Shown: positions 1 through 64,000 of the stretch, one piece after another
How the letters are laid out: each line of letters starts with the position of its first letter
Position numbering within the stretch: position 1 is the first letter of the stretch
Assembly: GCF_001046635.1 (NCBI RefSeq)
Contig: NZ_KQ130453.1
Coordinates: 563,001-627,000, forward strand
Length of the DNA: 64,000 bases
Origin: Novosphingobium barchaimii LL02
GTDB taxonomy: Bacteria > Pseudomonadota > Alphaproteobacteria > Sphingomonadales > Sphingomonadaceae
Direction: 5' to 3'
The notes under the pieces: model-generated
Told to the model about the DNA's origin: nothing
What the model saw: only the letters and a program-made list of their open reading frames with translations
The model's database searches: none
Program-made: the position numbers and the translations under genes

Positions 1-10
1 GTCTCCCTGT

Positions 11-721
11 TCAGGCAGGGATTTCCTTGCCCTCGAAATCGAACAGCTTGCCGCTGTCGGGCAGGTTCAGTCCTTCGATCACGTCGAGCAATTGCAGCGC
101 GGCCCTTTCGGCATCGAAGAGTTTTCCGGGCTGGACATTGCCCTGAAACGGAAGGGACAGGGCGGTGTCCACCGTGCCGGGGTGCAGCGCCACGACGATC
201 GCGCGGGCGTTGCGGCGCCGTTCCTCGATCGCCAGGTTGCGCACCAGCATATTGAGCGCCGCCTTCGAGGCGCGGTAACCGTACCATCCGCCAAGGCGGT
301 TGTCGGCTATCGACCCGACCCGCGCCGAAAGCGCCGCGAACACAGGCTTTCCGACTTTGGGCAGGAGCGGCAGAAAATGTTTGGCCACCAGTGCAGGACC
401 GATCGCGTTCACGGCATATACTTGCGCCAGCCACGCCGGATCAAGATCGCCCAGCGCCTTTTCGGGCCCGCGATCTGCCGTATGAAGCAGGCCAGTGGCA
501 ACGATCACCAAAGCAGGCGGAGGCCCCTTGGCGACATGCGCGGCAGCCGCAGCGATGGTCCCTTCATCGAACAGGTCGAGATGCTGCGTTCCGCTGCGCG
601 ACCGCGCGAAACCGTGCACTGTGCCGAAGGTGCCTTCTTCTATCAGAGCCGCCTCGAATGCTCCGCCGATCCCACCGGACGCGCCGATGACGACGGCACA
701 GGTTTTGCCCGCCCCGCTCAT
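11..721 (-). CDS. SDR-family NAD(P)-dependent oxidoreductase
   Basis: A 236-residue short-chain dehydrogenase. The nucleotide-binding motif GASGGIG is at residues 13-19 and the catalytic YxxxK is at Y149/K153 (YGYRASK), with a candidate catalytic serine at about S132 (ALSARVGSI). The start at 721 is preferred over the longer open frame because its ATG overlaps the stop of the upstream yaaA gene in an ATGA arrangement, typical of translational coupling. The extra residues of the longer frame are arginine-rich and look non-coding. The fold resembles the C-factor/csgA-like cytosolic SDR group, and the substrate cannot be read from the sequence. The gene reaches almost to the window edge but is complete, with its stop at 11-13. 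Confidence 0.85.
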   Translation of the reverse strand: MSGAGKTCAVVIGASGGIGGAFEAALIEEGTFGTVHGFARSRSGTQHLDLFDEGTIAAAAAHVAKGPPPALVIVATGLLHTADRGPEKALGDLDPAWLAQVYAVNAIGPALVAKHFLPLLPKVGKPVFAALSARVGSIADNRLGGWYGYRASKAALNMLVRNLAIEERRRNARAIVVALHPGTVDTALSLPFQGNVQPGKLFDAERAALQLLDVIEGLNLPDSGKLFDFEGKEIPA

Positions 722-1470
722 GCGCGGGTGAAGCGCCAGCGATCGGTGTCGCTTTCTTTCGCGTCGAAACGATATCCGTCGCTGTCGAAGCCTCGCATCG
801 CGTCTATGTCGGTAACGTGATGCTCGCATAGCCAGCGAGCCATCATGCCGCGCGCGCGCTTGGCGTTGAAGCTGATGAAACGCGGGCCGTCAGGGCCGGG
901 CTCACGGAACTCGACCTCGATCACGCGCACCCCGTCCAGCTTCCCCTTCACGGCTGCGAAGTATTCCAGGCTGGCGAGATTAAGTACGACGTTCGAACCC
1001 TCCTCAGCCAGCTGGTCGCGCAGGAATTCGGCGATACGGTCGCCCCACCAGTCGGTCAGACTCTTGTGGCGCGGCGCCCAGCGCGTGCCCATTTCCAGGC
1101 GGTAGGGCCGGATCGCATCGAGTGGTTTGAGCAGACCGTAAAGGCCTGACAGCATCCGCACATGGTCCTGCGCGAAAGCAATGCCTGCTTCGTCCAGCGA
1201 ATATGCCTCGAAACCAGTGTAGACGTCGCCGGCGAAGGCGAACAGCGCCTGCCGTTCGGGCAATTCGGCGAAGTCGCGAAACCGATCTGCATTGAGCTTG
1301 GCCAGACGCGGTGAGATGTGCATCAGCTCGGAAAGTCGCTTCTGCGTCAGGTTCGCGGCGGATCGGGCAAGGCTCTGCGCTTCTGCGGCGAAATGCGGTG
1401 TCGACACGGCAAGGGGGGGAAGCGGGCGCTCGAAGTCGAGCGTCTTGGCGGGGGACAGCAGGGCAATCAT
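718..1470 (-). CDS. yaaA: Peroxide stress protein YaaA (UPF0246/DUF328)
   Basis: A 250-residue protein beginning MIALLSPAKTLDF, the hallmark N-terminus of the YaaA family. It also carries family blocks such as DVYTGFEA, RMLSGLYGLLKPLD and RPYRLEMGT. YaaA in Escherichia coli lowers intracellular free iron and protects DNA during hydrogen peroxide stress; that role is family knowledge and nothing local tests it. The start at 1470 is chosen because homology begins exactly there and the upstream alanine-rich extension looks spurious. Its stop overlaps the SDR start by 4 bases, so the two are probably cotranscribed. Confidence 0.93.
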   Translation of the reverse strand: MIALLSPAKTLDFERPLPPLAVSTPHFAAEAQSLARSAANLTQKRLSELMHISPRLAKLNADRFRDFAELPERQALFAFAGDVYTGFEAYSLDEAGIAFAQDHVRMLSGLYGLLKPLDAIRPYRLEMGTRWAPRHKSLTDWWGDRIAEFLRDQLAEEGSNVVLNLASLEYFAAVKGKLDGVRVIEVEFREPGPDGPRFISFNAKRARGMMARWLCEHHVTDIDAMRGFDSDGYRFDAKESDTDRWRFTRA

Positions 1471-1528
1471 GTCGTTCGCGGTAGCGGCGGCAGCCGCTTG
1501 CGTCAAACAGTCGGATTGGTCCGCGCGG

Positions 1529-2332
1529 TCATGCTCCGGTCAGGTAAAATCCTTGCAGCCGCGCGCGGCCTGTATCATTCAGACCGCAGGCGGCGGCGAG
1601 ATAATGCTCGAACGAACCCCATCGTTCGAGCAGGGCCTCGTCGGCACTGGTGAGGTACTCGGCGTGAGCGCCCAGCATGAGCCTGGCCGCACCGGGAATG
1701 CCTGCGTCCAGCTCGGCCAGCCGGTGATGGCGGGCAAAGGCGCCAAAAGCACGGTCGTATGTGGCGTTAGTGAGCAGGTAGTCGGCCCTTACATCATCTT
1801 CGATCACCCCCAGCGCGCGCAGCAGCATGGCTGTGACGAAGCCGGTGCGGTCCTTGCCTGCCGCGCAGTGGATCAGCACGGCCCCTTGGGCTTTCTGCGT
1901 TAACAAGGCGCTGAACAGGCCAGTCAGCGCCTCGGCGAGGTCCTGGGTGAAATCGGCATAAACCTTGCTCATCGCCGCCCGGACATCGCTCGGACCGACA
2001 TTGTCGAGGCGCATCATCCGCGTCAGGTCGGCATTGGCGCTGCCTTCGGCGCCCGTCCATACGGTTGCGGGCGGGGTAGTCCAGCGGCTGGGAAATGCCT
2101 CGCGCTCCGCGCGGCTGCGCAGGTCGACGACGTGGGCGATGCCGAGCGGGGCCAATATGTCGTGGTCGGTATCGGTCAGGCCGTGCAGGCTCGACGCGCG
2201 GTAGAGGCGACCGGGCGCGACGGTGCGGCCGTCGACGGTGCGCCAGCCGGCGACATGGCGGAAGTTGTGCGCGCCTTCTAGGGTGAGGATGCGGTCCAGA
2301 TGGGCGCGGGGGAAGTCAAGCGTGTCGGTCAT
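1529..2332 (-). CDS. Tyrosine-protein phosphatase (Y_phosphatase3 family)
   Basis: A 267-residue cytosolic phosphatase with the CX5R P-loop HCAAGKDRTG, catalytic Cys at residue 156. The N-terminal NFRHVAGW and RLYRASSLHGLT segments and the central HVVDLRS block match bacterial Y_phosphatase3 proteins related to Mycobacterium PtpB and the IphP group. The candidate general acid is an Asp in the region around residues 98-110. No signal peptide is evident. It lies 58 bases upstream of yaaA on the same strand and could share its transcript. The substrate (phosphotyrosine or phosphoinositide) is unknown. Confidence 0.88.
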   Translation of the reverse strand: MTDTLDFPRAHLDRILTLEGAHNFRHVAGWRTVDGRTVAPGRLYRASSLHGLTDTDHDILAPLGIAHVVDLRSRAEREAFPSRWTTPPATVWTGAEGSANADLTRMMRLDNVGPSDVRAAMSKVYADFTQDLAEALTGLFSALLTQKAQGAVLIHCAAGKDRTGFVTAMLLRALGVIEDDVRADYLLTNATYDRAFGAFARHHRLAELDAGIPGAARLMLGAHAEYLTSADEALLERWGSFEHYLAAACGLNDTGRARLQGFYLTGA

Positions 2333-2404
2333 GCATGGCCTTCGGTATGGCGGCGGTCGCAGGGAGTGTAGCGGCAGGGCCGGTGCCGGACCCGCGCGTG
2401 TATG

Positions 2405-3511
2405 TTACGGAAAGAAGCCCTTGCTTCGCAGGAAGAGATAGGTCGCAAGCGCCGTGCCGGCTGCGACGACTCCGGCGGCGATCGTGCCTCCGGGGCCGGT
2501 AAACGGCAGACCGCCTGTATTCATGCCGAACAGCCCCGTCACAAGCGTAGCCGGCAGCATAAGAGCGGTCATGAGTGACAGGACATAAAGGTTCTGGTTG
2601 GTTCGCTGATTGGACTGCAAATCCAGCTCGTCTCGCAACAGGCGCAGTTGCCCCTGCACACCGAGCGCATCCGCGTCGAGGCCCTGTAAGCGCTGTGACA
2701 GCTTCTCCACTGTCGATTGCAGGGCTTCGGGCAGGTCGTCGTCCTGCTCCAGGCGACGGAAAACGCGCTGGGCACCGTCCAGCATCCGGTGGATCTGCGC
2801 AAGGCGGCGGCGGATGTCGAGAAGGTTGCGGCTCGTCGGCGGGTGGTGCCCTTCAAGAAAGGCGTCTTCCGCTGCCTGCACGTCGGCGGAGAGGCGGCGG
2901 ATCACGATGTCGATGTTCTGGCTCAGACTGCCGATCAGTACGTCCAGTGCGCTGGCGGGGCCATCGACCCGTCCGCCGTCGCGGATGCGCTGGCTGACGA
3001 TGTCGGCCGACCCCAGCGGATGGCGCCGCGCGGTTACGATCATGCCGGGCAGTATCGCCACCCGCAGCGCGCCGATACGGGCAGTGTCGCGCACGTCGAA
3101 GTCACGCTCGAAATCGTGCAGGATGCAGCACACGGCGCCGCCATCCACAAGCGCGCGCTGGTGCGAGTCCGGCGAAAGCAGCAGTTCGCGCGCACCGACG
3201 GGCAGAGCGGCTGCCTGCTCGATCCAGACACGCGTGCCGTGGTCAGCCAGGTTGAAATGCAGCCAGCGGAACCTTCCGTTCGGGTCCCCGTCGCACGGCG
3301 CGGCTTCGTGCGCGCCGCCGGGCGCAAAGTCCAGGCCCCAGACGAGGCCCGGACCGGCGCCGAAAATGGCGCCGGTCCCGTGACCGTTTTCCGAGGGGGA
3401 AGGGATTTGCCGTTCGCCCGTATATCCCTCCCGCGCCGTCAGAGGAGCGTCGAGAACAAGGCGTAGAGCCCGCCGGCGAGCAGGATCGACACCGGCAGCG
3501 TCAGCACCCAC
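2405..3511 (-). CDS. CorA-family divalent cation transporter (ZntB-like)
   Basis: Inner-membrane CorA-superfamily channel or transporter. It has a large soluble N-terminal part, a long helical stalk (about residues 200-300), and two C-terminal membrane helices, the first ending in the signature GMNTGG (canonical GMN), the second ending near FLRSKGFFP. Variation after GMN and the lack of a YGMNF motif favour the ZntB (zinc) branch over CorA (magnesium), but this is inference. The start is uncertain. The only standard in-frame start codon upstream of the conserved GLVWGLDFAPGG block is a GTG at 3511, which would overlap the 3' end of the pit gene by 73 bases. Confidence 0.85.
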   Translation of the reverse strand: MGADAAGVDPARRRALRLVLDAPLTAREGYTGERQIPSPSENGHGTGAIFGAGPGLVWGLDFAPGGAHEAAPCDGDPNGRFRWLHFNLADHGTRVWIEQAAALPVGARELLLSPDSHQRALVDGGAVCCILHDFERDFDVRDTARIGALRVAILPGMIVTARRHPLGSADIVSQRIRDGGRVDGPASALDVLIGSLSQNIDIVIRRLSADVQAAEDAFLEGHHPPTSRNLLDIRRRLAQIHRMLDGAQRVFRRLEQDDDLPEALQSTVEKLSQRLQGLDADALGVQGQLRLLRDELDLQSNQRTNQNLYVLSLMTALMLPATLVTGLFGMNTGGLPFTGPGGTIAAGVVAAGTALATYLFLRSKGFFP

Positions 3512-5046
3512 GCCATCAGCATGTTGCGCACCGTGCTCATCTGCAGGCCGGAGCCGTTGGCGGCCATGGTGCCCGCAACACCCGAGGACAGAACGTGAGT
3601 TGTGGACACCGGCAGACCGAGGTGGTCAGCGGCGAAGATCGTGCCCATTGCCACCAGTTCAGCGGAAGCACCCTGCGCATACGTGAGGTGCGACTTGCCG
3701 ATCTTTTCGCCCACCGTGACGACGATCCGCTTCCAGCCCACCATGGTGCCAAGGCCCAGCGCGAAGGCAACCGCCACCTTCACCCAGGTCGGGATGAACC
3801 GTGTGCCCGCGTCGAGCGACTTCTTGAAGCCGTTGATCGCCTCTACCTGGCTTTCGTTCAGATGGGCGGCCTTGTCCTTCGCAAGGCGTTTGATGCCTTC
3901 CGAGGCGAGATACATGTCGTTGCGCACATTCTCGCTGGCCGCGGCAGGGACCTTTGCGAGTGAGCCGTATTCATCGACCTGGCGGTCTATGTCCTTGATC
4001 AATGCCGCCAGTGCCGGGGTTGTGGAAGCCTGATGGGTCTTGTCGGCGATATAGCTGGTCACGGCGATGCGCGCCGCAACGGGCTGCAGGGCCGGGTTAG
4101 TGCCAGGGGCACCGCCGAGAGCAGCATAGGCGGCATCGGCGCCAACGTGGAATTCCTGCGTGTAGCTGGCGGGAACCGCACGATTGAGCGCATAGGCGGT
4201 CGGCACGGTGCCGATCAGGATGAGCATGATGAGGCCCATGCCCTTCTGTCCGTCATTCGAACCATGTGCGAAGCTGACACCGGTGCAGGTGAAGATCAGA
4301 AGAGCGCGGATCCACAGCGGCGGCGGCACACCGTCCTTGGGTTCCTGATACAGCTCCTTGTTTCGGATCAGCACCTTCATGGCCAGGAACAGCAGCGCTG
4401 CGACGCCGAAACCGACCAGCGGGGAGACGAGAAGGGCCTGGCCGATTTCGCTGGCCTTGGTCCAGTCGACACCGGCGGTGCCACTCTTGCCATGCATCAT
4501 CGCATTGGCGACGCCGACACCGATGATCGAGCCGATCAGCGTGTGCGAACTGGAGGACGGAATACCCAGCCACCATGTGGCGAGGTTCCACATGATCGCG
4601 GCGATCAGCAGGGCGAACACCATCGCGAAGCCGGCGCTGGAGCCTACCTGCAGGATCAATTCCACCGGCAACAGTGAGACGATGCCGAAGGCGACCGCGC
4701 CGCTGGACAGCAATACGCCCACGAAGTTGAAGAAACCGGACCAGACCACCGCGACATTCGCGGGCATGGCATTGGTGTAGATAACCGTAGCCACGGCATT
4801 GGCTGTATCGTGGAAACCATTCACGAATTCGAAGCCGAGCGCGATGAGCAAAGCGATGAACAGCAGGGCGAAGGGCAGGAAGGCCATGGCCGACACACCC
4901 GCCGCGTTGGCGTCCGCGTAAACGCTGTAGGCGACGTAAGCGATGGCGGCGAGGATCGCTGCGCCAAAGCCCAACTGGCCGGCAAGGCCTAGCCCGCCCT
5001 CCAGGTTAGGGCGTTCATATTTGCTGACCGCGACGCTGGCATTCAT
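3439..5046 (-). CDS. pit: Inorganic phosphate transporter, Pit family
   Basis: A 535-residue polytopic membrane protein with the two Pit repeats. The N-terminal copy contains GFHDTANAVATVIYT and the C-terminal copy GLPVSTTHVLSSGVAG. About ten hydrophobic spans flank a long soluble insert (roughly residues 300-420) with many charged residues, as in sphingomonad Pit proteins. Low-affinity, proton-coupled (metal-)phosphate uptake is the family role. The ATG at 5046 is preferred because a GGGGGA ribosome-binding site lies just upstream, whereas earlier in-frame ATGs lack one. The 3' end overlaps the probable start of the downstream CorA-like gene. The PhoD-type phosphatase elsewhere in the window could feed it phosphate. 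Confidence 0.92.
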   Translation of the reverse strand: MNASVAVSKYERPNLEGGLGLAGQLGFGAAILAAIAYVAYSVYADANAAGVSAMAFLPFALLFIALLIALGFEFVNGFHDTANAVATVIYTNAMPANVAVVWSGFFNFVGVLLSSGAVAFGIVSLLPVELILQVGSSAGFAMVFALLIAAIMWNLATWWLGIPSSSSHTLIGSIIGVGVANAMMHGKSGTAGVDWTKASEIGQALLVSPLVGFGVAALLFLAMKVLIRNKELYQEPKDGVPPPLWIRALLIFTCTGVSFAHGSNDGQKGMGLIMLILIGTVPTAYALNRAVPASYTQEFHVGADAAYAALGGAPGTNPALQPVAARIAVTSYIADKTHQASTTPALAALIKDIDRQVDEYGSLAKVPAAASENVRNDMYLASEGIKRLAKDKAAHLNESQVEAINGFKKSLDAGTRFIPTWVKVAVAFALGLGTMVGWKRIVVTVGEKIGKSHLTYAQGASAELVAMGTIFAADHLGLPVSTTHVLSSGVAGTMAANGSGLQMSTVRNMLMAWVLTLPVSILLAGGLYALFSTLL

Positions 5047-5488
5047 GGAACCGGTTCCCCCAAGAGGTATCGTCTCCATGGTTAAGCCCGTCACGTGACA
5101 GCGATGTGGCACAAGCGTGAGCGGAAATTCGGAGCCGGAAAATGACCGCGATCTGCGCCGGATCCTTTATTGAATGCCCACCATTTTATAGAATGCGCTA
5201 TTTGAATTTTCCATAATCATAAAAATTAAATCCTAGTAAATTTAGGATGAATATTCTAACTGTATTACAGGATTTGATGATCTGAATTATAATGAAATAT
5301 ATTTCGCAAATATTTCATGATATTATCAATATTTGAAATACTTGTTGTTGAAATACAACGGATGGCTGCTGTTGTTCATCAGTTTATTGAATAACAGATG
5401 ACAGTCCGATGCTCGCGGGGGCAAACGCCGCCGCCTGCTTCCGGCGCCGTGGACTTCGGTCCCGCCGGAATCCGCGAAAGGAGCATCA
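5047..5488. promoter_or_regulatory. AT-rich intergenic region between pit and TonB receptor
   Basis: A 442-base gene-free region separating divergent genes. The middle part (about 5190-5350) is strikingly AT-rich compared with the rest of the window, and contains an 8-base inverted repeat CAAATATT/AATATTTG (5307-5314 and 5328-5335). It must hold the promoters of both pit (leftward) and the receptor (rightward). The receptor has a good ribosome-binding site (AAAGGAG, about 5477-5483). I cannot assign exact -35/-10 boxes because many matches occur by chance in such AT-rich DNA. No credible small gene is seen. Confidence 0.5.
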
Positions 5489-8263
<2,775 letters not shown>

Positions 8264-8269
8264 CGAAAC

Positions 8270-8304
8270 AGGACAGGGGAGCGCAATTGCCGTTCCCCTG
8301 TCCT
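8270..8304 (+). terminator. Intrinsic terminator after TonB receptor
   Basis: Perfect 11-base inverted repeat (AGGACAGGGGA, 8270-8280, and TCCCCTGTCCT, 8294-8304) separated by 13 bases that contain the palindrome GCAATTGC. It is followed by TTCATTT. It lies 7 bases beyond the receptor stop and also sits just downstream of the convergent ene-reductase gene, so it may work in both directions. Confidence 0.8.
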
Positions 8305-8319
8305 TTCATTTGTGCGTCG

Positions 8320-9441
8320 TCAGACCAGTTCGGCCAGAGCGGAAGCGTCGAATCCCTTGAGTTCGGCGACGTCGCCTGCGCGTACCTTTGAGGGCCACTG
8401 CGGATCGCTGATGAGGGCGCGGCCAACCGCAATGAGGTCGAATTCGTCGCGCTCCATGCGTTCGATCAGGCCGTCGAGCCCTGCCGAGGTGGAGCTTTCT
8501 CCACCGAATGCGGCCATGAAATCGCCTGACAGGCCGACCGATCCGACGCTGATCGTCGCCGCGCCCGTCAACTTCTTGGCCCAGCCGGCAAAGTTCAACC
8601 CCTTGTCGCCATCGATCTCGGGGAACTCAGGCTCCCAGAAGCGGCGCTGTGAGCAGTGCAGTACATTTACACCGGCATCGACCAGCGGTTGCAGCCAGTC
8701 GGCCATCAGGTCGGGGGTTTCGGCAAGGCGCGCTTCATAGTCCTGTTGCTTCCACTGGCTCACCCGCAGGATGATCGGGAAGTCAGGGCCCACCGCTGCG
8801 CGGACCGCCGCGACGATTTCCGCCGCGAAGCGCGAACGCTCGCGCAGGCTGGCGCCGCCGTAGCGGTCGGTGCGCAGATTGGTGCCTGCCCAGAAGAACT
8901 GGTCGATGAGATAACCATGCGCGCCGTGCAGTTCGACGGTATCGAAACCCAGGCGCTTGGCATCGGCGGCCGCGCGCGCGAAGGCGGCGATGGTATCGGC
9001 AATGGCCGCGTCGTCCATGGCCAACCCGCGCGGCGCGCTGGGCGCGTCAAGGCCCGAGGGGCTCTCCACGGGCATTTCTGGGGTCCATTCGGTCAGGAAG
9101 CTCTTGACCGCGCCGGTGTGCCACAGCTGTGGGCCCATACGGCCGCCGGCGCCGTGGACGGCGTCGATCACGCCTTTCCAGCCTGCCAGCGCGGCATCGC
9201 CGTGGAAGAAGGGAATGCCCGCGTCGTTGCGCGATGCGGGGCGGTCCACCACCGTGCCCTCGGAAAGGATCAGGCCCACGCCGCCTTCTGCGCGGCGCCG
9301 GTAATAATCGGCATTGGCGGCAACGGGCACACCCTGGTCCGTGATGGACCGCGTCATCGGCGCCATGACGATGCGGTTGGGCAGTTCCAGCGAGCCGATA
9401 CGAAACGGACGAAACAGGATGTCGGTGGCAGAAGCGGTCAT
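8320..9441 (-). CDS. Old Yellow Enzyme family ene-reductase (NADH:flavin oxidoreductase)
   Basis: A 373-residue FMN-dependent (beta/alpha)8 barrel. The N-terminal ELPNRIVMAPMTRS, the GPQLWHTGA block and the VELHGAHGYLIDQF...NLRTDRYGG segment are diagnostic of OYE/NemA-type enzymes that reduce activated C=C bonds or nitro groups of electrophiles. The start at 9441 is chosen over an ATG five codons upstream because GGAG lies 8 bases before it. The gene is divergent from an HxlR regulator across about 100 bases. That arrangement is common for electrophile- or quinone-induced reductases, so the neighbour is a likely repressor. Confidence 0.9.
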   Translation of the reverse strand: MTASATDILFRPFRIGSLELPNRIVMAPMTRSITDQGVPVAANADYYRRRAEGGVGLILSEGTVVDRPASRNDAGIPFFHGDAALAGWKGVIDAVHGAGGRMGPQLWHTGAVKSFLTEWTPEMPVESPSGLDAPSAPRGLAMDDAAIADTIAAFARAAADAKRLGFDTVELHGAHGYLIDQFFWAGTNLRTDRYGGASLRERSRFAAEIVAAVRAAVGPDFPIILRVSQWKQQDYEARLAETPDLMADWLQPLVDAGVNVLHCSQRRFWEPEFPEIDGDKGLNFAGWAKKLTGAATISVGSVGLSGDFMAAFGGESSTSAGLDGLIERMERDEFDLIAVGRALISDPQWPSKVRAGDVAELKGFDASALAELV

Positions 9442-9473
9442 GCGGATAGTCTCCATTGCAGCGCAGGCGCACT

Positions 9474-9492
9474 AGGTATATCTTGGATACCT
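9474..9492. promoter_or_regulatory. Candidate HxlR operator 1 (AGGTAT-N7-ATACCT)
   Basis: Perfect 6-base inverted repeat with a 7-base spacer in the divergent control region, 33 bases upstream of the ene-reductase start. A related palindrome (9522-9539) lies on the HxlR side. The similar GGTAT/ATACC arms suggest binding of one dimeric regulator. Assignment to the adjacent HxlR protein is inference from position. Confidence 0.5.
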
Positions 9493-9521
9493 GACGTCAA
9501 TGAGGCACCCTGGATCGCCCA

Positions 9522-9539
9522 GGTATACCGGAGGATACC
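9522..9539. promoter_or_regulatory. Candidate HxlR operator 2 (GGTAT-N8-ATACC)
   Basis: Second GGTAT/ATACC inverted repeat, containing the self-complementary GGTATACC (9522-9529) and overlapping the GGAGG ribosome-binding site of the HxlR gene. Occupancy here would block translation or transcription of the regulator itself, consistent with autoregulation. The spacer is one base longer than in the first site. Confidence 0.45.
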
Positions 9540-9541
9540 AC

Positions 9542-9907
9542 ATGGCCGAATGTCAACGGTTTGTCGTCGATTGCCCGAGCCGGCTGCTGTTCGACCAGCT
9601 CGCCGATAAATGGTCGATGATGGTGCTGGCGGTTCTCGATCCGGGGCCGATGCGGTTTAATTCGATCAAGCGCCACCTGGAGGGCGTGACCCAAAAGGCG
9701 CTGACGCAGTGCCTGCGCCGTCTGGAGCGCAACGGCCTGCTAACGCGGCGCGTCATCCCGGCCTCGCCGGTGGCTGTCGAGTACGAGATTTCACCGCTCG
9801 GCCGGTCGCTGCAGGTGCCGTTCAAGGCGCTCTACAACTGGACCGTGGTCAATCTGGACCAGGTGGAGGAAGCGCGGCAGGAGTTCGACCAACGGCTCGC
9901 TGCCTAG
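9542..9907 (+). CDS. HxlR-family winged-helix transcriptional regulator
   Basis: A 121-residue one-domain regulator. The sequence CPSRLLFDQLADKWSMMVLAVL followed by RFNSIKRHLEGVTQKALTQCLRRLERNGLLTR is the HxlR (MarR-like winged helix) signature, with Cys residues at positions 4 and 11. Family members such as YodB and HypR sense electrophiles through an N-terminal Cys, so Cys11 (DCPS) is a candidate sensor; this is inference. The start at 9542 is set by a GGAGG site 7 bases upstream, and a longer in-frame start is unsupported. Its stop overlaps the convergent efflux lipoprotein stop by 4 bases (CTAG). Confidence 0.9.
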   Translation: MAECQRFVVDCPSRLLFDQLADKWSMMVLAVLDPGPMRFNSIKRHLEGVTQKALTQCLRRLERNGLLTRRVIPASPVAVEYEISPLGRSLQVPFKALYNWTVVNLDQVEEARQEFDQRLAA

Positions 9908-11382
9908 CGGGCGGGTTGCTGGCCCCGCTCGTCGCTCCAGCCCAGGCCCAAGGCTTTTTGCACCGCGATATAGTCGATGGTTAGCTGCGCGCGCGCCTGT
10001 GCCACGGCAATCGCGGCGGAAAGCTGCTGCCGCTCGACGTCCAACTGGTCGATCAGGCTTGATGTGCCCGCCGCAAAGCGCTGACGGTTGAGGCCGGCAG
10101 CGCGCGCCGCGCTTTGCTCGGCGCCGGTCAACTGTGCAAGCTGGCGGCGGGTCGCACCGAAACGGGCAAGACTGTCCTCGGCATCCTGAAGCGCGGCGAG
10201 GACCGACTGGCGGTACTGCGCCTGTGCCCCGTCACGCTGGGCCTCGGCCTCGCGTACGGCGCTGCGGCTGCGGCCGAAATCGAGGACCGGCCAACTGAGC
10301 TGCGGCATCAGCAGCGCGGCAAGGTTGCCCGGATCGAGCACGTCGCCCGGCTCGGTGCCGCCAAGGCCGAGAATGCCGGAGAACTTGATGCCGGGCAGGG
10401 CCTGCGCTTTCTTCACGCCGATGTTCGCAGTGCTGGCCGCCAGCGCCCGTTCCGCGGAGCGGACGTCGGGGCGATGCGCGATCAGCGTTGCCGGATCGGC
10501 GATCGGGACCGACGCAGGCGGTAGGGGAACGGGCGCGCTGGCCTCCAGCATGGCGTCCAGCTCTCCTGGTGCGCGGCCGGTCAGAACCGCCAGAGCGTCC
10601 TTGTAGATCGTGATCTGCGCGGTGAGCGGGACGTTCTGCGCATCGGTGGAGGCCAGTTCGGCCCGCAGCCGCTCTACCTGCAGCCCGGAGGCTGTGCCTG
10701 CCGCAAGGCGCTGGCGCGACAGGTCCAGCGCGCGGCGCTGCAGTTCGCTTGACCGCGCGTTGAGGCGGGCACGTTCCTCGACATCCCGCAAATTGACATA
10801 GGACTGCGCGACCTGCGCGCTCAACGACACCTGGGCATCGGCAAGGTCGGCATACCGCTGGTCCAGCGTATCGCGCGCCGCTTCGACGCCGCGCCGCTTG
10901 CCGCCGAACAGGTCCGGCTCCCAGGAGACATTGGCGCCCACGTTGTAGAAGTTGAGCGCGCTGGAACTGCCCGAAGACGCTTCGCCTTCGCCGCTGTCAG
11001 AGGAATCGCCGCCGGCCAGCGCTCCGAGGCTGGAGCCGGGCAGACGGGCGTGGACGTACATGCCGGTCGCCGATGCAGTGGGCAGCAGGTTGGCGCGCCC
11101 CTGTTCCAGCTTCGCGCGCGCTTCGCGGATACGGGCCTGCGCAGCTTCGATGCTGGGGCTGGCGGTCAGAGCCTCGTCGACGAGGTGGGTCAGCGCTGCA
11201 TCGTTCAGCGTCTCCCACCACCGCGCGATGCCGGGGCCGGCGGCAAACGAAGGGTCGTCCGCGCGCACGAATGTGCCGCGCGTTGCCGCAGTGGCAGCCA
11301 CTTCGGGCGGTCCGGCATAGTCGGGACCGGAAGTGCAGGCAGCGACACAAGTCGCTGTCAGGAGTACCAGGGCGCGCCGCAT
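9904..11382 (-). CDS. Outer-membrane efflux lipoprotein (NodT/OprM family)
   Basis: A 492-residue TolC-like outer-membrane factor. The N-terminus carries a lipoprotein signal with lipobox VAAC (Cys16). Two OEP repeats follow, with long coiled helices (about residues 60-290 and 300-480), and the RPDVRSAERALAASTANIGVKKAQALP block is typical of the NodT group. A Gly/Ser/Asp-rich loop (about residues 125-140) is an insertion. It is the last gene of the efflux operon: its ATG overlaps the stop of the MFS gene by one base (TAATG). Together the three proteins should make a trans-envelope pump. Confidence 0.92.
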   Translation of the reverse strand: MRRALVLLTATCVAACTSGPDYAGPPEVAATAATRGTFVRADDPSFAAGPGIARWWETLNDAALTHLVDEALTASPSIEAAQARIREARAKLEQGRANLLPTASATGMYVHARLPGSSLGALAGGDSSDSGEGEASSGSSSALNFYNVGANVSWEPDLFGGKRRGVEAARDTLDQRYADLADAQVSLSAQVAQSYVNLRDVEERARLNARSSELQRRALDLSRQRLAAGTASGLQVERLRAELASTDAQNVPLTAQITIYKDALAVLTGRAPGELDAMLEASAPVPLPPASVPIADPATLIAHRPDVRSAERALAASTANIGVKKAQALPGIKFSGILGLGGTEPGDVLDPGNLAALLMPQLSWPVLDFGRSRSAVREAEAQRDGAQAQYRQSVLAALQDAEDSLARFGATRRQLAQLTGAEQSAARAAGLNRQRFAAGTSSLIDQLDVERQQLSAAIAVAQARAQLTIDYIAVQKALGLGWSDERGQQPAR

Positions 11383-12941
11383 TAGTGCATCCCCGCGATC
11401 GAGGCATTTCGCGGCAGCGGCCGCAGGAAAAGGACGAGCGGGATGACGCAGATCGTCACCATGCTCATCACGAAAAATATGTCGTTGTAGGTCATGACAA
11501 GCGCCTGTCCCTGGATCTGCTGGCCGAGCAGGCGGATGCCCGCATCGGGACTCCCGACCGCCTGCCCGAGGCCGGTGACGTAGCCCTGCACGTCCGGCGA
11601 ATTGGCGTTGAGTGTTTCCTCCATCCGGCGCGAATGCAGCCAGACGCGGTTCTGCTGGAGGATGGATATGCCTGCCAGTGCAAAGCTGCCGCCCAGATTG
11701 CGCATGGAATTGAACAGGCCCGAGGCATCGCCAGCGTCTTCCGGCGGGACCGACTGGACCACTGCCTGGCTCAGGAACAACATGCCCAAGATCTGGCCGA
11801 TACCGCGCATGAGCTGGGAATCTGTGAATTCCGCGCCGGTCGAATCGAGCGTCAGCCCTGATTCCATCCAGGCTGAGAAGCCCATGATCCCCATGCCGAA
11901 GGCCACTGCGATGCGGATGTCGAGATGCTTGAGCAGCAAGGGCACGAACGGCATCAGGAGGATGCTGGGAATGCCCGAAAGCAGAACGACCTTGCCCGAT
12001 TGCAGCGCATTGTAATCGGCGATGGCGGCGAGGAACTGCGGGATCGCATAGGATGTGCCGTAGAGCACGACGCCCAGCGCCATACCCATCAGCGCCACCG
12101 AACCGAATTGCCGATCAAGCAGGAGGCTGAGCTTGATAACGGGGCGCCGCGCGGTGAACTGGCCGTAGAACAGTAGCATAAATCCGAACAGGCTTGTCGC
12201 CGCCATAGCCTGGATCAGCGGCGAGGCGAACCATTCCTCTCGTGCGCCCTCTTCCAGGAATACGGTGAGCCCGCCCATGCCGAGCGCGAGGCCGACGATG
12301 CCCACCCAGTCCGCCTCGCGCAGCAGGTGCAGCTTTGAGGGCTGGTGCGGCAGGCCGACGACCAGCAGGGTGATGAGGATGATCGAGATCGGCACGTTGA
12401 GAAAGAAGGCGTAGTGCCAGCTCAGGTTCTCGGCCAGCCAGCCGCCTACCAGCGGGCCGATCAGCGGGCCCAGGATGGCGACGACGCCGAACGCGGCAGT
12501 GCCGATGGATTGCTGGCTGCGGGGCAAGCGCTGAGCGATGATGGTCTGCGCGGTGGGGATCATCGCTCCGCCGGTGATCCCCTGGCCGACGCGGCCGATG
12601 ATCATGATCGTCAGCGAATTTGCGAAGCCGCACAGGATCGAGAAGCCGGTGAACAGGGTAACCGCGATCAGCAGGAACGTGCGCAGTCCCAGCAAGCGCT
12701 CCAGCCAGGCGGATAGCGGAATGATGATGATCTCGGCGACGAGGTAGGACGTCGCCACCCAGGCCCCTTCGGTCCCGGTGGCGCCGATCTCGCCCTGGAT
12801 CGTGGGGAGTGCGGAATTGACGATCGAGATGTCGAGCGTCGCCATCAGCGCGCCCAGCGTGCCTGCCGCCACCGCCAGCCAGGCGCTGAGATCGGCCCGC
12901 TCGGGGCGCGGCGGATTGCCGGGAAGAGCGGCGCTTGCCAC
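11382..12941 (-). CDS. emrB: DHA2-family MFS drug transporter (EmrB/QacA-type)
   Basis: A 519-residue permease with about 14 hydrophobic spans. MATLDISIVNSALP in helix 1 carries the DHA2 motif D1, and GRVGQGITGGAMIP is motif C of proton antiporters. It exports hydrophobic drugs or phenolics with its partner HlyD-type adaptor. The start is a GTG at 12941, only 2 bases after the stop of the adaptor gene, with GAAGG upstream, so the genes are tightly coupled. Closest functional model: E. coli EmrB; the substrate is unknown. Confidence 0.92.
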   Translation of the reverse strand: MASAALPGNPPRPERADLSAWLAVAAGTLGALMATLDISIVNSALPTIQGEIGATGTEGAWVATSYLVAEIIIIPLSAWLERLLGLRTFLLIAVTLFTGFSILCGFANSLTIMIIGRVGQGITGGAMIPTAQTIIAQRLPRSQQSIGTAAFGVVAILGPLIGPLVGGWLAENLSWHYAFFLNVPISIILITLLVVGLPHQPSKLHLLREADWVGIVGLALGMGGLTVFLEEGAREEWFASPLIQAMAATSLFGFMLLFYGQFTARRPVIKLSLLLDRQFGSVALMGMALGVVLYGTSYAIPQFLAAIADYNALQSGKVVLLSGIPSILLMPFVPLLLKHLDIRIAVAFGMGIMGFSAWMESGLTLDSTGAEFTDSQLMRGIGQILGMLFLSQAVVQSVPPEDAGDASGLFNSMRNLGGSFALAGISILQQNRVWLHSRRMEETLNANSPDVQGYVTGLGQAVGSPDAGIRLLGQQIQGQALVMTYNDIFFVMSMVTICVIPLVLFLRPLPRNASIAGMH

Positions 12942-12943
12942 GG

Positions 12944-14098
12944 TCAGCGAGCCTTCGCTTCGAGCCGCTCCTGGTCGTCCTGGATGCGTTGCAGTTCGTC
13001 TTTGGCGCTGCGGGTGTCTACGGTGACCTTTACCGAGAGGCCCGGCAGCAGCACCTTGCGCGCCGAGGCCGGGGCCTCGATGACAAGGCGCACGGGGACA
13101 CGCTGAACGATCTTGGTGAAGTTGCCCGTCGCATTTTCGGGCGGCAGGATCGAGAACTGCGCCCCCGTACCCGGAGATACGCTGGCGACACGTCCGTCGA
13201 CCTCGACGCCCGAAAGCGCGTCGACGGAAATCTTGGCGGGCTGGCCGGGGCGCATCAGCGCAAGCTGCGTTTCCTTGAAGTTGGCGACGACGTAGAGCTT
13301 GCTAAGCGGAACCACCGACATCAGCCGGGTTCCGGCCTGCACGAACTGGCCGATGCGGACAGTCTTGTCACCGATGCGTCCTGCGATCGGCGCTGTCAGC
13401 CTGGTGGCGGACAAGTCGATCCCCGCGGCATCGAGCTGGGCGCGGGCGCCTTGGCCTTGCGCCTCGGCCTGACGGACCTGCGCCTCTATCCCTGCGACAT
13501 GCCGCTTCTGCATCTCAAGCGCGGCCTGCTGCTGGCGCAGTTGCTGCGCCGATTGAGCAGCGGCAAGGCGCAGCTGATCGAGCTGCTGGCGGGTTTCCGC
13601 ACCGCTGGCGGCGAGAGGGACGTAGCGCGCCACTTCGGCGGCGTCGTGCGCGGCCTTGGTGCGCGCCGCGGCAAGCTGCGCCTCCGCCTGAACGATGGCA
13701 GCGCGCTGTTCGGCAATCCCGGCACGGGCGTTCTCTGCCCCGGCGACAGCTTGCGCGATCTGCGCGCGGGCCTGTGCGACCTTGGCGTCGTAGTCGCCCG
13801 GATCGATCCGGGCGAGCGCCTCGCCCTGCTTCACGTCCTGGTTGTCGTTCACCAGCACTTCAGTGACGTAACCGCTGACTTTCGGCGCGATCGCAACCGT
13901 ATCGGCACGAATCTGGGCGTCATCGGTTTCCTGGAAGTACTGCCCGTAGGTCTTGTGTCGCCAGTACCATAGCCCGGCAGCGACAAGCGCGATGACCGCA
14001 ACGACAATGAGGATCGCCTTGGTCCTGCCACTGAGCGCGCGGCGCCCGGCGCTGGAGGGTTCGTTTTCCGGGTCTTGCGGGGGAGAAGTTTCAGCCAT
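12944..14098 (-). CDS. emrA: HlyD/EmrA-type periplasmic adaptor
   Basis: A 384-residue membrane fusion protein. It has a short cytosolic N-terminus, one membrane helix (about residues 28-46), then the lipoyl half-motif VAIAPKVSGYVTEVLVNDNQDVKQG, a long Ala/Gln-rich coiled-coil hairpin (about residues 95-205), the second lipoyl half (LTAPIAGRIGDKTVRIGQFV) and a beta-barrel domain. It is the first gene of the efflux operon. An in-frame TTG directly precedes the chosen ATG at 14098. Its promoter must lie in 14099-14297. Confidence 0.92.
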   Translation of the reverse strand: MAETSPPQDPENEPSSAGRRALSGRTKAILIVVAVIALVAAGLWYWRHKTYGQYFQETDDAQIRADTVAIAPKVSGYVTEVLVNDNQDVKQGEALARIDPGDYDAKVAQARAQIAQAVAGAENARAGIAEQRAAIVQAEAQLAAARTKAAHDAAEVARYVPLAASGAETRQQLDQLRLAAAQSAQQLRQQQAALEMQKRHVAGIEAQVRQAEAQGQGARAQLDAAGIDLSATRLTAPIAGRIGDKTVRIGQFVQAGTRLMSVVPLSKLYVVANFKETQLALMRPGQPAKISVDALSGVEVDGRVASVSPGTGAQFSILPPENATGNFTKIVQRVPVRLVIEAPASARKVLLPGLSVKVTVDTRSAKDELQRIQDDQERLEAKAR

Positions 14099-14297
14099 CA
14101 ACGCGGCTGATCGCGCCGGGCGGGCATGGCGTCAAGATCATTGTGCAAGTGCGTCGTCCAGGCATCACATGTTCGGCCCGCTGGAACGTCTGAAAACAGG
14201 ATATCGTTCCGAATGCAGATATCGGTGGGGCGGCTTGCCGTAAGGCGCGCGGAGGCGTAATTTGGCTGGATAATATTAGTCGACGGAGAGTCGGTTT

Positions 14298-14405
14298 ATG
14301 GAGAGGTACGACCCAAGCATTCACGCCTGCCCGCTGGGCATGCTGTGTGCGATGAGCGTTGTGGCGCTGATGGTGTTTCTGACTGCGCTGTTGCTGTTCG
14401 GCTGA
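14298..14405 (+). CDS. Candidate 35-residue single-span membrane protein
   Basis: Short open frame MERYDPSIHACPLGMLCAMS followed by a 15-residue hydrophobic tail ending at a TGA. A GGAGAG ribosome-binding site is 8 bases upstream (14284-14289), and a TAATAT-like -10 element is near 14270. The remaining 14099-14678 region otherwise holds only promoters and an inverted repeat. I do not recognise the protein. The hydrophobic C-terminus suggests a membrane microprotein, but a frame this short can arise by chance. Confidence 0.3.
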   Translation: MERYDPSIHACPLGMLCAMSVVALMVFLTALLLFG

Positions 14406-14513
14406 GCCGGGCAGGCTATCGTATTGCAGTACCGCGTGTACCGGCCACCACTGGATGCCGGCGGATGGACCTTGCGCGAAATTTTTCACGGAAAGAACAA
14501 ATTTTTCGCGCTT

Positions 14514-14560
14514 CATATCGGGGGTAAACCAAGAAAAAACAGTAATTTACCCCGAATATG
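14514..14560. promoter_or_regulatory. Large inverted repeat upstream of second TonB receptor
   Basis: Arms CATATCGGGGGTAAA (14514-14528) and TTTACCCCGAATATG (14546-14560) pair at 13 of 15 positions across a 17-base A-rich spacer. The element lies about 120 bases upstream of the receptor start. It could be an operator for a dimeric regulator with widely spaced half-sites or a leader-RNA hairpin. No T-tract follows, so a terminator is less likely. Confidence 0.45.
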
Positions 14561-14678
14561 AGATGAACATGAAGACCTGGTGACGACGGTGTCTTCAAAC
14601 CTAAATCTAACTGTCTTGTTGTTGCCATAACAGCGCCCTTGCAGAGCAAAAATGTTTCTAAAAGGGTGCGTTTTCATC

Positions 14679-17168
14679 ATGTTAAACAAAACTGTCCGCG
14701 CGGCGCTTCTCGCCGGGTCGGTGCTTGCGAGCATGGCCTCTACAAGTGTGTTCGCCGAGGCTCCGGCAACTGCCGAAGATGCCGCGGATTCGGGACTCGG
14801 CGATATCGTCGTCACCGCTACCAAGCGTGAGACGAACCTTCAGGAAACCCCGATCGCGATGGCGGTTATGAGCACGGAAACGCTCAAGGACCGTCACGTT
14901 CAAAGCCTCTACGACCTTGCAGACGGCGCTATCCCCTCGCTGCGCATCGCCACGTTCGAAGCCCGCCAGAGTGCGCTGACCATCGGCATTCGCGGCATCG
15001 TGCCGCTCGATGCCAACCAGCCAGCCCGCGAGCAGGGCGTGGGCATCTATGTCGACGGCGTGTACCTTGGCCGCCAGCATGGTCTCAACGCTGCGCTGTT
15101 CGACGTTGAGCGCGTCGAAGTCCTAAAGGGCCCGCAAGGTACGCTCTTCGGCCGGAACACCGAAGGCGGCGCCCTGAGCATCGTCAGCAAGGCGCCGACC
15201 GGCGAATTCGGCGGGCGCGCCAGCGGCGGTTTCGGCAATTACGGCTCCTATAACGGCGACATCCACCTCGACCTGCCCAAGTTCGCCGGCTTCAGCGTCA
15301 AGCTGGACGGCGTGCTGCAGCACCAGGATCCGACGACCAAGAACCCGCTCGCAGGCCAGGCCGGATTCAACCAGTATCACCGCAAGGGTGGCCGCGTGGC
15401 CGTGCGCTGGCAGCCGACCAGCAGCATCACCGATGACTTCTCCTACGATGTCGCGCGTGATGCCAATACGCCGTTCTACAGTCAGCTGCTCAACTACAAT
15501 CCTAATGGCTGCGTCGCCGGAACCCAGGCTGCCAGCGCTGCCTGCACCCTGCCGGGCACGCAGTACACCAGCCTCACGGGCACCGTGAAGCCGCTGATTC
15601 CGGGCGTCGTCGTCGACGGCAAGACGCGCATGAAGGTTGCCGACATCGGCGTGCCGCAGCAAGTCAGCGTCGACAAGACCCACGGCTTCACCAACTCGCT
15701 CAAGTGGACCGTCTCGCCCGAGATCGAGCTGCGCGCGATCACCGCATGGCGCGGTGTGGACGCAACGCAGTGGGACAACAGCGGCGGGGCGCACCGCGTG
15801 CCCGTGGTCAACCTGACCGCCGCCTGCACGGCCGCCGCGCCCTGCGCCTTCAGCCGCTACAGCCTTGCCGATCTGCGCCAGCGCCAGTTCAGCCAGGAAC
15901 TCCAGGCCGTCGGCACTGTCGGCACCGTGGATTACGTTGCCGGTTTGTACTACTTCAACGAACACGTCAGCGACGATGCGGCAACGCCGAACTCCAACGG
16001 CGTCTACCTCAACAGCGCCGGTCAGGCCGTCTACACGATCCTCGACTCCTGCACGGGTTCGGGTGGGTTCGGCTCCGACGTCGGCTGCCGTTCGATCGAC
16101 CGTGCCTCGGAAGTGTGGTCGAAGAGCTATTCGGCTTATGGCCAGGCCACTTGGAACGCCACCGACAAGGTTCACTTGACCGTGGGCGGCCGCTACACGC
16201 ACGACAAGAAGCGCGGCGTGCTGCACTTGTCGCGCAACGTGAACTACGATGTGAACACGGCGGCAGCGACGGCGGCAGGCTATACCCCGCTGGATGAAAG
16301 CTGGAACCGTTTCAATCCGATGGCTACACTGGCCTATGACGCCACGGACGATCTGCACGTCTATGCCAAGTATGCCACCGGCTACCGTGCCGGCGGTGCC
16401 AGCTCGCGCACGGCCAACTACCAGGCCTTCAACCCCGAGGATGTGAAGTCCTACGAAGTTGGCCTGAAGAGCGATTTCTGGAACCACCGCGCCCGCTTCA
16501 ACCTGGCCGGCTATATCATGGACCGCAAGAACAGCCAGGTCGACATCAGCTCGATCCAGTCGTTCAACGGTGCCAACTACAACAACCTGGTCACCATCAA
16601 CGCGCCCGGAACCACCAAGATTCGCGGCATCGAAGCGGACCTGACGGTGAACCCGGTCGAAGGCCTGACGCTGAGCGCATCCTACGCCTATACCTACACG
16701 AAGATCCCCTTGGTGCCGATCACCTACACCGGAACCAACGGGGCCTCGACCACTGTCGACCAGCGGTTCTACATCGTGTTCACCCCGCGCAATGCGGCCA
16801 GCGGCTCGATCGATTATGCGCTGCCGGTCGGACAAAACGACACCACGCTGAAGTTCCACATCGACGGTAACTATTCGCAGGCCACCCAGGCCTTCGACCA
16901 GTTCGCCACCAAAAACGACGCATCGCTGATCTTCAACGGACGCATCTCGCTGGCCGACATCGGCGTGGGCGACCAAAAGCTGACGCTCGGCGTATGGGGC
17001 CGTAACCTGTTCAACGAACAGTACATCTTCCGCCGGGATCCGTCTAACAGCCTGCCCGGGGCGCCGACCACCAGCGTGTCTACCGGCAGCGTCAACAACA
17101 TCCTGGGCGACTACGGCAACTTCAACGCGCCGCGCACTTTCGGCATCGACGCCAGCGTCCAGTTCTAA
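14679..17168 (+). CDS. TonB-dependent outer-membrane receptor
   Basis: An 829-residue receptor. Signal peptide MLNKTVRAALLAGSVLASMA ends near VFA, then the TonB-box region DIVVTATKRETNLQETPIAMAV. The plug includes IRGIVPLDANQPAREQGVGIY, VDGVYLGRQHG and VEVLKGPQGTLFGRNTEGGALSIVSKAP. The barrel ends APRTFGIDASVQF. The QETPIAM and GPQGTLFGRN pattern is typical of the many sphingomonad receptors for aromatic or other organic ligands; the ligand is not deducible. The start at 14679 puts the signal sequence at the N-terminus, while an ATG nine codons upstream is possible. It is followed by a terminator and a convergent two-component system, which could regulate it. Confidence 0.92.
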   Translation: MLNKTVRAALLAGSVLASMASTSVFAEAPATAEDAADSGLGDIVVTATKRETNLQETPIAMAVMSTETLKDRHVQSLYDLADGAIPSLRIATFEARQSALTIGIRGIVPLDANQPAREQGVGIYVDGVYLGRQHGLNAALFDVERVEVLKGPQGTLFGRNTEGGALSIVSKAPTGEFGGRASGGFGNYGSYNGDIHLDLPKFAGFSVKLDGVLQHQDPTTKNPLAGQAGFNQYHRKGGRVAVRWQPTSSITDDFSYDVARDANTPFYSQLLNYNPNGCVAGTQAASAACTLPGTQYTSLTGTVKPLIPGVVVDGKTRMKVADIGVPQQVSVDKTHGFTNSLKWTVSPEIELRAITAWRGVDATQWDNSGGAHRVPVVNLTAACTAAAPCAFSRYSLADLRQRQFSQELQAVGTVGTVDYVAGLYYFNEHVSDDAATPNSNGVYLNSAGQAVYTILDSCTGSGGFGSDVGCRSIDRASEVWSKSYSAYGQATWNATDKVHLTVGGRYTHDKKRGVLHLSRNVNYDVNTAAATAAGYTPLDESWNRFNPMATLAYDATDDLHVYAKYATGYRAGGASSRTANYQAFNPEDVKSYEVGLKSDFWNHRARFNLAGYIMDRKNSQVDISSIQSFNGANYNNLVTINAPGTTKIRGIEADLTVNPVEGLTLSASYAYTYTKIPLVPITYTGTNGASTTVDQRFYIVFTPRNAASGSIDYALPVGQNDTTLKFHIDGNYSQATQAFDQFATKNDASLIFNGRISLADIGVGDQKLTLGVWGRNLFNEQYIFRRDPSNSLPGAPTTSVSTGSVNNILGDYGNFNAPRTFGIDASVQF

Positions 17169-17292
17169 CCGCTTTCCCCCCGCCGCCAGTCCTGTTCACA
17201 GGGCCGGCGGTCCCGGAAATGCGATCGATGCGGAGAAATGGTCCCTTTCGATGGGGGAACAGTTCAGGTCGCCGCAGGATCGCAAAACTGAT

Positions 17293-17327
17293 CGGCGTGA
17301 CGCTCCCCCGCGTCACGCCGTTTTTTT
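17293..17327 (+). terminator. Intrinsic terminator after second TonB receptor
   Basis: Perfect 11-base stem CGGCGTGACGC/GCGTCACGCCG (17293-17303 and 17310-17320) with a TCCCCC loop and an immediate run of seven T. It ends 3 bases before the stop of the convergent histidine kinase gene. On the opposite strand the hairpin is followed a few bases later by TTTT, so it may be bidirectional. Confidence 0.9.
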
Positions 17328-17330
17328 GCT

Positions 17331-18671
17331 TCAGGCGGGGAGCACGACGGTAACCTTGAGGCCGCCTTCAGGCCTGGCATCGCCGAGTGCCAAGGTTCCG
17401 CGATGGAGCCGGGCGATGGCATCGGCCAGAGGTAGACCCAGCCCGTGGCCACTGCCCCTGCGCTCGATCCTTCCGAACCTGCGCAGGACCAGCGCGCGTT
17501 GATCTTGGGAAATGCCGGGACCATCATCCGTCACCACCATGACTACGACATGGTCATCTCGATCCGCGCTAATCCGTACCGTGGTGCCCTCCGGGCCGTG
17601 CCTCAAGGCGTTCTCGAGAAGGTTGTGCAGCAACTGCGACAGCAGTTGGCGATCCCCGACAAGAGTGCCCGCATTGCATGGGCCGATAATCAGGCGCTGG
17701 CTGCCATCCTCGGCCAAGGGGCGCACCATGTCGGCGATGTCCGCGATCAGCGCGTCGAAGTCTAGGGAGCGGAAACCCGCACGGCGGGCGCCGCTCTCAA
17801 TTTCGGCGATACGCAACAACGCGCCGAACATGCCCAGCAGGTCATCGGCTTGGGCTGTAGCCAGCGCGAGTTCATCGCGTAGCGGTTCAGCGTCGCTGCG
17901 CTGTTCCAAAAGGGCCAGCTCGTTGCGCAACCTTGCAAGTGGTGTGCGAAGTTCGTGCGATATATCATTGGAAACATTACGAACCTCAGCCACCAACTGG
18001 CCAATGCGGTCGAGCATTCGATTAAACGCGGCTGCCTGCTGATCGAACTCACCGCCGTCACCGACAATGGGCACGCGCTGCGAGAGGTCACCATCGATGA
18101 TCGATTCCACGGTCGTGCGCATGGCCTCGATCCGCTGGCCGATCAGCCTGCGGAACAATAACAGCCCTATCATTACGACCAGAACGATTGCGCCGAACCC
18201 GGCGATGTAGATAAGCTTTCGTGCTGAAAAATAGTCGTCGATCGGCTCGGTCTCGGCGAACACGGCGAGGCGCATTCCGCCGTGAAGATCGCGCACGAAA
18301 ACCCGACCGGCGCTGAGGCCCTCAATGCGATCCTGCCGGTTGAGCGACGAAAATCCAGAGGGCAATCTACGGGAAAACCGGGTGTTTCCGACAATCGTAC
18401 GCCCTTGAGCATCAGTCAGCAGCAGGCCCAGGTCGCCGGTATCGCGCTGGCTGGTCAGCTCTCTTATCCGCCGGGCAAGTTCGCCGCGCGGAAGGTCTGT
18501 TCCGCCAGGGGCCAGTTCATCGCTTTCGAAAGCAATGCGCTTGTCCACCAACACGTTGATCATCGAGAGCGTCGCGAAGAAAGTGCCAAGCCCGGCGAGA
18601 GTGGTGACCATCAGGAACAGGCACAGAAAACCAATGGTCAGCCCGCGAAGGGACCGTGCTGCGCCTATCAT
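17331..18671 (-). CDS. Sensor histidine kinase
   Basis: A 446-residue membrane kinase. It has an N-terminal transmembrane helix (about residues 12-36), a periplasmic sensor (about 37-150), a second helix (about 153-174), a HAMP domain, and a HisKA box NVSNDISHELRTPLARLR with phospho-acceptor His239. The HATPase domain has N-box LLHNLLENALRHG, G1 TDDGPGIS and G2 GSGHGLGLPLA. The sensor domain is short and has no recognised fold. The gene overlaps the upstream response regulator by 4 bases, so sensor and regulator are coupled. Targets are unknown; the flanking receptor and porin are possible. Confidence 0.93.
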   Translation of the reverse strand: MIGAARSLRGLTIGFLCLFLMVTTLAGLGTFFATLSMINVLVDKRIAFESDELAPGGTDLPRGELARRIRELTSQRDTGDLGLLLTDAQGRTIVGNTRFSRRLPSGFSSLNRQDRIEGLSAGRVFVRDLHGGMRLAVFAETEPIDDYFSARKLIYIAGFGAIVLVVMIGLLLFRRLIGQRIEAMRTTVESIIDGDLSQRVPIVGDGGEFDQQAAAFNRMLDRIGQLVAEVRNVSNDISHELRTPLARLRNELALLEQRSDAEPLRDELALATAQADDLLGMFGALLRIAEIESGARRAGFRSLDFDALIADIADMVRPLAEDGSQRLIIGPCNAGTLVGDRQLLSQLLHNLLENALRHGPEGTTVRISADRDDHVVVMVVTDDGPGISQDQRALVLRRFGRIERRGSGHGLGLPLADAIARLHRGTLALGDARPEGGLKVTVVLPA

Positions 18672-19345
18672 GCCCGTAATTGGTAGCCGATCCCGCGCAC
18701 GGTTCCGATCGGATCGTCACCATGTTGGATCAACTTCGCCCGCAGATGCTTGACGTGGGAATCGATGATATTGGTGGTCGGCACGAAATCATGACCCCAA
18801 ATACGCTCTATCAGCATCGCCCGCGTGACGACTTGCCCGTCCGCGCGCGCCAGTTCGAGGAGCAGGTTGAATTCGGTGCGTGACAGGTTGAGCGCCTGTC
18901 CTCCACGCCAGGCGAGCACTCGCGAGGGGCTGACGAGGATATCGCCCGCGCTCACGGTATCGGTCGGCTGTTCCGTAACGCGGCGGGCGCGCAACAGGGC
19001 GTGCAGTCGGGCGTTCAGTTCGAGGGCGTCCACCGGCTTGACGACATAGTCGTCGGCCCCGGCCTCGAAACCTTCGAGCTTGTCTGGAATCTGGCCCAGC
19101 GCGGTCAGCATGAGGACCGGCACGTTCATGCCGCTTTCACGCAGCTGGCGCAGCAGCTCGATGCCGTCGAGATGGGGCAGCATCCAGTCAAGGATCACAA
19201 TGTCGAAGGCATGCTGGCCAAGCAGCACCAGGGCTTTGCGCCCGTCGTCTGCGGCCTGAACCTCGTGTCCGAACTGGATAAGCTGGGCGACGAGCTGGCG
19301 TTGAAGCTGGCGATCATCCTCGACCAGAAGAATATGCAGGCTCAT
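18668..19345 (-). CDS. OmpR/PhoB-family response regulator
   Basis: A 225-residue regulator. The receiver domain starts MSLHILLVEDDRQL, with phospho-acceptor Asp53 (VILDWMLP), Thr81 and Lys103 (VVKPVD). A C-terminal winged helix (about residues 130-225) contains LNLSRTEFNLLLELARADGQVVTR and ends VRGIGYQLRA. The start at 19345 places the receiver domain at the N-terminus; six further codons upstream are possible. It forms an operon with the following kinase (4-base overlap). Confidence 0.95.
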   Translation of the reverse strand: MSLHILLVEDDRQLQRQLVAQLIQFGHEVQAADDGRKALVLLGQHAFDIVILDWMLPHLDGIELLRQLRESGMNVPVLMLTALGQIPDKLEGFEAGADDYVVKPVDALELNARLHALLRARRVTEQPTDTVSAGDILVSPSRVLAWRGGQALNLSRTEFNLLLELARADGQVVTRAMLIERIWGHDFVPTTNIIDSHVKHLRAKLIQHGDDPIGTVRGIGYQLRA

Positions 19346-19426
19346 AGGTGATGTTCGGCCCAATAGGGGTGTTACGGCGATGTGATCGTAGCGGATGGGG
19401 CGACTAATGCCATCCCGCGCCGGGCC

Positions 19427-20905
19427 TCAGCGTCCGATCAGACCCAGAGCATGGCGGATGAAGGCATCGCGGTCAGTGACCCACTCCGCTCCGGCGGGCA
19501 ATTCGGGGTCGGTGAAGGTCCAGCCCTCATTCGAATAGACCTGTTTGAAGCGGCCGGTGGTGTTGAAGGCCAGCGAGACCATGCGCTGCTGTGCGCGGTT
19601 GGTGCTATCGTTGCCTTCGACCGTGGTGGTTCCCGGCGCGATCGAAGTGCCCTGCGGCCTCAGCGCAATGGCGTAGGGTTCGGTGCGGAAACTGTCGACT
19701 CTGGTGTTCAGGAAAACCGAAAGGTAGACTTTGTCGAGCACCGTCAGCGGGGATGCCGGCATCAACCAAGCGCCGTCCACCAGCACGTTCCACGGATAGT
19801 TCTCAGGCGCGCCGTAGAGGATTTCGCTGCGCAGATCGATCAGCGCATCGCGCGGGGCCTGCGCCGGGGCGACACGTTGAAGATGCAGGTTGTCCGACCA
19901 GGTAAAGCCGAAAGAAGAAGCGTCTATCAGCGGCATCGCAGAAGGAGTCGAGGTGTTTGGCTGGTTCGATACGGTGACGTTCTCGTAGATCCGCAGGTAT
20001 GCCTTGTCCTTGATCTGGTGCCCGCTGGCTATGTTCTGCCAAGCCAGCTGGCCGTGGAAGCTGGTGTTGCGGAAATGCGAAACCAGGATGCCGTTGATGT
20101 AGCTGGTATGCTCCTGATCGACGTTGGAGCCGACATTGCCGGCCAGTTCGCTGTCCTCGATGTAAAGCATGGTCTGCCCGCCCGGCACGAACAGGGCATT
20201 CTTACCGCCGTAGATCTTGGAGCGGCGGATCACCGCCGTCAGCAGTCCGGGGCGGGCGGTTCCGACGGCCTCTAGATGGACTGCGCCCATCGGTTGGACC
20301 GCGCCGGGGAAGTCCAGTTCGATGTCGCGCATTTCGAAGTGCACGCGCTGCTGGCCTATGTCGAACATGCGCAGGTCGATGGTGGCCCACTCGTTATTGC
20401 TACGGAAGGTCACGCGCTGGCCGGGTATCGACGAGCGCAGGATATACTGGGTGCCCTGAAGCGATCCGACGATCTGCGGCATCCACGGCGCGAAGGGATA
20501 GACACAAGGCTGCCCAGCGGAATCGAGCGCTTCATAGACGAATTCGTAACCGCCCTCGGCCCGGCCATAAAGCGACTCGCCGTCTCGGCCCGCATAGACT
20601 TCCCGCCCGGCGGCGCGCGAGGCGTCGCATTTAACGGTCAGCTTTATCGCCGGTTGCCGCAGGGCGTCCATGGGCATGTAGAAGGGATAGAGCTTGTCGA
20701 GATCGGCTGGCGGTAGCCGCGGCGCTGGCGGTGCTGCGCCCAATGACGCCGGCTGTGCAGCCACTGCTTTGCCTGCGGGCACTGTTGGCGGCGAGGGTGC
20801 CTCGTCGATCGCGGCGCAGGCCTTGCTTAGCCCGGCAATGCCAAGCAGGATCGGCAAGGCCAGGATCAGCATGGACTTGAAGCTCTTAACCGCCGGCACT
20901 CGCAT
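19427..20905 (-). CDS. Exported right-handed beta-helix-like protein, function unknown
   Basis: About 492 residues. Signal peptide near residues 10-31 (MLILALPILLGIAGLSKACA), a Pro/Ala-rich linker (about 35-65), then regularly spaced short hydrophobic strands (for example YILRSSIPGQRVTFRSNNEWATIDLRM, TMLYIEDSELAGN, TSYINGILVSHFRNTSF). These resemble pectate-lyase-like parallel beta-helices, suggesting a polysaccharide-active or structural secreted protein, but no catalytic residues can be assigned. Several earlier in-frame starts exist, and the chosen one gives a proper signal peptide. It is divergent from a TetR regulator across about 106 bases, which may control it. Confidence 0.65.
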   Translation of the reverse strand: MRVPAVKSFKSMLILALPILLGIAGLSKACAAIDEAPSPPTVPAGKAVAAQPASLGAAPPAPRLPPADLDKLYPFYMPMDALRQPAIKLTVKCDASRAAGREVYAGRDGESLYGRAEGGYEFVYEALDSAGQPCVYPFAPWMPQIVGSLQGTQYILRSSIPGQRVTFRSNNEWATIDLRMFDIGQQRVHFEMRDIELDFPGAVQPMGAVHLEAVGTARPGLLTAVIRRSKIYGGKNALFVPGGQTMLYIEDSELAGNVGSNVDQEHTSYINGILVSHFRNTSFHGQLAWQNIASGHQIKDKAYLRIYENVTVSNQPNTSTPSAMPLIDASSFGFTWSDNLHLQRVAPAQAPRDALIDLRSEILYGAPENYPWNVLVDGAWLMPASPLTVLDKVYLSVFLNTRVDSFRTEPYAIALRPQGTSIAPGTTTVEGNDSTNRAQQRMVSLAFNTTGRFKQVYSNEGWTFTDPELPAGAEWVTDRDAFIRHALGLIGR

Positions 20906-21011
20906 CTCCGTGTTGAAATTGGTCGCAGGCTTATGTGCCGCAAAGACCCGACGAAATGATGAACGTGCTTGCCTTGCCATCGCCGGGAGACATGCCCATA
21001 GCGACGGCGCG

Positions 21012-21650
21012 ATGCGAGAAAAGTTTACCGAACGCAACCGAAAGCAGATCATCGAGATCGCAACCACCCACTTCGCCGACAAAGGCTTTGCCGGCGCGCG
21101 CGTGGACGAAATCGCGGCGGCGACGGCAACCTCGAAGCGGATGATCTACTATCATTTCGGCAGCAAGGAAGGGCTGTATCTTGCCGTCCTGAGGCAGGCC
21201 TACAATGGCATTCGCTCGGCAGAGCTGGATGCGGGGCTCGATGAACTGCCGCCGCTGGCCGCGCTCGAACGGCTGACCGCGCTGACTTTCGACTACCATT
21301 TCCGCCACCCCGAACTGGTGCGACTGGTGATGGATGAAAACATGGCGCAGGGCCGCAATGTCGGCGCGGTGGCCGAAGCGAAGAACGACCTGGTCCTCCC
21401 CAAAACAAAGGCACTGATCGATCGCGGCGTGGCGGAAGGACAGTTTCGCGAGGGTCTGGACCCCGTGGACCTGCATATGACGATCAGCGCGCTGGCGTTC
21501 TACTTCGTGTCCAACCGCTATACCTTCGGCACCATCTTCGGCGTGGACACGGCCAGCGACCAAGCGGCTGCGCGGCGCCGCGATCAGGTGGTTGAAACGG
21601 TCCTGCGCTACTGCCGCGCCGATGCGGCGCCCGTCAGAACTGCATCCTGA
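21012..21650 (+). CDS. TetR-family transcriptional regulator
   Basis: A 212-residue regulator. The N-terminal HTH is ATTHFADKGFAGARVDEIAAATATSKRMIYYHFGSKEGLYLAVL. The C-terminal ligand domain includes FDYHFRHPELVRLVMDENMAQG, a pattern seen in TetR proteins with the C-terminal domain of the RutR/YcdC-like type. The longer open frame upstream is rejected because it is antisense to the beta-helix gene. The start codon lacks a strong ribosome-binding site. The 3' end overlaps the convergent porin gene by 17 bases. A role in controlling the divergent exported protein is likely but not shown. Confidence 0.9.
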   Translation: MREKFTERNRKQIIEIATTHFADKGFAGARVDEIAAATATSKRMIYYHFGSKEGLYLAVLRQAYNGIRSAELDAGLDELPPLAALERLTALTFDYHFRHPELVRLVMDENMAQGRNVGAVAEAKNDLVLPKTKALIDRGVAEGQFREGLDPVDLHMTISALAFYFVSNRYTFGTIFGVDTASDQAAARRRDQVVETVLRYCRADAAPVRTAS

Positions 21651-22983
21651 CCTGACAGCCCAGCGCCAGCGCGTTGTGGGTAGAGCGGAACGCGAAACTT
21701 CCCGGCTCGATGATATATTGCACGTCGGGGCGAATGCTCAGCCAGCGGCGGGCCTGGAAACCGTAGCTCATTTCTATGGCGGTTTCGCCGGCGGGCAGGG
21801 CGGCATATCCATCTAGGATGCCTGCCGTCTCGGCATGGGCACGCCTAAGCCGAGGGTCCAGCTGCGCATGAACGACACCCAGTGCCAAGGTATCAGCGTC
21901 GCGGCCCCGGAAGGTCCCGGTTTTGACCGCGCCGGCGGCGTACCAGCGGGTAATCTGGGCCGAAGCCTCGGGATTGGCGGTGAACTGTCCAAACACGGAC
22001 AGGCCACGGCCGCCGCTTCCCTCACGCACGATCATCTGATCGGCGAGAATGTAAACGCCGTAGCGGCCGGTCACTTTCCCGCTGCCGCCCACGCGCGCTA
22101 CGCGGGACGTATCGTAATAGACACCCACCTTGTAATGTCCTGGCAAGACCGCGCTGTCCCTGCGCAAGCCGGGGTCGTATTCGACTTCAAAGGGAAGGAT
22201 CACGCCGGTGCTTCCTCCGGCGAAGGGGTGGAAGGCGTTGCCTTCGCTGCCCAGATTCGGGTTGACCTGATAGATGCCGGTGCGCAGCGCGATGTCGGCG
22301 CGAGGCCGGTAGCGGATCGCCGCGCCCCAGCGTGCGTTGGGATAGTTGTACCAGCCGCTGTCGCCCGAAAGTGAAAGCGGATGGGCGCAGAAAGCCGCGT
22401 TCACGAAATTGCACCCCAGCGCCATGCCGCCAAGGTCGTTGCCCATGGCAAAGTAACCCAGTCGCAAGTTCAGCCTGTCATGCAGAAGGTTCTGTTCATA
22501 GCTCACCTCGCCCAGCCGGACATACTGGCCGCCGTAGGCTTCCTGGATCGGCAATCGGTTTCCTACGTAGTCCGAGGATATACCCACGCCGCGCCGGTCG
22601 TTGAGGGTGACGTGAAAGAGCCCGCCGGACCATCCGGCGATCTTGCCCATGTCGAAGTCCATGCCTGCGCGGATCTGCTGAGTATAGGCGGTGCCGCGCC
22701 TGACCCCGCCGTCCACGGCGGCGAAGGTCTCTGAAACGTAGTCCGCACGCAGGCTTATCCCGCTGTCCTTGAGCCGGGTGCGCCGGCCGCCCCAGTCGCC
22801 CGTCATGGTATCCTGAAACGGTGTTGGCGTCGTCTCGGTAATCGGCGCAACGGTCTTTCCCGAGGAGGCTTCGGTCGGTTCTGTCTCGGCTGTTGGTTCC
22901 TCGGCGCGGGCGGGAGTTAAAGGGGCTGCGGCCAAAAGGCAGCAACCTGCCAGTCGAGCTGATATCTGGATGCGCTGGGCCAT
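21634..22983 (-). CDS. oprB: Carbohydrate-selective porin OprB
   Basis: A 449-residue outer-membrane porin. Signal peptide ends about ...TPARA, then an acidic Glu/Thr-rich linker, followed by DTMTGDWGGRRTRLKDSGISLRADYV, the classic OprB start. Later blocks such as FEVEYDP, the repeated GYxxAL, and the terminal aromatic (VRMQF) fit a 16-strand barrel. OprB lets glucose and related sugars across the outer membrane. It lies 97 bases downstream of gcd on the same strand, so imported glucose can be oxidised periplasmically. A strong GC hairpin between the two genes may lower porin expression relative to the dehydrogenase. Confidence 0.93.
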   Translation of the reverse strand: MAQRIQISARLAGCCLLAAAPLTPARAEEPTAETEPTEASSGKTVAPITETTPTPFQDTMTGDWGGRRTRLKDSGISLRADYVSETFAAVDGGVRRGTAYTQQIRAGMDFDMGKIAGWSGGLFHVTLNDRRGVGISSDYVGNRLPIQEAYGGQYVRLGEVSYEQNLLHDRLNLRLGYFAMGNDLGGMALGCNFVNAAFCAHPLSLSGDSGWYNYPNARWGAAIRYRPRADIALRTGIYQVNPNLGSEGNAFHPFAGGSTGVILPFEVEYDPGLRRDSAVLPGHYKVGVYYDTSRVARVGGSGKVTGRYGVYILADQMIVREGSGGRGLSVFGQFTANPEASAQITRWYAAGAVKTGTFRGRDADTLALGVVHAQLDPRLRRAHAETAGILDGYAALPAGETAIEMSYGFQARRWLSIRPDVQYIIEPGSFAFRSTHNALALGCQVRMQF

Positions 22984-23040
22984 GGCCCCTCCTGACCGGA
23001 AGACCGATGCCGCCGGATGAAATGGATTCGGGAAGACGAG

Positions 23041-23075
23041 TGCAGGGGGGGCGGAACCGTTCCGCCCCCCCTGCA
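23041..23075 (-). terminator. Very stable GC hairpin between gcd and oprB
   Basis: Perfect 16-base inverted repeat (23041-23056 and 23060-23075) with a CCG loop and a run of seven G/C pairs, starting 5 bases after the gcd stop. There is no downstream T-tract on the minus strand, so it may be a partial terminator, an RNA-stability hairpin or an attenuator rather than a full stop. Confidence 0.6.
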
Positions 23076-23079
23076 GCGC

Positions 23080-25506
23080 TTACGGCAGGCTATAAGCCAC
23101 CACGTAGTCGCCCCGATCGGGGGACTGGCGGGCGCCGCCAGCGGTGATCACGATGTACTGCCGGCCGGTTCTGGGCGACTTGTAGGTCATCGGTCCGCCT
23201 TGGCTGCCAATGGGCAAGCGCCCCTTCCAAAGTTCTTTCCCGGTGGCCGAGTTGAACGCGCGCAGATAATAATCCTGCGTGCCGGCGATGAAGACAAGGC
23301 CGCCCTGGGTCGCCAGCGTACCGCCTAGCGTCGGCAGACCGATCGGGATTGGCAGACCCATGCGGATGCCCAGCGGGCCAGTGTCGCGCACGGTGCCGAC
23401 CGGGACCTGCCACTTCACCTTGCGGGTGTTCATATCCACCGCCGTCAGCGTGCCGTAGGGCGGGGCCTGGCATGGGATACCCAGCGCTGAAAGGAAGCGG
23501 TCCTTGGTCACCGAATAGGGTGTGCCCTTCATCGGCACACTGCCCATGCCCGTATTAGTGGCCTCGCCGCCGCTGTTGCTTACCGCCTGTTGCTCTGCAG
23601 TCTGGGGGAACATCTGTATCCACAGGCCAAGGCGCATGTCGTTGGCAAAGATCGTGTTCGTGGTTGGGTCTATCGACAGACCGCCCCAGTTCATGCCGCC
23701 CAGCGACCCCGGGAAGCTGAGTGACTTGTCAGTGCCGGGCGCCGTGTAGAGCCCCTCGTAGCGCATTCCCTTGAAGGCGATGCGGCACATCAACTGGTCG
23801 AACGGGGTGGCGCCCCACATGTCCGCTTCCGTCAGGTTCGGCACGCCGATCTGCGGCATGCCCACGGAACGAGGCTGGGTGAGCGAATAAGGCTCGTTCG
23901 GGATGTTCGCGGCTTTGACCTTCTGGTTTACCACCCTGGTGAGCGGCTTACCGGTGGCGCGATCGAGAACGTAGAGCTGGCCGGCCTTGGTGCCGAACAC
24001 AAGCGCGGGCACCTTTCTGCCGCCATCGACCGCGAAGTCCACGAAGGTCGGCTGCATCGGCAGGTCGAAGTCCCACAGGTCGTTGTGAACGGTCTGGAAG
24101 TGCCACTTCTCCTTGCCGCTCGCGGCGTCTAGCGCCAGCATGGAAGCGCCGTACTTGTGGTCGAGTGTGCTGCGGGTGGCGCCGTAGATATCGACCGAGG
24201 CACTGCCCACCGGCATGAACACCGTGTTGGAGGCAGGGTCGTAAGACATCGCAGCCCAGACGTTGGGGGTCGAGCGGGCGTAAGTCTGCCCCTTCGGCGG
24301 CACACCGGTAATGGCAGGATTGCCGGGGTCGAAAGCCCAGCGCAGCCTCCCAGTCACAACGTCGAACCCGCGCATCACGCCGCCGGGCATATTGACCTGC
24401 ACGTTATCGGCCACGCGTCCGCCGACGACGACGGTCGTTCCCGCCAGAGTAGGGGCGGAGGTGAGCTGGTATTGGGGATCGGGCGCAGCGCCCAGCCCCG
24501 CCTTGAGGTCAACCCGGCCCCCGGTGCCGAAGTCCTGACAGAATGCGCCGGTGTCCGCGTCGAGCGCAATCAGCTGCGCATTGATGGTGTTCATGAGGAT
24601 GCGGCGCTGGCATGCCGCGCCTTCGGGCACCGCCACCGGCGCTACGGGCGTCGAGCCCGGCATCGTCGGCTGCTGGAGCGGGGCTTTGGCATCAAAATAC
24701 GCAAGACCGCGGCAGCGCATCCAGACAGAGGCCTTCGCGTTGATCGTGGTTTTCCACTTTTCGCGACCTGTGTCGGCGTCGAGAGCGATGACGTTGTTGT
24801 GGGGGGTGCAGACGAAGACTGTGTCGCCGACCTGCAGCGGGGTATCCTGATCTTCAGCGCCGTTGCCGTCGCTGACCGCGACATCGCCGGTGCGGTAGGT
24901 CCAGGCGACCTTTAGCTTGCCCACGTTGGCGCGGGTGATCTGGTCCAGCGCGGCGAAACGGCTGCCGCCCGGGGTATTGCCGTATGCTTCCCAGTTCTTC
25001 TGCTCATGCGCGGGGTCGACCGGAATGCTTGCCAGTTCCTCGCCCGTGAATGCGACGGTGGGATGCGGTACGAACATGGCGGCAAAACCACCGGCCGAGG
25101 CCAGCCCGATCACCGCAGAGGCGGCAAGGGCAGGGCGCCAAGCCGCCGTCTGTCCGCTTGCGCGGCGCATCAGTGGCAGGGACGCAGCGACCACGGTCGC
25201 ACCCACGCCCATGGCGAGGAGGCGCGAAATCAGCGGCCAGAACGCCAGCCCGACTTCCCAAAGCGCCCACACGATCGTCGCCGCGAACACAGTAGCAAAA
25301 AGCCAGGCGCCCACCGGGCGGCGGCGCGCGATCAGGAAGCCCGATGCGACCAGTCCAAATCCGGAAAACAGGAAGTAGAAGCTGCCGCCGAGGCTGACGA
25401 GTTTTGCGCCGCCGACGGTGAAGAAAAGGCCTGCGGCCATAATCACCAGACCAAGCAACAACAGCCAATACCGGGGCAGGCTGCTAACTTTGTTCGTGCC
25501 GGGCAT
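23080..25506 (-). CDS. gcd: Membrane-bound PQQ-dependent glucose dehydrogenase
   Basis: An 808-residue quinoprotein. Five hydrophobic helices (about residues 12-150) anchor it in the inner membrane, followed by a periplasmic eight-bladed propeller. Visible blocks are NWEAYGNTPGGSRFAALDQI, tryptophan-docking strands ALDADTGREKW, WDFDLPMQPT (region of the catalytic Asp in E. coli Gcd), GTKAGQLYVLDRATG (region of the PQQ-binding Lys), GGMNWGG, and the C-terminal LRAFNSATGKELWKGRLP. It oxidises glucose to gluconolactone and passes electrons to ubiquinone. PQQ synthesis genes are not in this window. GGAGG 6 bases before the ATG at 25506 fixes the start. Confidence 0.95.
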   Translation of the reverse strand: MPGTNKVSSLPRYWLLLLGLVIMAAGLFFTVGGAKLVSLGGSFYFLFSGFGLVASGFLIARRRPVGAWLFATVFAATIVWALWEVGLAFWPLISRLLAMGVGATVVAASLPLMRRASGQTAAWRPALAASAVIGLASAGGFAAMFVPHPTVAFTGEELASIPVDPAHEQKNWEAYGNTPGGSRFAALDQITRANVGKLKVAWTYRTGDVAVSDGNGAEDQDTPLQVGDTVFVCTPHNNVIALDADTGREKWKTTINAKASVWMRCRGLAYFDAKAPLQQPTMPGSTPVAPVAVPEGAACQRRILMNTINAQLIALDADTGAFCQDFGTGGRVDLKAGLGAAPDPQYQLTSAPTLAGTTVVVGGRVADNVQVNMPGGVMRGFDVVTGRLRWAFDPGNPAITGVPPKGQTYARSTPNVWAAMSYDPASNTVFMPVGSASVDIYGATRSTLDHKYGASMLALDAASGKEKWHFQTVHNDLWDFDLPMQPTFVDFAVDGGRKVPALVFGTKAGQLYVLDRATGKPLTRVVNQKVKAANIPNEPYSLTQPRSVGMPQIGVPNLTEADMWGATPFDQLMCRIAFKGMRYEGLYTAPGTDKSLSFPGSLGGMNWGGLSIDPTTNTIFANDMRLGLWIQMFPQTAEQQAVSNSGGEATNTGMGSVPMKGTPYSVTKDRFLSALGIPCQAPPYGTLTAVDMNTRKVKWQVPVGTVRDTGPLGIRMGLPIPIGLPTLGGTLATQGGLVFIAGTQDYYLRAFNSATGKELWKGRLPIGSQGGPMTYKSPRTGRQYIVITAGGARQSPDRGDYVVAYSLP

Positions 25507-25597
25507 GCGGCACCTCCTTTTGTTCTTCGAATGCACCGATAACTCGCCGTCTTGCGATCGGAACGAACAAGCTGCGCGGTGGACTCAGTGAAAATCG

Positions 25598-25615
25598 GAT
25601 GGCCTTGAGGCCATC
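25598..25615. promoter_or_regulatory. Inverted repeat GATGGCCT-TG-AGGCCATC
   Basis: Perfect 8-base arms with a 2-base centre in the 327-base divergent region between gcd and the third receptor. A nearby TGTAC/GTACA repeat (25623-25627 and 25634-25638) lies 8 bases further. Either could be an operator for gcd or for the receptor-phosphatase operon; which protein binds is unknown. Confidence 0.4.
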
Positions 25616-25717
25616 GAATGTGTGTACCATCTAGTACATAAATTTGCTCAGGACAAGGCCGGTCGGTGCGCGGTCGTGATGGGTGCCGGTACGGGAGGCG
25701 CCAGTCACAAGGACCGC

Positions 25718-25737
25718 ATGTGTCGTCGAGGACACAT
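25718..25737. promoter_or_regulatory. Inverted repeat ATGTGTC-N6-GACACAT
   Basis: Perfect 7-base arms with a GTCGAG spacer, about 100 bases before the start of the third TonB receptor and in a good position for an operator or activator site. It differs from the four related TetR-type palindromes found further right, so it likely answers to another regulator. Confidence 0.45.
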
Positions 25738-25833
25738 ATCACTGATGTCACACGAGAGAGACGAGAGCGCCTTCGAGCCGTCATGGACTACGGTTAGGCC
25801 CCCTCTCAACCCAACAAATCCAGGTAATTCAAA

Positions 25834-28128
25834 ATGAAACTCGCGACTTGTGCAGCAACTCTTCTCGCCGGAACTGCGCTGGCCATGGTGCCGAACGCCG
25901 CCTTCGCCGCCGAAGCAGACGGCGCCATGAGCGACGAGAATCCCAACTCGATCATAGTGACTACCCAGAAAGTGGAGCAGCGCGTTCTTGACGTTCCCAT
26001 GACGCTTTCGGTCCAGACCGGTGAGCGTATGCGCGAATTGGGCGTAACCGATATCGGCGAATTGTCGAACTACGTGCCGGGGCTCAACGTCCAGATCCAA
26101 AGCGCCAACAATCCCGGATTCGTGATCCGCGGCATCACGTCCGATAGCGGTTCGGCGCAGCAGGGACCGCGCGTTTCACTCTATTACAACGGCGTCGATA
26201 TCTCGCGTTCGCGCGGGGCCTATCAGGGCCTCTACGATCTTGACCGCGTGGAAGTGGTGAAGGGGCCGCAGGCGACGCTGTTCGGCACAGCCGCCACGAT
26301 CGGCGCGATCAGCTTCGTCTCGGCCAAGCCTGAAGCCGGAACTTCCGCCTCGATTACCGGCGCTTACGGCAACCTTGATGCCCGCCGCATCGAAGGGTTC
26401 GTGAATATGGGCAACGACGTGATCGCTGCCCGTATCGCTGGCCAATGGAAGAAGCGCGACGGCTACATCGAGAACCTGGCGCCGGATCAGGAAGACCTCT
26501 ATGCCCAAGACCAGCTCGGGCTGCGCGGATCGCTGCGCTTCACGCCTACCAGCGACTTCACCGCCGACCTCGTGGTGACATATGACCGCCAACGCAATTC
26601 GGGCACGCCATTCCTGTCGAAAAACCTGGGCTCCACTTCGGTGGACGGTCTTTATGGCGCCGCCTATCTGGGAGGTTCGCCGCTATCGAAGCAGGTTCTC
26701 GGCTCCGACAAACTGGGCCTCGATCGTGATGTCTACGACGCCAACCTGACCCTCAGCTGGGACTTCGCGGACGGCTGGAACTTCACCACCGTCAATGGCT
26801 ACCGCGATTTCGACGCGCTCGAAGTGTTCGATGCGGATGGTTCCGCCGCCTGGTATCTCGAATTCGCCGAGCGCGCCAAGGGCTGGCAGGCCAGCCACGA
26901 AAGCCGTTTCACCTACACCGACGACAAGTGGCGTGCCTCTTTCGGTTGGAACTATATCATCGAGGACAGTTCCCAGTACGTGCCGCTGTCTTCCGAAGTC
27001 GGCACTTATCTGCAGTGCAGTGCCAACATCATTCCCGGCCTAGCCTGCGTAGCCCCGGACAACACCGTCCCCGCCTCACTGGCAACCGGCCTTGCCAGCG
27101 GCGGACTGGCGACCGCGGTGCCCTATCAGAGCTGGTACAAGAACGAAGGCCGCAACCAGACCTGGTCCATGTTCGGAGATGCCACCTGGAAGGCCACCTC
27201 TGCGCTGGAACTGACTGCCGGCGCGCGTGTCCTGATCGAAAAGCGCCGTTCAGGCTATGCTACCAGCCAGCCTGCCGCGCCGCTATACGGCCAGCAACTC
27301 CTGCCGATCGTCGACACCGACGGAGTTCTGTTCCAGGCCCAGCGTTCCTACGCAGCGGTGCTGCCGCGCTTCAACGCGCTCTATCGCATCACGCCTGGGA
27401 TCAACTTCTATGCAACCGTCTCCAAGGGCCGCCGCTCGCCAGTGGTCGAACTGGGCAGCGCTACAGTTGCGGGCAGCTATGTGGTGGCCGAAAACCGCAT
27501 CCGCGCTGAGAGCGTCTGGAACTACGAAGTGGGCGTGAAAGGCCAGGCCGGCATGTTGTCAGGGTCGCTGGGCATCTATTACAACGACTACAGTAATTTT
27601 CAGGTCAACGTCGTAAGCGCGAGCGGTTCGCGGACGGTAAGCGCCGGTTCGGCTGGCAACCTTGGCGTCGAAGGTGAAGTTGAAGCCCGTCTGACCGACT
27701 GGCTGCGCGCATTCGGCAATGTCGGCTTCATCAGCGGCGGTATCGACGACAAGGCTAGCAACGGCAACTTCGCGGGCGACAGGTTCCGTCTCCAGCCCAA
27801 ATGGCAGTGGTCGGCAGGCTTTAACCTCAACGCGCCAATCTCGCAGCGGACCAGTGTGTTCCTGTCACCCAGCGTGACATACCGCAGCAAGATCTACTTC
27901 GAGACCCCCAACACCGAGGCGATCAGTCAGGCCCCGGTCACGCTGGTGAACCTGCGCGGCGGCGTGTCGCTGATGGAGGACCGCTTCCAGATCGCCGGTT
28001 ATGCTCGTAACCTGACCAACAGGAACTACCTGCTCGATGCGGGCAATACCGGCGGATCGTTCGGTTACCCCACCTTTATCCCCGCCGAACCGCGCACCTA
28101 CGGCATCGAATTCACCGCCCGCTACTGA
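25834..28128 (+). CDS. TonB-dependent outer-membrane receptor
   Basis: A 764-residue receptor. Signal peptide MKLATCAATLLAGTALAMVP ends near AAFA, then NSIIVTTQKVEQRVLDVPMTLSV, in which the expected VTA core reads VTT. The plug includes FVIRGITSDSGSAQQGPRVSLYYNGVDISRSRGAY and VEVVKGPQATLFGTAATIGAISFVSAKP. The barrel ends EPRTYGIEFTARY. It is followed after 23 bases by a PhoD-type phosphatase, so the pair probably forms an operon for an organophosphate or other phosphate-containing ligand; this is inference from synteny. Confidence 0.92.
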   Translation: MKLATCAATLLAGTALAMVPNAAFAAEADGAMSDENPNSIIVTTQKVEQRVLDVPMTLSVQTGERMRELGVTDIGELSNYVPGLNVQIQSANNPGFVIRGITSDSGSAQQGPRVSLYYNGVDISRSRGAYQGLYDLDRVEVVKGPQATLFGTAATIGAISFVSAKPEAGTSASITGAYGNLDARRIEGFVNMGNDVIAARIAGQWKKRDGYIENLAPDQEDLYAQDQLGLRGSLRFTPTSDFTADLVVTYDRQRNSGTPFLSKNLGSTSVDGLYGAAYLGGSPLSKQVLGSDKLGLDRDVYDANLTLSWDFADGWNFTTVNGYRDFDALEVFDADGSAAWYLEFAERAKGWQASHESRFTYTDDKWRASFGWNYIIEDSSQYVPLSSEVGTYLQCSANIIPGLACVAPDNTVPASLATGLASGGLATAVPYQSWYKNEGRNQTWSMFGDATWKATSALELTAGARVLIEKRRSGYATSQPAAPLYGQQLLPIVDTDGVLFQAQRSYAAVLPRFNALYRITPGINFYATVSKGRRSPVVELGSATVAGSYVVAENRIRAESVWNYEVGVKGQAGMLSGSLGIYYNDYSNFQVNVVSASGSRTVSAGSAGNLGVEGEVEARLTDWLRAFGNVGFISGGIDDKASNGNFAGDRFRLQPKWQWSAGFNLNAPISQRTSVFLSPSVTYRSKIYFETPNTEAISQAPVTLVNLRGGVSLMEDRFQIAGYARNLTNRNYLLDAGNTGGSFGYPTFIPAEPRTYGIEFTARY

Positions 28129-28151
28129 TCGCATCTTTCAGGAAACCGACC

Positions 28152-29771
28152 ATGACTCTTAACCTCGATCGCCGTCTCCTGCTGCGCGCGGGCGCTTTCG
28201 GCCTCGCTGCGATGTCTACGCCCGGTGTCGCCCAGATCCTCACCGCCCGCGGCTTTACCCACGGCGTTGCCAGCGGCGAGCCGGGACCTCACTCGGTGCT
28301 GCTGTGGACCCGCTATGTCGGCAGCGGCGACACCAAGCTGCGCTGCGAACTGTCCGAGGACGAAACCTTCCGCAAGATCGCGGGCGGCGGCGATGTCGTC
28401 GCTTCTCCGGCGCATGACAACTGCGCCAAACTGGTGGTGAATGGCCTGGCGCCTGGTAAATGGTACAATTACCGCTTCATCGCGCCCGATGGCAGCATGA
28501 GCGACAAAGGCCGCACGCGCACCCTGCCGGTGGGCGAGGTCGACCGGTTCGGCATCGGCCTGTTCTCCTGTTCGAACATGCCATTTGGCTGGTTCAACGC
28601 CTATGCCCATGCCGCATCGCGTGACGATCTCGACCTCGTGGTCCACGTCGGCGATTACTTCTACGAGTACGAATACGGTCATTATCCCGAGAACCCGATG
28701 GCCGGGCGCATGATCGAACCTGCTAATGAAACGGTGACGCTGGCCGACTATCGGCTGCGCTTCGCCAGCTATCGCCTTGACCCGGACCTGCGCCGCCTGC
28801 ACCAGCGTTTTCCGATGATCGCGCAGTGGGATGATCACGAACTGGCCAACGACGCCTGGAAGGACGGCGCCGAAAATCACCAGAGCGACAAGGAAGGCCC
28901 ATGGTCCATCCGAAAGGCAGCGGCGGAAAAGGCCTACCGGGAATGGATGCCGGTGTCCGATGCGGTTTACGACAGCTTCGAGATCGGTTCGTTGGCTACG
29001 CTTTTCCGCCCGGAAACCCGCATCACTGCGCGCAACCAGCAATTGGACTTCGGATCGGTGATGGCCGGGAAGGCGGACGTCGCCAAGGCCTTGGCCGATT
29101 TCCGCGACGGTCCGTGGATGGCTCCCGACCGCACCCTGATGGGCACTAGGCAGGAAGCCTGGCTCCACGGCGCACTGGCCAAATCCGCAAAGTCGGGCAC
29201 GCGCTGGCAGGTGCTTGCCCAGCAGGTGGTGATGGGTTCGCTCAAGGCTCCGCTACAGATGGGGGACCTCGTTCCGGCGGATGGCGACCCTAAGGTCCGG
29301 CAGGCGCTCATGGCCATCGCTGCTGCGGCCAGGGCCGGACTGCCGTTCAACATGGATTCGTGGGATGGCTACCCCGCCGCGCGCGAACGCCTGCTTCGCG
29401 CCGCCCGCGAGGCCGATTGCAACCTCGTCGTCCTCTCGGGTGACAGCCACAATGCCTGGGGCAACGAATTGGCGATTGAAGGGGTTGCGGCCGGCGTCGA
29501 ATATGCCGGGCATTCGGTCACTTCGCCGGGCTACGAGACCTATTTGCCCGCACTGGCGCCTGCTGAATTGGCCAAGGCTCTGCGCGGTGCCAATCCGGGA
29601 TTGGCCTTCGCCGATACCAGCCGCCGCGGATATGTTTCGCTGGACCTGACACCGGATCAGGTCAGGGGCCAGTGGCACTTCATGGGAACGATCGCCCGCC
29701 ACACGACCCAAGGCACCATCAGCGAAGGCCTTTCCGTGAAATGGAACGAGCGCTGCTTCGCCAAGGCCTAA
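28152..29771 (+). CDS. phoD: PhoD-family alkaline phosphatase/phosphodiesterase
   Basis: A 539-residue metallophosphatase. The N-terminus LDRRLLLRAGAFGLAAMS is a twin-arginine-type signal, followed by a short N-terminal PhoD_N domain (FTHGVASGEPGPHSVLLWTRY). The metal-binding blocks are VVHVGDYFYEYEYG, QWDDHELAND and VVLSGDSHNAWGNE. PhoD enzymes (Ca/Fe-dependent) release phosphate from mono- and diesters outside the cytoplasm after Tat export. Coupling to the upstream receptor suggests the imported or surface-bound ligand is hydrolysed in the periplasm; released phosphate could be taken up by Pit. Confidence 0.92.
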   Translation: MTLNLDRRLLLRAGAFGLAAMSTPGVAQILTARGFTHGVASGEPGPHSVLLWTRYVGSGDTKLRCELSEDETFRKIAGGGDVVASPAHDNCAKLVVNGLAPGKWYNYRFIAPDGSMSDKGRTRTLPVGEVDRFGIGLFSCSNMPFGWFNAYAHAASRDDLDLVVHVGDYFYEYEYGHYPENPMAGRMIEPANETVTLADYRLRFASYRLDPDLRRLHQRFPMIAQWDDHELANDAWKDGAENHQSDKEGPWSIRKAAAEKAYREWMPVSDAVYDSFEIGSLATLFRPETRITARNQQLDFGSVMAGKADVAKALADFRDGPWMAPDRTLMGTRQEAWLHGALAKSAKSGTRWQVLAQQVVMGSLKAPLQMGDLVPADGDPKVRQALMAIAAAARAGLPFNMDSWDGYPAARERLLRAAREADCNLVVLSGDSHNAWGNELAIEGVAAGVEYAGHSVTSPGYETYLPALAPAELAKALRGANPGLAFADTSRRGYVSLDLTPDQVRGQWHFMGTIARHTTQGTISEGLSVKWNERCFAKA

Positions 29772-29888
29772 CCGCTTCGCAACTGGGCCGAACGCGCGAT
29801 CTGCCCGCGGCAGCCTGAACAGGTGACCCGTCAATCCGATCTGTCAGCGTGAAGCAGTCTCTCCAACCGTGCATGTTCATGCTGCGCA

Positions 29889-29935
29889 ATCGAATTATCG
29901 CTGCTCAATTTATTATTGAGCAGCGATAATTCGAT
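29889..29935. promoter_or_regulatory. Perfect 21-base palindrome related to TetR-type sites (site A)
   Basis: Arms of 21 bases (29889-29909 and 29915-29935) are perfectly complementary with a 5-base TTATT loop. The inner 13 bases ATCGCTGCTCAAT match those of three other palindromes near 32010, 34440 and 35136. It sits between the convergent phoD and DUF4153 genes in a roughly 400-base region (29772-30169) where I see no gene. It may be a regulator site, a bidirectional hairpin that separates convergent transcripts, or both. No T-tract is present. Confidence 0.6.
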
Positions 29936-30169
29936 GCTGGTATTTGGCTGCCCGGGTTGACTCAGCGCGGTGAGGCTGGATCGCTGCCCGGCCGTATTTG
30001 CTCATGTCAAAGTCAATATCGGCCGTTGCCGGACATCGTGCCGAGTTCGGCGATGCTCGCGCAGATCGAGTGGATTACCTTTAGGGATAGTCGGCGCCAC
30101 CCACCTTGATCCGATACCTGAACACGCGCTGGCCGAGCCCTCATGCGTGCATATCCAAGCGGGCAGACG

Positions 30170-31924
30170 TCATTCGAAAGGATCGCCAACGGGCTTGCCG
30201 TCTACGAACATCTGGCGCCGGGTTACATCACGCAGTTCTACTTTGCCGGACGCGATGCCGGCGTTAATCTGCTTGACCCGTTCGGTTCCGGGAAAAGTCT
30301 TGTCGCCGGGCTCGTTCGACCAGACATTGCCCTCCCGCCTCCATATGTTGACGCGCGTGCCTTGGAGAACAACCGCCTCATCGCTTCCAGCTTTGTATAC
30401 CACCGCGCAGGGATCTTCGAGGCCGCAAGCATTATAGTCGGGCAGCCTGGCGAGCAGTGTATCGGGTAGCGCAATCTTGCGCGGCAGGATGGTCAGGCGT
30501 TGTTGATCGATGACGGGCTTAGGGCTTTCCAGGCGTAAGTCGGAAACCTCCCAGCGACTCTTGGCCTTCGTCGCTTCGGCAGCGGCCGCGCGGATTGCCG
30601 GCGTGGCGCCGGTCCGGGCAAGGTCACGCACAGCTTCAACCCCGGCAGAGCCGAATTCGAAACGCAGCGCGCGCCAGTCGAACTTATCGGCAGGGGTGGT
30701 TCCATTTCTCAGGCGCGTGACTTGATCGCGGGTGGAAAGCGCCCCGAAGCTGACCAGCGGCGTCGAAAGCAGAAAAGCCAGTGCACACAGGGCGACTGCA
30801 AGATGCAGGTTGGCCGTGCGCAGATAAGCAGCTGGAGCCAACCGGCCACGTATCACGGCAACCAAACTGGCCAGACCATAAGCGCAGGCGATGCCGGTGA
30901 ACATAACCGCCCAGAGCCGGTCGGGTGTAAGACCGTACTGGTGGATGCGGCTGCCGGTGGAAATCGCGGCGATGACCGCCAGCGGCAGCACCGCCAGGCA
31001 CAGCGCCTGGGCGCTGAAGCGTAGCACAGGACTGCGGGGCGTCTGCATATCGGTCTCGCCGATGACGGCATTGGTCAGACACAGAGCGCCGATAATGCAG
31101 CCCAGCAGGATAGGCGTGGTCGACTTGGTTGCCTCCCACAAGGGCGCAAGGCCCGTGACGGGAATGGCCGCGAGAAAAACGATGAGCCCCAGCGCCAGCA
31201 CCGGCGCGAGTACCGCCAGCACAGTGGTGACCACCCGCTGCAGCAGGCCGAGGATCTGCTCGCGGTCGCGCAGCAGGCCGATGCCGGCGCCCAAGGCGGC
31301 GCCGATCAACATGAGGATAACCCAGTGCTCCTGTAGGAGATCGTGCAGCAAGCGGATGCCGATCAGCCGGAAGAGTTCGCCCAGCAGCAGCGCCATCAGC
31401 CAGGCAATGCAAACGAAGACCCAGGCTGCACACCACAGTACCACGTTGGTCCACGCGTAATGGTAGGCCTGTACATAGGGGATATCGAGGCGGCTATTGG
31501 CCTGGTCCCGGTAGCCCCGCCATGACTGAAAAAGCGGCGCGGCGATTATCACGCTGAGCAGAGCGCAGGCCGGTTGCCAGATATCAGCCGAGCCGTACCA
31601 ATTAAACGGCCCGTTCCAGTAAGTGGCGAGGGCCACCACAAAACCGGCGACAGCGGCGAAGCTCAAGGTCCACGTCGGCCTTGTTCGCTCGACCAGGAAG
31701 CCTAGTAATATCGCGCCGATACCCAGGAAAGTGGCAAGCGCCAGCTTGATCTGAGCGACTTCTTCCGATGCCGGGGGAATTTCATGGCGCAGGGTCAGGA
31801 CGTGGATCGCCAGCCCGGTGAACGCTCCAAGCAGCGCCAATCCCCAAGCTCGCAAAGGCCAGTCGGCAGGTGCGGCGTCAGCCTCGGATGGAGGGGGCGA
31901 CGAGGGCGATAAAAGGGTGCTCAT
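30170..31924 (-). CDS. DUF4153 multi-span membrane protein
   Basis: A 584-residue integral membrane protein with about 11 hydrophobic spans in the first 430 residues (for example YHYAWTNVVLWCAAWVFVCIAW and VILMLIGAALGAGIGLL), then a soluble C-terminal tail ending in WRREGNVWSNEP and MFVDGKPVGDPFE. The layout matches DUF4153 proteins, whose function is unknown. AAGGA lies 9 bases before the ATG. The operator-like palindrome at 32010-32047 is in its promoter region, and the secreted-protein genes just upstream run in the same direction. That suggests shared control by the TetR protein at 34503. Confidence 0.8.
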   Translation of the reverse strand: MSTLLSPSSPPPSEADAAPADWPLRAWGLALLGAFTGLAIHVLTLRHEIPPASEEVAQIKLALATFLGIGAILLGFLVERTRPTWTLSFAAVAGFVVALATYWNGPFNWYGSADIWQPACALLSVIIAAPLFQSWRGYRDQANSRLDIPYVQAYHYAWTNVVLWCAAWVFVCIAWLMALLLGELFRLIGIRLLHDLLQEHWVILMLIGAALGAGIGLLRDREQILGLLQRVVTTVLAVLAPVLALGLIVFLAAIPVTGLAPLWEATKSTTPILLGCIIGALCLTNAVIGETDMQTPRSPVLRFSAQALCLAVLPLAVIAAISTGSRIHQYGLTPDRLWAVMFTGIACAYGLASLVAVIRGRLAPAAYLRTANLHLAVALCALAFLLSTPLVSFGALSTRDQVTRLRNGTTPADKFDWRALRFEFGSAGVEAVRDLARTGATPAIRAAAAEATKAKSRWEVSDLRLESPKPVIDQQRLTILPRKIALPDTLLARLPDYNACGLEDPCAVVYKAGSDEAVVLQGTRVNIWRREGNVWSNEPGDKTFPGTERVKQINAGIASGKVELRDVTRRQMFVDGKPVGDPFE

Positions 31925-32009
31925 GGGCGCTGTCCTTTTCGGCTGGCGATCTGTCCACCGTGATGTGACCGCGAGGGCTGCGGATGGATGACCTGGCCCT
32001 AACCTATAA

Positions 32010-32047
32010 ATGATCGATGTTCAATAAAATAATTGAACATCGATCAT
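32010..32047. promoter_or_regulatory. 16-base palindrome, operator-like (site B)
   Basis: ATGATCGATGTTCAAT (32010-32025) and its exact complement (32032-32047) are separated by 6 A/T bases. It lies 86 bases upstream of the DUF4153 start. The half-site is the closest to the consensus of four related sites. It is probably bound by the TetR protein encoded at 34503-35102, which is flanked by two of the other sites. Confidence 0.65.
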
Positions 32048-32054
32048 AAGGTGC

Positions 32055-32531
32055 TCACGAATAGAAGGGAATGCGGCCCATTTTGTAACTGCCGCCCCAA
32101 GGTATGAACACGATCTGGTCGGTCTCATTGGGCAGGTCGAGAAGATATTCGCCTTTGACGATGGGTCCCGGCGCTTCGCCGTCATCGCTGCCCGGGCGAA
32201 AGGCACGGAAGCGGCCTTCGCGTATGCCGGCGATCACGGCGGGCGTGAAGATACGCGCGTAGTTCTTCAGCAGATCGGCGCGGGTATCGGCGGAGCGGGC
32301 CGGTTCGGCACCGCTGAAGTCCTTGAACGGCAAGGCCGTCATGTCGGCGACCCGTTCCCGGTCGTCGGCGAGCACGGCTTTCTGGAAGTCCGAGAAGAAG
32401 CTGGGGAAGGGGCGTCGCAAACGGGATTCCGCGGCAAGCGTAGCCTTGGGCGCTTGCGCCTGAACTGCCGATGGCAGCATAGCGGCAAGAGCGAAGCATA
32501 TGACCAATTTACACGTCCGGGAACAATACAT
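32055..32531 (-). CDS. Secreted protein of unknown function (158 residues)
   Basis: Signal peptide MYCSRTCKLVICFALAAMLP cleaves near AVQA. The mature part contains FPSFFSDFQKAVLADDRERVADMTALPFKDF and ends DQIVFIPWGGSYKMGRIPFYS. The first block resembles small periplasmic domains of the SnoaL/NTF2-like or DUF-type where helices precede a beta-sheet, but no family can be named. GAGG before the ATG at 32531 supports the start. It is the last of a run of secreted-protein genes on this strand, 29 bases after the preceding gene. Confidence 0.7.
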   Translation of the reverse strand: MYCSRTCKLVICFALAAMLPSAVQAQAPKATLAAESRLRRPFPSFFSDFQKAVLADDRERVADMTALPFKDFSGAEPARSADTRADLLKNYARIFTPAVIAGIREGRFRAFRPGSDDGEAPGPIVKGEYLLDLPNETDQIVFIPWGGSYKMGRIPFYS

Positions 32532-32560
32532 GGATCGGATCCTCGTGGCAGGGTGCGGTT

Positions 32561-32980
32561 TCAGAGCGAATCGTCGCTCATCTTGACCAGTGTCCAGCAC
32601 TGGCCAGTGCGGCGGAACAGGTAGCGCAGCTGATAGCCGCCGTCGGACTGCGCCAGCTTCACTTCGCGGTCGTTGGCCGAAGGGATGCTTATGCTGGTTT
32701 CCAGACGCTGGGCTCCGCGCTGTGCCTTGTCTGGCATCAGGGGAAACTCGATTTCGCCGGCGACCAGCATCTCTTCAACCGGAGTGGGTTCTGGCTGGGC
32801 GTCGGCATCGACGTGGCTCGATGCCAACGGCACCGCGACATGTGTGCGCTGGACTGCCGGGTCGTCCATGAAGGCAGTAAGGAAGCCCTTGAAATCTTTC
32901 GCGGGGCAAGTCGCGGCGAGGGATGGCATGGGCGCAGCCATGGCCAGCGCCAGCAATGTAGCTTTGGACGTTTTCTTCAT
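32561..32980 (-). CDS. Secreted protein of unknown function (139 residues)
   Basis: Signal peptide MKKTSKATLLALAMAAPMPS with cleavage about SLAA. The mature protein starts with CPAKDFKGFLTAFMDDPAVQRTHVAVPL and ends GGYQLRYLFRRTGQCWTLVKMSDDSL. The FKGFLTAF...DPAVQRTHVAVPL pattern is reminiscent of DUF4348-type domains (a weak impression), and the two Cys could form a disulfide. AAGGAG 6 bases before the ATG at 32980 fixes the start; a longer upstream frame is unsupported. It lies 25 bases downstream of the 270-residue secreted protein. Confidence 0.72.
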   Translation of the reverse strand: MKKTSKATLLALAMAAPMPSLAATCPAKDFKGFLTAFMDDPAVQRTHVAVPLASSHVDADAQPEPTPVEEMLVAGEIEFPLMPDKAQRGAQRLETSISIPSANDREVKLAQSDGGYQLRYLFRRTGQCWTLVKMSDDSL

Positions 32981-33005
32981 TGCAAACTCCTTGGGACAAG
33001 TGCGA

Positions 33006-33818
33006 TCAGGGCGCGGCGCTGCCGATGTAGAGGGACTTGCCGGCATCGAAATTCCAGATGACATTTTCCTTCTCGGTCACAGGGCGCACTTTGCCGCCTG
33101 GCCCTGATGTGGTGCCGCTGACCTTGCCTTCCAGTTCCGGCCAGCCATCGTTCGAACTGCGGCCGGTGGTAGCCAGCCAGCCGAATGAGTTGTAGCAGCG
33201 ATTGGGCTGTGCCCCCTGATCGCAGTCGAGGCTGTTGTCCGCACCGATGTTGATGGAGCCCGCATAAGTCCACTCGCCAGACTTATCCGGCACACTGCGG
33301 AACATGTTGTAATTGTGCATGGTGATACCGCCCATAGCCGTCTCGGAAGTGGGGTAACCGATGAGTATGCCGCCCGGTACCGCCTTTTCGAAGAGGGGCA
33401 GGCCGTCCTCCTCCACGGGTGGATTGCCAGCTGTGCCACTGGGATAGACCCCGCCAAAATCGATCTGTCGGGCAAGCAGCTTCCAGCGCCCCCCTTCCTG
33501 CACGTAGGTAACCTGCGCGAGCGAAAGTTTTGTGTAGGGGGACGCAATACCGTTTTCGCCGGGCGGATTACGTGCGGTGGCGACGACGGTGTACCACTTC
33601 TTGCCGTCGATATTCGAGTTCAGGCTAAGCCAGTAGGACACTTCTTTGCCTTCCAGCATGCAGGTCTCGTCGTGGACGGGGGTTTTGCAGATGGCGCCCA
33701 AGGCATCTTCGTGTTTGGGCACGGATGGCTCGGGGGCGGCTTGCGCGTAGGCGGGTCCAGCGGGGAAAAGCGTGGCGGCCATTGGCATGAGCAGCAGCGG
33801 GGAACGGGTTTTGTTCAT
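33006..33818 (-). CDS. Secreted protein of unknown function (270 residues)
   Basis: Signal peptide MNKTRSPLLLMPMAATLFPA ends near AYAQA. The mature part has KTPVHDETCMLEGKEVSYWLSLN, an ASPYTKLSLAQVTYVQEGGRWKLL strand-rich block, a Gly-rich GGILIGYPTSETAMGGI segment, and a Cys pair around DNSLDCDQGAQPNRCYN. No family is recognised. It sits between the broken gene and the 139-residue protein in one transcriptional direction, so it is probably cotranscribed with them. It may be a periplasmic or cell-surface component under the TetR regulator at 34503. Confidence 0.72.
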   Translation of the reverse strand: MNKTRSPLLLMPMAATLFPAGPAYAQAAPEPSVPKHEDALGAICKTPVHDETCMLEGKEVSYWLSLNSNIDGKKWYTVVATARNPPGENGIASPYTKLSLAQVTYVQEGGRWKLLARQIDFGGVYPSGTAGNPPVEEDGLPLFEKAVPGGILIGYPTSETAMGGITMHNYNMFRSVPDKSGEWTYAGSINIGADNSLDCDQGAQPNRCYNSFGWLATTGRSSNDGWPELEGKVSGTTSGPGGKVRPVTEKENVIWNFDAGKSLYIGSAAP

Positions 33819-33828
33819 CGCGGTACCC

Positions 33829-34391
33829 TCAGTTCAACGAATTCATGAATACCAGCCAGCTTTCGCTTCGCGCCTTCTGCGTTGCCGCATCGGCGCTTCG
33901 CACGTGGCACAGCCTGTAGCTGTCGTCGTGGTCTTCTTCGGAAGAGGGGCTGCAGGACCAGACGGTCGTATCCAGGGTTTCATGCGGCGTGACCACACTG
34001 ACGATCCGCGAGCCCATGATGCCGTTCATCATGTCCGGCCACTCGCTGTCGGGATCGGACGACCGGGAGCACATTCTGTTGAATTTCGGATTCTCGCCGC
34101 TGGGCGGGAAGCAGTGCTCGGCCCGGTTGGCGTAAAGCGACTGCAGGAATGCTTTGCCGTTGGGCGATGCGGTGGCCTTCGGGAGACGGAAAAATTAGCA
34201 CGGTATAGTGCGATACCTGGCGCGAACTGCCGGCGAGAAGATGAACGCATTGAAGGTTTGATCGGCCTGCGCCCGCAAGTCGGCTGCAGCCATGGTGGCA
34301 CCGACAAGACCCGGCAGGGGCATGATCGGAAGCGTGGCGAAGGCCACGAAATGGCCGGAATTGATACAAACAGGATACGTTGCAGACGCAT
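33829..34391 (-). pseudogene. Broken secreted-protein gene (in-frame TAA, possible frameshift)
   Basis: One reading frame encodes ATMAAADLRAQADQTFNAFIFS... up to a TAA at 34195-34197. It then continues without further stops as FFRLPKATASPNGKAFLQ..., a CFPPSGENPKFNRMCS block and a Cys-containing tail ending FMNSLN at 33829. Both halves look protein-like and share one frame, so a premature stop is the simplest reading. The start is also disturbed. A signal-peptide-like MRLQRILFVSI begins at 34391 in another frame, while the main frame has only a poor GTG near 34347. It is the first gene of the secreted-protein block, directly opposite the TetR gene. A sequencing error is the alternative. Confidence 0.6.
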
Positions 34392-34439
34392 GACGGTACC
34401 CAACCCGTTGATTCTGTTCACACAGGTATCGCCGTATTA

Positions 34440-34470
34440 ATCGCTGTTCAATATAAATATTAAACACTAT
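34440..34470. promoter_or_regulatory. Imperfect palindrome in divergent promoter (site C)
   Basis: Left arm ATCGCTGTTCAAT (34440-34452) is identical to the site A inner arm except for one base. After a 6-base spacer, the right arm ATTAAACA (34459-34466) keeps only part of the symmetry. It lies between the broken secreted-protein gene (start 34391, leftward) and the TetR gene (start 34503, rightward), as expected for an autoregulatory operator. Confidence 0.6.
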
Positions 34471-34502
34471 ACAATTTAAGGCGATTTTCCTATGAATCCG
34501 CG

Positions 34503-35102
34503 ATGGCACGCCGATCAGATCATAGCCGCAAAGAACTGGAACAAATGCTCATCGTTGAGGGGCACAAGCACATGGCCGAAGTCGGCTTTGCGCGCTTCTC
34601 TGCTCGTGAAGTCGCGAAACGGATCGGCTATACCATCGGCACTCTCTACAACGTCTTCGGCAGCTACGACCGGCTAATCATCGCGATCAACACCCGCACG
34701 TTTGTGTTGTGGACCGACTATATTCGCAAGGCGCTGGCAGAGGGCGGGGAAGACCGCATCCGCGCACTGGTCGGAGGGTACTTCGGCTTTGCCCGGTCCA
34801 ACCGCAATGCCTGGATGGCAATCTACGATCATCATCTGCCACCCGACGCCGCCATGCCGCCCGAGCATGACTTGCTACGCGGCGAACTGACCGACGTCGT
34901 GGTGGCTGAGGTAGCCGCAGCGCTGCCCGAATCTTGCCGTGACCAGGCACCGCGGCTTGCCCGGTCCCTGGTCGCCACGGTCCACGGCCACTGCACGTTT
35001 GATCTCAATGGCAGCTTCGCCTTGATGGGTGAACGCGATCCGGCGGGGCTTGCTCTGGCGCGCGTGCGTGAGAGCCTCACCAATGCGCTTGACCATTGCT
35101 GA
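34503..35102 (+). CDS. TetR-family transcriptional regulator
   Basis: A 199-residue regulator. The HTH is HMAEVGFARFSAREVAKRIGYTIGTLYNVFGSYDRLIIAI. The C-terminal region (VHGHCTFDLNGSF with ALMGERDP) matches the WHG-type C-terminal domain. Related palindromes lie on both sides (34440-34470 and 35135-35168), at 32010 and at 29889, so it is the obvious candidate binder. It probably represses itself and the divergent secreted-protein and DUF4153 genes. The ligand is unknown. Confidence 0.9.
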   Translation: MARRSDHSRKELEQMLIVEGHKHMAEVGFARFSAREVAKRIGYTIGTLYNVFGSYDRLIIAINTRTFVLWTDYIRKALAEGGEDRIRALVGGYFGFARSNRNAWMAIYDHHLPPDAAMPPEHDLLRGELTDVVVAEVAAALPESCRDQAPRLARSLVATVHGHCTFDLNGSFALMGERDPAGLALARVRESLTNALDHC

Positions 35103-35134
35103 AGGGCTGACAACACTACATTTTATTCTAAATT

Positions 35135-35168
35135 GATCGTTGTTCATAAATTGTATTGAACATAGATC
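35135..35168. promoter_or_regulatory. Imperfect palindrome downstream of TetR (site D)
   Basis: GATCGTTGTTCA (35135-35146) and TGAACATAGATC (35157-35168) pair at 10 of 12 positions. They keep the same half-site and spacing as site B. It lies 33 bases after the regulator stop in the gene-poor stretch 35103-35450, where I see no credible gene on either strand. A target gene to the right is not obvious. Confidence 0.5.
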
Positions 35169-35450
35169 GTAATTTTTCGATCCCTGTAGCTTGACGATTT
35201 GCCGCGATCCTCGCCAAGGGTTTCAGCGAGTAATCGATGCAAGTCTATGTCACTGGCTCAGGGCAATACTTGCCCGGGCCGTGGGTCACCAACGATCGTA
35301 TGGGCGACTATATCGGCCACTCGTCCGGCCACGTCGACCACCCGCACCCGCCACCGTCTGGCTGAGCGAACTGATGCGGCTTGTGGATGAAGAAAAAGTC
35401 GATGCGGACAGGGGCGACCATTTCCCGCATGCGGACTTCTGTAGTCGTAA

Positions 35451-35576
35451 TCACTGGCGGATGTCAGGAGTTTGAGCCTTCCGGCACCTGGCGGCGAACC
35501 ACATGGCTCCGACGATGAACCAGAGCACAAGTGCTATCAGGCGCATCGGGACGGTCAGGATGAGCAGCCAGCCCAT
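35451..35576 (-). CDS. Candidate 41-residue membrane microprotein
   Basis: Short frame MGWLLILTVPMRLIALVLWF, then IVGAMWF and a basic tail ending TPDIRQ: one clear hydrophobic span with positive residues after it, so the C-terminus is probably cytosolic. Its ATG overlaps the TGA of a 70-codon open frame immediately upstream (35576-35788, ending ...VLGADISQLLYTGV) in a TGATG arrangement, as in coupled genes. There is no strong ribosome-binding site. Neither frame is recognised; the coupling is the main support. Confidence 0.35.
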   Translation of the reverse strand: MGWLLILTVPMRLIALVLWFIVGAMWFAARCRKAQTPDIRQ

Positions 35577-35816
35577 CACACGCCCGTGTAGAGCAACTGG
35601 CTTATATCGGCACCTAGGACGAAGCAAGGATCTGCCATAGCCTCATTGACACGCCAGCCCAGCATTCCTGCCGCGGCACGTGCCAGGAAACGGAAATTTC
35701 CGCCTTGGCGTGGCTTTGAAGAAGGAGTTGCCGCGCCAACAATTGCGCGAGCGTTTGGGGGCACGACCTTGCGCGGTGCTATCGACATGTCCGACCGCTG
35801 GCAGAGATCGCGACGG

Positions 35817-36035
35817 TCAAACCAGACCGTTGGCGATAGCGAAGGCCACCATGTGCGAGCGGTTGCGGGTGCGCGTCTTCAATCTGATATGATCTATGTG
35901 CCTTTCCACCGTGCGCGGGGCGATGTTCAACTGCTTGGCGACTTCCTTGGCGGACAGTCCCTGGGCAATTGCACGCAAGATCTCCGATTCCCTGTTGGTC
36001 AGCCCTTCAATGCTTACGCCAACTCCATCAGCCAT
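35817..36035 (-). CDS. Single-domain LuxR/GerE-type HTH protein
   Basis: A 72-residue protein that is only a GerE helix-turn-helix: LTNRESEILRAIAQGLSAKEVAKQLNIAPRTVERHIDHIRLKTRTRNRSHMVAFAIANG. There is no receiver, PAS or autoinducer domain. The ATG at 36035 gives a compact domain; longer upstream frames lack similarity. It is divergent from a close paralogue at 36310 and lies next to the EPS genes. Stand-alone GerE proteins often bind DNA with or against full-length LuxR partners; the target here is unknown. Confidence 0.85.
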   Translation of the reverse strand: MADGVGVSIEGLTNRESEILRAIAQGLSAKEVAKQLNIAPRTVERHIDHIRLKTRTRNRSHMVAFAIANGLV

Positions 36036-36309
36036 ACCGTCAGTCCAATTTGTTGCACATCTGACCAACCATAGTTGCTGGCAGCAACGCGATCTTCCGG
36101 TGATTGCGGCTACGATGCAACGGCAATAGATGTACGTAAAAAAACGTACTGCGAACAAAACTGGTGCTCGCACTACAAACTGTGTTATATAAATTTACCG
36201 ATGGGAAAATCCTATAGGGGTCGCCAGCGAAGTTTCGATTTCCCAAAATTCCAAGTGTGAAGCCTTGAGTAAAATAATCTCTTGTTTTCATGAATTTATG
36301 GGGGAAATT

Positions 36310-36558
36310 ATGGCCGAAAAACTTTGCAATCTGCAACTCACCGTTCGGGAATCTGAGGTGGTTTGCTTGGTGGCTCGCGGGATGTCCGCGAAAGAGGTCG
36401 CACTAACTTTGTCAATCGCACCATGCACGGTTGAGCGGCATGTTGAAAACGTGCGGTTGAAAACCCGCACTAGAAACCGCGTTCACATGATTGCCTATGT
36501 CATCCGCAACGGCATGATTGGTGATGCGGCGCCGGGATATATATTCAACGCGGCCTAG
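36310..36558 (+). CDS. Single-domain LuxR/GerE-type HTH protein (paralogue)
   Basis: An 82-residue GerE-only protein: LTVRESEVVCLVARGMSAKEVALTLSIAPCTVERHVENVRLKTRTRNRVHMIAYVIRNGM. It shares the SAKEVA, IAP-TVERH and RLKTRTRNR-HM blocks with the divergent protein at 35817, so the two arose by duplication. GGGGGAA 6 bases before the ATG at 36310 sets the start. The 275-base divergent gap holds both promoters. The sugar-transferase gene starts 16 bases after its stop, so it is probably the first gene of that operon and a local EPS regulator. Confidence 0.88.
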   Translation: MAEKLCNLQLTVRESEVVCLVARGMSAKEVALTLSIAPCTVERHVENVRLKTRTRNRVHMIAYVIRNGMIGDAAPGYIFNAA

Positions 36559-36573
36559 ACATTGGGGGCACCA

Positions 36574-38076
36574 ATGACGGCGCTATCATCCGATCCTCAC
36601 AGTCTCGGTAACGGCGATGGTGTCCTGCGAGAAAGCGGGCTTCCCGACGGTCGGGCCTGGTCGATACCGATACAGTGCATGCAAGGCGCTGTACGCTTCA
36701 TCGATATAGGTCTCATCGTCGCAGCCAGTTTGCTCGCAGGGGAGGTGCTGGGGCACTACGAAGGACAAATGCAGACGCTTCGCCTCGATCGAATCGGGGT
36801 GGTGTCTAGCGCTCTCTTCGCGGTAATAGCCCAACTCGTTGGGGCTTACGAACTTCAGGCTCATCTTTCGGCGGGTCGGTCGGTAATGCGGGCATTGAAT
36901 GCCTGGGCAGGGGTAACGCTATTCGTTCTTGGTCTTAGTGCCGCTTTGCTTGGCAGGATGCCGCTTGCTGCGGGCGATATCTATATCTGGTCTATCGCTT
37001 GCGGCAGTGCTCTAGCGCTGGGCCGGATCGGCATGGCTACGGCAATGACGGGCCTGCGGCGGCGCGGGGTGTTCGATCAACGCAGTGCCGTGATCGGAAC
37101 CGGGCAACAAGCGGCTGAACTGGTTCGTTATATAACGCAGCACAAGCTACTGACGCTTTCACTCACGGGCTTTTACTGTGACGATGAATCCGAACCTCTC
37201 GATTTCCAGACCATGCCGCAGGGCGGCGCGTTGCCCTATCGCGGCAACATTACTGCCTTGCTGACGGCGATCCGCCTTGGGGCGATTGACCGGGTCATCA
37301 TCGCATTGCCGCAGGGGCAGGAAAACCGGGCCCGCGCGATCGTGGCCCGCTTGTCGGATACTCCGGTCGAAATTCGCCTGGCGCCTGCAAGCGGCGGCTT
37401 TTCCTGGACGCAGAATGCCGTGACGGTGCTGGGCGAGTGGCCTGTCCTCACATTGCTGGACTGGCCGCTTTCACGCGGGCAGCGCCTGCTCAAGGCAACG
37501 GAAGATCGTTTGCTTTCAATGTTGGCACTGATCCTGCTGGCGCCGCTGATGCTGATCGTCGCGATCGCCATCAAGCTGGATTCGCCGGGGCCGGTGCTGT
37601 TCCGGCAGAAGCGGCAGGGCTATAACTGCCGCGACTTTGAAATCCTGAAATTCCGCACCATGCAGGTCTCTGGGGACGCGGATGCCGTGGTGCAGGCGCG
37701 GCGAAACGACCCGCGCGTCACTGCCGTTGGCGCTATCCTCCGGCGGACCAGCCTGGACGAACTGCCGCAGTTGCTCAATGTTCTGCTGGGCCATATGTCG
37801 ATGGTGGGGCCGAGGCCTCATGCCGTATCGACCCGCGCCGCCGGCCGCCTGTTCGGAGAGATATCGCAGTCCTACCCAGCGCGGCATAACGTGAAGCCTG
37901 GCATGACAGGCTGGGCGCAAGTCTGCGGTTGGCGCGGCGAAACGCATAGCGAGGAGCAACTGCTCCGTCGTCTGGAACATGACCTTTACTACGTGCGCAA
38001 CTGGTCAATCTGGTTCGATCTGCGTATCCTGGCGCAGACGGTCGTGACGGTGCTGCGCCAGCAGAACGCATACTGA
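36574..38076 (+). CDS. Polyprenyl-phosphate sugar-1-phosphate transferase (WcaJ/GumD-like)
   Basis: A 500-residue initiating enzyme of EPS synthesis. It has four or five N-terminal membrane helices (to about residue 155), a CoA-binding-like Rossmann domain (about 165-290), then a membrane helix ([18 protein letters not shown]) and the bacterial sugar transferase domain. That domain shows [24 protein letters not shown]-like [36 protein letters not shown] and [20 protein letters not shown]. It puts a sugar-1-phosphate (often glucose) on undecaprenyl phosphate in the inner membrane. It follows the LuxR-type gene closely, while its partners in the pathway lie beyond the NRPS/PKS block. Confidence 0.94.
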
Positions 38077-38106
38077 CCGGCTAGCCGCCGCGCGAAACCT
38101 GATGGA

Positions 38107-38802
38107 TTAGGCGCGTCGATCCTCATGATCGATGGTGCGCGCCCATGCGGCGGTGTAGCCGTTCAGTGGCGGGCAGCAGCCCACCTCCAGAACGATCTGC
38201 CCATCCATGCGCACTGGCCTGCGCCCTTTAAGGCCTGAATGGATTTGCGCCGCCGGCATGGTCAATCCATGCCCCAGCGCTTTCAGGCACGCTTCCTTGC
38301 GGGTCCAGCCCTGAAGAAAGCCGGTGCCATGCCTAAAGTGTGGCGGCAGCGAGGACAGCGCCAGTTGCTCTCTTGGATGAAAGTGCAGGGCGCTCAATTC
38401 GTCGGCATCGGGAATGGGTCGGTCGCATTCGATATCGACACCGACTGCGCTGTCGCAGTCGATCCCCATCAGTGCTACGTCGCCCGCATAGCTGAGACTG
38501 AAATGACAGTCTGCTGGCTCTGTGAGTTGAGGTTTGCCGTCGGGCCCTGGAACGAAGCGCTGCCGGTGCGGAGCGAGGCCGCAATATTCCTTCAGCACCA
38601 GCCGCAGGGCGATGTGCGCGTTGAGATAGCGTTCCCGGTTGCGCGAGAACGCGAAGCGGGCTGCGCGGCCGCGCTCCTCCTGTGAGAGCCAGGCGATGCC
38701 CTCGGCTGGCGGCGGGCCGGATAAGTCCAGCAGCCACAGCTCCAATGGTACGTCGCCCACCAGCGGACGGGCTAGGGACGAAAGGTTGAGAGCGCCAACC
38801 AC
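38107..38802 (-). CDS. 4'-phosphopantetheinyl transferase (Sfp type)
   Basis: A 231-residue Sfp-type enzyme. Key motifs are FSLSYAGDVALMGI, VGVDIECDRP (Mg2+-binding Asp/Glu) and WTRKEACLKALGHGL. It transfers the phosphopantetheine arm of CoA to carrier-domain serines, here presumably Ser1486 of the NRPS and the ACP serine of the PKS. The start is a GTG at 38802, 6 bases after the stop of the upstream glycosyltransferase; a longer frame would overlap that gene by over 100 bases. It is the last gene of the biosynthetic operon, supporting a functional NRPS/PKS. Confidence 0.92.
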   Translation of the reverse strand: MVGALNLSSLARPLVGDVPLELWLLDLSGPPPAEGIAWLSQEERGRAARFAFSRNRERYLNAHIALRLVLKEYCGLAPHRQRFVPGPDGKPQLTEPADCHFSLSYAGDVALMGIDCDSAVGVDIECDRPIPDADELSALHFHPREQLALSSLPPHFRHGTGFLQGWTRKEACLKALGHGLTMPAAQIHSGLKGRRPVRMDGQIVLEVGCCPPLNGYTAAWARTIDHEDRRA

Positions 38803-38807
38803 CGCCT

Positions 38808-39797
38808 TCAGGCCCGCACAGGCAAGGCTTGTGCGTCGTTGAACAACGCGGATCGTGCGATGAAGTCCCGCAGTAGAAACGGAACTACCGTGTCTTTTCG
38901 CGATCGCATACGGCGCAGCAAACGCCACCACACATGCCCCGCCAGCCAGGCGACGTCCGCGATGATGGCATAACCCTTGCCGTGGTTAACGATGAAATAG
39001 CGGCGGCGGGAATCGAACCAGTAACGCGGAATACGGGAGTCCTGATTGTCCTTTAGCCCTGTGCTCTGGCCAGCAATGTGCATGACCACCGCCGAGGGAA
39101 GATACCAGCAACTCCAGCCCTGCTGCAGCGCCTTTCGGCAGAAGTCGGTTTCTTCGTAATAGAGGAAATATCCCTCATCCATCAGGCCAGCGGCATAGAG
39201 CGTTGCGCGCCGGACCACCATGCTGGCGCCCGATACGGAATCGACCTGTTCGGGGGCGGTTCCCATGACTTTGGCCACGCAATGGTCTCGCAGGAGTTTA
39301 GTGAGCGGCCCGAAGGAGGCGCCGCGTTCCAGTTCACTCAGGATGGACGGAAAGCGGAAGGCGAAAGGCCATGGCATTTCATTGCCGTAGAGCAGCAGGT
39401 TCCCGGCAATTCCTACAGTCGGGTTGGCCTCGAAAAAATCGAGGAAGGTCTTCAAGGCGCCGGGATGCACCCGGGTATCGGGGTTCAGCAGCCAGAAAAG
39501 GTCAGGCGCCGCTGCATCGCCAAGCGCTGCTCTGATCGCAAAGTTGTTGCCGGCCGCAAACCCGCCATTGACGGGAGATCGCATCAGGCTGGCCCAGCCC
39601 GACCAGTCCCGCGTTTTAATCGCTGTTTCAATCGTGTCTGCCGAACCGTCACGCGAATCGTTGTCCACCACCACAACGCGGGTGCCGGGGTAGGCGGCAA
39701 CTTCGCTCTCCAGACTGGCCAGGCAGTCGACGACCAGATTTCCGGTTCGATAGTTCACGATTACGACCATCAGGGTCGGCCGCTGCTGGTGTTCCAT
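38808..39797 (-). CDS. Glycosyltransferase family 2
   Basis: A 329-residue cytosolic GT-A enzyme. TLMVVIVNYRTGNLVVDCLASLE starts the nucleotide-binding fold, VVVVDNDSRDGSAD follows, and FWLLNPDTRVHPGAL gives the metal-binding DxD region. GYFLYYEETDFCRKA is a typical rhamnosyltransferase/WbbL-like block. GGGGA 9 bases before the ATG at 39797 favours this start over one at 39812. It begins 20 bases after the PKS stop. A sugar-transferring enzyme within the NRPS/PKS operon suggests that the product is glycosylated or that the cluster is mixed with the EPS genes. Confidence 0.9.
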   Translation of the reverse strand: MEHQQRPTLMVVIVNYRTGNLVVDCLASLESEVAAYPGTRVVVVDNDSRDGSADTIETAIKTRDWSGWASLMRSPVNGGFAAGNNFAIRAALGDAAAPDLFWLLNPDTRVHPGALKTFLDFFEANPTVGIAGNLLLYGNEMPWPFAFRFPSILSELERGASFGPLTKLLRDHCVAKVMGTAPEQVDSVSGASMVVRRATLYAAGLMDEGYFLYYEETDFCRKALQQGWSCWYLPSAVVMHIAGQSTGLKDNQDSRIPRYWFDSRRRYFIVNHGKGYAIIADVAWLAGHVWWRLLRRMRSRKDTVVPFLLRDFIARSALFNDAQALPVRA

Positions 39798-39816
39798 GAG
39801 GGCGTTCCCCATTATA

Positions 39817-46326
<6,510 letters not shown>

Positions 46327-46342
46327 GCCTTGTCTCACCCCG

Positions 46343-49300
46343 TTATCGTGTTGCCAGCGGCGCCCGAATGCTGCGGCGCCGGTCGAGTGCCGCGCGCCGT
46401 TCCGCCGCCCGCGCCTGACCTTCGATCACCGCCGCATTGCCTTCCGCGCCTCCCGACAAATGCGCGCTAAGCGTCTGGACGGTGGGAAAGCGGAAGATGT
46501 CGGTCAGCGGCAGCGGCCGGTCGAGTGCGGCGCGCAGTTGGCGGTGCACTTGAACCGCCAGCAGCGAATGCCCGCCGATGTCGAAGAAATTGTCACGGGT
46601 GCCGACCTTGTCCAGCTTGAGCACCTCACGCCAGATGGTCGCCACTCGCTCTTCCATGGCGTCTCCCGGCGCGACATAGTCGCCGCCGGGAGAAATCGCG
46701 CCGCTCTGCGGGGCAGGCAGCGCACCGCGATCGACCTTGCCGTTGGGCGTGCGGGGCAGAGCCCGCATTTCCATGAACAGGGCCGGCACCATGAACTCCG
46801 GGAGATGTACGCGCATATGGTCGCGCAGTACGTCGACAGGGGTATTGGCAACGTTTGCTGGTACATAATACCCGACCAGCCGGACATCCCCCGGAGTGTC
46901 CTCCCTGGCGGAGACAATCGCTTGCTCCACTTCGGGGTGACTGCTGAGCACCGCCTCGATCTCTCCCAGTTCGATGCGATAGCCCCGTATCTTGATCTGG
47001 TGATCCAGCCTTCCCAGGAATTCGAGCGTACCGTCGCTGCGCTGCCGCGCGAGGTCGCCGGTACGATAGGCCCGCGCACCGGGGCGGAAGGGGTGGGCGA
47101 TGAACCGCTCAGCCGTCAGTTCCGGCCGGAACAGGTAGCCGCGCACCACGCCCTCGCCGCCGATCACCAGTTCACCCGGAATGCCCGGCGGGCAGGGCTG
47201 CTGGCGGCTGTCGAGGATGAAGACCTGCTGATTGGCGAGCGGCCGCCCCAACGGCACCGCGCCGGGCGCCCCGTCCAGTTTGTGGACGGCGGACCAGATG
47301 GTGGTCTCCGTCGGCCCGTACATGTTCATGACCGATGTACCGGCCAGCGCGTAAAGATCGTGTGCGAGGGAGGGCGGGAAGGCTTCGCCGCCGATCATCA
47401 GGCGCTGCAGCTTCGCCAGTTGCGCCCGGGCGGCATCGTCGGCAACCAGCATGTGCGCCATCGAAGGGGTGCACTGGAGATGGGTAACCTCATGCCTGGC
47501 CATCAGCGTGGGCAGCGTGGCCGACTGGACCGTGGGGCCCGGGTTCGCCATCTGCCGCAGCGCGTCGAGCGCGGGCAGGTGGTCCAGAACCTCTTTCACC
47601 GGCAGGCCGAAATCGATCAAACAGCCGATCTCGTCGATCCCCGCTGCCCGCACCCGTGCGACCATCGCCAGGCAGTCCTGCGGGGTGCCGAACAGGCCGC
47701 TGGTGTCGTAATAGCGGTCGAACGCATATTCCAGGAGAGCGTCCATCTCCGCCTCGGTGACGCTGGAGAGGTCGGCGTGGGCGCTCGATTCCTCCATGCC
47801 GGGGCGGCGCTTGAAGGCCGGGAACGACCAGGCGAACTTCTTCACCAGATCGGTCGAAGTACGCAAGTACGCGATCATCGGCCCGCGCACCGCCTCGCGT
47901 ACGGCATCGGCATCGTTGCCGACGAAGCTGTGTAGCATCAGCGTGACATGACCCTCGCCGGGATGGCCTGCGGCTTTCCATGCCTCGCGGTAGCGGGCGA
48001 CCTTGGCCGCCATTTCCTCCACCGTCTGGCCCAGCAGATGGGTGAGGACGAAGGTGCCCGCCGTACCTGCCGACACGAAAGTATCGACGTTGCCTGCCGA
48101 GGTGATCCACACTGGAAGCTCGCGCTGGACCGGGCGCGGGTAGATCGCCGTTTCCACGTCCTTGCCAAGCGGACCGGGGAAAGGCCGCGTCTCACCCCGC
48201 CACAAGGCGCGCACCGTATCGATGCCGCGCATCATTACGGCGTTGCGATCGGCGAAGTTCTCAGGGTTCAGCACGAAGTCGTTGGGCTGCCATCCGGCGG
48301 CAAAGGAGATTCCGACGCGGCCTTGTGAAAGGTTGTCGACCAGCGACCATTCCTCGGCCACGCGGATCGGATGGTGCAACGGCAGGACCACACTGCCACC
48401 CCTGATCTGCACGTTGCTGGTGATCGCGGCAATCGCCGCGCTGGCAACCGAAGGGTTGGGGTATAGACCGCCGAACGCATGGAAATGCCGCTCCGGCGTC
48501 CAGACGGCGGTAAAGCCGTGATTGTCCGCGAATTTCGCACCTTCCAGCAGCAGGCGATACTGGTCGGCAGCGCTGCTGGCATCGGCGCTGGGGAAGTAGA
48601 ACAGGCTGAACTCGATCGGCGTCTGTACCGCGGCGATTGCCGGGGCAGCTTTGATATCGTCGTTCGTGGCAAGGACGACGTGGAAGCCCGTGGTGAGCGT
48701 CCAGCACAGTTCCAGCACCGAGATATCGAAGCTGAGGCTGGTCACCGCCAGCCATGTGCCGGGGGCCTCCAGCTTGCGGTCCATGCCCGCGAAAAAGTTC
48801 ACCGCATTGCGGTGCTCCACCATGACACCCTTGGGCTTGCCGGTGGAGCCCGAGGTGTAGATCACATAGGCCAGGTTCTCCGGCCCGGCGAGCGCCGGAA
48901 CCAGGTCGCTGGAACGCTCTGCGATGAAGGGCCAATCTCCGTCGAGGCACAAGATCGTCGCGTCGGTCGGCGGCAGGGCGTGGACCAGAGCGCTGTCGGT
49001 GACGATGATCGACGCGCGGGAATCCGCGATCATGTAGGCGATCCGGTCGGGCGGATAGCTAGGGTCAAGCGGCACGTAAGCACCGCCTGCCTTGTGGATC
49101 GCCACCAAAGCAACGACGAGGTCGACCGAACGGTCTGCGTTCAGGCCTACCAACACGTCGGGGCCGACGCCAAGCGCACGCAGTTGATGCGCAAGCTGGT
49201 TGGACCGGGCATCAAGCTCGGCATACGTCAGCGTCCGGTCGCGGCAGGTTACCGCCGGGGCATCTGGGGTGCGGGCCACCTGCTGCGCGAAGAGGTCATG

Positions 49301-51022
49301 GATACATAAGTCCCGGCGGATTTCCACGTCGGTCGCATTCCAGTCCTCGACCACGCGGCGCAGTTGATCCGGCGCCAGCAGCGGCAGTTCGCCTACCGGA
49401 CGGTCGGGATCGGCATCGGCGCCGGCCAGCAATGCCAGGAAGGCGGCCTGCATCGTCTCGATGGCCTCTGTGTCGAGGCGGCGAGGATCGTGGAACCAGC
49501 GGCAGGCGCTGCCGTCCGAGAGGAGGGCGATGGTAAGGTCTGCGGCCGGGCGGGCGACTGCCTTGTCAAGGTCCTCGACCAGAAGGATCGCGACGGGCAA
49601 GGTGGAGGGGTCTTCAGCGCCGCTGCCCCGCAGTTCGGGACTGCGTGCGAACAGGTCTGCGGCATGGCCGATCCGTCGGCGAATCTGGCGGATTTCAGTG
49701 CAGAGCGCTTCGCGAAGATGCGACATGCCGGAAGAGAAATCGATGTCGATACCCAGCGGCAACTGGGGCGAGAACCATGCCTCCAGCCCGCCGTACTGGC
49801 TCGTCAGGATCGGGTCGCTATAGCCCAGGTCGTATCGGGGCTTGTCGGTAATGCGGCCAAGGCAAGCGACCAGCGCCGCCAGCACGGCGCGCTCCCGCGC
49901 GGGGGTAGCGATTTCGCTACCAGGGACCGCAAGGTCGCAGTGGACCATCTCTGGCGCAGCGTCCGCCTGGCTGCGATCGACATGCGGGAGCAGAAGCGGC
50001 TCGCGGCGGGCAAGCCGTTTGCGCCACCAGGGTTCGAAACTGCCGACGGCGGAATTCAGCGTCGACAGGTCCGCACGCTGCTGCAGGTTCGGATTTTCCA
50101 GCCGTGCACCGGGTTGCAGGCCATGTTCGCCGGGACGGCAGGGCAGGCCGCCGCAAGTGCTGATCGCGCCGATCCGCAAGTCATGGGTGGCGGTAGCCAC
50201 GACCAGTTCTTCGCCCTGGATCGAGACGATGGTGCCTGCGGGCAGTCCCGAGCAGGCAGGCTGGATCGAAGCCTTGCCGACCAGCAGCACCTGTCCGTCA
50301 ATACTGAGCTTCGGCGAGCCAAGCGGATTGGCATAGCTGCCATGGTCGAGAGCCCTCACGACCCGCGCAATCGCTTGGGCATCGCCATTCCAGTCGATCA
50401 TCCCGGCCCCGGCGGGCCGGGCGGTCAGGCCATAGAGCTGGCCTGGCGCATTGTCCTGTCGGCGTGGTTTGATCGTGTCGGTTTCCAGGCCCATAATCAA
50501 TGCGTCGAAGCTGTCGAGCGCGGTGATGAAGCACTTGGTGTTAACCGAAAGCGCGCTGTCTTCGGCGTCGAGGTCAACCGCGCGGGTCAGCAACAAGTCG
50601 CCCGCGTCGATGTCTGCCGTCATCAGGTGCCAACTGATTCCATGCCGGGTTTCGCCGTTGAGCAGCGCCCAGACTGGGGTATTCAGTCCGGCATAACCGG
50701 GCAGCACGCCGTCATGGAAGTTGATCGCGGCGCGGAGCGGCAAGGACACGATTTCCGCCGGCAAACGGCGCAGGTTGGTGATGCTGAACAGGTAATCAAA
50801 GGCGGGTAGGCCCGCATCGATCAGCGCCGACGGCGTTTCCAGCACCGGTATGAACTCCCGACCCGCCCAGTCGAGGATCGGGGTCTGGTCGCTGACGATC
50901 GCGACGATGTCATGCCCGCGATCCCGGAGCTTTGCAGCACATTCGATGAGCAGTCTTTCCGAGCCGATGAGGACGCAGCGCGATTTCATGCCCATCCCCG
51001 ATGCGGGGCCGGCGAATGTCAT
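46343..51022 (-). CDS. NRPS: formyltransferase - degenerate C - A (with luciferase-like monooxygenase) - PCP
   Basis: 1559 residues. Residues 13-300 are a formyltransferase of the Fmt/LgrA type with INFHDGVLPGYAG (Asn101, His103) and Asp139 (ADIDAGD). Residues about 320-560 look like a condensation domain remnant, since no HHxxxDG is present. The A domain starts near 575 (LTYAELDARSNQLA), with A3 YTSGSTGKPKG at about 722, A4 SFDISVLE and then an inserted luciferase-like FMN monooxygenase (about 803-1140, MupA/Atu3671-type). It resumes at HLQCTPSMAHML and ends with the A10 lysine (PNGKV, K1429). PCP Ser1486 is in DIGGHSLL. A likely role is to load, formylate and perhaps oxidise one amino acid for the PKS. 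Its ATG overlaps the preceding gene's stop; ATG 50989 is an alternative start. Confidence 0.92.
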   Translation of the reverse strand: MTFAGPASGMGMKSRCVLIGSERLLIECAAKLRDRGHDIVAIVSDQTPILDWAGREFIPVLETPSALIDAGLPAFDYLFSITNLRRLPAEIVSLPLRAAINFHDGVLPGYAGLNTPVWALLNGETRHGISWHLMTADIDAGDLLLTRAVDLDAEDSALSVNTKCFITALDSFDALIMGLETDTIKPRRQDNAPGQLYGLTARPAGAGMIDWNGDAQAIARVVRALDHGSYANPLGSPKLSIDGQVLLVGKASIQPACSGLPAGTIVSIQGEELVVATATHDLRIGAISTCGGLPCRPGEHGLQPGARLENPNLQQRADLSTLNSAVGSFEPWWRKRLARREPLLLPHVDRSQADAAPEMVHCDLAVPGSEIATPARERAVLAALVACLGRITDKPRYDLGYSDPILTSQYGGLEAWFSPQLPLGIDIDFSSGMSHLREALCTEIRQIRRRIGHAADLFARSPELRGSGAEDPSTLPVAILLVEDLDKAVARPAADLTIALLSDGSACRWFHDPRRLDTEAIETMQAAFLALLAGADADPDRPVGELPLLAPDQLRRVVEDWNATDVEIRRDLCIHDLFAQQVARTPDAPAVTCRDRTLTYAELDARSNQLAHQLRALGVGPDVLVGLNADRSVDLVVALVAIHKAGGAYVPLDPSYPPDRIAYMIADSRASIIVTDSALVHALPPTDATILCLDGDWPFIAERSSDLVPALAGPENLAYVIYTSGSTGKPKGVMVEHRNAVNFFAGMDRKLEAPGTWLAVTSLSFDISVLELCWTLTTGFHVVLATNDDIKAAPAIAAVQTPIEFSLFYFPSADASSAADQYRLLLEGAKFADNHGFTAVWTPERHFHAFGGLYPNPSVASAAIAAITSNVQIRGGSVVLPLHHPIRVAEEWSLVDNLSQGRVGISFAAGWQPNDFVLNPENFADRNAVMMRGIDTVRALWRGETRPFPGPLGKDVETAIYPRPVQRELPVWITSAGNVDTFVSAGTAGTFVLTHLLGQTVEEMAAKVARYREAWKAAGHPGEGHVTLMLHSFVGNDADAVREAVRGPMIAYLRTSTDLVKKFAWSFPAFKRRPGMEESSAHADLSSVTEAEMDALLEYAFDRYYDTSGLFGTPQDCLAMVARVRAAGIDEIGCLIDFGLPVKEVLDHLPALDALRQMANPGPTVQSATLPTLMARHEVTHLQCTPSMAHMLVADDAARAQLAKLQRLMIGGEAFPPSLAHDLYALAGTSVMNMYGPTETTIWSAVHKLDGAPGAVPLGRPLANQQVFILDSRQQPCPPGIPGELVIGGEGVVRGYLFRPELTAERFIAHPFRPGARAYRTGDLARQRSDGTLEFLGRLDHQIKIRGYRIELGEIEAVLSSHPEVEQAIVSAREDTPGDVRLVGYYVPANVANTPVDVLRDHMRVHLPEFMVPALFMEMRALPRTPNGKVDRGALPAPQSGAISPGGDYVAPGDAMEERVATIWREVLKLDKVGTRDNFFDIGGHSLLAVQVHRQLRAALDRPLPLTDIFRFPTVQTLSAHLSGGAEGNAAVIEGQARAAERRAALDRRRSIRAPLATR

Positions 51023-51321
51023 GAAAACACCACCGGTACGGAGCGACGACGCGAAGCCGGGACGCCAACCACGAGCGCGCCGAGAAGCAGCATCGCCAGC
51101 ATCCAGGTGTCGACGTTCCAGTCCGGCCCTGCTGCTACCGGGGGACAGGCCCCCTGCGGCAACAGCAGGGGGGTATCACCTTCGCGTGCAGCCTGGACAT
51201 GGCCGGCCGCTACGTCGACAGTGCAATGTGCATCGCCGCCGGTGGGATGTCCGGCGGCGTTCGCCGGGGAACTTGCCATCAAGGCAACGGAAATCAGAAA
51301 ACTGGAAACAATGAGACGCAT
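51019..51321 (-). CDS. Small secreted or membrane-anchored protein, unknown
   Basis: 100 residues. Signal peptide MRLIVSSFLISVALMASSPA (cleavage about NAA), a short extracytoplasmic part with two Cys and GACPPVAAGPD, then WNVDTWMLAMLLLGALVVGV and a basic end (ASRRRS). The C-terminal span plus arginines is like a sorting anchor (as in CTERM proteins), though no named motif is matched exactly. GGAGGGG 4 bases before the ATG gives a very strong ribosome-binding site. Its stop overlaps the NRPS start by 4 bases (ATGA), so it heads the NRPS/PKS operon, and the 287-base region upstream (51322-51608) holds the promoter. Confidence 0.7.
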   Translation of the reverse strand: MRLIVSSFLISVALMASSPANAAGHPTGGDAHCTVDVAAGHVQAAREGDTPLLLPQGACPPVAAGPDWNVDTWMLAMLLLGALVVGVPASRRRSVPVVFS

Positions 51322-51608
51322 TTGCCCCTCCACCGCATGATTATGCGTTGTTGATGGTCGATCAAAATTTCGGAGATCGCCTGCCATTTTGTAAAACGAA
51401 TTTGGCTGGATCGTTATTTCATGTTTTACGGTATTACTTATCACCACATCAATTTTTACTTGTGTTTCGCGAATTTTTTGGGCTTGCGCAGGGCGCGAAT
51501 CCAGTCTTCCGATTACGCCTGAAATTTCGGATATCTGAATACCCCTCGCAGTCGCGCGGACGGTAATTGCACTACACGATCGCTTCTCATCGATCTTCAG
51601 CGTCTCGC
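51322..51608. promoter_or_regulatory. AT-rich leader region upstream of NRPS/PKS operon
   Basis: A 287-base gap with clearly lower GC than its surroundings, between the stop of the glycosyltransferase at 51609 and the small secreted protein at 51321. It is the only sizeable gap in the minus-strand run 54185-38107, so an internal promoter for the small protein and NRPS/PKS genes probably lies here. I see no clear terminator or palindrome that I can assign. Confidence 0.45.
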
Positions 51609-52772
51609 TCAAGGCTTGCGACTGGTGCGCACCCAGAGGGTCTGCCTGGCACCGGCAAGGCGGCGATAGATCGGCAATTTCCACAGGACGTATCGGGGCA
51701 GTTGCCGCGCCATCGCAGCCGGCAGTATTTCGCGCCCTAAGCGGAACCAAACGAGCATCAGCGCCGCCGTCGCCGCCGCGCCTGACCCCAACAGCGCGAG
51801 CAGTGGTGCAAAGGTGCCGGTGAATATCGCGATCAACGCCAGCAGCGCGCAGATCGGCACCATCATGCTGGCGAGCAGCGCAAGCGGCGGTACGGCAATG
51901 TCTGCTGCCAGCACCAGCAGGGCGGGACGCCCGCGAAGGGAAGCGGCTATCAGGCGGGGCACGTACTGGGCCATGGTCGTGACCGAGCCATGCTCCCAGC
52001 GGGTGCGTTGGCCTTGGGTGGCGCTCTCCGCGCTTGCACTGCTCGTAAAGACGGCCAGCGGATCGAATTTCACCTGACGTCCAGCCAGCCTGAGGTCGAG
52101 CCCCAGCTTGAGATCCTCCACCAGCGAGGCCGTTTCCAGCGGCGCGGCGTTGAACATCGGCCAAGGAAAGGCCATGCCCGTACCTTGCAGCAGGGCACCG
52201 CCGCCAAGGCGTTGCAGGCCAGTCTGGCGCACCAGATTCTTGACGAGGAAGGCAAAGATGGAAAACCGCACCAGCGGTGTCGCGTCTGGTGCTCCGGTCA
52301 GGAGATAGCATCCCTGCACGGCCGCGCTCTTGCCCGCCGCATGCGCAGCGAGGCGGGGCAAGGCGCCCCTTGTGGGCAGGCAATCGGCATCCAGGACAAT
52401 GATGATCGGGGTCGGCTGCAGACGCAGCGCTTCACGCCCGTAGGCAAGGGCATAAGCCTTGCCGCGCAGATCGGGGTCATTGCGCTCCACCACCTCGGCG
52501 CCGCAGGCCTTGGCCATGGCGGCGGTGCCGTCGGTGCAGTTGTCAGCTACCACCAGCACCCTGTCGCAGAGCCGCAGTTGCAGGCGCACCGCGCGTATCA
52601 CGGCGGCGATGCCGGTTACTTCATCATGCGCCGGTATCAGTACGGTGAATGGAGGGGGCAAAATATAGGGTGCTTTTACCGAAGGCGAGGCCCCTAGCAG
52701 GCATTCCACCGCCAGCATGAGCAGCGGAATTCCGACAATGGCGACCAGCACCCAGCAGAGAATATCGATCAT
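51609..52772 (-). CDS. Membrane GT2 glycosyltransferase (cellulose-synthase-like)
   Basis: 387 residues. An N-terminal membrane helix (MIDILCWVLVAIVGIPLLML), then FTVLIPAHDEVTGI, VLVVADNCTDGTA, DADCLPT (DxD) and QGQRTRWEHGS, a QxxRW-type product-binding motif, followed by about three helices (to residue 345). The pattern is that of processive or membrane-linked GT2 enzymes (ICAA/BcsA-like), working at the inner-membrane cytosolic face on a lipid-linked acceptor. It starts 4 bases after the previous gene stop, so the two are coupled. The sugar specificity is unknown. Confidence 0.9.
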   Translation of the reverse strand: MIDILCWVLVAIVGIPLLMLAVECLLGASPSVKAPYILPPPFTVLIPAHDEVTGIAAVIRAVRLQLRLCDRVLVVADNCTDGTAAMAKACGAEVVERNDPDLRGKAYALAYGREALRLQPTPIIIVLDADCLPTRGALPRLAAHAAGKSAAVQGCYLLTGAPDATPLVRFSIFAFLVKNLVRQTGLQRLGGGALLQGTGMAFPWPMFNAAPLETASLVEDLKLGLDLRLAGRQVKFDPLAVFTSSASAESATQGQRTRWEHGSVTTMAQYVPRLIAASLRGRPALLVLAADIAVPPLALLASMMVPICALLALIAIFTGTFAPLLALLGSGAAATAALMLVWFRLGREILPAAMARQLPRYVLWKLPIYRRLAGARQTLWVRTSRKP

Positions 52773-52775
52773 ATC

Positions 52776-54185
52776 CTAAGCCAACGGACGCAGGAGATCA
52801 GCCAGGTCCGGCACGTTCTCATCAATGTCATGCCCGGCCCGGACGCGTTGACGGCCCAACTCTCCCATTGCGCGCAGTTGTTCGCTTGGCGCTTCCAGGG
52901 CGGCGATTATGGTGTCGGCCAGCGCGGTGACCGAGCCTGCCGGGATGACCCATCCAGTATCGCGGTCGACCAGTTCCGGGATGCCGCTGATCGCAGTGGC
53001 GATCACCGGCCGCCCCATCGCCAGCGCTTCCATTATGACCACGGGTAAGCCCTCGGCGAAACTGGGCAAGACCAGTGCGCGCGAGGCGAGTAGTTCACGC
53101 CAGATGCTCCGGGGATCGAGCCAGCCGCTCAAGGTGACGACATCCTCCAACTCGCGGGCCCTGATCTGATCTTCCAGCTCTGCGCGCATCGGCCCGTCAC
53201 CGATGATGTTGAGGCGGAACACATGCGTCTGCGCCACGATGGCGGCCGCCTCGATCAGCAGCATGATACCTTTTTGCGGACTGAGCCGCGCAACGCAGAC
53301 CAGGCAATTGTCGGTCAGCCCGGTATCGACGATCGGCGTCACCGCGTGCATGAACAGGGGATCGCTGCCGCAGCGTACCACCGCGATCTTCGACCAGTCC
53401 CTGGGTGCCGACCAGCGCATGATCTGACTGCGTCCGAATGCGCTGATGGCAACCACGAAGCGGGCGTCGGCGACTTTCTCGCCGATTTCATGGCTTTCGG
53501 GCGCGTCGAATTCGTCAGGCCCGTGCATCGTAAGGCTATAGCTAAGTTGACCGAGACGGCTGGCGATGCGGGCCACCGTTGCGGGATTGGTGCCGAAATG
53601 AACATGCACGTGACGGATGCCCGCCCGATCCATCCGGTCGGCGAGACGACATGCTTCCAGGAAGTAGGCGGCACATCTTACAATGCCCCGGCTGCTGCGG
53701 CGATATGTCGCCGCAGTCACCGACAATCCGCGAAGGAAAGCACGCGGCTGCCGGACAAGCCTGGTCATGGCGGACCACAGCATCCCCACTACGTTACCGT
53801 CCAGCAGCGTCGTTGTATGCGCGCGCTCGTCCTCGTCGGTCGGGTCAGCGAACACGTCGGGCGACGCGCGGATGGTCATCCGGATGACGTCAAAATCCAT
53901 GCGCTCGAGAGCCAGTATCTCGTTGCGGATGAAACTATGGCTGATCTTGGGATATACGTTCGTCAGATAGGCCACGCGGGTCCTGCAAGGTCCGGCCGAC
54001 TCAGGGGCGGGCCGGCCACAAAGCGGCTCCTCGCCGGCAACACGGGTCATTCCGGAAACCCTTGCAGCGACGCGGCCGGGGTGGGATGTCGAAACTGAAG
54101 GCGCAAGGGCATGCTCTTCCTCTTCACGTGGCGCGGCGCGCGCGGTCTTTCGATCATACTGCCGTGCTGCGCTGCGGGATAACAT
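52776..54185 (-). CDS. Glycosyltransferase family 4
   Basis: Up to 469 residues. GT-B fold: RVAYLTNVYPKISHSFIRNEILAL, HVHVHFGTNPA, then the C-terminal donor half with LVCVARLSPQKGIMLL, IIGDGPMRAELE and LPSFAEGLPVVIMEALAMGRPVIAT, ending with the EX7E-like region. The start is uncertain: the ATG at 54185 has AAGG upstream, but the conserved part begins after an ATG at 54050 and the intervening residues look weak. It is the first gene of the minus-strand EPS/biosynthetic run, divergent from another glycosyltransferase gene (54355) across about 170 bases that must hold two promoters. Confidence 0.88.
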   Translation of the reverse strand: MLSRSAARQYDRKTARAAPREEEEHALAPSVSTSHPGRVAARVSGMTRVAGEEPLCGRPAPESAGPCRTRVAYLTNVYPKISHSFIRNEILALERMDFDVIRMTIRASPDVFADPTDEDERAHTTTLLDGNVVGMLWSAMTRLVRQPRAFLRGLSVTAATYRRSSRGIVRCAAYFLEACRLADRMDRAGIRHVHVHFGTNPATVARIASRLGQLSYSLTMHGPDEFDAPESHEIGEKVADARFVVAISAFGRSQIMRWSAPRDWSKIAVVRCGSDPLFMHAVTPIVDTGLTDNCLVCVARLSPQKGIMLLIEAAAIVAQTHVFRLNIIGDGPMRAELEDQIRARELEDVVTLSGWLDPRSIWRELLASRALVLPSFAEGLPVVIMEALAMGRPVIATAISGIPELVDRDTGWVIPAGSVTALADTIIAALEAPSEQLRAMGELGRQRVRAGHDIDENVPDLADLLRPLA

Positions 54186-54354
54186 CCAACCTTATCGCCC
54201 CTTGAAAGCCAGTGGTGTCCTTCCCCCTTCCGATATTGGCCAACGTAGATCGTAGACTGTGGTGCAGCCCGGATGACGGATAGCGTGGGGCTGCCGACGC
54301 CGCCGGGCCAGTAGTGCCGTGATGGCGCGTGCCGAGGGTCTGGCGGAGACGAAC

Positions 54355-55674
54355 ATGCGGATCTTGCTGGTTGCCGAAAATATCTCTCTGCGGCTGAGCG
54401 GAGAAACCCTGCTCCCCTGCTGCTATTTCGAGCAGTTCGTCGCGGGAGGCGAGGATGTGCATCTGCTTTGTCACGAGCGGGTTCGTGAAGACCTGCGGGC
54501 TGATCTTCCCCCCGACCAGTTCGCGCGCGTCCGCTTCGTGAAGGACAGGCCGCTGCAGAACTTTTTGTTCCGGCTGGGGCGGCGGTTTCCGTACCGCGTC
54601 GAGGACCTGGTCTTCAACCAGCTGATCCAGATCGTTACCCAGTGGCACATGCGCGGCATCGCCCGCGACATGGTGCGCAAATTCGATATCGACGTGGTGT
54701 TCCAGCCGGCTCCCATCGCGGCAACGGCGGTCAGCTTCATGCACGGGCTGGGCGCGCCGGTGGTCATCGGCCCGATGAGCGGGGGCATGAACCTGCCGCC
54801 TGCATTCCGGCGCATGGACGGCCCCGTGGTGCGCCTTTCCATCGCCGCAGCCCGCTTCGGCTCCGCCGCGCTGCACCGTCTGTTTCCCGGGAAGCTGCGC
54901 GCCGCCGCATTGATCGTCGCCAACGAGCAGACCCGCGCCGCCTTGCCCGGTGGCATTCGCGGCAAAGTCCACGAAGTGATGGAAAGCGCGGTCGACCTCG
55001 AACGCTGGGTTCAGCGCCCGGTCACAGAAAAGGCCGCGAACGAGCCCACGTCCTTCATCTTCTGCAGCCGCTTCGTCGACTGGAAGGGCATTCGCCTGCT
55101 GGTCAGCGCCTTCGCTCCGCTGGCACGGTCGGGCAACAGCATGTTGCATCTGGTCGGTGATGGCGAACTGTTCGAGGAGATCCGCGAACAGGTGCGTCGC
55201 GAGGGGCTTACCCGCAAGGTTATTCTGCACGGCCGCGTCGACCGTGATCGCTATCAGGAAATGCTGCGAGAAACGGACGTTTACGTCACTCCGTCGCTAC
55301 GCGAATGCGGCGGCATGGCGATGATGGAGGCCATGGCGGTGGGACTGCCAGTGATCGGCATCGACTGGGGCGGGGCCGCGCAATATGCTGCGCCCGATTG
55401 TGCGCTGCTGGTGAAGCCGACATCCGAGCAGGCGGTGATAGACGGCCTTACCGCCGCCATGGCGCGCATGGCCGCATCACCCGAACTGCGCCGCTCGATG
55501 GGCGACGCCGCGCGACATCATCTTGAACAGGCGGGGCACGGCTGGGCCGACAAGGCGCGGGCTGTGCTTGGCGTACTGAAGGAAGCCGCCGAAGGTTCGG
55601 GCCGCATTTGCGCCCGCCCCAAAACAACCAGCGAGGCCCTGGCCGCCTCGTCTTCATTACAGGTGGCCCGCTGA
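54355..55674 (+). CDS. Glycosyltransferase family 4
   Basis: 439 residues. The N-terminal half begins MRILLVAENISLRLSGETLL and has GAPVVIGPMSGGMNLPPAFRRM. The donor half has FIFCSRFVDWKGIRLL, LVGDGELFEEIREQV, VTPSLRECGGMAMMEAMAVGLPV. GGAG 8 bases before the ATG at 54355 fixes the start; a longer frame is unsupported. The GPMSGGMNLPP block is shared with the glycosyltransferase at 60806-62167 (GPLNGGLPWP), so the two are paralogues. It is the first gene of the plus-strand EPS operon (next gene 1 base later). Confidence 0.9.
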   Translation: MRILLVAENISLRLSGETLLPCCYFEQFVAGGEDVHLLCHERVREDLRADLPPDQFARVRFVKDRPLQNFLFRLGRRFPYRVEDLVFNQLIQIVTQWHMRGIARDMVRKFDIDVVFQPAPIAATAVSFMHGLGAPVVIGPMSGGMNLPPAFRRMDGPVVRLSIAAARFGSAALHRLFPGKLRAAALIVANEQTRAALPGGIRGKVHEVMESAVDLERWVQRPVTEKAANEPTSFIFCSRFVDWKGIRLLVSAFAPLARSGNSMLHLVGDGELFEEIREQVRREGLTRKVILHGRVDRDRYQEMLRETDVYVTPSLRECGGMAMMEAMAVGLPVIGIDWGGAAQYAAPDCALLVKPTSEQAVIDGLTAAMARMAASPELRRSMGDAARHHLEQAGHGWADKARAVLGVLKEAAEGSGRICARPKTTSEALAASSSLQVAR

Positions 55675-55675
55675 C

Positions 55676-56812
55676 ATGGCGACGAAAGCAATGGACCCCG
55701 CCGTCGACATCATCTTCTACACCCGCCAGCTACACAACGGCGGGGTCGACAGGGTGGTGTTCAACCTCGCGGGCGAATTCCTGCGGCGAGGCATCAAGTC
55801 TTCGATCGTGGTGGATGTCGACAACCCCCATTCGCCGTTTCGCACGCTTATCCCCGAGGGGATCGGCTATGATGTATTGGAGGCCCGGGGGCCGATCGCG
55901 CGGCTGTTCAAGCTGCGCAGTTATCTGCGCAAATCCCGACCAAGCGCGGTCATGTGCGCCAGTTTCGGCTTCCCCAATCTTTATGCCATCGTCGTGCGCT
56001 GGATTTCAGGCCTGCGGTTTCACCTGATGCTGACCGAGCATTGCTTCCCCTCTGTCGACCGCGCGGGCCCCAAGCCGTGGCAGTCGCGCTACTGGTTCTT
56101 CCCGCTGGCGCACTACCTTTACCCTTTTGCCGATCGCATCGTCGCGGTTTCTAAAGGCACGGCGCTGGATCTTGCCAAAGTGATCGGCATCGACCCGAAA
56201 AGCATCTCCTGCATCTACAACCCGCTCGTCAGCGACGGGCTGATCGAACAGGCGAAGCAGCCCGTCGACCACCCCTGGTTCGCGGACGACACGGTGCCGA
56301 TCGTCATCGGCGTGGGACGGCTGGAGCCGCAGAAGAACTTCTCGCTGCTCATCCGCGCGTTCGCACGAGTACGCGCGCAGATGCCAGCCAGGTTAGTGAT
56401 CCTGGGCGACGGATCGGAACGCGACATGCTGCGAAACCTCGTCGCCGACATGGACCTGGGGGGGGACGTTGCGTTGCTGGGTTTTGTGCCGAACCCCCAC
56501 GCCTATGTCGCCAAAGCCGATCTGATGGTCCTCTCGTCCGATTTCGAGAGCCTTGCCAATGTCGTGATCGAGGCGCTGGCGGTGGGCACGCCCGTGATCG
56601 CCACCGATTGCCCATCCGGCCCGGCCGAGGCGCTGAACCATGGCCAATGCGGCACGCTGGTTCCCGTGGGCGACCTCGACCGGATGAGCACGGCGATACT
56701 GGAAGCCCTACGCGAAAGACCCGCGCCGATCGCGAGGGACTGGCTGGACCAGTTCAGCGAACGCGAAGTCGCGGATAGGTATCTTGATCTGCTTGCGCTG
56801 GATGCGAGGTGA
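55676..56812 (+). CDS. Glycosyltransferase family 4
   Basis: 378 residues. Starts with IIFYTRQLHNGGVDRVVFNLAGEF (typical GT4 N-terminal GG loop). The donor half contains VIGVGRLEPQKNFSLLIRAF, RLVILGDGSERDMLRNLV, ALLGFVPNPHAYVAKADLMVLSSDFESLANVVIEALAVGTPVIATDCPSGPAE with a final EALNHGQCGTLVPVGD. Shares the usual retaining GT-B layout. It is separated by 1 base from the preceding gene and 3 bases from the following one, so translation is coupled. Confidence 0.92.
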   Translation: MATKAMDPAVDIIFYTRQLHNGGVDRVVFNLAGEFLRRGIKSSIVVDVDNPHSPFRTLIPEGIGYDVLEARGPIARLFKLRSYLRKSRPSAVMCASFGFPNLYAIVVRWISGLRFHLMLTEHCFPSVDRAGPKPWQSRYWFFPLAHYLYPFADRIVAVSKGTALDLAKVIGIDPKSISCIYNPLVSDGLIEQAKQPVDHPWFADDTVPIVIGVGRLEPQKNFSLLIRAFARVRAQMPARLVILGDGSERDMLRNLVADMDLGGDVALLGFVPNPHAYVAKADLMVLSSDFESLANVVIEALAVGTPVIATDCPSGPAEALNHGQCGTLVPVGDLDRMSTAILEALRERPAPIARDWLDQFSEREVADRYLDLLALDAR

Positions 56813-56815
56813 TGG

Positions 56816-57967
56816 GTGGACGCGCCGCGGCCGAATTCCTGCCCCACGTCACCCGCTCTGGCCCAGCTGACGGGGCTCCGATTTGTGGCGGCCTTTGCGG
56901 TCCTGCTTTCGCACCTCGAATTTCTTGGCGCCGATCCGGGATCGCCCGCCGCGTGGATCTACGAGACGCTTTTTCGCCAAGGCTACTGCGGGGTCTCGTT
57001 CTTCTACATCCTTTCCGGCTTCATCCTGAGCCATGCCTACGGAGCCAGGCTTGCTACCGGGAAGCCCCGGATGCGGTCATATTTCCTGTGGCGCGTCTGC
57101 CGTATCGCGCCGCTGCATTGGATCATGACGCTGTTCTTCCTCGCATGGCTGGCGACGGCGAAAGGCGCGGTGCCGGGACCGGGAACGATCGGGTTGAACT
57201 TCCTGCTACTGCACGCATGGTCGCCCGATACCACGGTTCACTACGCGCTAAACGGGCCGTCGTGGAGCCTTTCGGACGAGTTGTTCTTCTACGCCGCATT
57301 CCCATGGCTGAGCCGGGTGCCCACCCGGCTTCTGGCGCTGTGCCTCGTCCTTGGCCTGATGCTCGTCACCGCGCTCGCGGTTATGGCGATGATGTGGGAG
57401 CCGGTATATTCGCCAAGGCTGGAGTGGCTCTTCTACGTTGCCCCGCCTGTGAGGCTGGCCGATTTCGTAACCGGAATGCTGCTCTATCGTACCTGGCAGC
57501 AGGGCGGGGGACGGCGGTGGGCAGGGACTACGGCAGAACTATGCGTGACTTTGGCGATCCCGGCCGCGATGGTGGGGTTTTCGCTGCTCGCCTTGCCGAT
57601 GCCGCTCCGCTGGCAACTTGCCTATCTGCCGCTGATGGCCGCCGCGGTGCTGGTCTTCGCGCACGGCCGGGGCGCTATTTCGGTGCTCCTGCAGGGCCAC
57701 TGGCCTGTGCTGCTGGGGGAGGCTTCCTTCGCGCTTTACCTGACCCATCGGCCGCTGGTGACACTGGCGGCCCGGTTATGGGGCGGCGATCCGGCGTTTG
57801 CACCAGTGCTGGCAGCGATGTTGCCGCCGGTCTGCATCACGCTTTCGATAGTGATTTTCCTGCTTTTCGAAAGGCCTTTGCTGCGCCGTTTGCGGCGACG
57901 CCTGCGGCCAGGGGGAAAGACGAATGATCCGGCAGGGGGCGCGCTGAAAGCATGGCAACCGTCCTAG
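56816..57967 (+). CDS. Acyltransferase 3 family protein (EPS acetylation)
   Basis: 383 residues with about ten hydrophobic spans. The N-terminal LTGLRFVAAFAVLLSHLEFLG contains the RFxAAxxVxxxH pattern of the acyltransferase 3 family, and GVSFFYILSGFILSH is another conserved block. NGPSWSLSDELFFY is also family-typical. It would add an acetyl or similar group to a sugar in the lipid-linked repeat. The start is a GTG at 56816, three bases after the previous stop. Its 3' end overlaps the flippase start by 16 bases. Confidence 0.92.
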   Translation: MDAPRPNSCPTSPALAQLTGLRFVAAFAVLLSHLEFLGADPGSPAAWIYETLFRQGYCGVSFFYILSGFILSHAYGARLATGKPRMRSYFLWRVCRIAPLHWIMTLFFLAWLATAKGAVPGPGTIGLNFLLLHAWSPDTTVHYALNGPSWSLSDELFFYAAFPWLSRVPTRLLALCLVLGLMLVTALAVMAMMWEPVYSPRLEWLFYVAPPVRLADFVTGMLLYRTWQQGGGRRWAGTTAELCVTLAIPAAMVGFSLLALPMPLRWQLAYLPLMAAAVLVFAHGRGAISVLLQGHWPVLLGEASFALYLTHRPLVTLAARLWGGDPAFAPVLAAMLPPVCITLSIVIFLLFERPLLRRLRRRLRPGGKTNDPAGGALKAWQPS

Positions 57968-59298
57968 AACACCCGCCCTGGCGCCGTGCTATCCAGAGCG
58001 GCGTCAGCCTGGTGGTGATCACCATTGTCGCCTCCAACGTGCTGCGCATTGCCAGCACGCTCATCCTCACCCGCGTCCTTTCACCCGTCGATTTCGGCGT
58101 GGCGGGGCTGACCGGGGCGATCCTCAACATCTTGCTGATGATCTCCGACGTAGGCTTCGGGGTCTACATCGTCCGCCATGCCCAAGGTGACGATCCCAGG
58201 CTCCTCGACGTCATCTGGACGCTGCGCCTGCTGCGCGGAGCCGTGCTGACGCTGGCCATGATGGCCTGCGCCGAACCGCTCGCCTTACTCTTGGGCAAGC
58301 CGGCGCTGACCATCGCCATCGCGGTGACCGGCATCAATTTCGTGCTCGACGCATGTTCCTCGCTCGCCCCCTTCAGCGCTGTGCGGGAGGAGCGGCTGTT
58401 CATGCTCAGCATGCTCGATATCGCCAGCGCCGTCACCCAAACGGTGACGGGGATCGTGCTGGCCATCGCATTGCACAGCTACTGGGCGATCATCTTCGCC
58501 GGGCTGGTGGGCGCCACTATAAAGGCCGTGCTCAGCTACGCGCTGTTTCCCGGGTCCCTGCGCCGGTTCGCCTTCGACCGGCATGAGGTGGGCGAGTTAT
58601 GGCGTTTCGGGCGCACGATCGCGAGCGCAAATACAATTCAGGTGCTGCTTTCGAACGTGGACAAAATCGTGCTGTCCCGCATATTTCCGCTGTCGTTGTT
58701 CGGCCTATATTCGCTGGCCGCCAATTTGTCCGGCGTGGCTTCCGGCTTCACCTCGCTTTACCCAAGCCGCATCCTGCTGCCCGCCTTTGCTCGAGCGTAC
58801 CGCGAAGATCCCGGCTCGATGGCCCATGCCTATTACGAGAGCCGCCGCACGATGACGCTGCTGTACATGGTTGCCATGGGCGGTTTCATCAGCATGGCCC
58901 CCGCAGTCGTCAACTTGCTCTACGATCCCCGTTATCAGGCGGCGGCAACTTACCTGCAACTCCTCGCTCTGGCCCCTGCGATGGCGATGAACATCTATGC
59001 CGCGCGCGAAGTGCTTATCGTTGTCGGCAGGGTGCAGGCGCTGCTTTATGGCAATCTGGTGCGCCTGACCTGGCTGATCGTGGTCGGGACCTGCGCCTTC
59101 CTGGCCTTCGGGCCGATGGGGCTGGTCGGCGCGGTAGGATGCATTGAGGTGCCGGTGCAAGTCTACTGCTGGCACGAACTGCGCCGCGCCGGACTGTTCC
59201 GGGCAGGACAGGAAGCACTGATCATCAGCGCGCTGGCTTTCGGAGCAGTCCTTGGCCTCATCGGCGACAAGCTTTACTTCATGCTGATTGCTGGGTGA
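57952..59298 (+). CDS. wzx: Oligosaccharide flippase (Wzx-like, MOP superfamily)
   Basis: 448 residues and 12-14 hydrophobic spans. The N-terminal ASNVLRIASTLILTRVLSPVDFGVAGL block and RHAQGDDPRLLDVIWTLRLLRGAVLT are typical polysaccharide-biosynthesis flippase motifs, and later FSPRILLPAFARAYRE-like and VVNLLYDPRYQAAATYLQLLAL segments match the MOP family. It moves the lipid-linked repeat unit from the cytosolic to the periplasmic leaflet. It is the last gene of the plus-strand run, ending inside the 3' end of the convergent polymerase gene (20-base overlap). Confidence 0.92.
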   Translation: MATVLEHPPWRRAIQSGVSLVVITIVASNVLRIASTLILTRVLSPVDFGVAGLTGAILNILLMISDVGFGVYIVRHAQGDDPRLLDVIWTLRLLRGAVLTLAMMACAEPLALLLGKPALTIAIAVTGINFVLDACSSLAPFSAVREERLFMLSMLDIASAVTQTVTGIVLAIALHSYWAIIFAGLVGATIKAVLSYALFPGSLRRFAFDRHEVGELWRFGRTIASANTIQVLLSNVDKIVLSRIFPLSLFGLYSLAANLSGVASGFTSLYPSRILLPAFARAYREDPGSMAHAYYESRRTMTLLYMVAMGGFISMAPAVVNLLYDPRYQAAATYLQLLALAPAMAMNIYAAREVLIVVGRVQALLYGNLVRLTWLIVVGTCAFLAFGPMGLVGAVGCIEVPVQVYCWHELRRAGLFRAGQEALIISALAFGAVLGLIGDKLYFMLIAG

Positions 59299-60802
59299 GG
59301 TTAAAGGTCGGGCGCATTGCTGGGACAGCAACGCGCATTACCGCGCGGCTTACCAGTCCGGCACCGGCCGCCAGCAGCACCACGTAAGTCGTTTCGTTTC
59401 GTCCATAGCTGGTTGTGACGAGGCTGGCCATCAGGCCGATCAGTCCAGCGAAACTTGCTGCTGCTGCTGCGCCCGCGTCACGGCCCAGCGCCGGCCCCCG
59501 AACGAACAACACACCCAGTACACCCACCAGCATCGCGTAATAGAGCGATGCGCCAAAAACTCCTCCACGCATCAGGATGGTCAAGGGCTGGTTCACCAGG
59601 TCGATAATCCCTTCACCCTGCCGCAGGCTTTCCAGATTATCGTAGATATCCGTCATGCTGAGGCCGGTTATCCAGTTTTCCCGGGCAAGCGCGAGGCCGC
59701 GCGAGAGCAGTTCGGAGCGGTAGTCAACCGATCCGGCCGCATCCTCGCCCGTGCCCATTGATGCGGCCAAGGTGGGGATCACGTGCGACAGCGCCAGCAG
59801 CGCTGCGCCACAGATCGGCACGGCCAGCACCAGCTTGAACAGACCGCCCCACCGCCGTTCCTGAACCATACAGGCGACCAGTCCGGCAATGATGACGATG
59901 TAGCCGATGCGCGCCAGCGTGAAGAAAACACCCGATGACAGCAGCACCAACACCACAAAGAAAGTAAGCTTTGACCCGAGGTGCTTGCGCAGTGCCACGG
60001 CGGTCACGACTGCCATGCCCAGGAACAGCGAAAGGCTGGTGGATTCCGCGAAGCTCGCACGTGAACGGACAAGACCGCCGCGCTGCTTCGCGTAACCGGA
60101 ACTCGTTTCGGGGTCGGCGCCTATGCCTTGCGGCATGGTGTCGTATAGCAGCCAGTGGCGAGGTGCCTCGAACGTCGCGATCAGGGCCAGTATGCAAGCG
60201 CCCAGAAGGAAAGCCAGCATCAGGTCTGCCGGCGAGCGCGATCGAACGAAAGCGCGGCTTACCGCCAGATAAGGCAATCCGAGATTCAGGATAATCTGGT
60301 TGCAGGCGCGGACCGAAAAGGTGAGATCGTTGCCCCGGCAATCCATGAAGGCTTGAACGATCATCATGCTCAGGAACAGCATGTCCCATGCCTGAAGCCT
60401 CGGTTCCAGCAGCCGCTGACCCGAAAGCATGACGGCCAGTATATAGCCGATACCAAGCAGGTGGACGTAGTTGAGTTGGGCAAAGGTCAGCCCGCCGATG
60501 GCAATCGTGTAGATCATCATGGGCATCAGCGGCAGGCATAGCAGGAACAACTGACTGCGCAGTTCCAGCGCTTGCATGGCAGGAAGGACCAGACCAGCGC
60601 GGCTAACTGCGGGCGCCGCCACTATAAGGACGATGACGCCGGCGGCAAAAAACGCATAGTGCATTCCGAAAGTGCCAAGAAGCGGAAGCGCCAGCACGAT
60701 CGTCATCTGGTGGGGCCCGCATAGTGTATGCAGCCGCCCTGGCAACTGGCGAAGGCCCCAAACCACAGCGGCGGTGAGCATCAGGATAACAAGATAGGCC
60801 AT
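59279..60802 (-). CDS. wzy: O-antigen polymerase/ligase family membrane protein (Wzy-like)
   Basis: 507 residues with 11 or 12 hydrophobic spans and one large periplasmic loop (about residues 350-410, with SMDIYDNLESLRQGEGI-type polar sequence). Low similarity to O-antigen ligases is expected; the LARIGYIVIIAGLVACMV and GYAKQRGGLVRSRASFAESTSLSLFLGMAV blocks resemble EPS polymerases of sphingomonads. It would polymerise repeat units in the periplasm, downstream of the flippase. The preceding gene on this strand (60806-62167) ends 3 bases before its start, so they form an operon. Confidence 0.85.
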   Translation of the reverse strand: MAYLVILMLTAAVVWGLRQLPGRLHTLCGPHQMTIVLALPLLGTFGMHYAFFAAGVIVLIVAAPAVSRAGLVLPAMQALELRSQLFLLCLPLMPMMIYTIAIGGLTFAQLNYVHLLGIGYILAVMLSGQRLLEPRLQAWDMLFLSMMIVQAFMDCRGNDLTFSVRACNQIILNLGLPYLAVSRAFVRSRSPADLMLAFLLGACILALIATFEAPRHWLLYDTMPQGIGADPETSSGYAKQRGGLVRSRASFAESTSLSLFLGMAVVTAVALRKHLGSKLTFFVVLVLLSSGVFFTLARIGYIVIIAGLVACMVQERRWGGLFKLVLAVPICGAALLALSHVIPTLAASMGTGEDAAGSVDYRSELLSRGLALARENWITGLSMTDIYDNLESLRQGEGIIDLVNQPLTILMRGGVFGASLYYAMLVGVLGVLFVRGPALGRDAGAAAAASFAGLIGLMASLVTTSYGRNETTYVVLLAAGAGLVSRAVMRVAVPAMRPTFNLTQQSA

Positions 60803-60805
60803 GGT

Positions 60806-62167
60806 TCAACTCGCCGTGCAGAGCAGGGAGGGGCGCGGGCCGCCGTCCCGGACCCAGTCGTAGACCCGTCCGATCTGTTCGGCCTTGCGGTCCCAGGTGA
60901 AAGTCGATTGTACCCGCGCCACGGCAGCGTCTCCCAGCCGGTCCAGCTTTTCAGGATTGGCGAGGACTTCCAGCAATACGGTGCGCAGGCCTTCGGCCAG
61001 CGCCTCGGGTCCGTCGAAGGGCACCCGGATGCCCGTCTCGTCATCCATCAGTTCGGTAGGGCCGCCATAGTCGGCGACGATCGGCGCCACCCCCAGCGCC
61101 ATTGCTTCCAGCACCACGCCGCCGCCGAATTCGCGGATGCTGGGGCAGGCGAGGAAATCGCAGTCTACCAGCAGCGTCTGGACCTGGCGGTGCGGGACCT
61201 CTCCGTGAAGCGTCACCGCGTGATCCACACCCAGGTCCCTGATGAGCGCGGCTATGCTCTCGCGCTCTGGACCGTCGCCGATGATGTCGAGGTGCAGTTC
61301 GCGCTTTGCCAGCAGGTCCCATGCCGAGCGGATCAGCACATCGGCGCATTTGTAGGGAACCAGACGACCAACGAAGGCCCCGCGCAGCGGCGCCTTGGCG
61401 CGGCGGGTACGGCGCAGGCCGAAGCGGGCGGGGTCGATACCGTTCTCCGGCAGGTGAAAGCTGCGCGGCTGCGCTTTCGCGGGCAGTTCTGACAGGGTGT
61501 AGAGCGAACCCGCCAGGATCGCGGCGGCATCGCGGCGGGTGGAGGCATAGCCGGGAAGCCACTTGTAAGCCCCGCGCAGCCGTGAAAGCCACTCGCGCTC
61601 ACGCAGCATCCGGTCGGCAAAACCGGCAGGCCATGGCAGCCCTCCGTTCAGCGGGCCGACGACCAGAGGAATCCCGATGCGCTTGAGCTTGCGCGCAAGG
61701 AAGGAGGGCGTCGTCGGGCTCATCGGGGTCAGCCGGTGGACGATATCGTAGTCGCCAACTTCCAGAGCCGAGCGGAAACGGTCCCACGCCGCTTTCTCGA
61801 AAGCGTAGCATCCTATCGGTGCAAGTGCCTGATAAATAGTCCAACCACGATTGTCGCTCGCTCCCAGAAACCGGGCGATGCGGAAAATCCGCTGGACCAT
61901 CGGTTCGGTGTCGATGATCGTGAAATCACGGTCCTCCTTCCATCCCAGCGCCGCGATCGCAGGGCGGTTGCGGATGTGCGTCACAAGGTGAACGTCAGCC
62001 TGCCGGGCCAGCGCCTCGGCAATGCACCAGGCAACCAAGGGCACGCTTACCATGTCGGGGTTGGCGATTTCCGCCAGCAGCAGGATACGCCGGGGCCTTG
62101 GGGGAGGGGTCGGACCGGGGCCAGGCATGTGATGGTCCGAAATCTGCCCGGTACTTTCAACCACCAT
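60806..62167 (-). CDS. Glycosyltransferase family 4
   Basis: 453 residues. An acidic/Pro-rich N-terminal tail, then RRILLLAEIANPDMVSVPLVAW, DYDIVHRLTPMSPTTPSFLARKL, VVGPLNGGLPWPAGF, and donor-half blocks GAFVGRLVPYKCADVLI, LDIIGDGPERESIA, LACPSIREFGGGVVLEAMALGVAPIVADYGGPTE. ATGs at 62167 and 62128 are both possible; neither has a clearly better ribosome-binding site. It is a paralogue of the gene at 54355 and in an operon with the Wzy-like polymerase, so it likely adds one sugar of the EPS repeat. Confidence 0.88.
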   Translation of the reverse strand: MVVESTGQISDHHMPGPGPTPPPRPRRILLLAEIANPDMVSVPLVAWCIAEALARQADVHLVTHIRNRPAIAALGWKEDRDFTIIDTEPMVQRIFRIARFLGASDNRGWTIYQALAPIGCYAFEKAAWDRFRSALEVGDYDIVHRLTPMSPTTPSFLARKLKRIGIPLVVGPLNGGLPWPAGFADRMLREREWLSRLRGAYKWLPGYASTRRDAAAILAGSLYTLSELPAKAQPRSFHLPENGIDPARFGLRRTRRAKAPLRGAFVGRLVPYKCADVLIRSAWDLLAKRELHLDIIGDGPERESIAALIRDLGVDHAVTLHGEVPHRQVQTLLVDCDFLACPSIREFGGGVVLEAMALGVAPIVADYGGPTELMDDETGIRVPFDGPEALAEGLRTVLLEVLANPEKLDRLGDAAVARVQSTFTWDRKAEQIGRVYDWVRDGGPRPSLLCTAS

Positions 62168-62330
62168 AATACGGATACCTGTCAGCGCCGGGCCGAACGG
62201 CTAGAATCGCGGCGGAAGAAGGACTTGCCCGAACGCCGGGTTCGTCCCGGCAGCATCCTTCCGGTCTTGTCGGCACTATATGGCCGCCGCCCGCAACATC
62301 CGATCATGCCCATTGGGAGGGGAGAAGCGC

Positions 62331-64000
62331 GTGGGTAGATTTCCGGTGGCAAGGTACGCCGTGCGATGGCTGTTCGTGGCCTGCGTGGTCGCGGTGCCGT
62401 TAGCCGCTTGCGGAGAAGGAAGCCTCGCCGCCGCCAGCAAGGACGATCCCCCGGGGCTGGCGGCCGACATGGGCGCCGACATGGGCATGGGCACCAACCT
62501 CGATGGGCTGGCCTATTGGAGTACCGCGCTACCGACCCTCGATGTCATGAAATCCGCCGGCGGGTGGTTGCCGCAGGCCGACGGCAGTTACGACACCGGC
62601 GAAACCGTCGCGCTTGACCGTGACGGGTGGGCTTTGCCTTCGGCCGATCCTGCCAGCCGGCGTTACCGCTCGCTGGTGGTGAACGTCATTCACGACAATC
62701 CTGCCGCGCCGCCCAGCGCGCGATATGTGGTGCTTTACGATGGAACGGGCGAGATCAACGCGCTTGATGTCGACGGCGGACGCATCCTTTCGCAGGCGCC
62801 GGGTGAAATGCATGTGGAGGCTGGGCGCGGCGGAAGTCTTTACCTTCGCCTCGATGCCGGGGCCTCCTTGCGAAACATTAGGGTCGTGCGCGAGGACTAC
62901 CTGCCGCTCTACCGCGCGGGTCTCACCTTCAACCCTGATTTCCTCGCGCGGATCGATGCGTTTCAGGTCCTGCGGTTCATGGACTGGATGAACACCAATG
63001 CCCTGTTCGCGCCCACTGGCGGGCCAATCACGGACGAAACGGCGATCAGCGACGCACCGCAGCTAAACTGGGCCGACAGGCCGCGCCCAACCTCGATGCA
63101 TTGGGGCGAGGGCAGCCGGGGCGTGCCGGTCGAGGCGCTGGTGGAGATCGCAAACCGTACCGGGGCGGAGCCGTGGTTCACGATGCCGGTCAACGCCAGC
63201 GACGATTATGTCCGGGGTTTCGCGGCTTATGTGCGCGAACACTTGCGGCCGGACCTGAAGATCCATGTCGAGCTGTCCAACGAGGTGTGGAACTGGATAT
63301 TTCCGCAGGCCCGTTATGCACAGGCGCAGGCGCGGCGCGCCTTTGGCCCGAATGGCGACTGGCTGGAATGGTACGGCATGCGCGCGGCGCAGGTCGGGAT
63401 GATCTGGAAGAAGGCCTTCAACGAACCCGAACGGCGCAGTTCCCGCGCGGGTAGGGTGTCGATGGTCTTCGGCACCCAGTTTGCCTGGCGCGGGCTGGAG
63501 GCGAAGGGACTGGATACCGCGAACTGGCGCGATGCCGAGGGGCGGCAGATGCGCGCCTCCGACTATTTCGACGAATATGCCATCACCGCATACTACGACG
63601 GGACGATGAACACCGACGAGAGCGTGCCCATAGTCAAAGGCTGGTGGAAGGACAGCGACGGCGGATATGCCCGTGCAGTCGCCGCGCTCGACAAGCGCAT
63701 CGCCGATTTCAACGCACCGCTCTATCGCTATCACGCCGAGCAGGCGAAGGCGCATGGACTGCGACTGGTCAGCTACGAAAGCGGCTTCGGCGAATACACG
63801 CCGATTTCCCAGCACGGCAATGAGGCTTATACCGATTTCCTGGTGAAGCTGCAGCGAAGGCCCGAATTCACCGCGCTGGAAACCGCCAACTACAAGGCTT
63901 TCGCCGCGGCCGGCGGGCGTCTGTTCATGAACTTCGGCATCATCGGCACACCCTCGAAATGGGGGAGCTGGTCGGCGTTGGAATCGGTGGGGCAGGAGAC
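62331..64000 (+). CDS. Glycoside-hydrolase-like outer lipoprotein (3' end beyond window)
   Basis: A plus-strand open frame with no stop before the window end (at least 556 residues). The GTG start at 62331 follows GGGAGGGGA by 6 bases. The N-terminus is a lipoprotein signal (VVAVPLAACGEG, lipobox LAAC). The body shows GLAYWSTALPTLDVMK, FQVLRFMDWMNTN, HVELSNEVWNW and LVSYESGFGEY: the NEVWN and YESGF glutamates are in the positions of acid/base and nucleophile of clan-A type glycosidases, so it may cut a beta-linked EPS. It is often annotated as a cellulose-binding or cellulase-like protein. It is divergent from the glycosyltransferase gene at 62167 and belongs to the EPS locus by position. Confidence 0.8.
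   Translation, partial: MGRFPVARYAVRWLFVACVVAVPLAACGEGSLAAASKDDPPGLAADMGADMGMGTNLDGLAYWSTALPTLDVMKSAGGWLPQADGSYDTGETVALDRDGWALPSADPASRRYRSLVVNVIHDNPAAPPSARYVVLYDGTGEINALDVDGGRILSQAPGEMHVEAGRGGSLYLRLDAGASLRNIRVVREDYLPLYRAGLTFNPDFLARIDAFQVLRFMDWMNTNALFAPTGGPITDETAISDAPQLNWADRPRPTSMHWGEGSRGVPVEALVEIANRTGAEPWFTMPVNASDDYVRGFAAYVREHLRPDLKIHVELSNEVWNWIFPQARYAQAQARRAFGPNGDWLEWYGMRAAQVGMIWKKAFNEPERRSSRAGRVSMVFGTQFAWRGLEAKGLDTANWRDAEGRQMRASDYFDEYAITAYYDGTMNTDESVPIVKGWWKDSDGGYARAVAALDKRIADFNAPLYRYHAEQAKAHGLRLVSYESGFGEYTPISQHGNEAYTDFLVKLQRRPEFTALETANYKAFAAAGGRLFMNFGIIGTPSKWGSWSALESVGQE

Follow-up and report, generated by a model that had tools for sequence, protein, structure and literature searches.

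The window analyzed here, 64,000 nucleotides of Novosphingobium barchaimii LL02 DNA, encodes a loading protein in which a formyltransferase (F) domain precedes an adenylation (A) domain that is interrupted by a flavin monooxygenase of MupA/Atu3671 type (MOx). Which amino acid does this protein load, how is it modified, and what does the product serve in a locus where a PKS gene and polysaccharide genes lie side by side? Based on domain searches, comparison with relatives and gene context, the protein is, on balance, probably the formylating, oxidising glycine-loading module of a two-protein NRPS-PKS line serving polysaccharide synthesis.

The loading protein

The open reading frame runs for 1559 codons from an ATG start without interruption, and the protein is genuine and intact. 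Between its end and the first base of the PKS gene lie 4 bases. Pfam matches were obtained to Formyl_trans_N (residues 84-163), Formyl_trans_C (207-291), AMP-binding in two stretches (the best 578-790), Bac_luciferase (805-1130), AMP-binding_C (1354-1429) and PP-binding (1458-1522), while residues 805-1156 scored 510.7 bits against TIGR04020 (MupA/Atu3671 monooxygenase), about twice the cut-off of 244.45. These profiles bear out the first-pass annotation, made from the sequence alone, in its description of an A domain interrupted by a luciferase-like monooxygenase and accompanied by one carrier. The insert lies between motifs A4 and A5 (these names, and the Stachelhaus positions used below, presumably follow the usual convention). 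Structure prediction, proposed as a check in that annotation, was carried out with AlphaFold, and both A halves form a single domain around the MOx.

The region between the F and A domains had been described as a degenerate condensation (C) domain devoid of HHxxxDG. The motif is indeed missing, but the region is a half domain rather than a degenerate one. Pfam gave no Condensation match in the loader, and by profile-profile comparison residues 318-566 correspond to columns 188-449 of the 449 C-domain columns (probability 98.6%, E 9e-16); reference C domains carry their conserved HH..D at columns 137-142, outside the aligned part. The loader has no full condensation domain with both lobes and HHxxxDG, its C-terminal lobe alone being aligned.

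Table 1. Positions of the loading protein, its domains and neighboring genes in the window
Feature	Position	Strand	Basis or remark
WcaJ-type initiating sugar transferase	36562..38076	+	over NCBIfam cut-off
4'-Phosphopantetheinyl transferase (PPTase)	38107..38931	-	relative in 21/46 family loci
GT2 glycosyltransferase beside PKS	38808..39857	-	relative in 39/46 family loci
Partner PKS, KS-AT-KR-DH-ACP-TE	39817..46338	-	Pfam and alignment
Loader, F - half C - A[MOx]A - carrier, 1559 aa	46343..51022	-	ORF and Pfam/NCBIfam
Carrier (PCP) domain, residues 1455-1525	46448..46660	-	
A domain part two, residues 1168-1430	46733..47521	-	
MupA/Atu3671-type MOx insert, residues 803-1157	47552..48616	-	
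A domain part one, residues 575-790, stops after motif A4	48653..49300	-	
Condensation domain C-terminal lobe, residues 318-566	49325..50071	-	profile-profile comparison
F domain, residues 14-309	50096..50983	-	Pfam, structure comparison; NRPS-type
Small 100-aa protein	51019..51321	-	stop overlaps NRPS start
GT2 glycosyltransferase	51609..52772	-	Pfam
GT4-type glycosyltransferase	52776..54185	-	Pfam
GT4-type glycosyltransferase	54319..55674	+	
GT4-type glycosyltransferase	55676..56812	+	Pfam
Acyltransferase-3 protein	56816..57967	+	Pfam
Wzx-type polysaccharide flippase	57952..59298	+	Pfam
Wzy / O-antigen ligase family protein	59279..60802	-	
GT4-type glycosyltransferase	60806..62167	-	

Relatives of the loading protein

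A search for the same architecture, also suggested in the first-pass annotation, yielded a family of 59 distinct proteins which passed the score limits for F and for both A parts; a few are cut by contig ends, and the members do not count as separate lineages. The closest relative found, from Novosphingobium sp. 18050, is 94% identical over the full length. Members are spread over alpha- and betaproteobacteria and the phylum of Polyangium. In the last, 18 of 188 sampled genomes contained TIGR04020 above the limit, at 19 places, of which 16 were fetched and 14 of these encode the form with both F and MOx. Among 396 genomes of the order to which the Novosphingobium relative belongs, five carry the full form and one a form lacking the MOx. 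A pattern search of viral contigs gave no match. One member (L022) is on a contig labelled as a Chloroflexi MAG, where the profiles used revealed no sugar genes.

Five loci (L031, L036, L043, L184 and L185) with a MOx-split A domain and C domains gave no F match and were excluded. In two of them, from the phylum of Polyangium (L184, 7831-12183; L185, 6622-11082), a C domain replaces F before the split A domain, and L184 retains HHxxxDG.

The loss of F or MOx residues, named in the first-pass annotation as the finding that would speak against its reading, was not seen. The F domain residues Asn101, His103 and Asp139 noted there are present and conserved among relatives, the catalytic residues being kept in 58 of the 59 proteins, and the MOx is close to the solved MOx of PuwE (6KET; E 6.4e-116), with which it aligns over its length. 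The carrier serine is kept in 57 proteins, the other two being gapped at this position.

Affinities of the formyltransferase domain

A Streptomyces search with the F domain returned 16 NRPS-fused F domains at E ≤ 3e-41, the next match being at 9.1e-24. By these scores the domain groups with NRPS-fused F domains, and the sister proteins of the family are MOx-less Streptomyces F-A-T loaders. Fifteen of the 16 Streptomyces regions were read, and 13 of the 15 also encode the half C. Formylation of a carrier-bound amino acid by such a domain has its precedent in LgrA, according to the portion of PMC4504003 available. Among solved structures compared by fold and sequence, however, the closest were ArnA, WbkC and the methionyl-tRNA formyltransferases (Fmt), LgrA ranking lower; together with the sugar genes nearby this could mean that F formylates an amino sugar of the polysaccharide instead of carrier-bound glycine. 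Such a role is highly improbable, since in Streptomyces the NRPS-fused domains score far above standalone-sized proteins. The F-half C-A order is, moreover, common to the family and the Streptomyces loaders, and F is fused in all 59 family proteins, a set selected for F and A together.

Amino acid and oxidation

Read over both A parts, the specificity code of the loader is DILQMGMIWK, of glycine type, its positions having been located by motif and alignment, not structure superposition. The form DILQxGM[IV]W was found in 59 of 59 family proteins, and the accessible text of PMC12283262 gives DILQLGMIWK as common to four MOX glycine domains. Each of the 80 MOx-split A domains compared carried a glycine-type code, as did 16 of the 145 without a split, and sequences with the same first 180 residues in A part two were treated as one; the 41 split domains classed as "other" do not represent 41 non-family lines, because many are family members from short loci, and of two MOx-less family proteins L041 alone passed the spacing limits. 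Glycine is the predicted amino acid of the loader.

Formylation and oxidation of one carrier-bound amino acid before the PKS, as proposed in the first-pass annotation, is upheld as a prediction. For the oxidation, which had been left as alpha- or N-directed, our analysis best supports alpha-hydroxylation of carrier-bound glycine, in this protein formyl-glycine, which cleavage may or may not follow, since papers assign such chemistry to these domains. As far as the available sections go, PMC4219810 assigns formation of a 3-amino-2-hydroxy acyl chain to the PuwE aminotransferase and monooxygenase, and PMC10204066 assigns the alpha-hydroxyglycine of solanimycin B to a glycine module into which a flavin monooxygenase is integrated. 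Oxidation of nitrogen would lead to N-formyl-N-hydroxyglycine, a hydroxamate-type metal ligand, and a gene for a TonB-dependent receptor does lie about 18 kb away (25834-28128). We nevertheless consider this alternative of the first-pass annotation very unlikely, because the split A domains are uniformly of glycine type and carbon hydroxylation is what the parts of PMC4219810, PMC10204066 and PMC12283262 at hand assign to this domain type; the scanned neighbors, too, are polysaccharide and not siderophore genes.

Whether hydroxylation is followed by cleavage bears on the starter unit. A hemiaminal made by the MOx might collapse to formamide and a glyoxylyl thioester, in which case glyoxylyl would be the starter and formylation a mere trigger. 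The excerpts of PMC10204066 describe the same domain as hydroxylating glycine in myxothiazol and melithiazol, with cleavage following, and those of PMC12283262 describe MOX as cleaving the glycine backbone. Hydroxyglycine is, on the other hand, retained in solanimycin B (PMC10204066, same excerpts), and it would seem wasteful to make a formyl group and then discard it, so that a glyoxylyl starter appears unlikely, and an intact formyl-hydroxyglycyl unit is preferred.

The partner PKS and two lines lacking the MOx

The PKS of the window has a Cys-type TE (GLCAGG, residues 1932-1937). It was aligned with others to give 46 sequences: 42 from the family, two (L044, L048) from contigs that hold only part of the loader, and two non-family PKSs (L031, L036). 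Where the position was present, the KS cysteine was kept in 45 of 45, the ACP serine in 44 of 44, the AT serine in 43 of 45 (lost in L040 and L041) and the KR tyrosine in 43 of 45 (His in L031, Gln in L040; L041 is gapped). The DH histidine and aspartate were kept in all 42 PKSs with this domain, which is absent from L031, L036, L040 and L041. The TE nucleophile was Cys in 24, Ser in 18 and gapped in 4. Active-site residues are retained in the MOx-bearing lines wherever sequence is present, apart from the KR and DH of L031 and the DH of L036 noted above.

L040 and L041, both from Sphingomonas (L200 duplicates the L040 contig, judged by length and content), have no MOx, their A4-to-A5 distances being 56 and 38 residues, respectively, versus 417. 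In their PKSs (13533-18734 and 13455-18626, respectively) the AT serine is replaced by Asp, while the KS cysteine, ACP serine, TE cysteine and the F residues of the loaders are kept. In the tree the two are nested together among MOx-bearing sphingomonads, consistent with one change. The dN/dS values between them were 0.076 for KS, 0.18 for TE, 0.21-0.25 for A, 0.26 for AT, 0.35 for KR and 0.40 for F, which is less constrained in this pair, with a maximum of 0.50 in a linker. That they are pseudogenes was set aside, because dN/dS was below 1 in 12 of 12 parts measured; these ratios indicate lines which are reduced, not dead, and under purifying selection. A single lineage gave up both the MOx and PKS extension, and the MOx therefore appears tied to the next PKS step. 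Their joint loss also points to a less elaborate product in that lineage, perhaps N-formylglycine, and these natural insert-less relatives offer a ready control for the role of the MOx.

Polysaccharide context

The first-pass annotation overlooked the polysaccharide cluster (36562-62167) in which the PPTase, PKS and NRPS genes sit. It comprises a WcaJ-type transferase, two GT2 and four GT4-type glycosyltransferases, a Wzx-type flippase, a Wzy/ligase-type protein and an acyltransferase-3 protein, so that the initiating transferase, glycosyltransferases, flippase and Wzy-type protein of a Wzx/Wzy-type cluster occur together. The 100-aa protein beside the loader has a signal-like start and a hydrophobic C-terminal stretch followed by RRR; a crude motif scan of 48 loci found resembling ORFs in L005, L020, L025 and L040.

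At least 4 kb on both sides was available for 46 of the 59 family loci, the window included. Forty-three of these carry one or more relatives of GT2, GT4, WcaJ or Wzx, and the profiles detected no sugar gene within the fetched flanks of the other three (L007, L022, L186). A KS was present in 40 of the 46; the 14 loci of the Polyangium phylum include five (L186, L189, L192, L194, L197) with none inside the fetched flanks. With the same profiles a sugar gene was detected in 1 of 23 control NRPS loci (those of at least 15 kb among 29). Because the Pseudomonas control loci were filled by giant NRPS genes, two further controls were added: 20-kb stretches taken at even intervals from one sphingomonad and one Polyangium-phylum genome (2 of 20) and the Streptomyces F-loader regions (0 of 15). 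Counting against these comparisons, the profiles were iterated on family and NRPS loci together for three rounds (GT2a for one round) and were thereby trained in part on loci of the family itself.

Polysaccharide genes also surround the NRPS-PKS pair on annotated plasmids of Ruegeria, Paracoccus, Aminobacter, Shinella and Parasedimentitalea and, by profile, on two Rhizobiaceae plasmids, and Methylobacterium bullatum has two GT4 relatives. The Paracoccus polysaccharide region (L002) encodes a second adenylation-domain protein at 778-4656.

Since this place inside polysaccharide clusters recurs, decoration of a polymer is more likely than a free metabolite, although it is read from gene adjacency, which is not the same as covalent attachment. 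The product could instead be a small molecule that is secreted and acts as a signal, chelator or antibiotic; the GT2 may glycosylate it, and the linkage would then reflect a shared surface life. Linkage by itself is not function, the terminal thioesterase could merely hydrolyse the product, and three loci have no sugar gene. We regard a free molecule as rather unlikely, given that the link is repeated in distant lineages, far above three controls, and that the flippase is the sole transporter-like gene among the scanned genes of 36562-62167.

Proposed pathway

From the domains and their context we infer the following pathway. Its individual reactions are predictions, as are the sequence in which formylation and hydroxylation occur, the product and the acceptor. 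The split A domain would adenylate glycine and load it on the carrier, the F domain would formylate its amino group, and the MOx would hydroxylate the alpha-carbon of the bound formyl-glycine. The resulting N-formyl-alpha-hydroxyglycyl group would be handed to the PKS, which would add one extender, reduce it and dehydrate it, and the thioesterase would release or transfer a small acyl group. The formal product would be 4-formamido-4-hydroxybut-2-enoyl, or a lactone or collapse product with loss of formamide. The acceptor is most likely an exopolysaccharide sugar or lipid-linked unit, perhaps with participation of the neighboring GT2.

More tentatively, and with slightly less than even confidence, we suggest a widespread class of polysaccharide clusters whose own NRPS-PKS line attaches an acyl group derived from formyl-hydroxyglycine, the reduced Sphingomonas form attaching N-formylglycine. 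Recurrence in the clusters of distant bacteria suggests an unrecognised route of sugar-polymer decoration. If the link is causal, carrier-protein chemistry would place a non-sugar, possibly reactive group on exopolysaccharide, by a route spanning alpha- and betaproteobacteria and the relatives of Polyangium.

Comparison with known systems

The loader unites two rare assembly-line tricks, a formyl-glycine start and hydroxylation of glycine within the A domain. For the former, the available parts of PMC4504003 and PMC4979870 describe OzmO and CongA (oxazolomycin and conglobatin) as loaders with F and a glycine A domain feeding a PKS, and the loader described here likewise has F and a glycine-type A domain beside a PKS. 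The Streptomyces F-loader loci were taken to be of the OzmO/CongA kind. All 12 aligned Streptomyces loaders share the F residues and the glycine-type code with the family, while MOx and sugar genes are both absent from 15 of 15 regions. An ORF with the SGGKDS motif is present in 6 of the 15 regions versus 0 of 59 family loci. Oxazole formation as in conglobatin was set aside, because no SGGKDS-type cyclodehydratase motif was matched among ORFs of at least 120 aa in the window and the family loci within their flanks, beyond which the enzyme could lie.

The MOx modules of myxothiazol and melithiazol are those which we take to be MtaG and MelG. Their likeness to the loader, shared with SolF, is the MOx inside a glycine A domain, as described in the consulted portions of PMC10204066 and PMC12283262. 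In the former source a MOx of the SolF type acts on a residue joined to the upstream chain, whereas that of the family lies in an initiation module behind F. The open-access literature in PubMed Central yielded no description of a loader that starts with F and has a glycine A domain split by a MOx, or of the tie to polysaccharide, which may still be published, and no mention of Atu3671 by name.

LgrA of linear gramicidin resembles the loader in its F-A-carrier initiation module and in the fold of its A domain. It uses valine and feeds an NRPS, and to our knowledge has neither a MOx nor a half C between F and A. In DltA/DltC and AlmE/AlmF, an A domain and a carrier serve to add an amino acid to a glycopolymer or glycolipid of the cell surface; we know of no formylation, oxidation or PKS step in these systems. 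The individual parts are already known; among the formylating glycine loaders, to which the protein belongs, it stands out by joining an F start to a glycine A domain split by a MOx and by its tie to polysaccharide loci.
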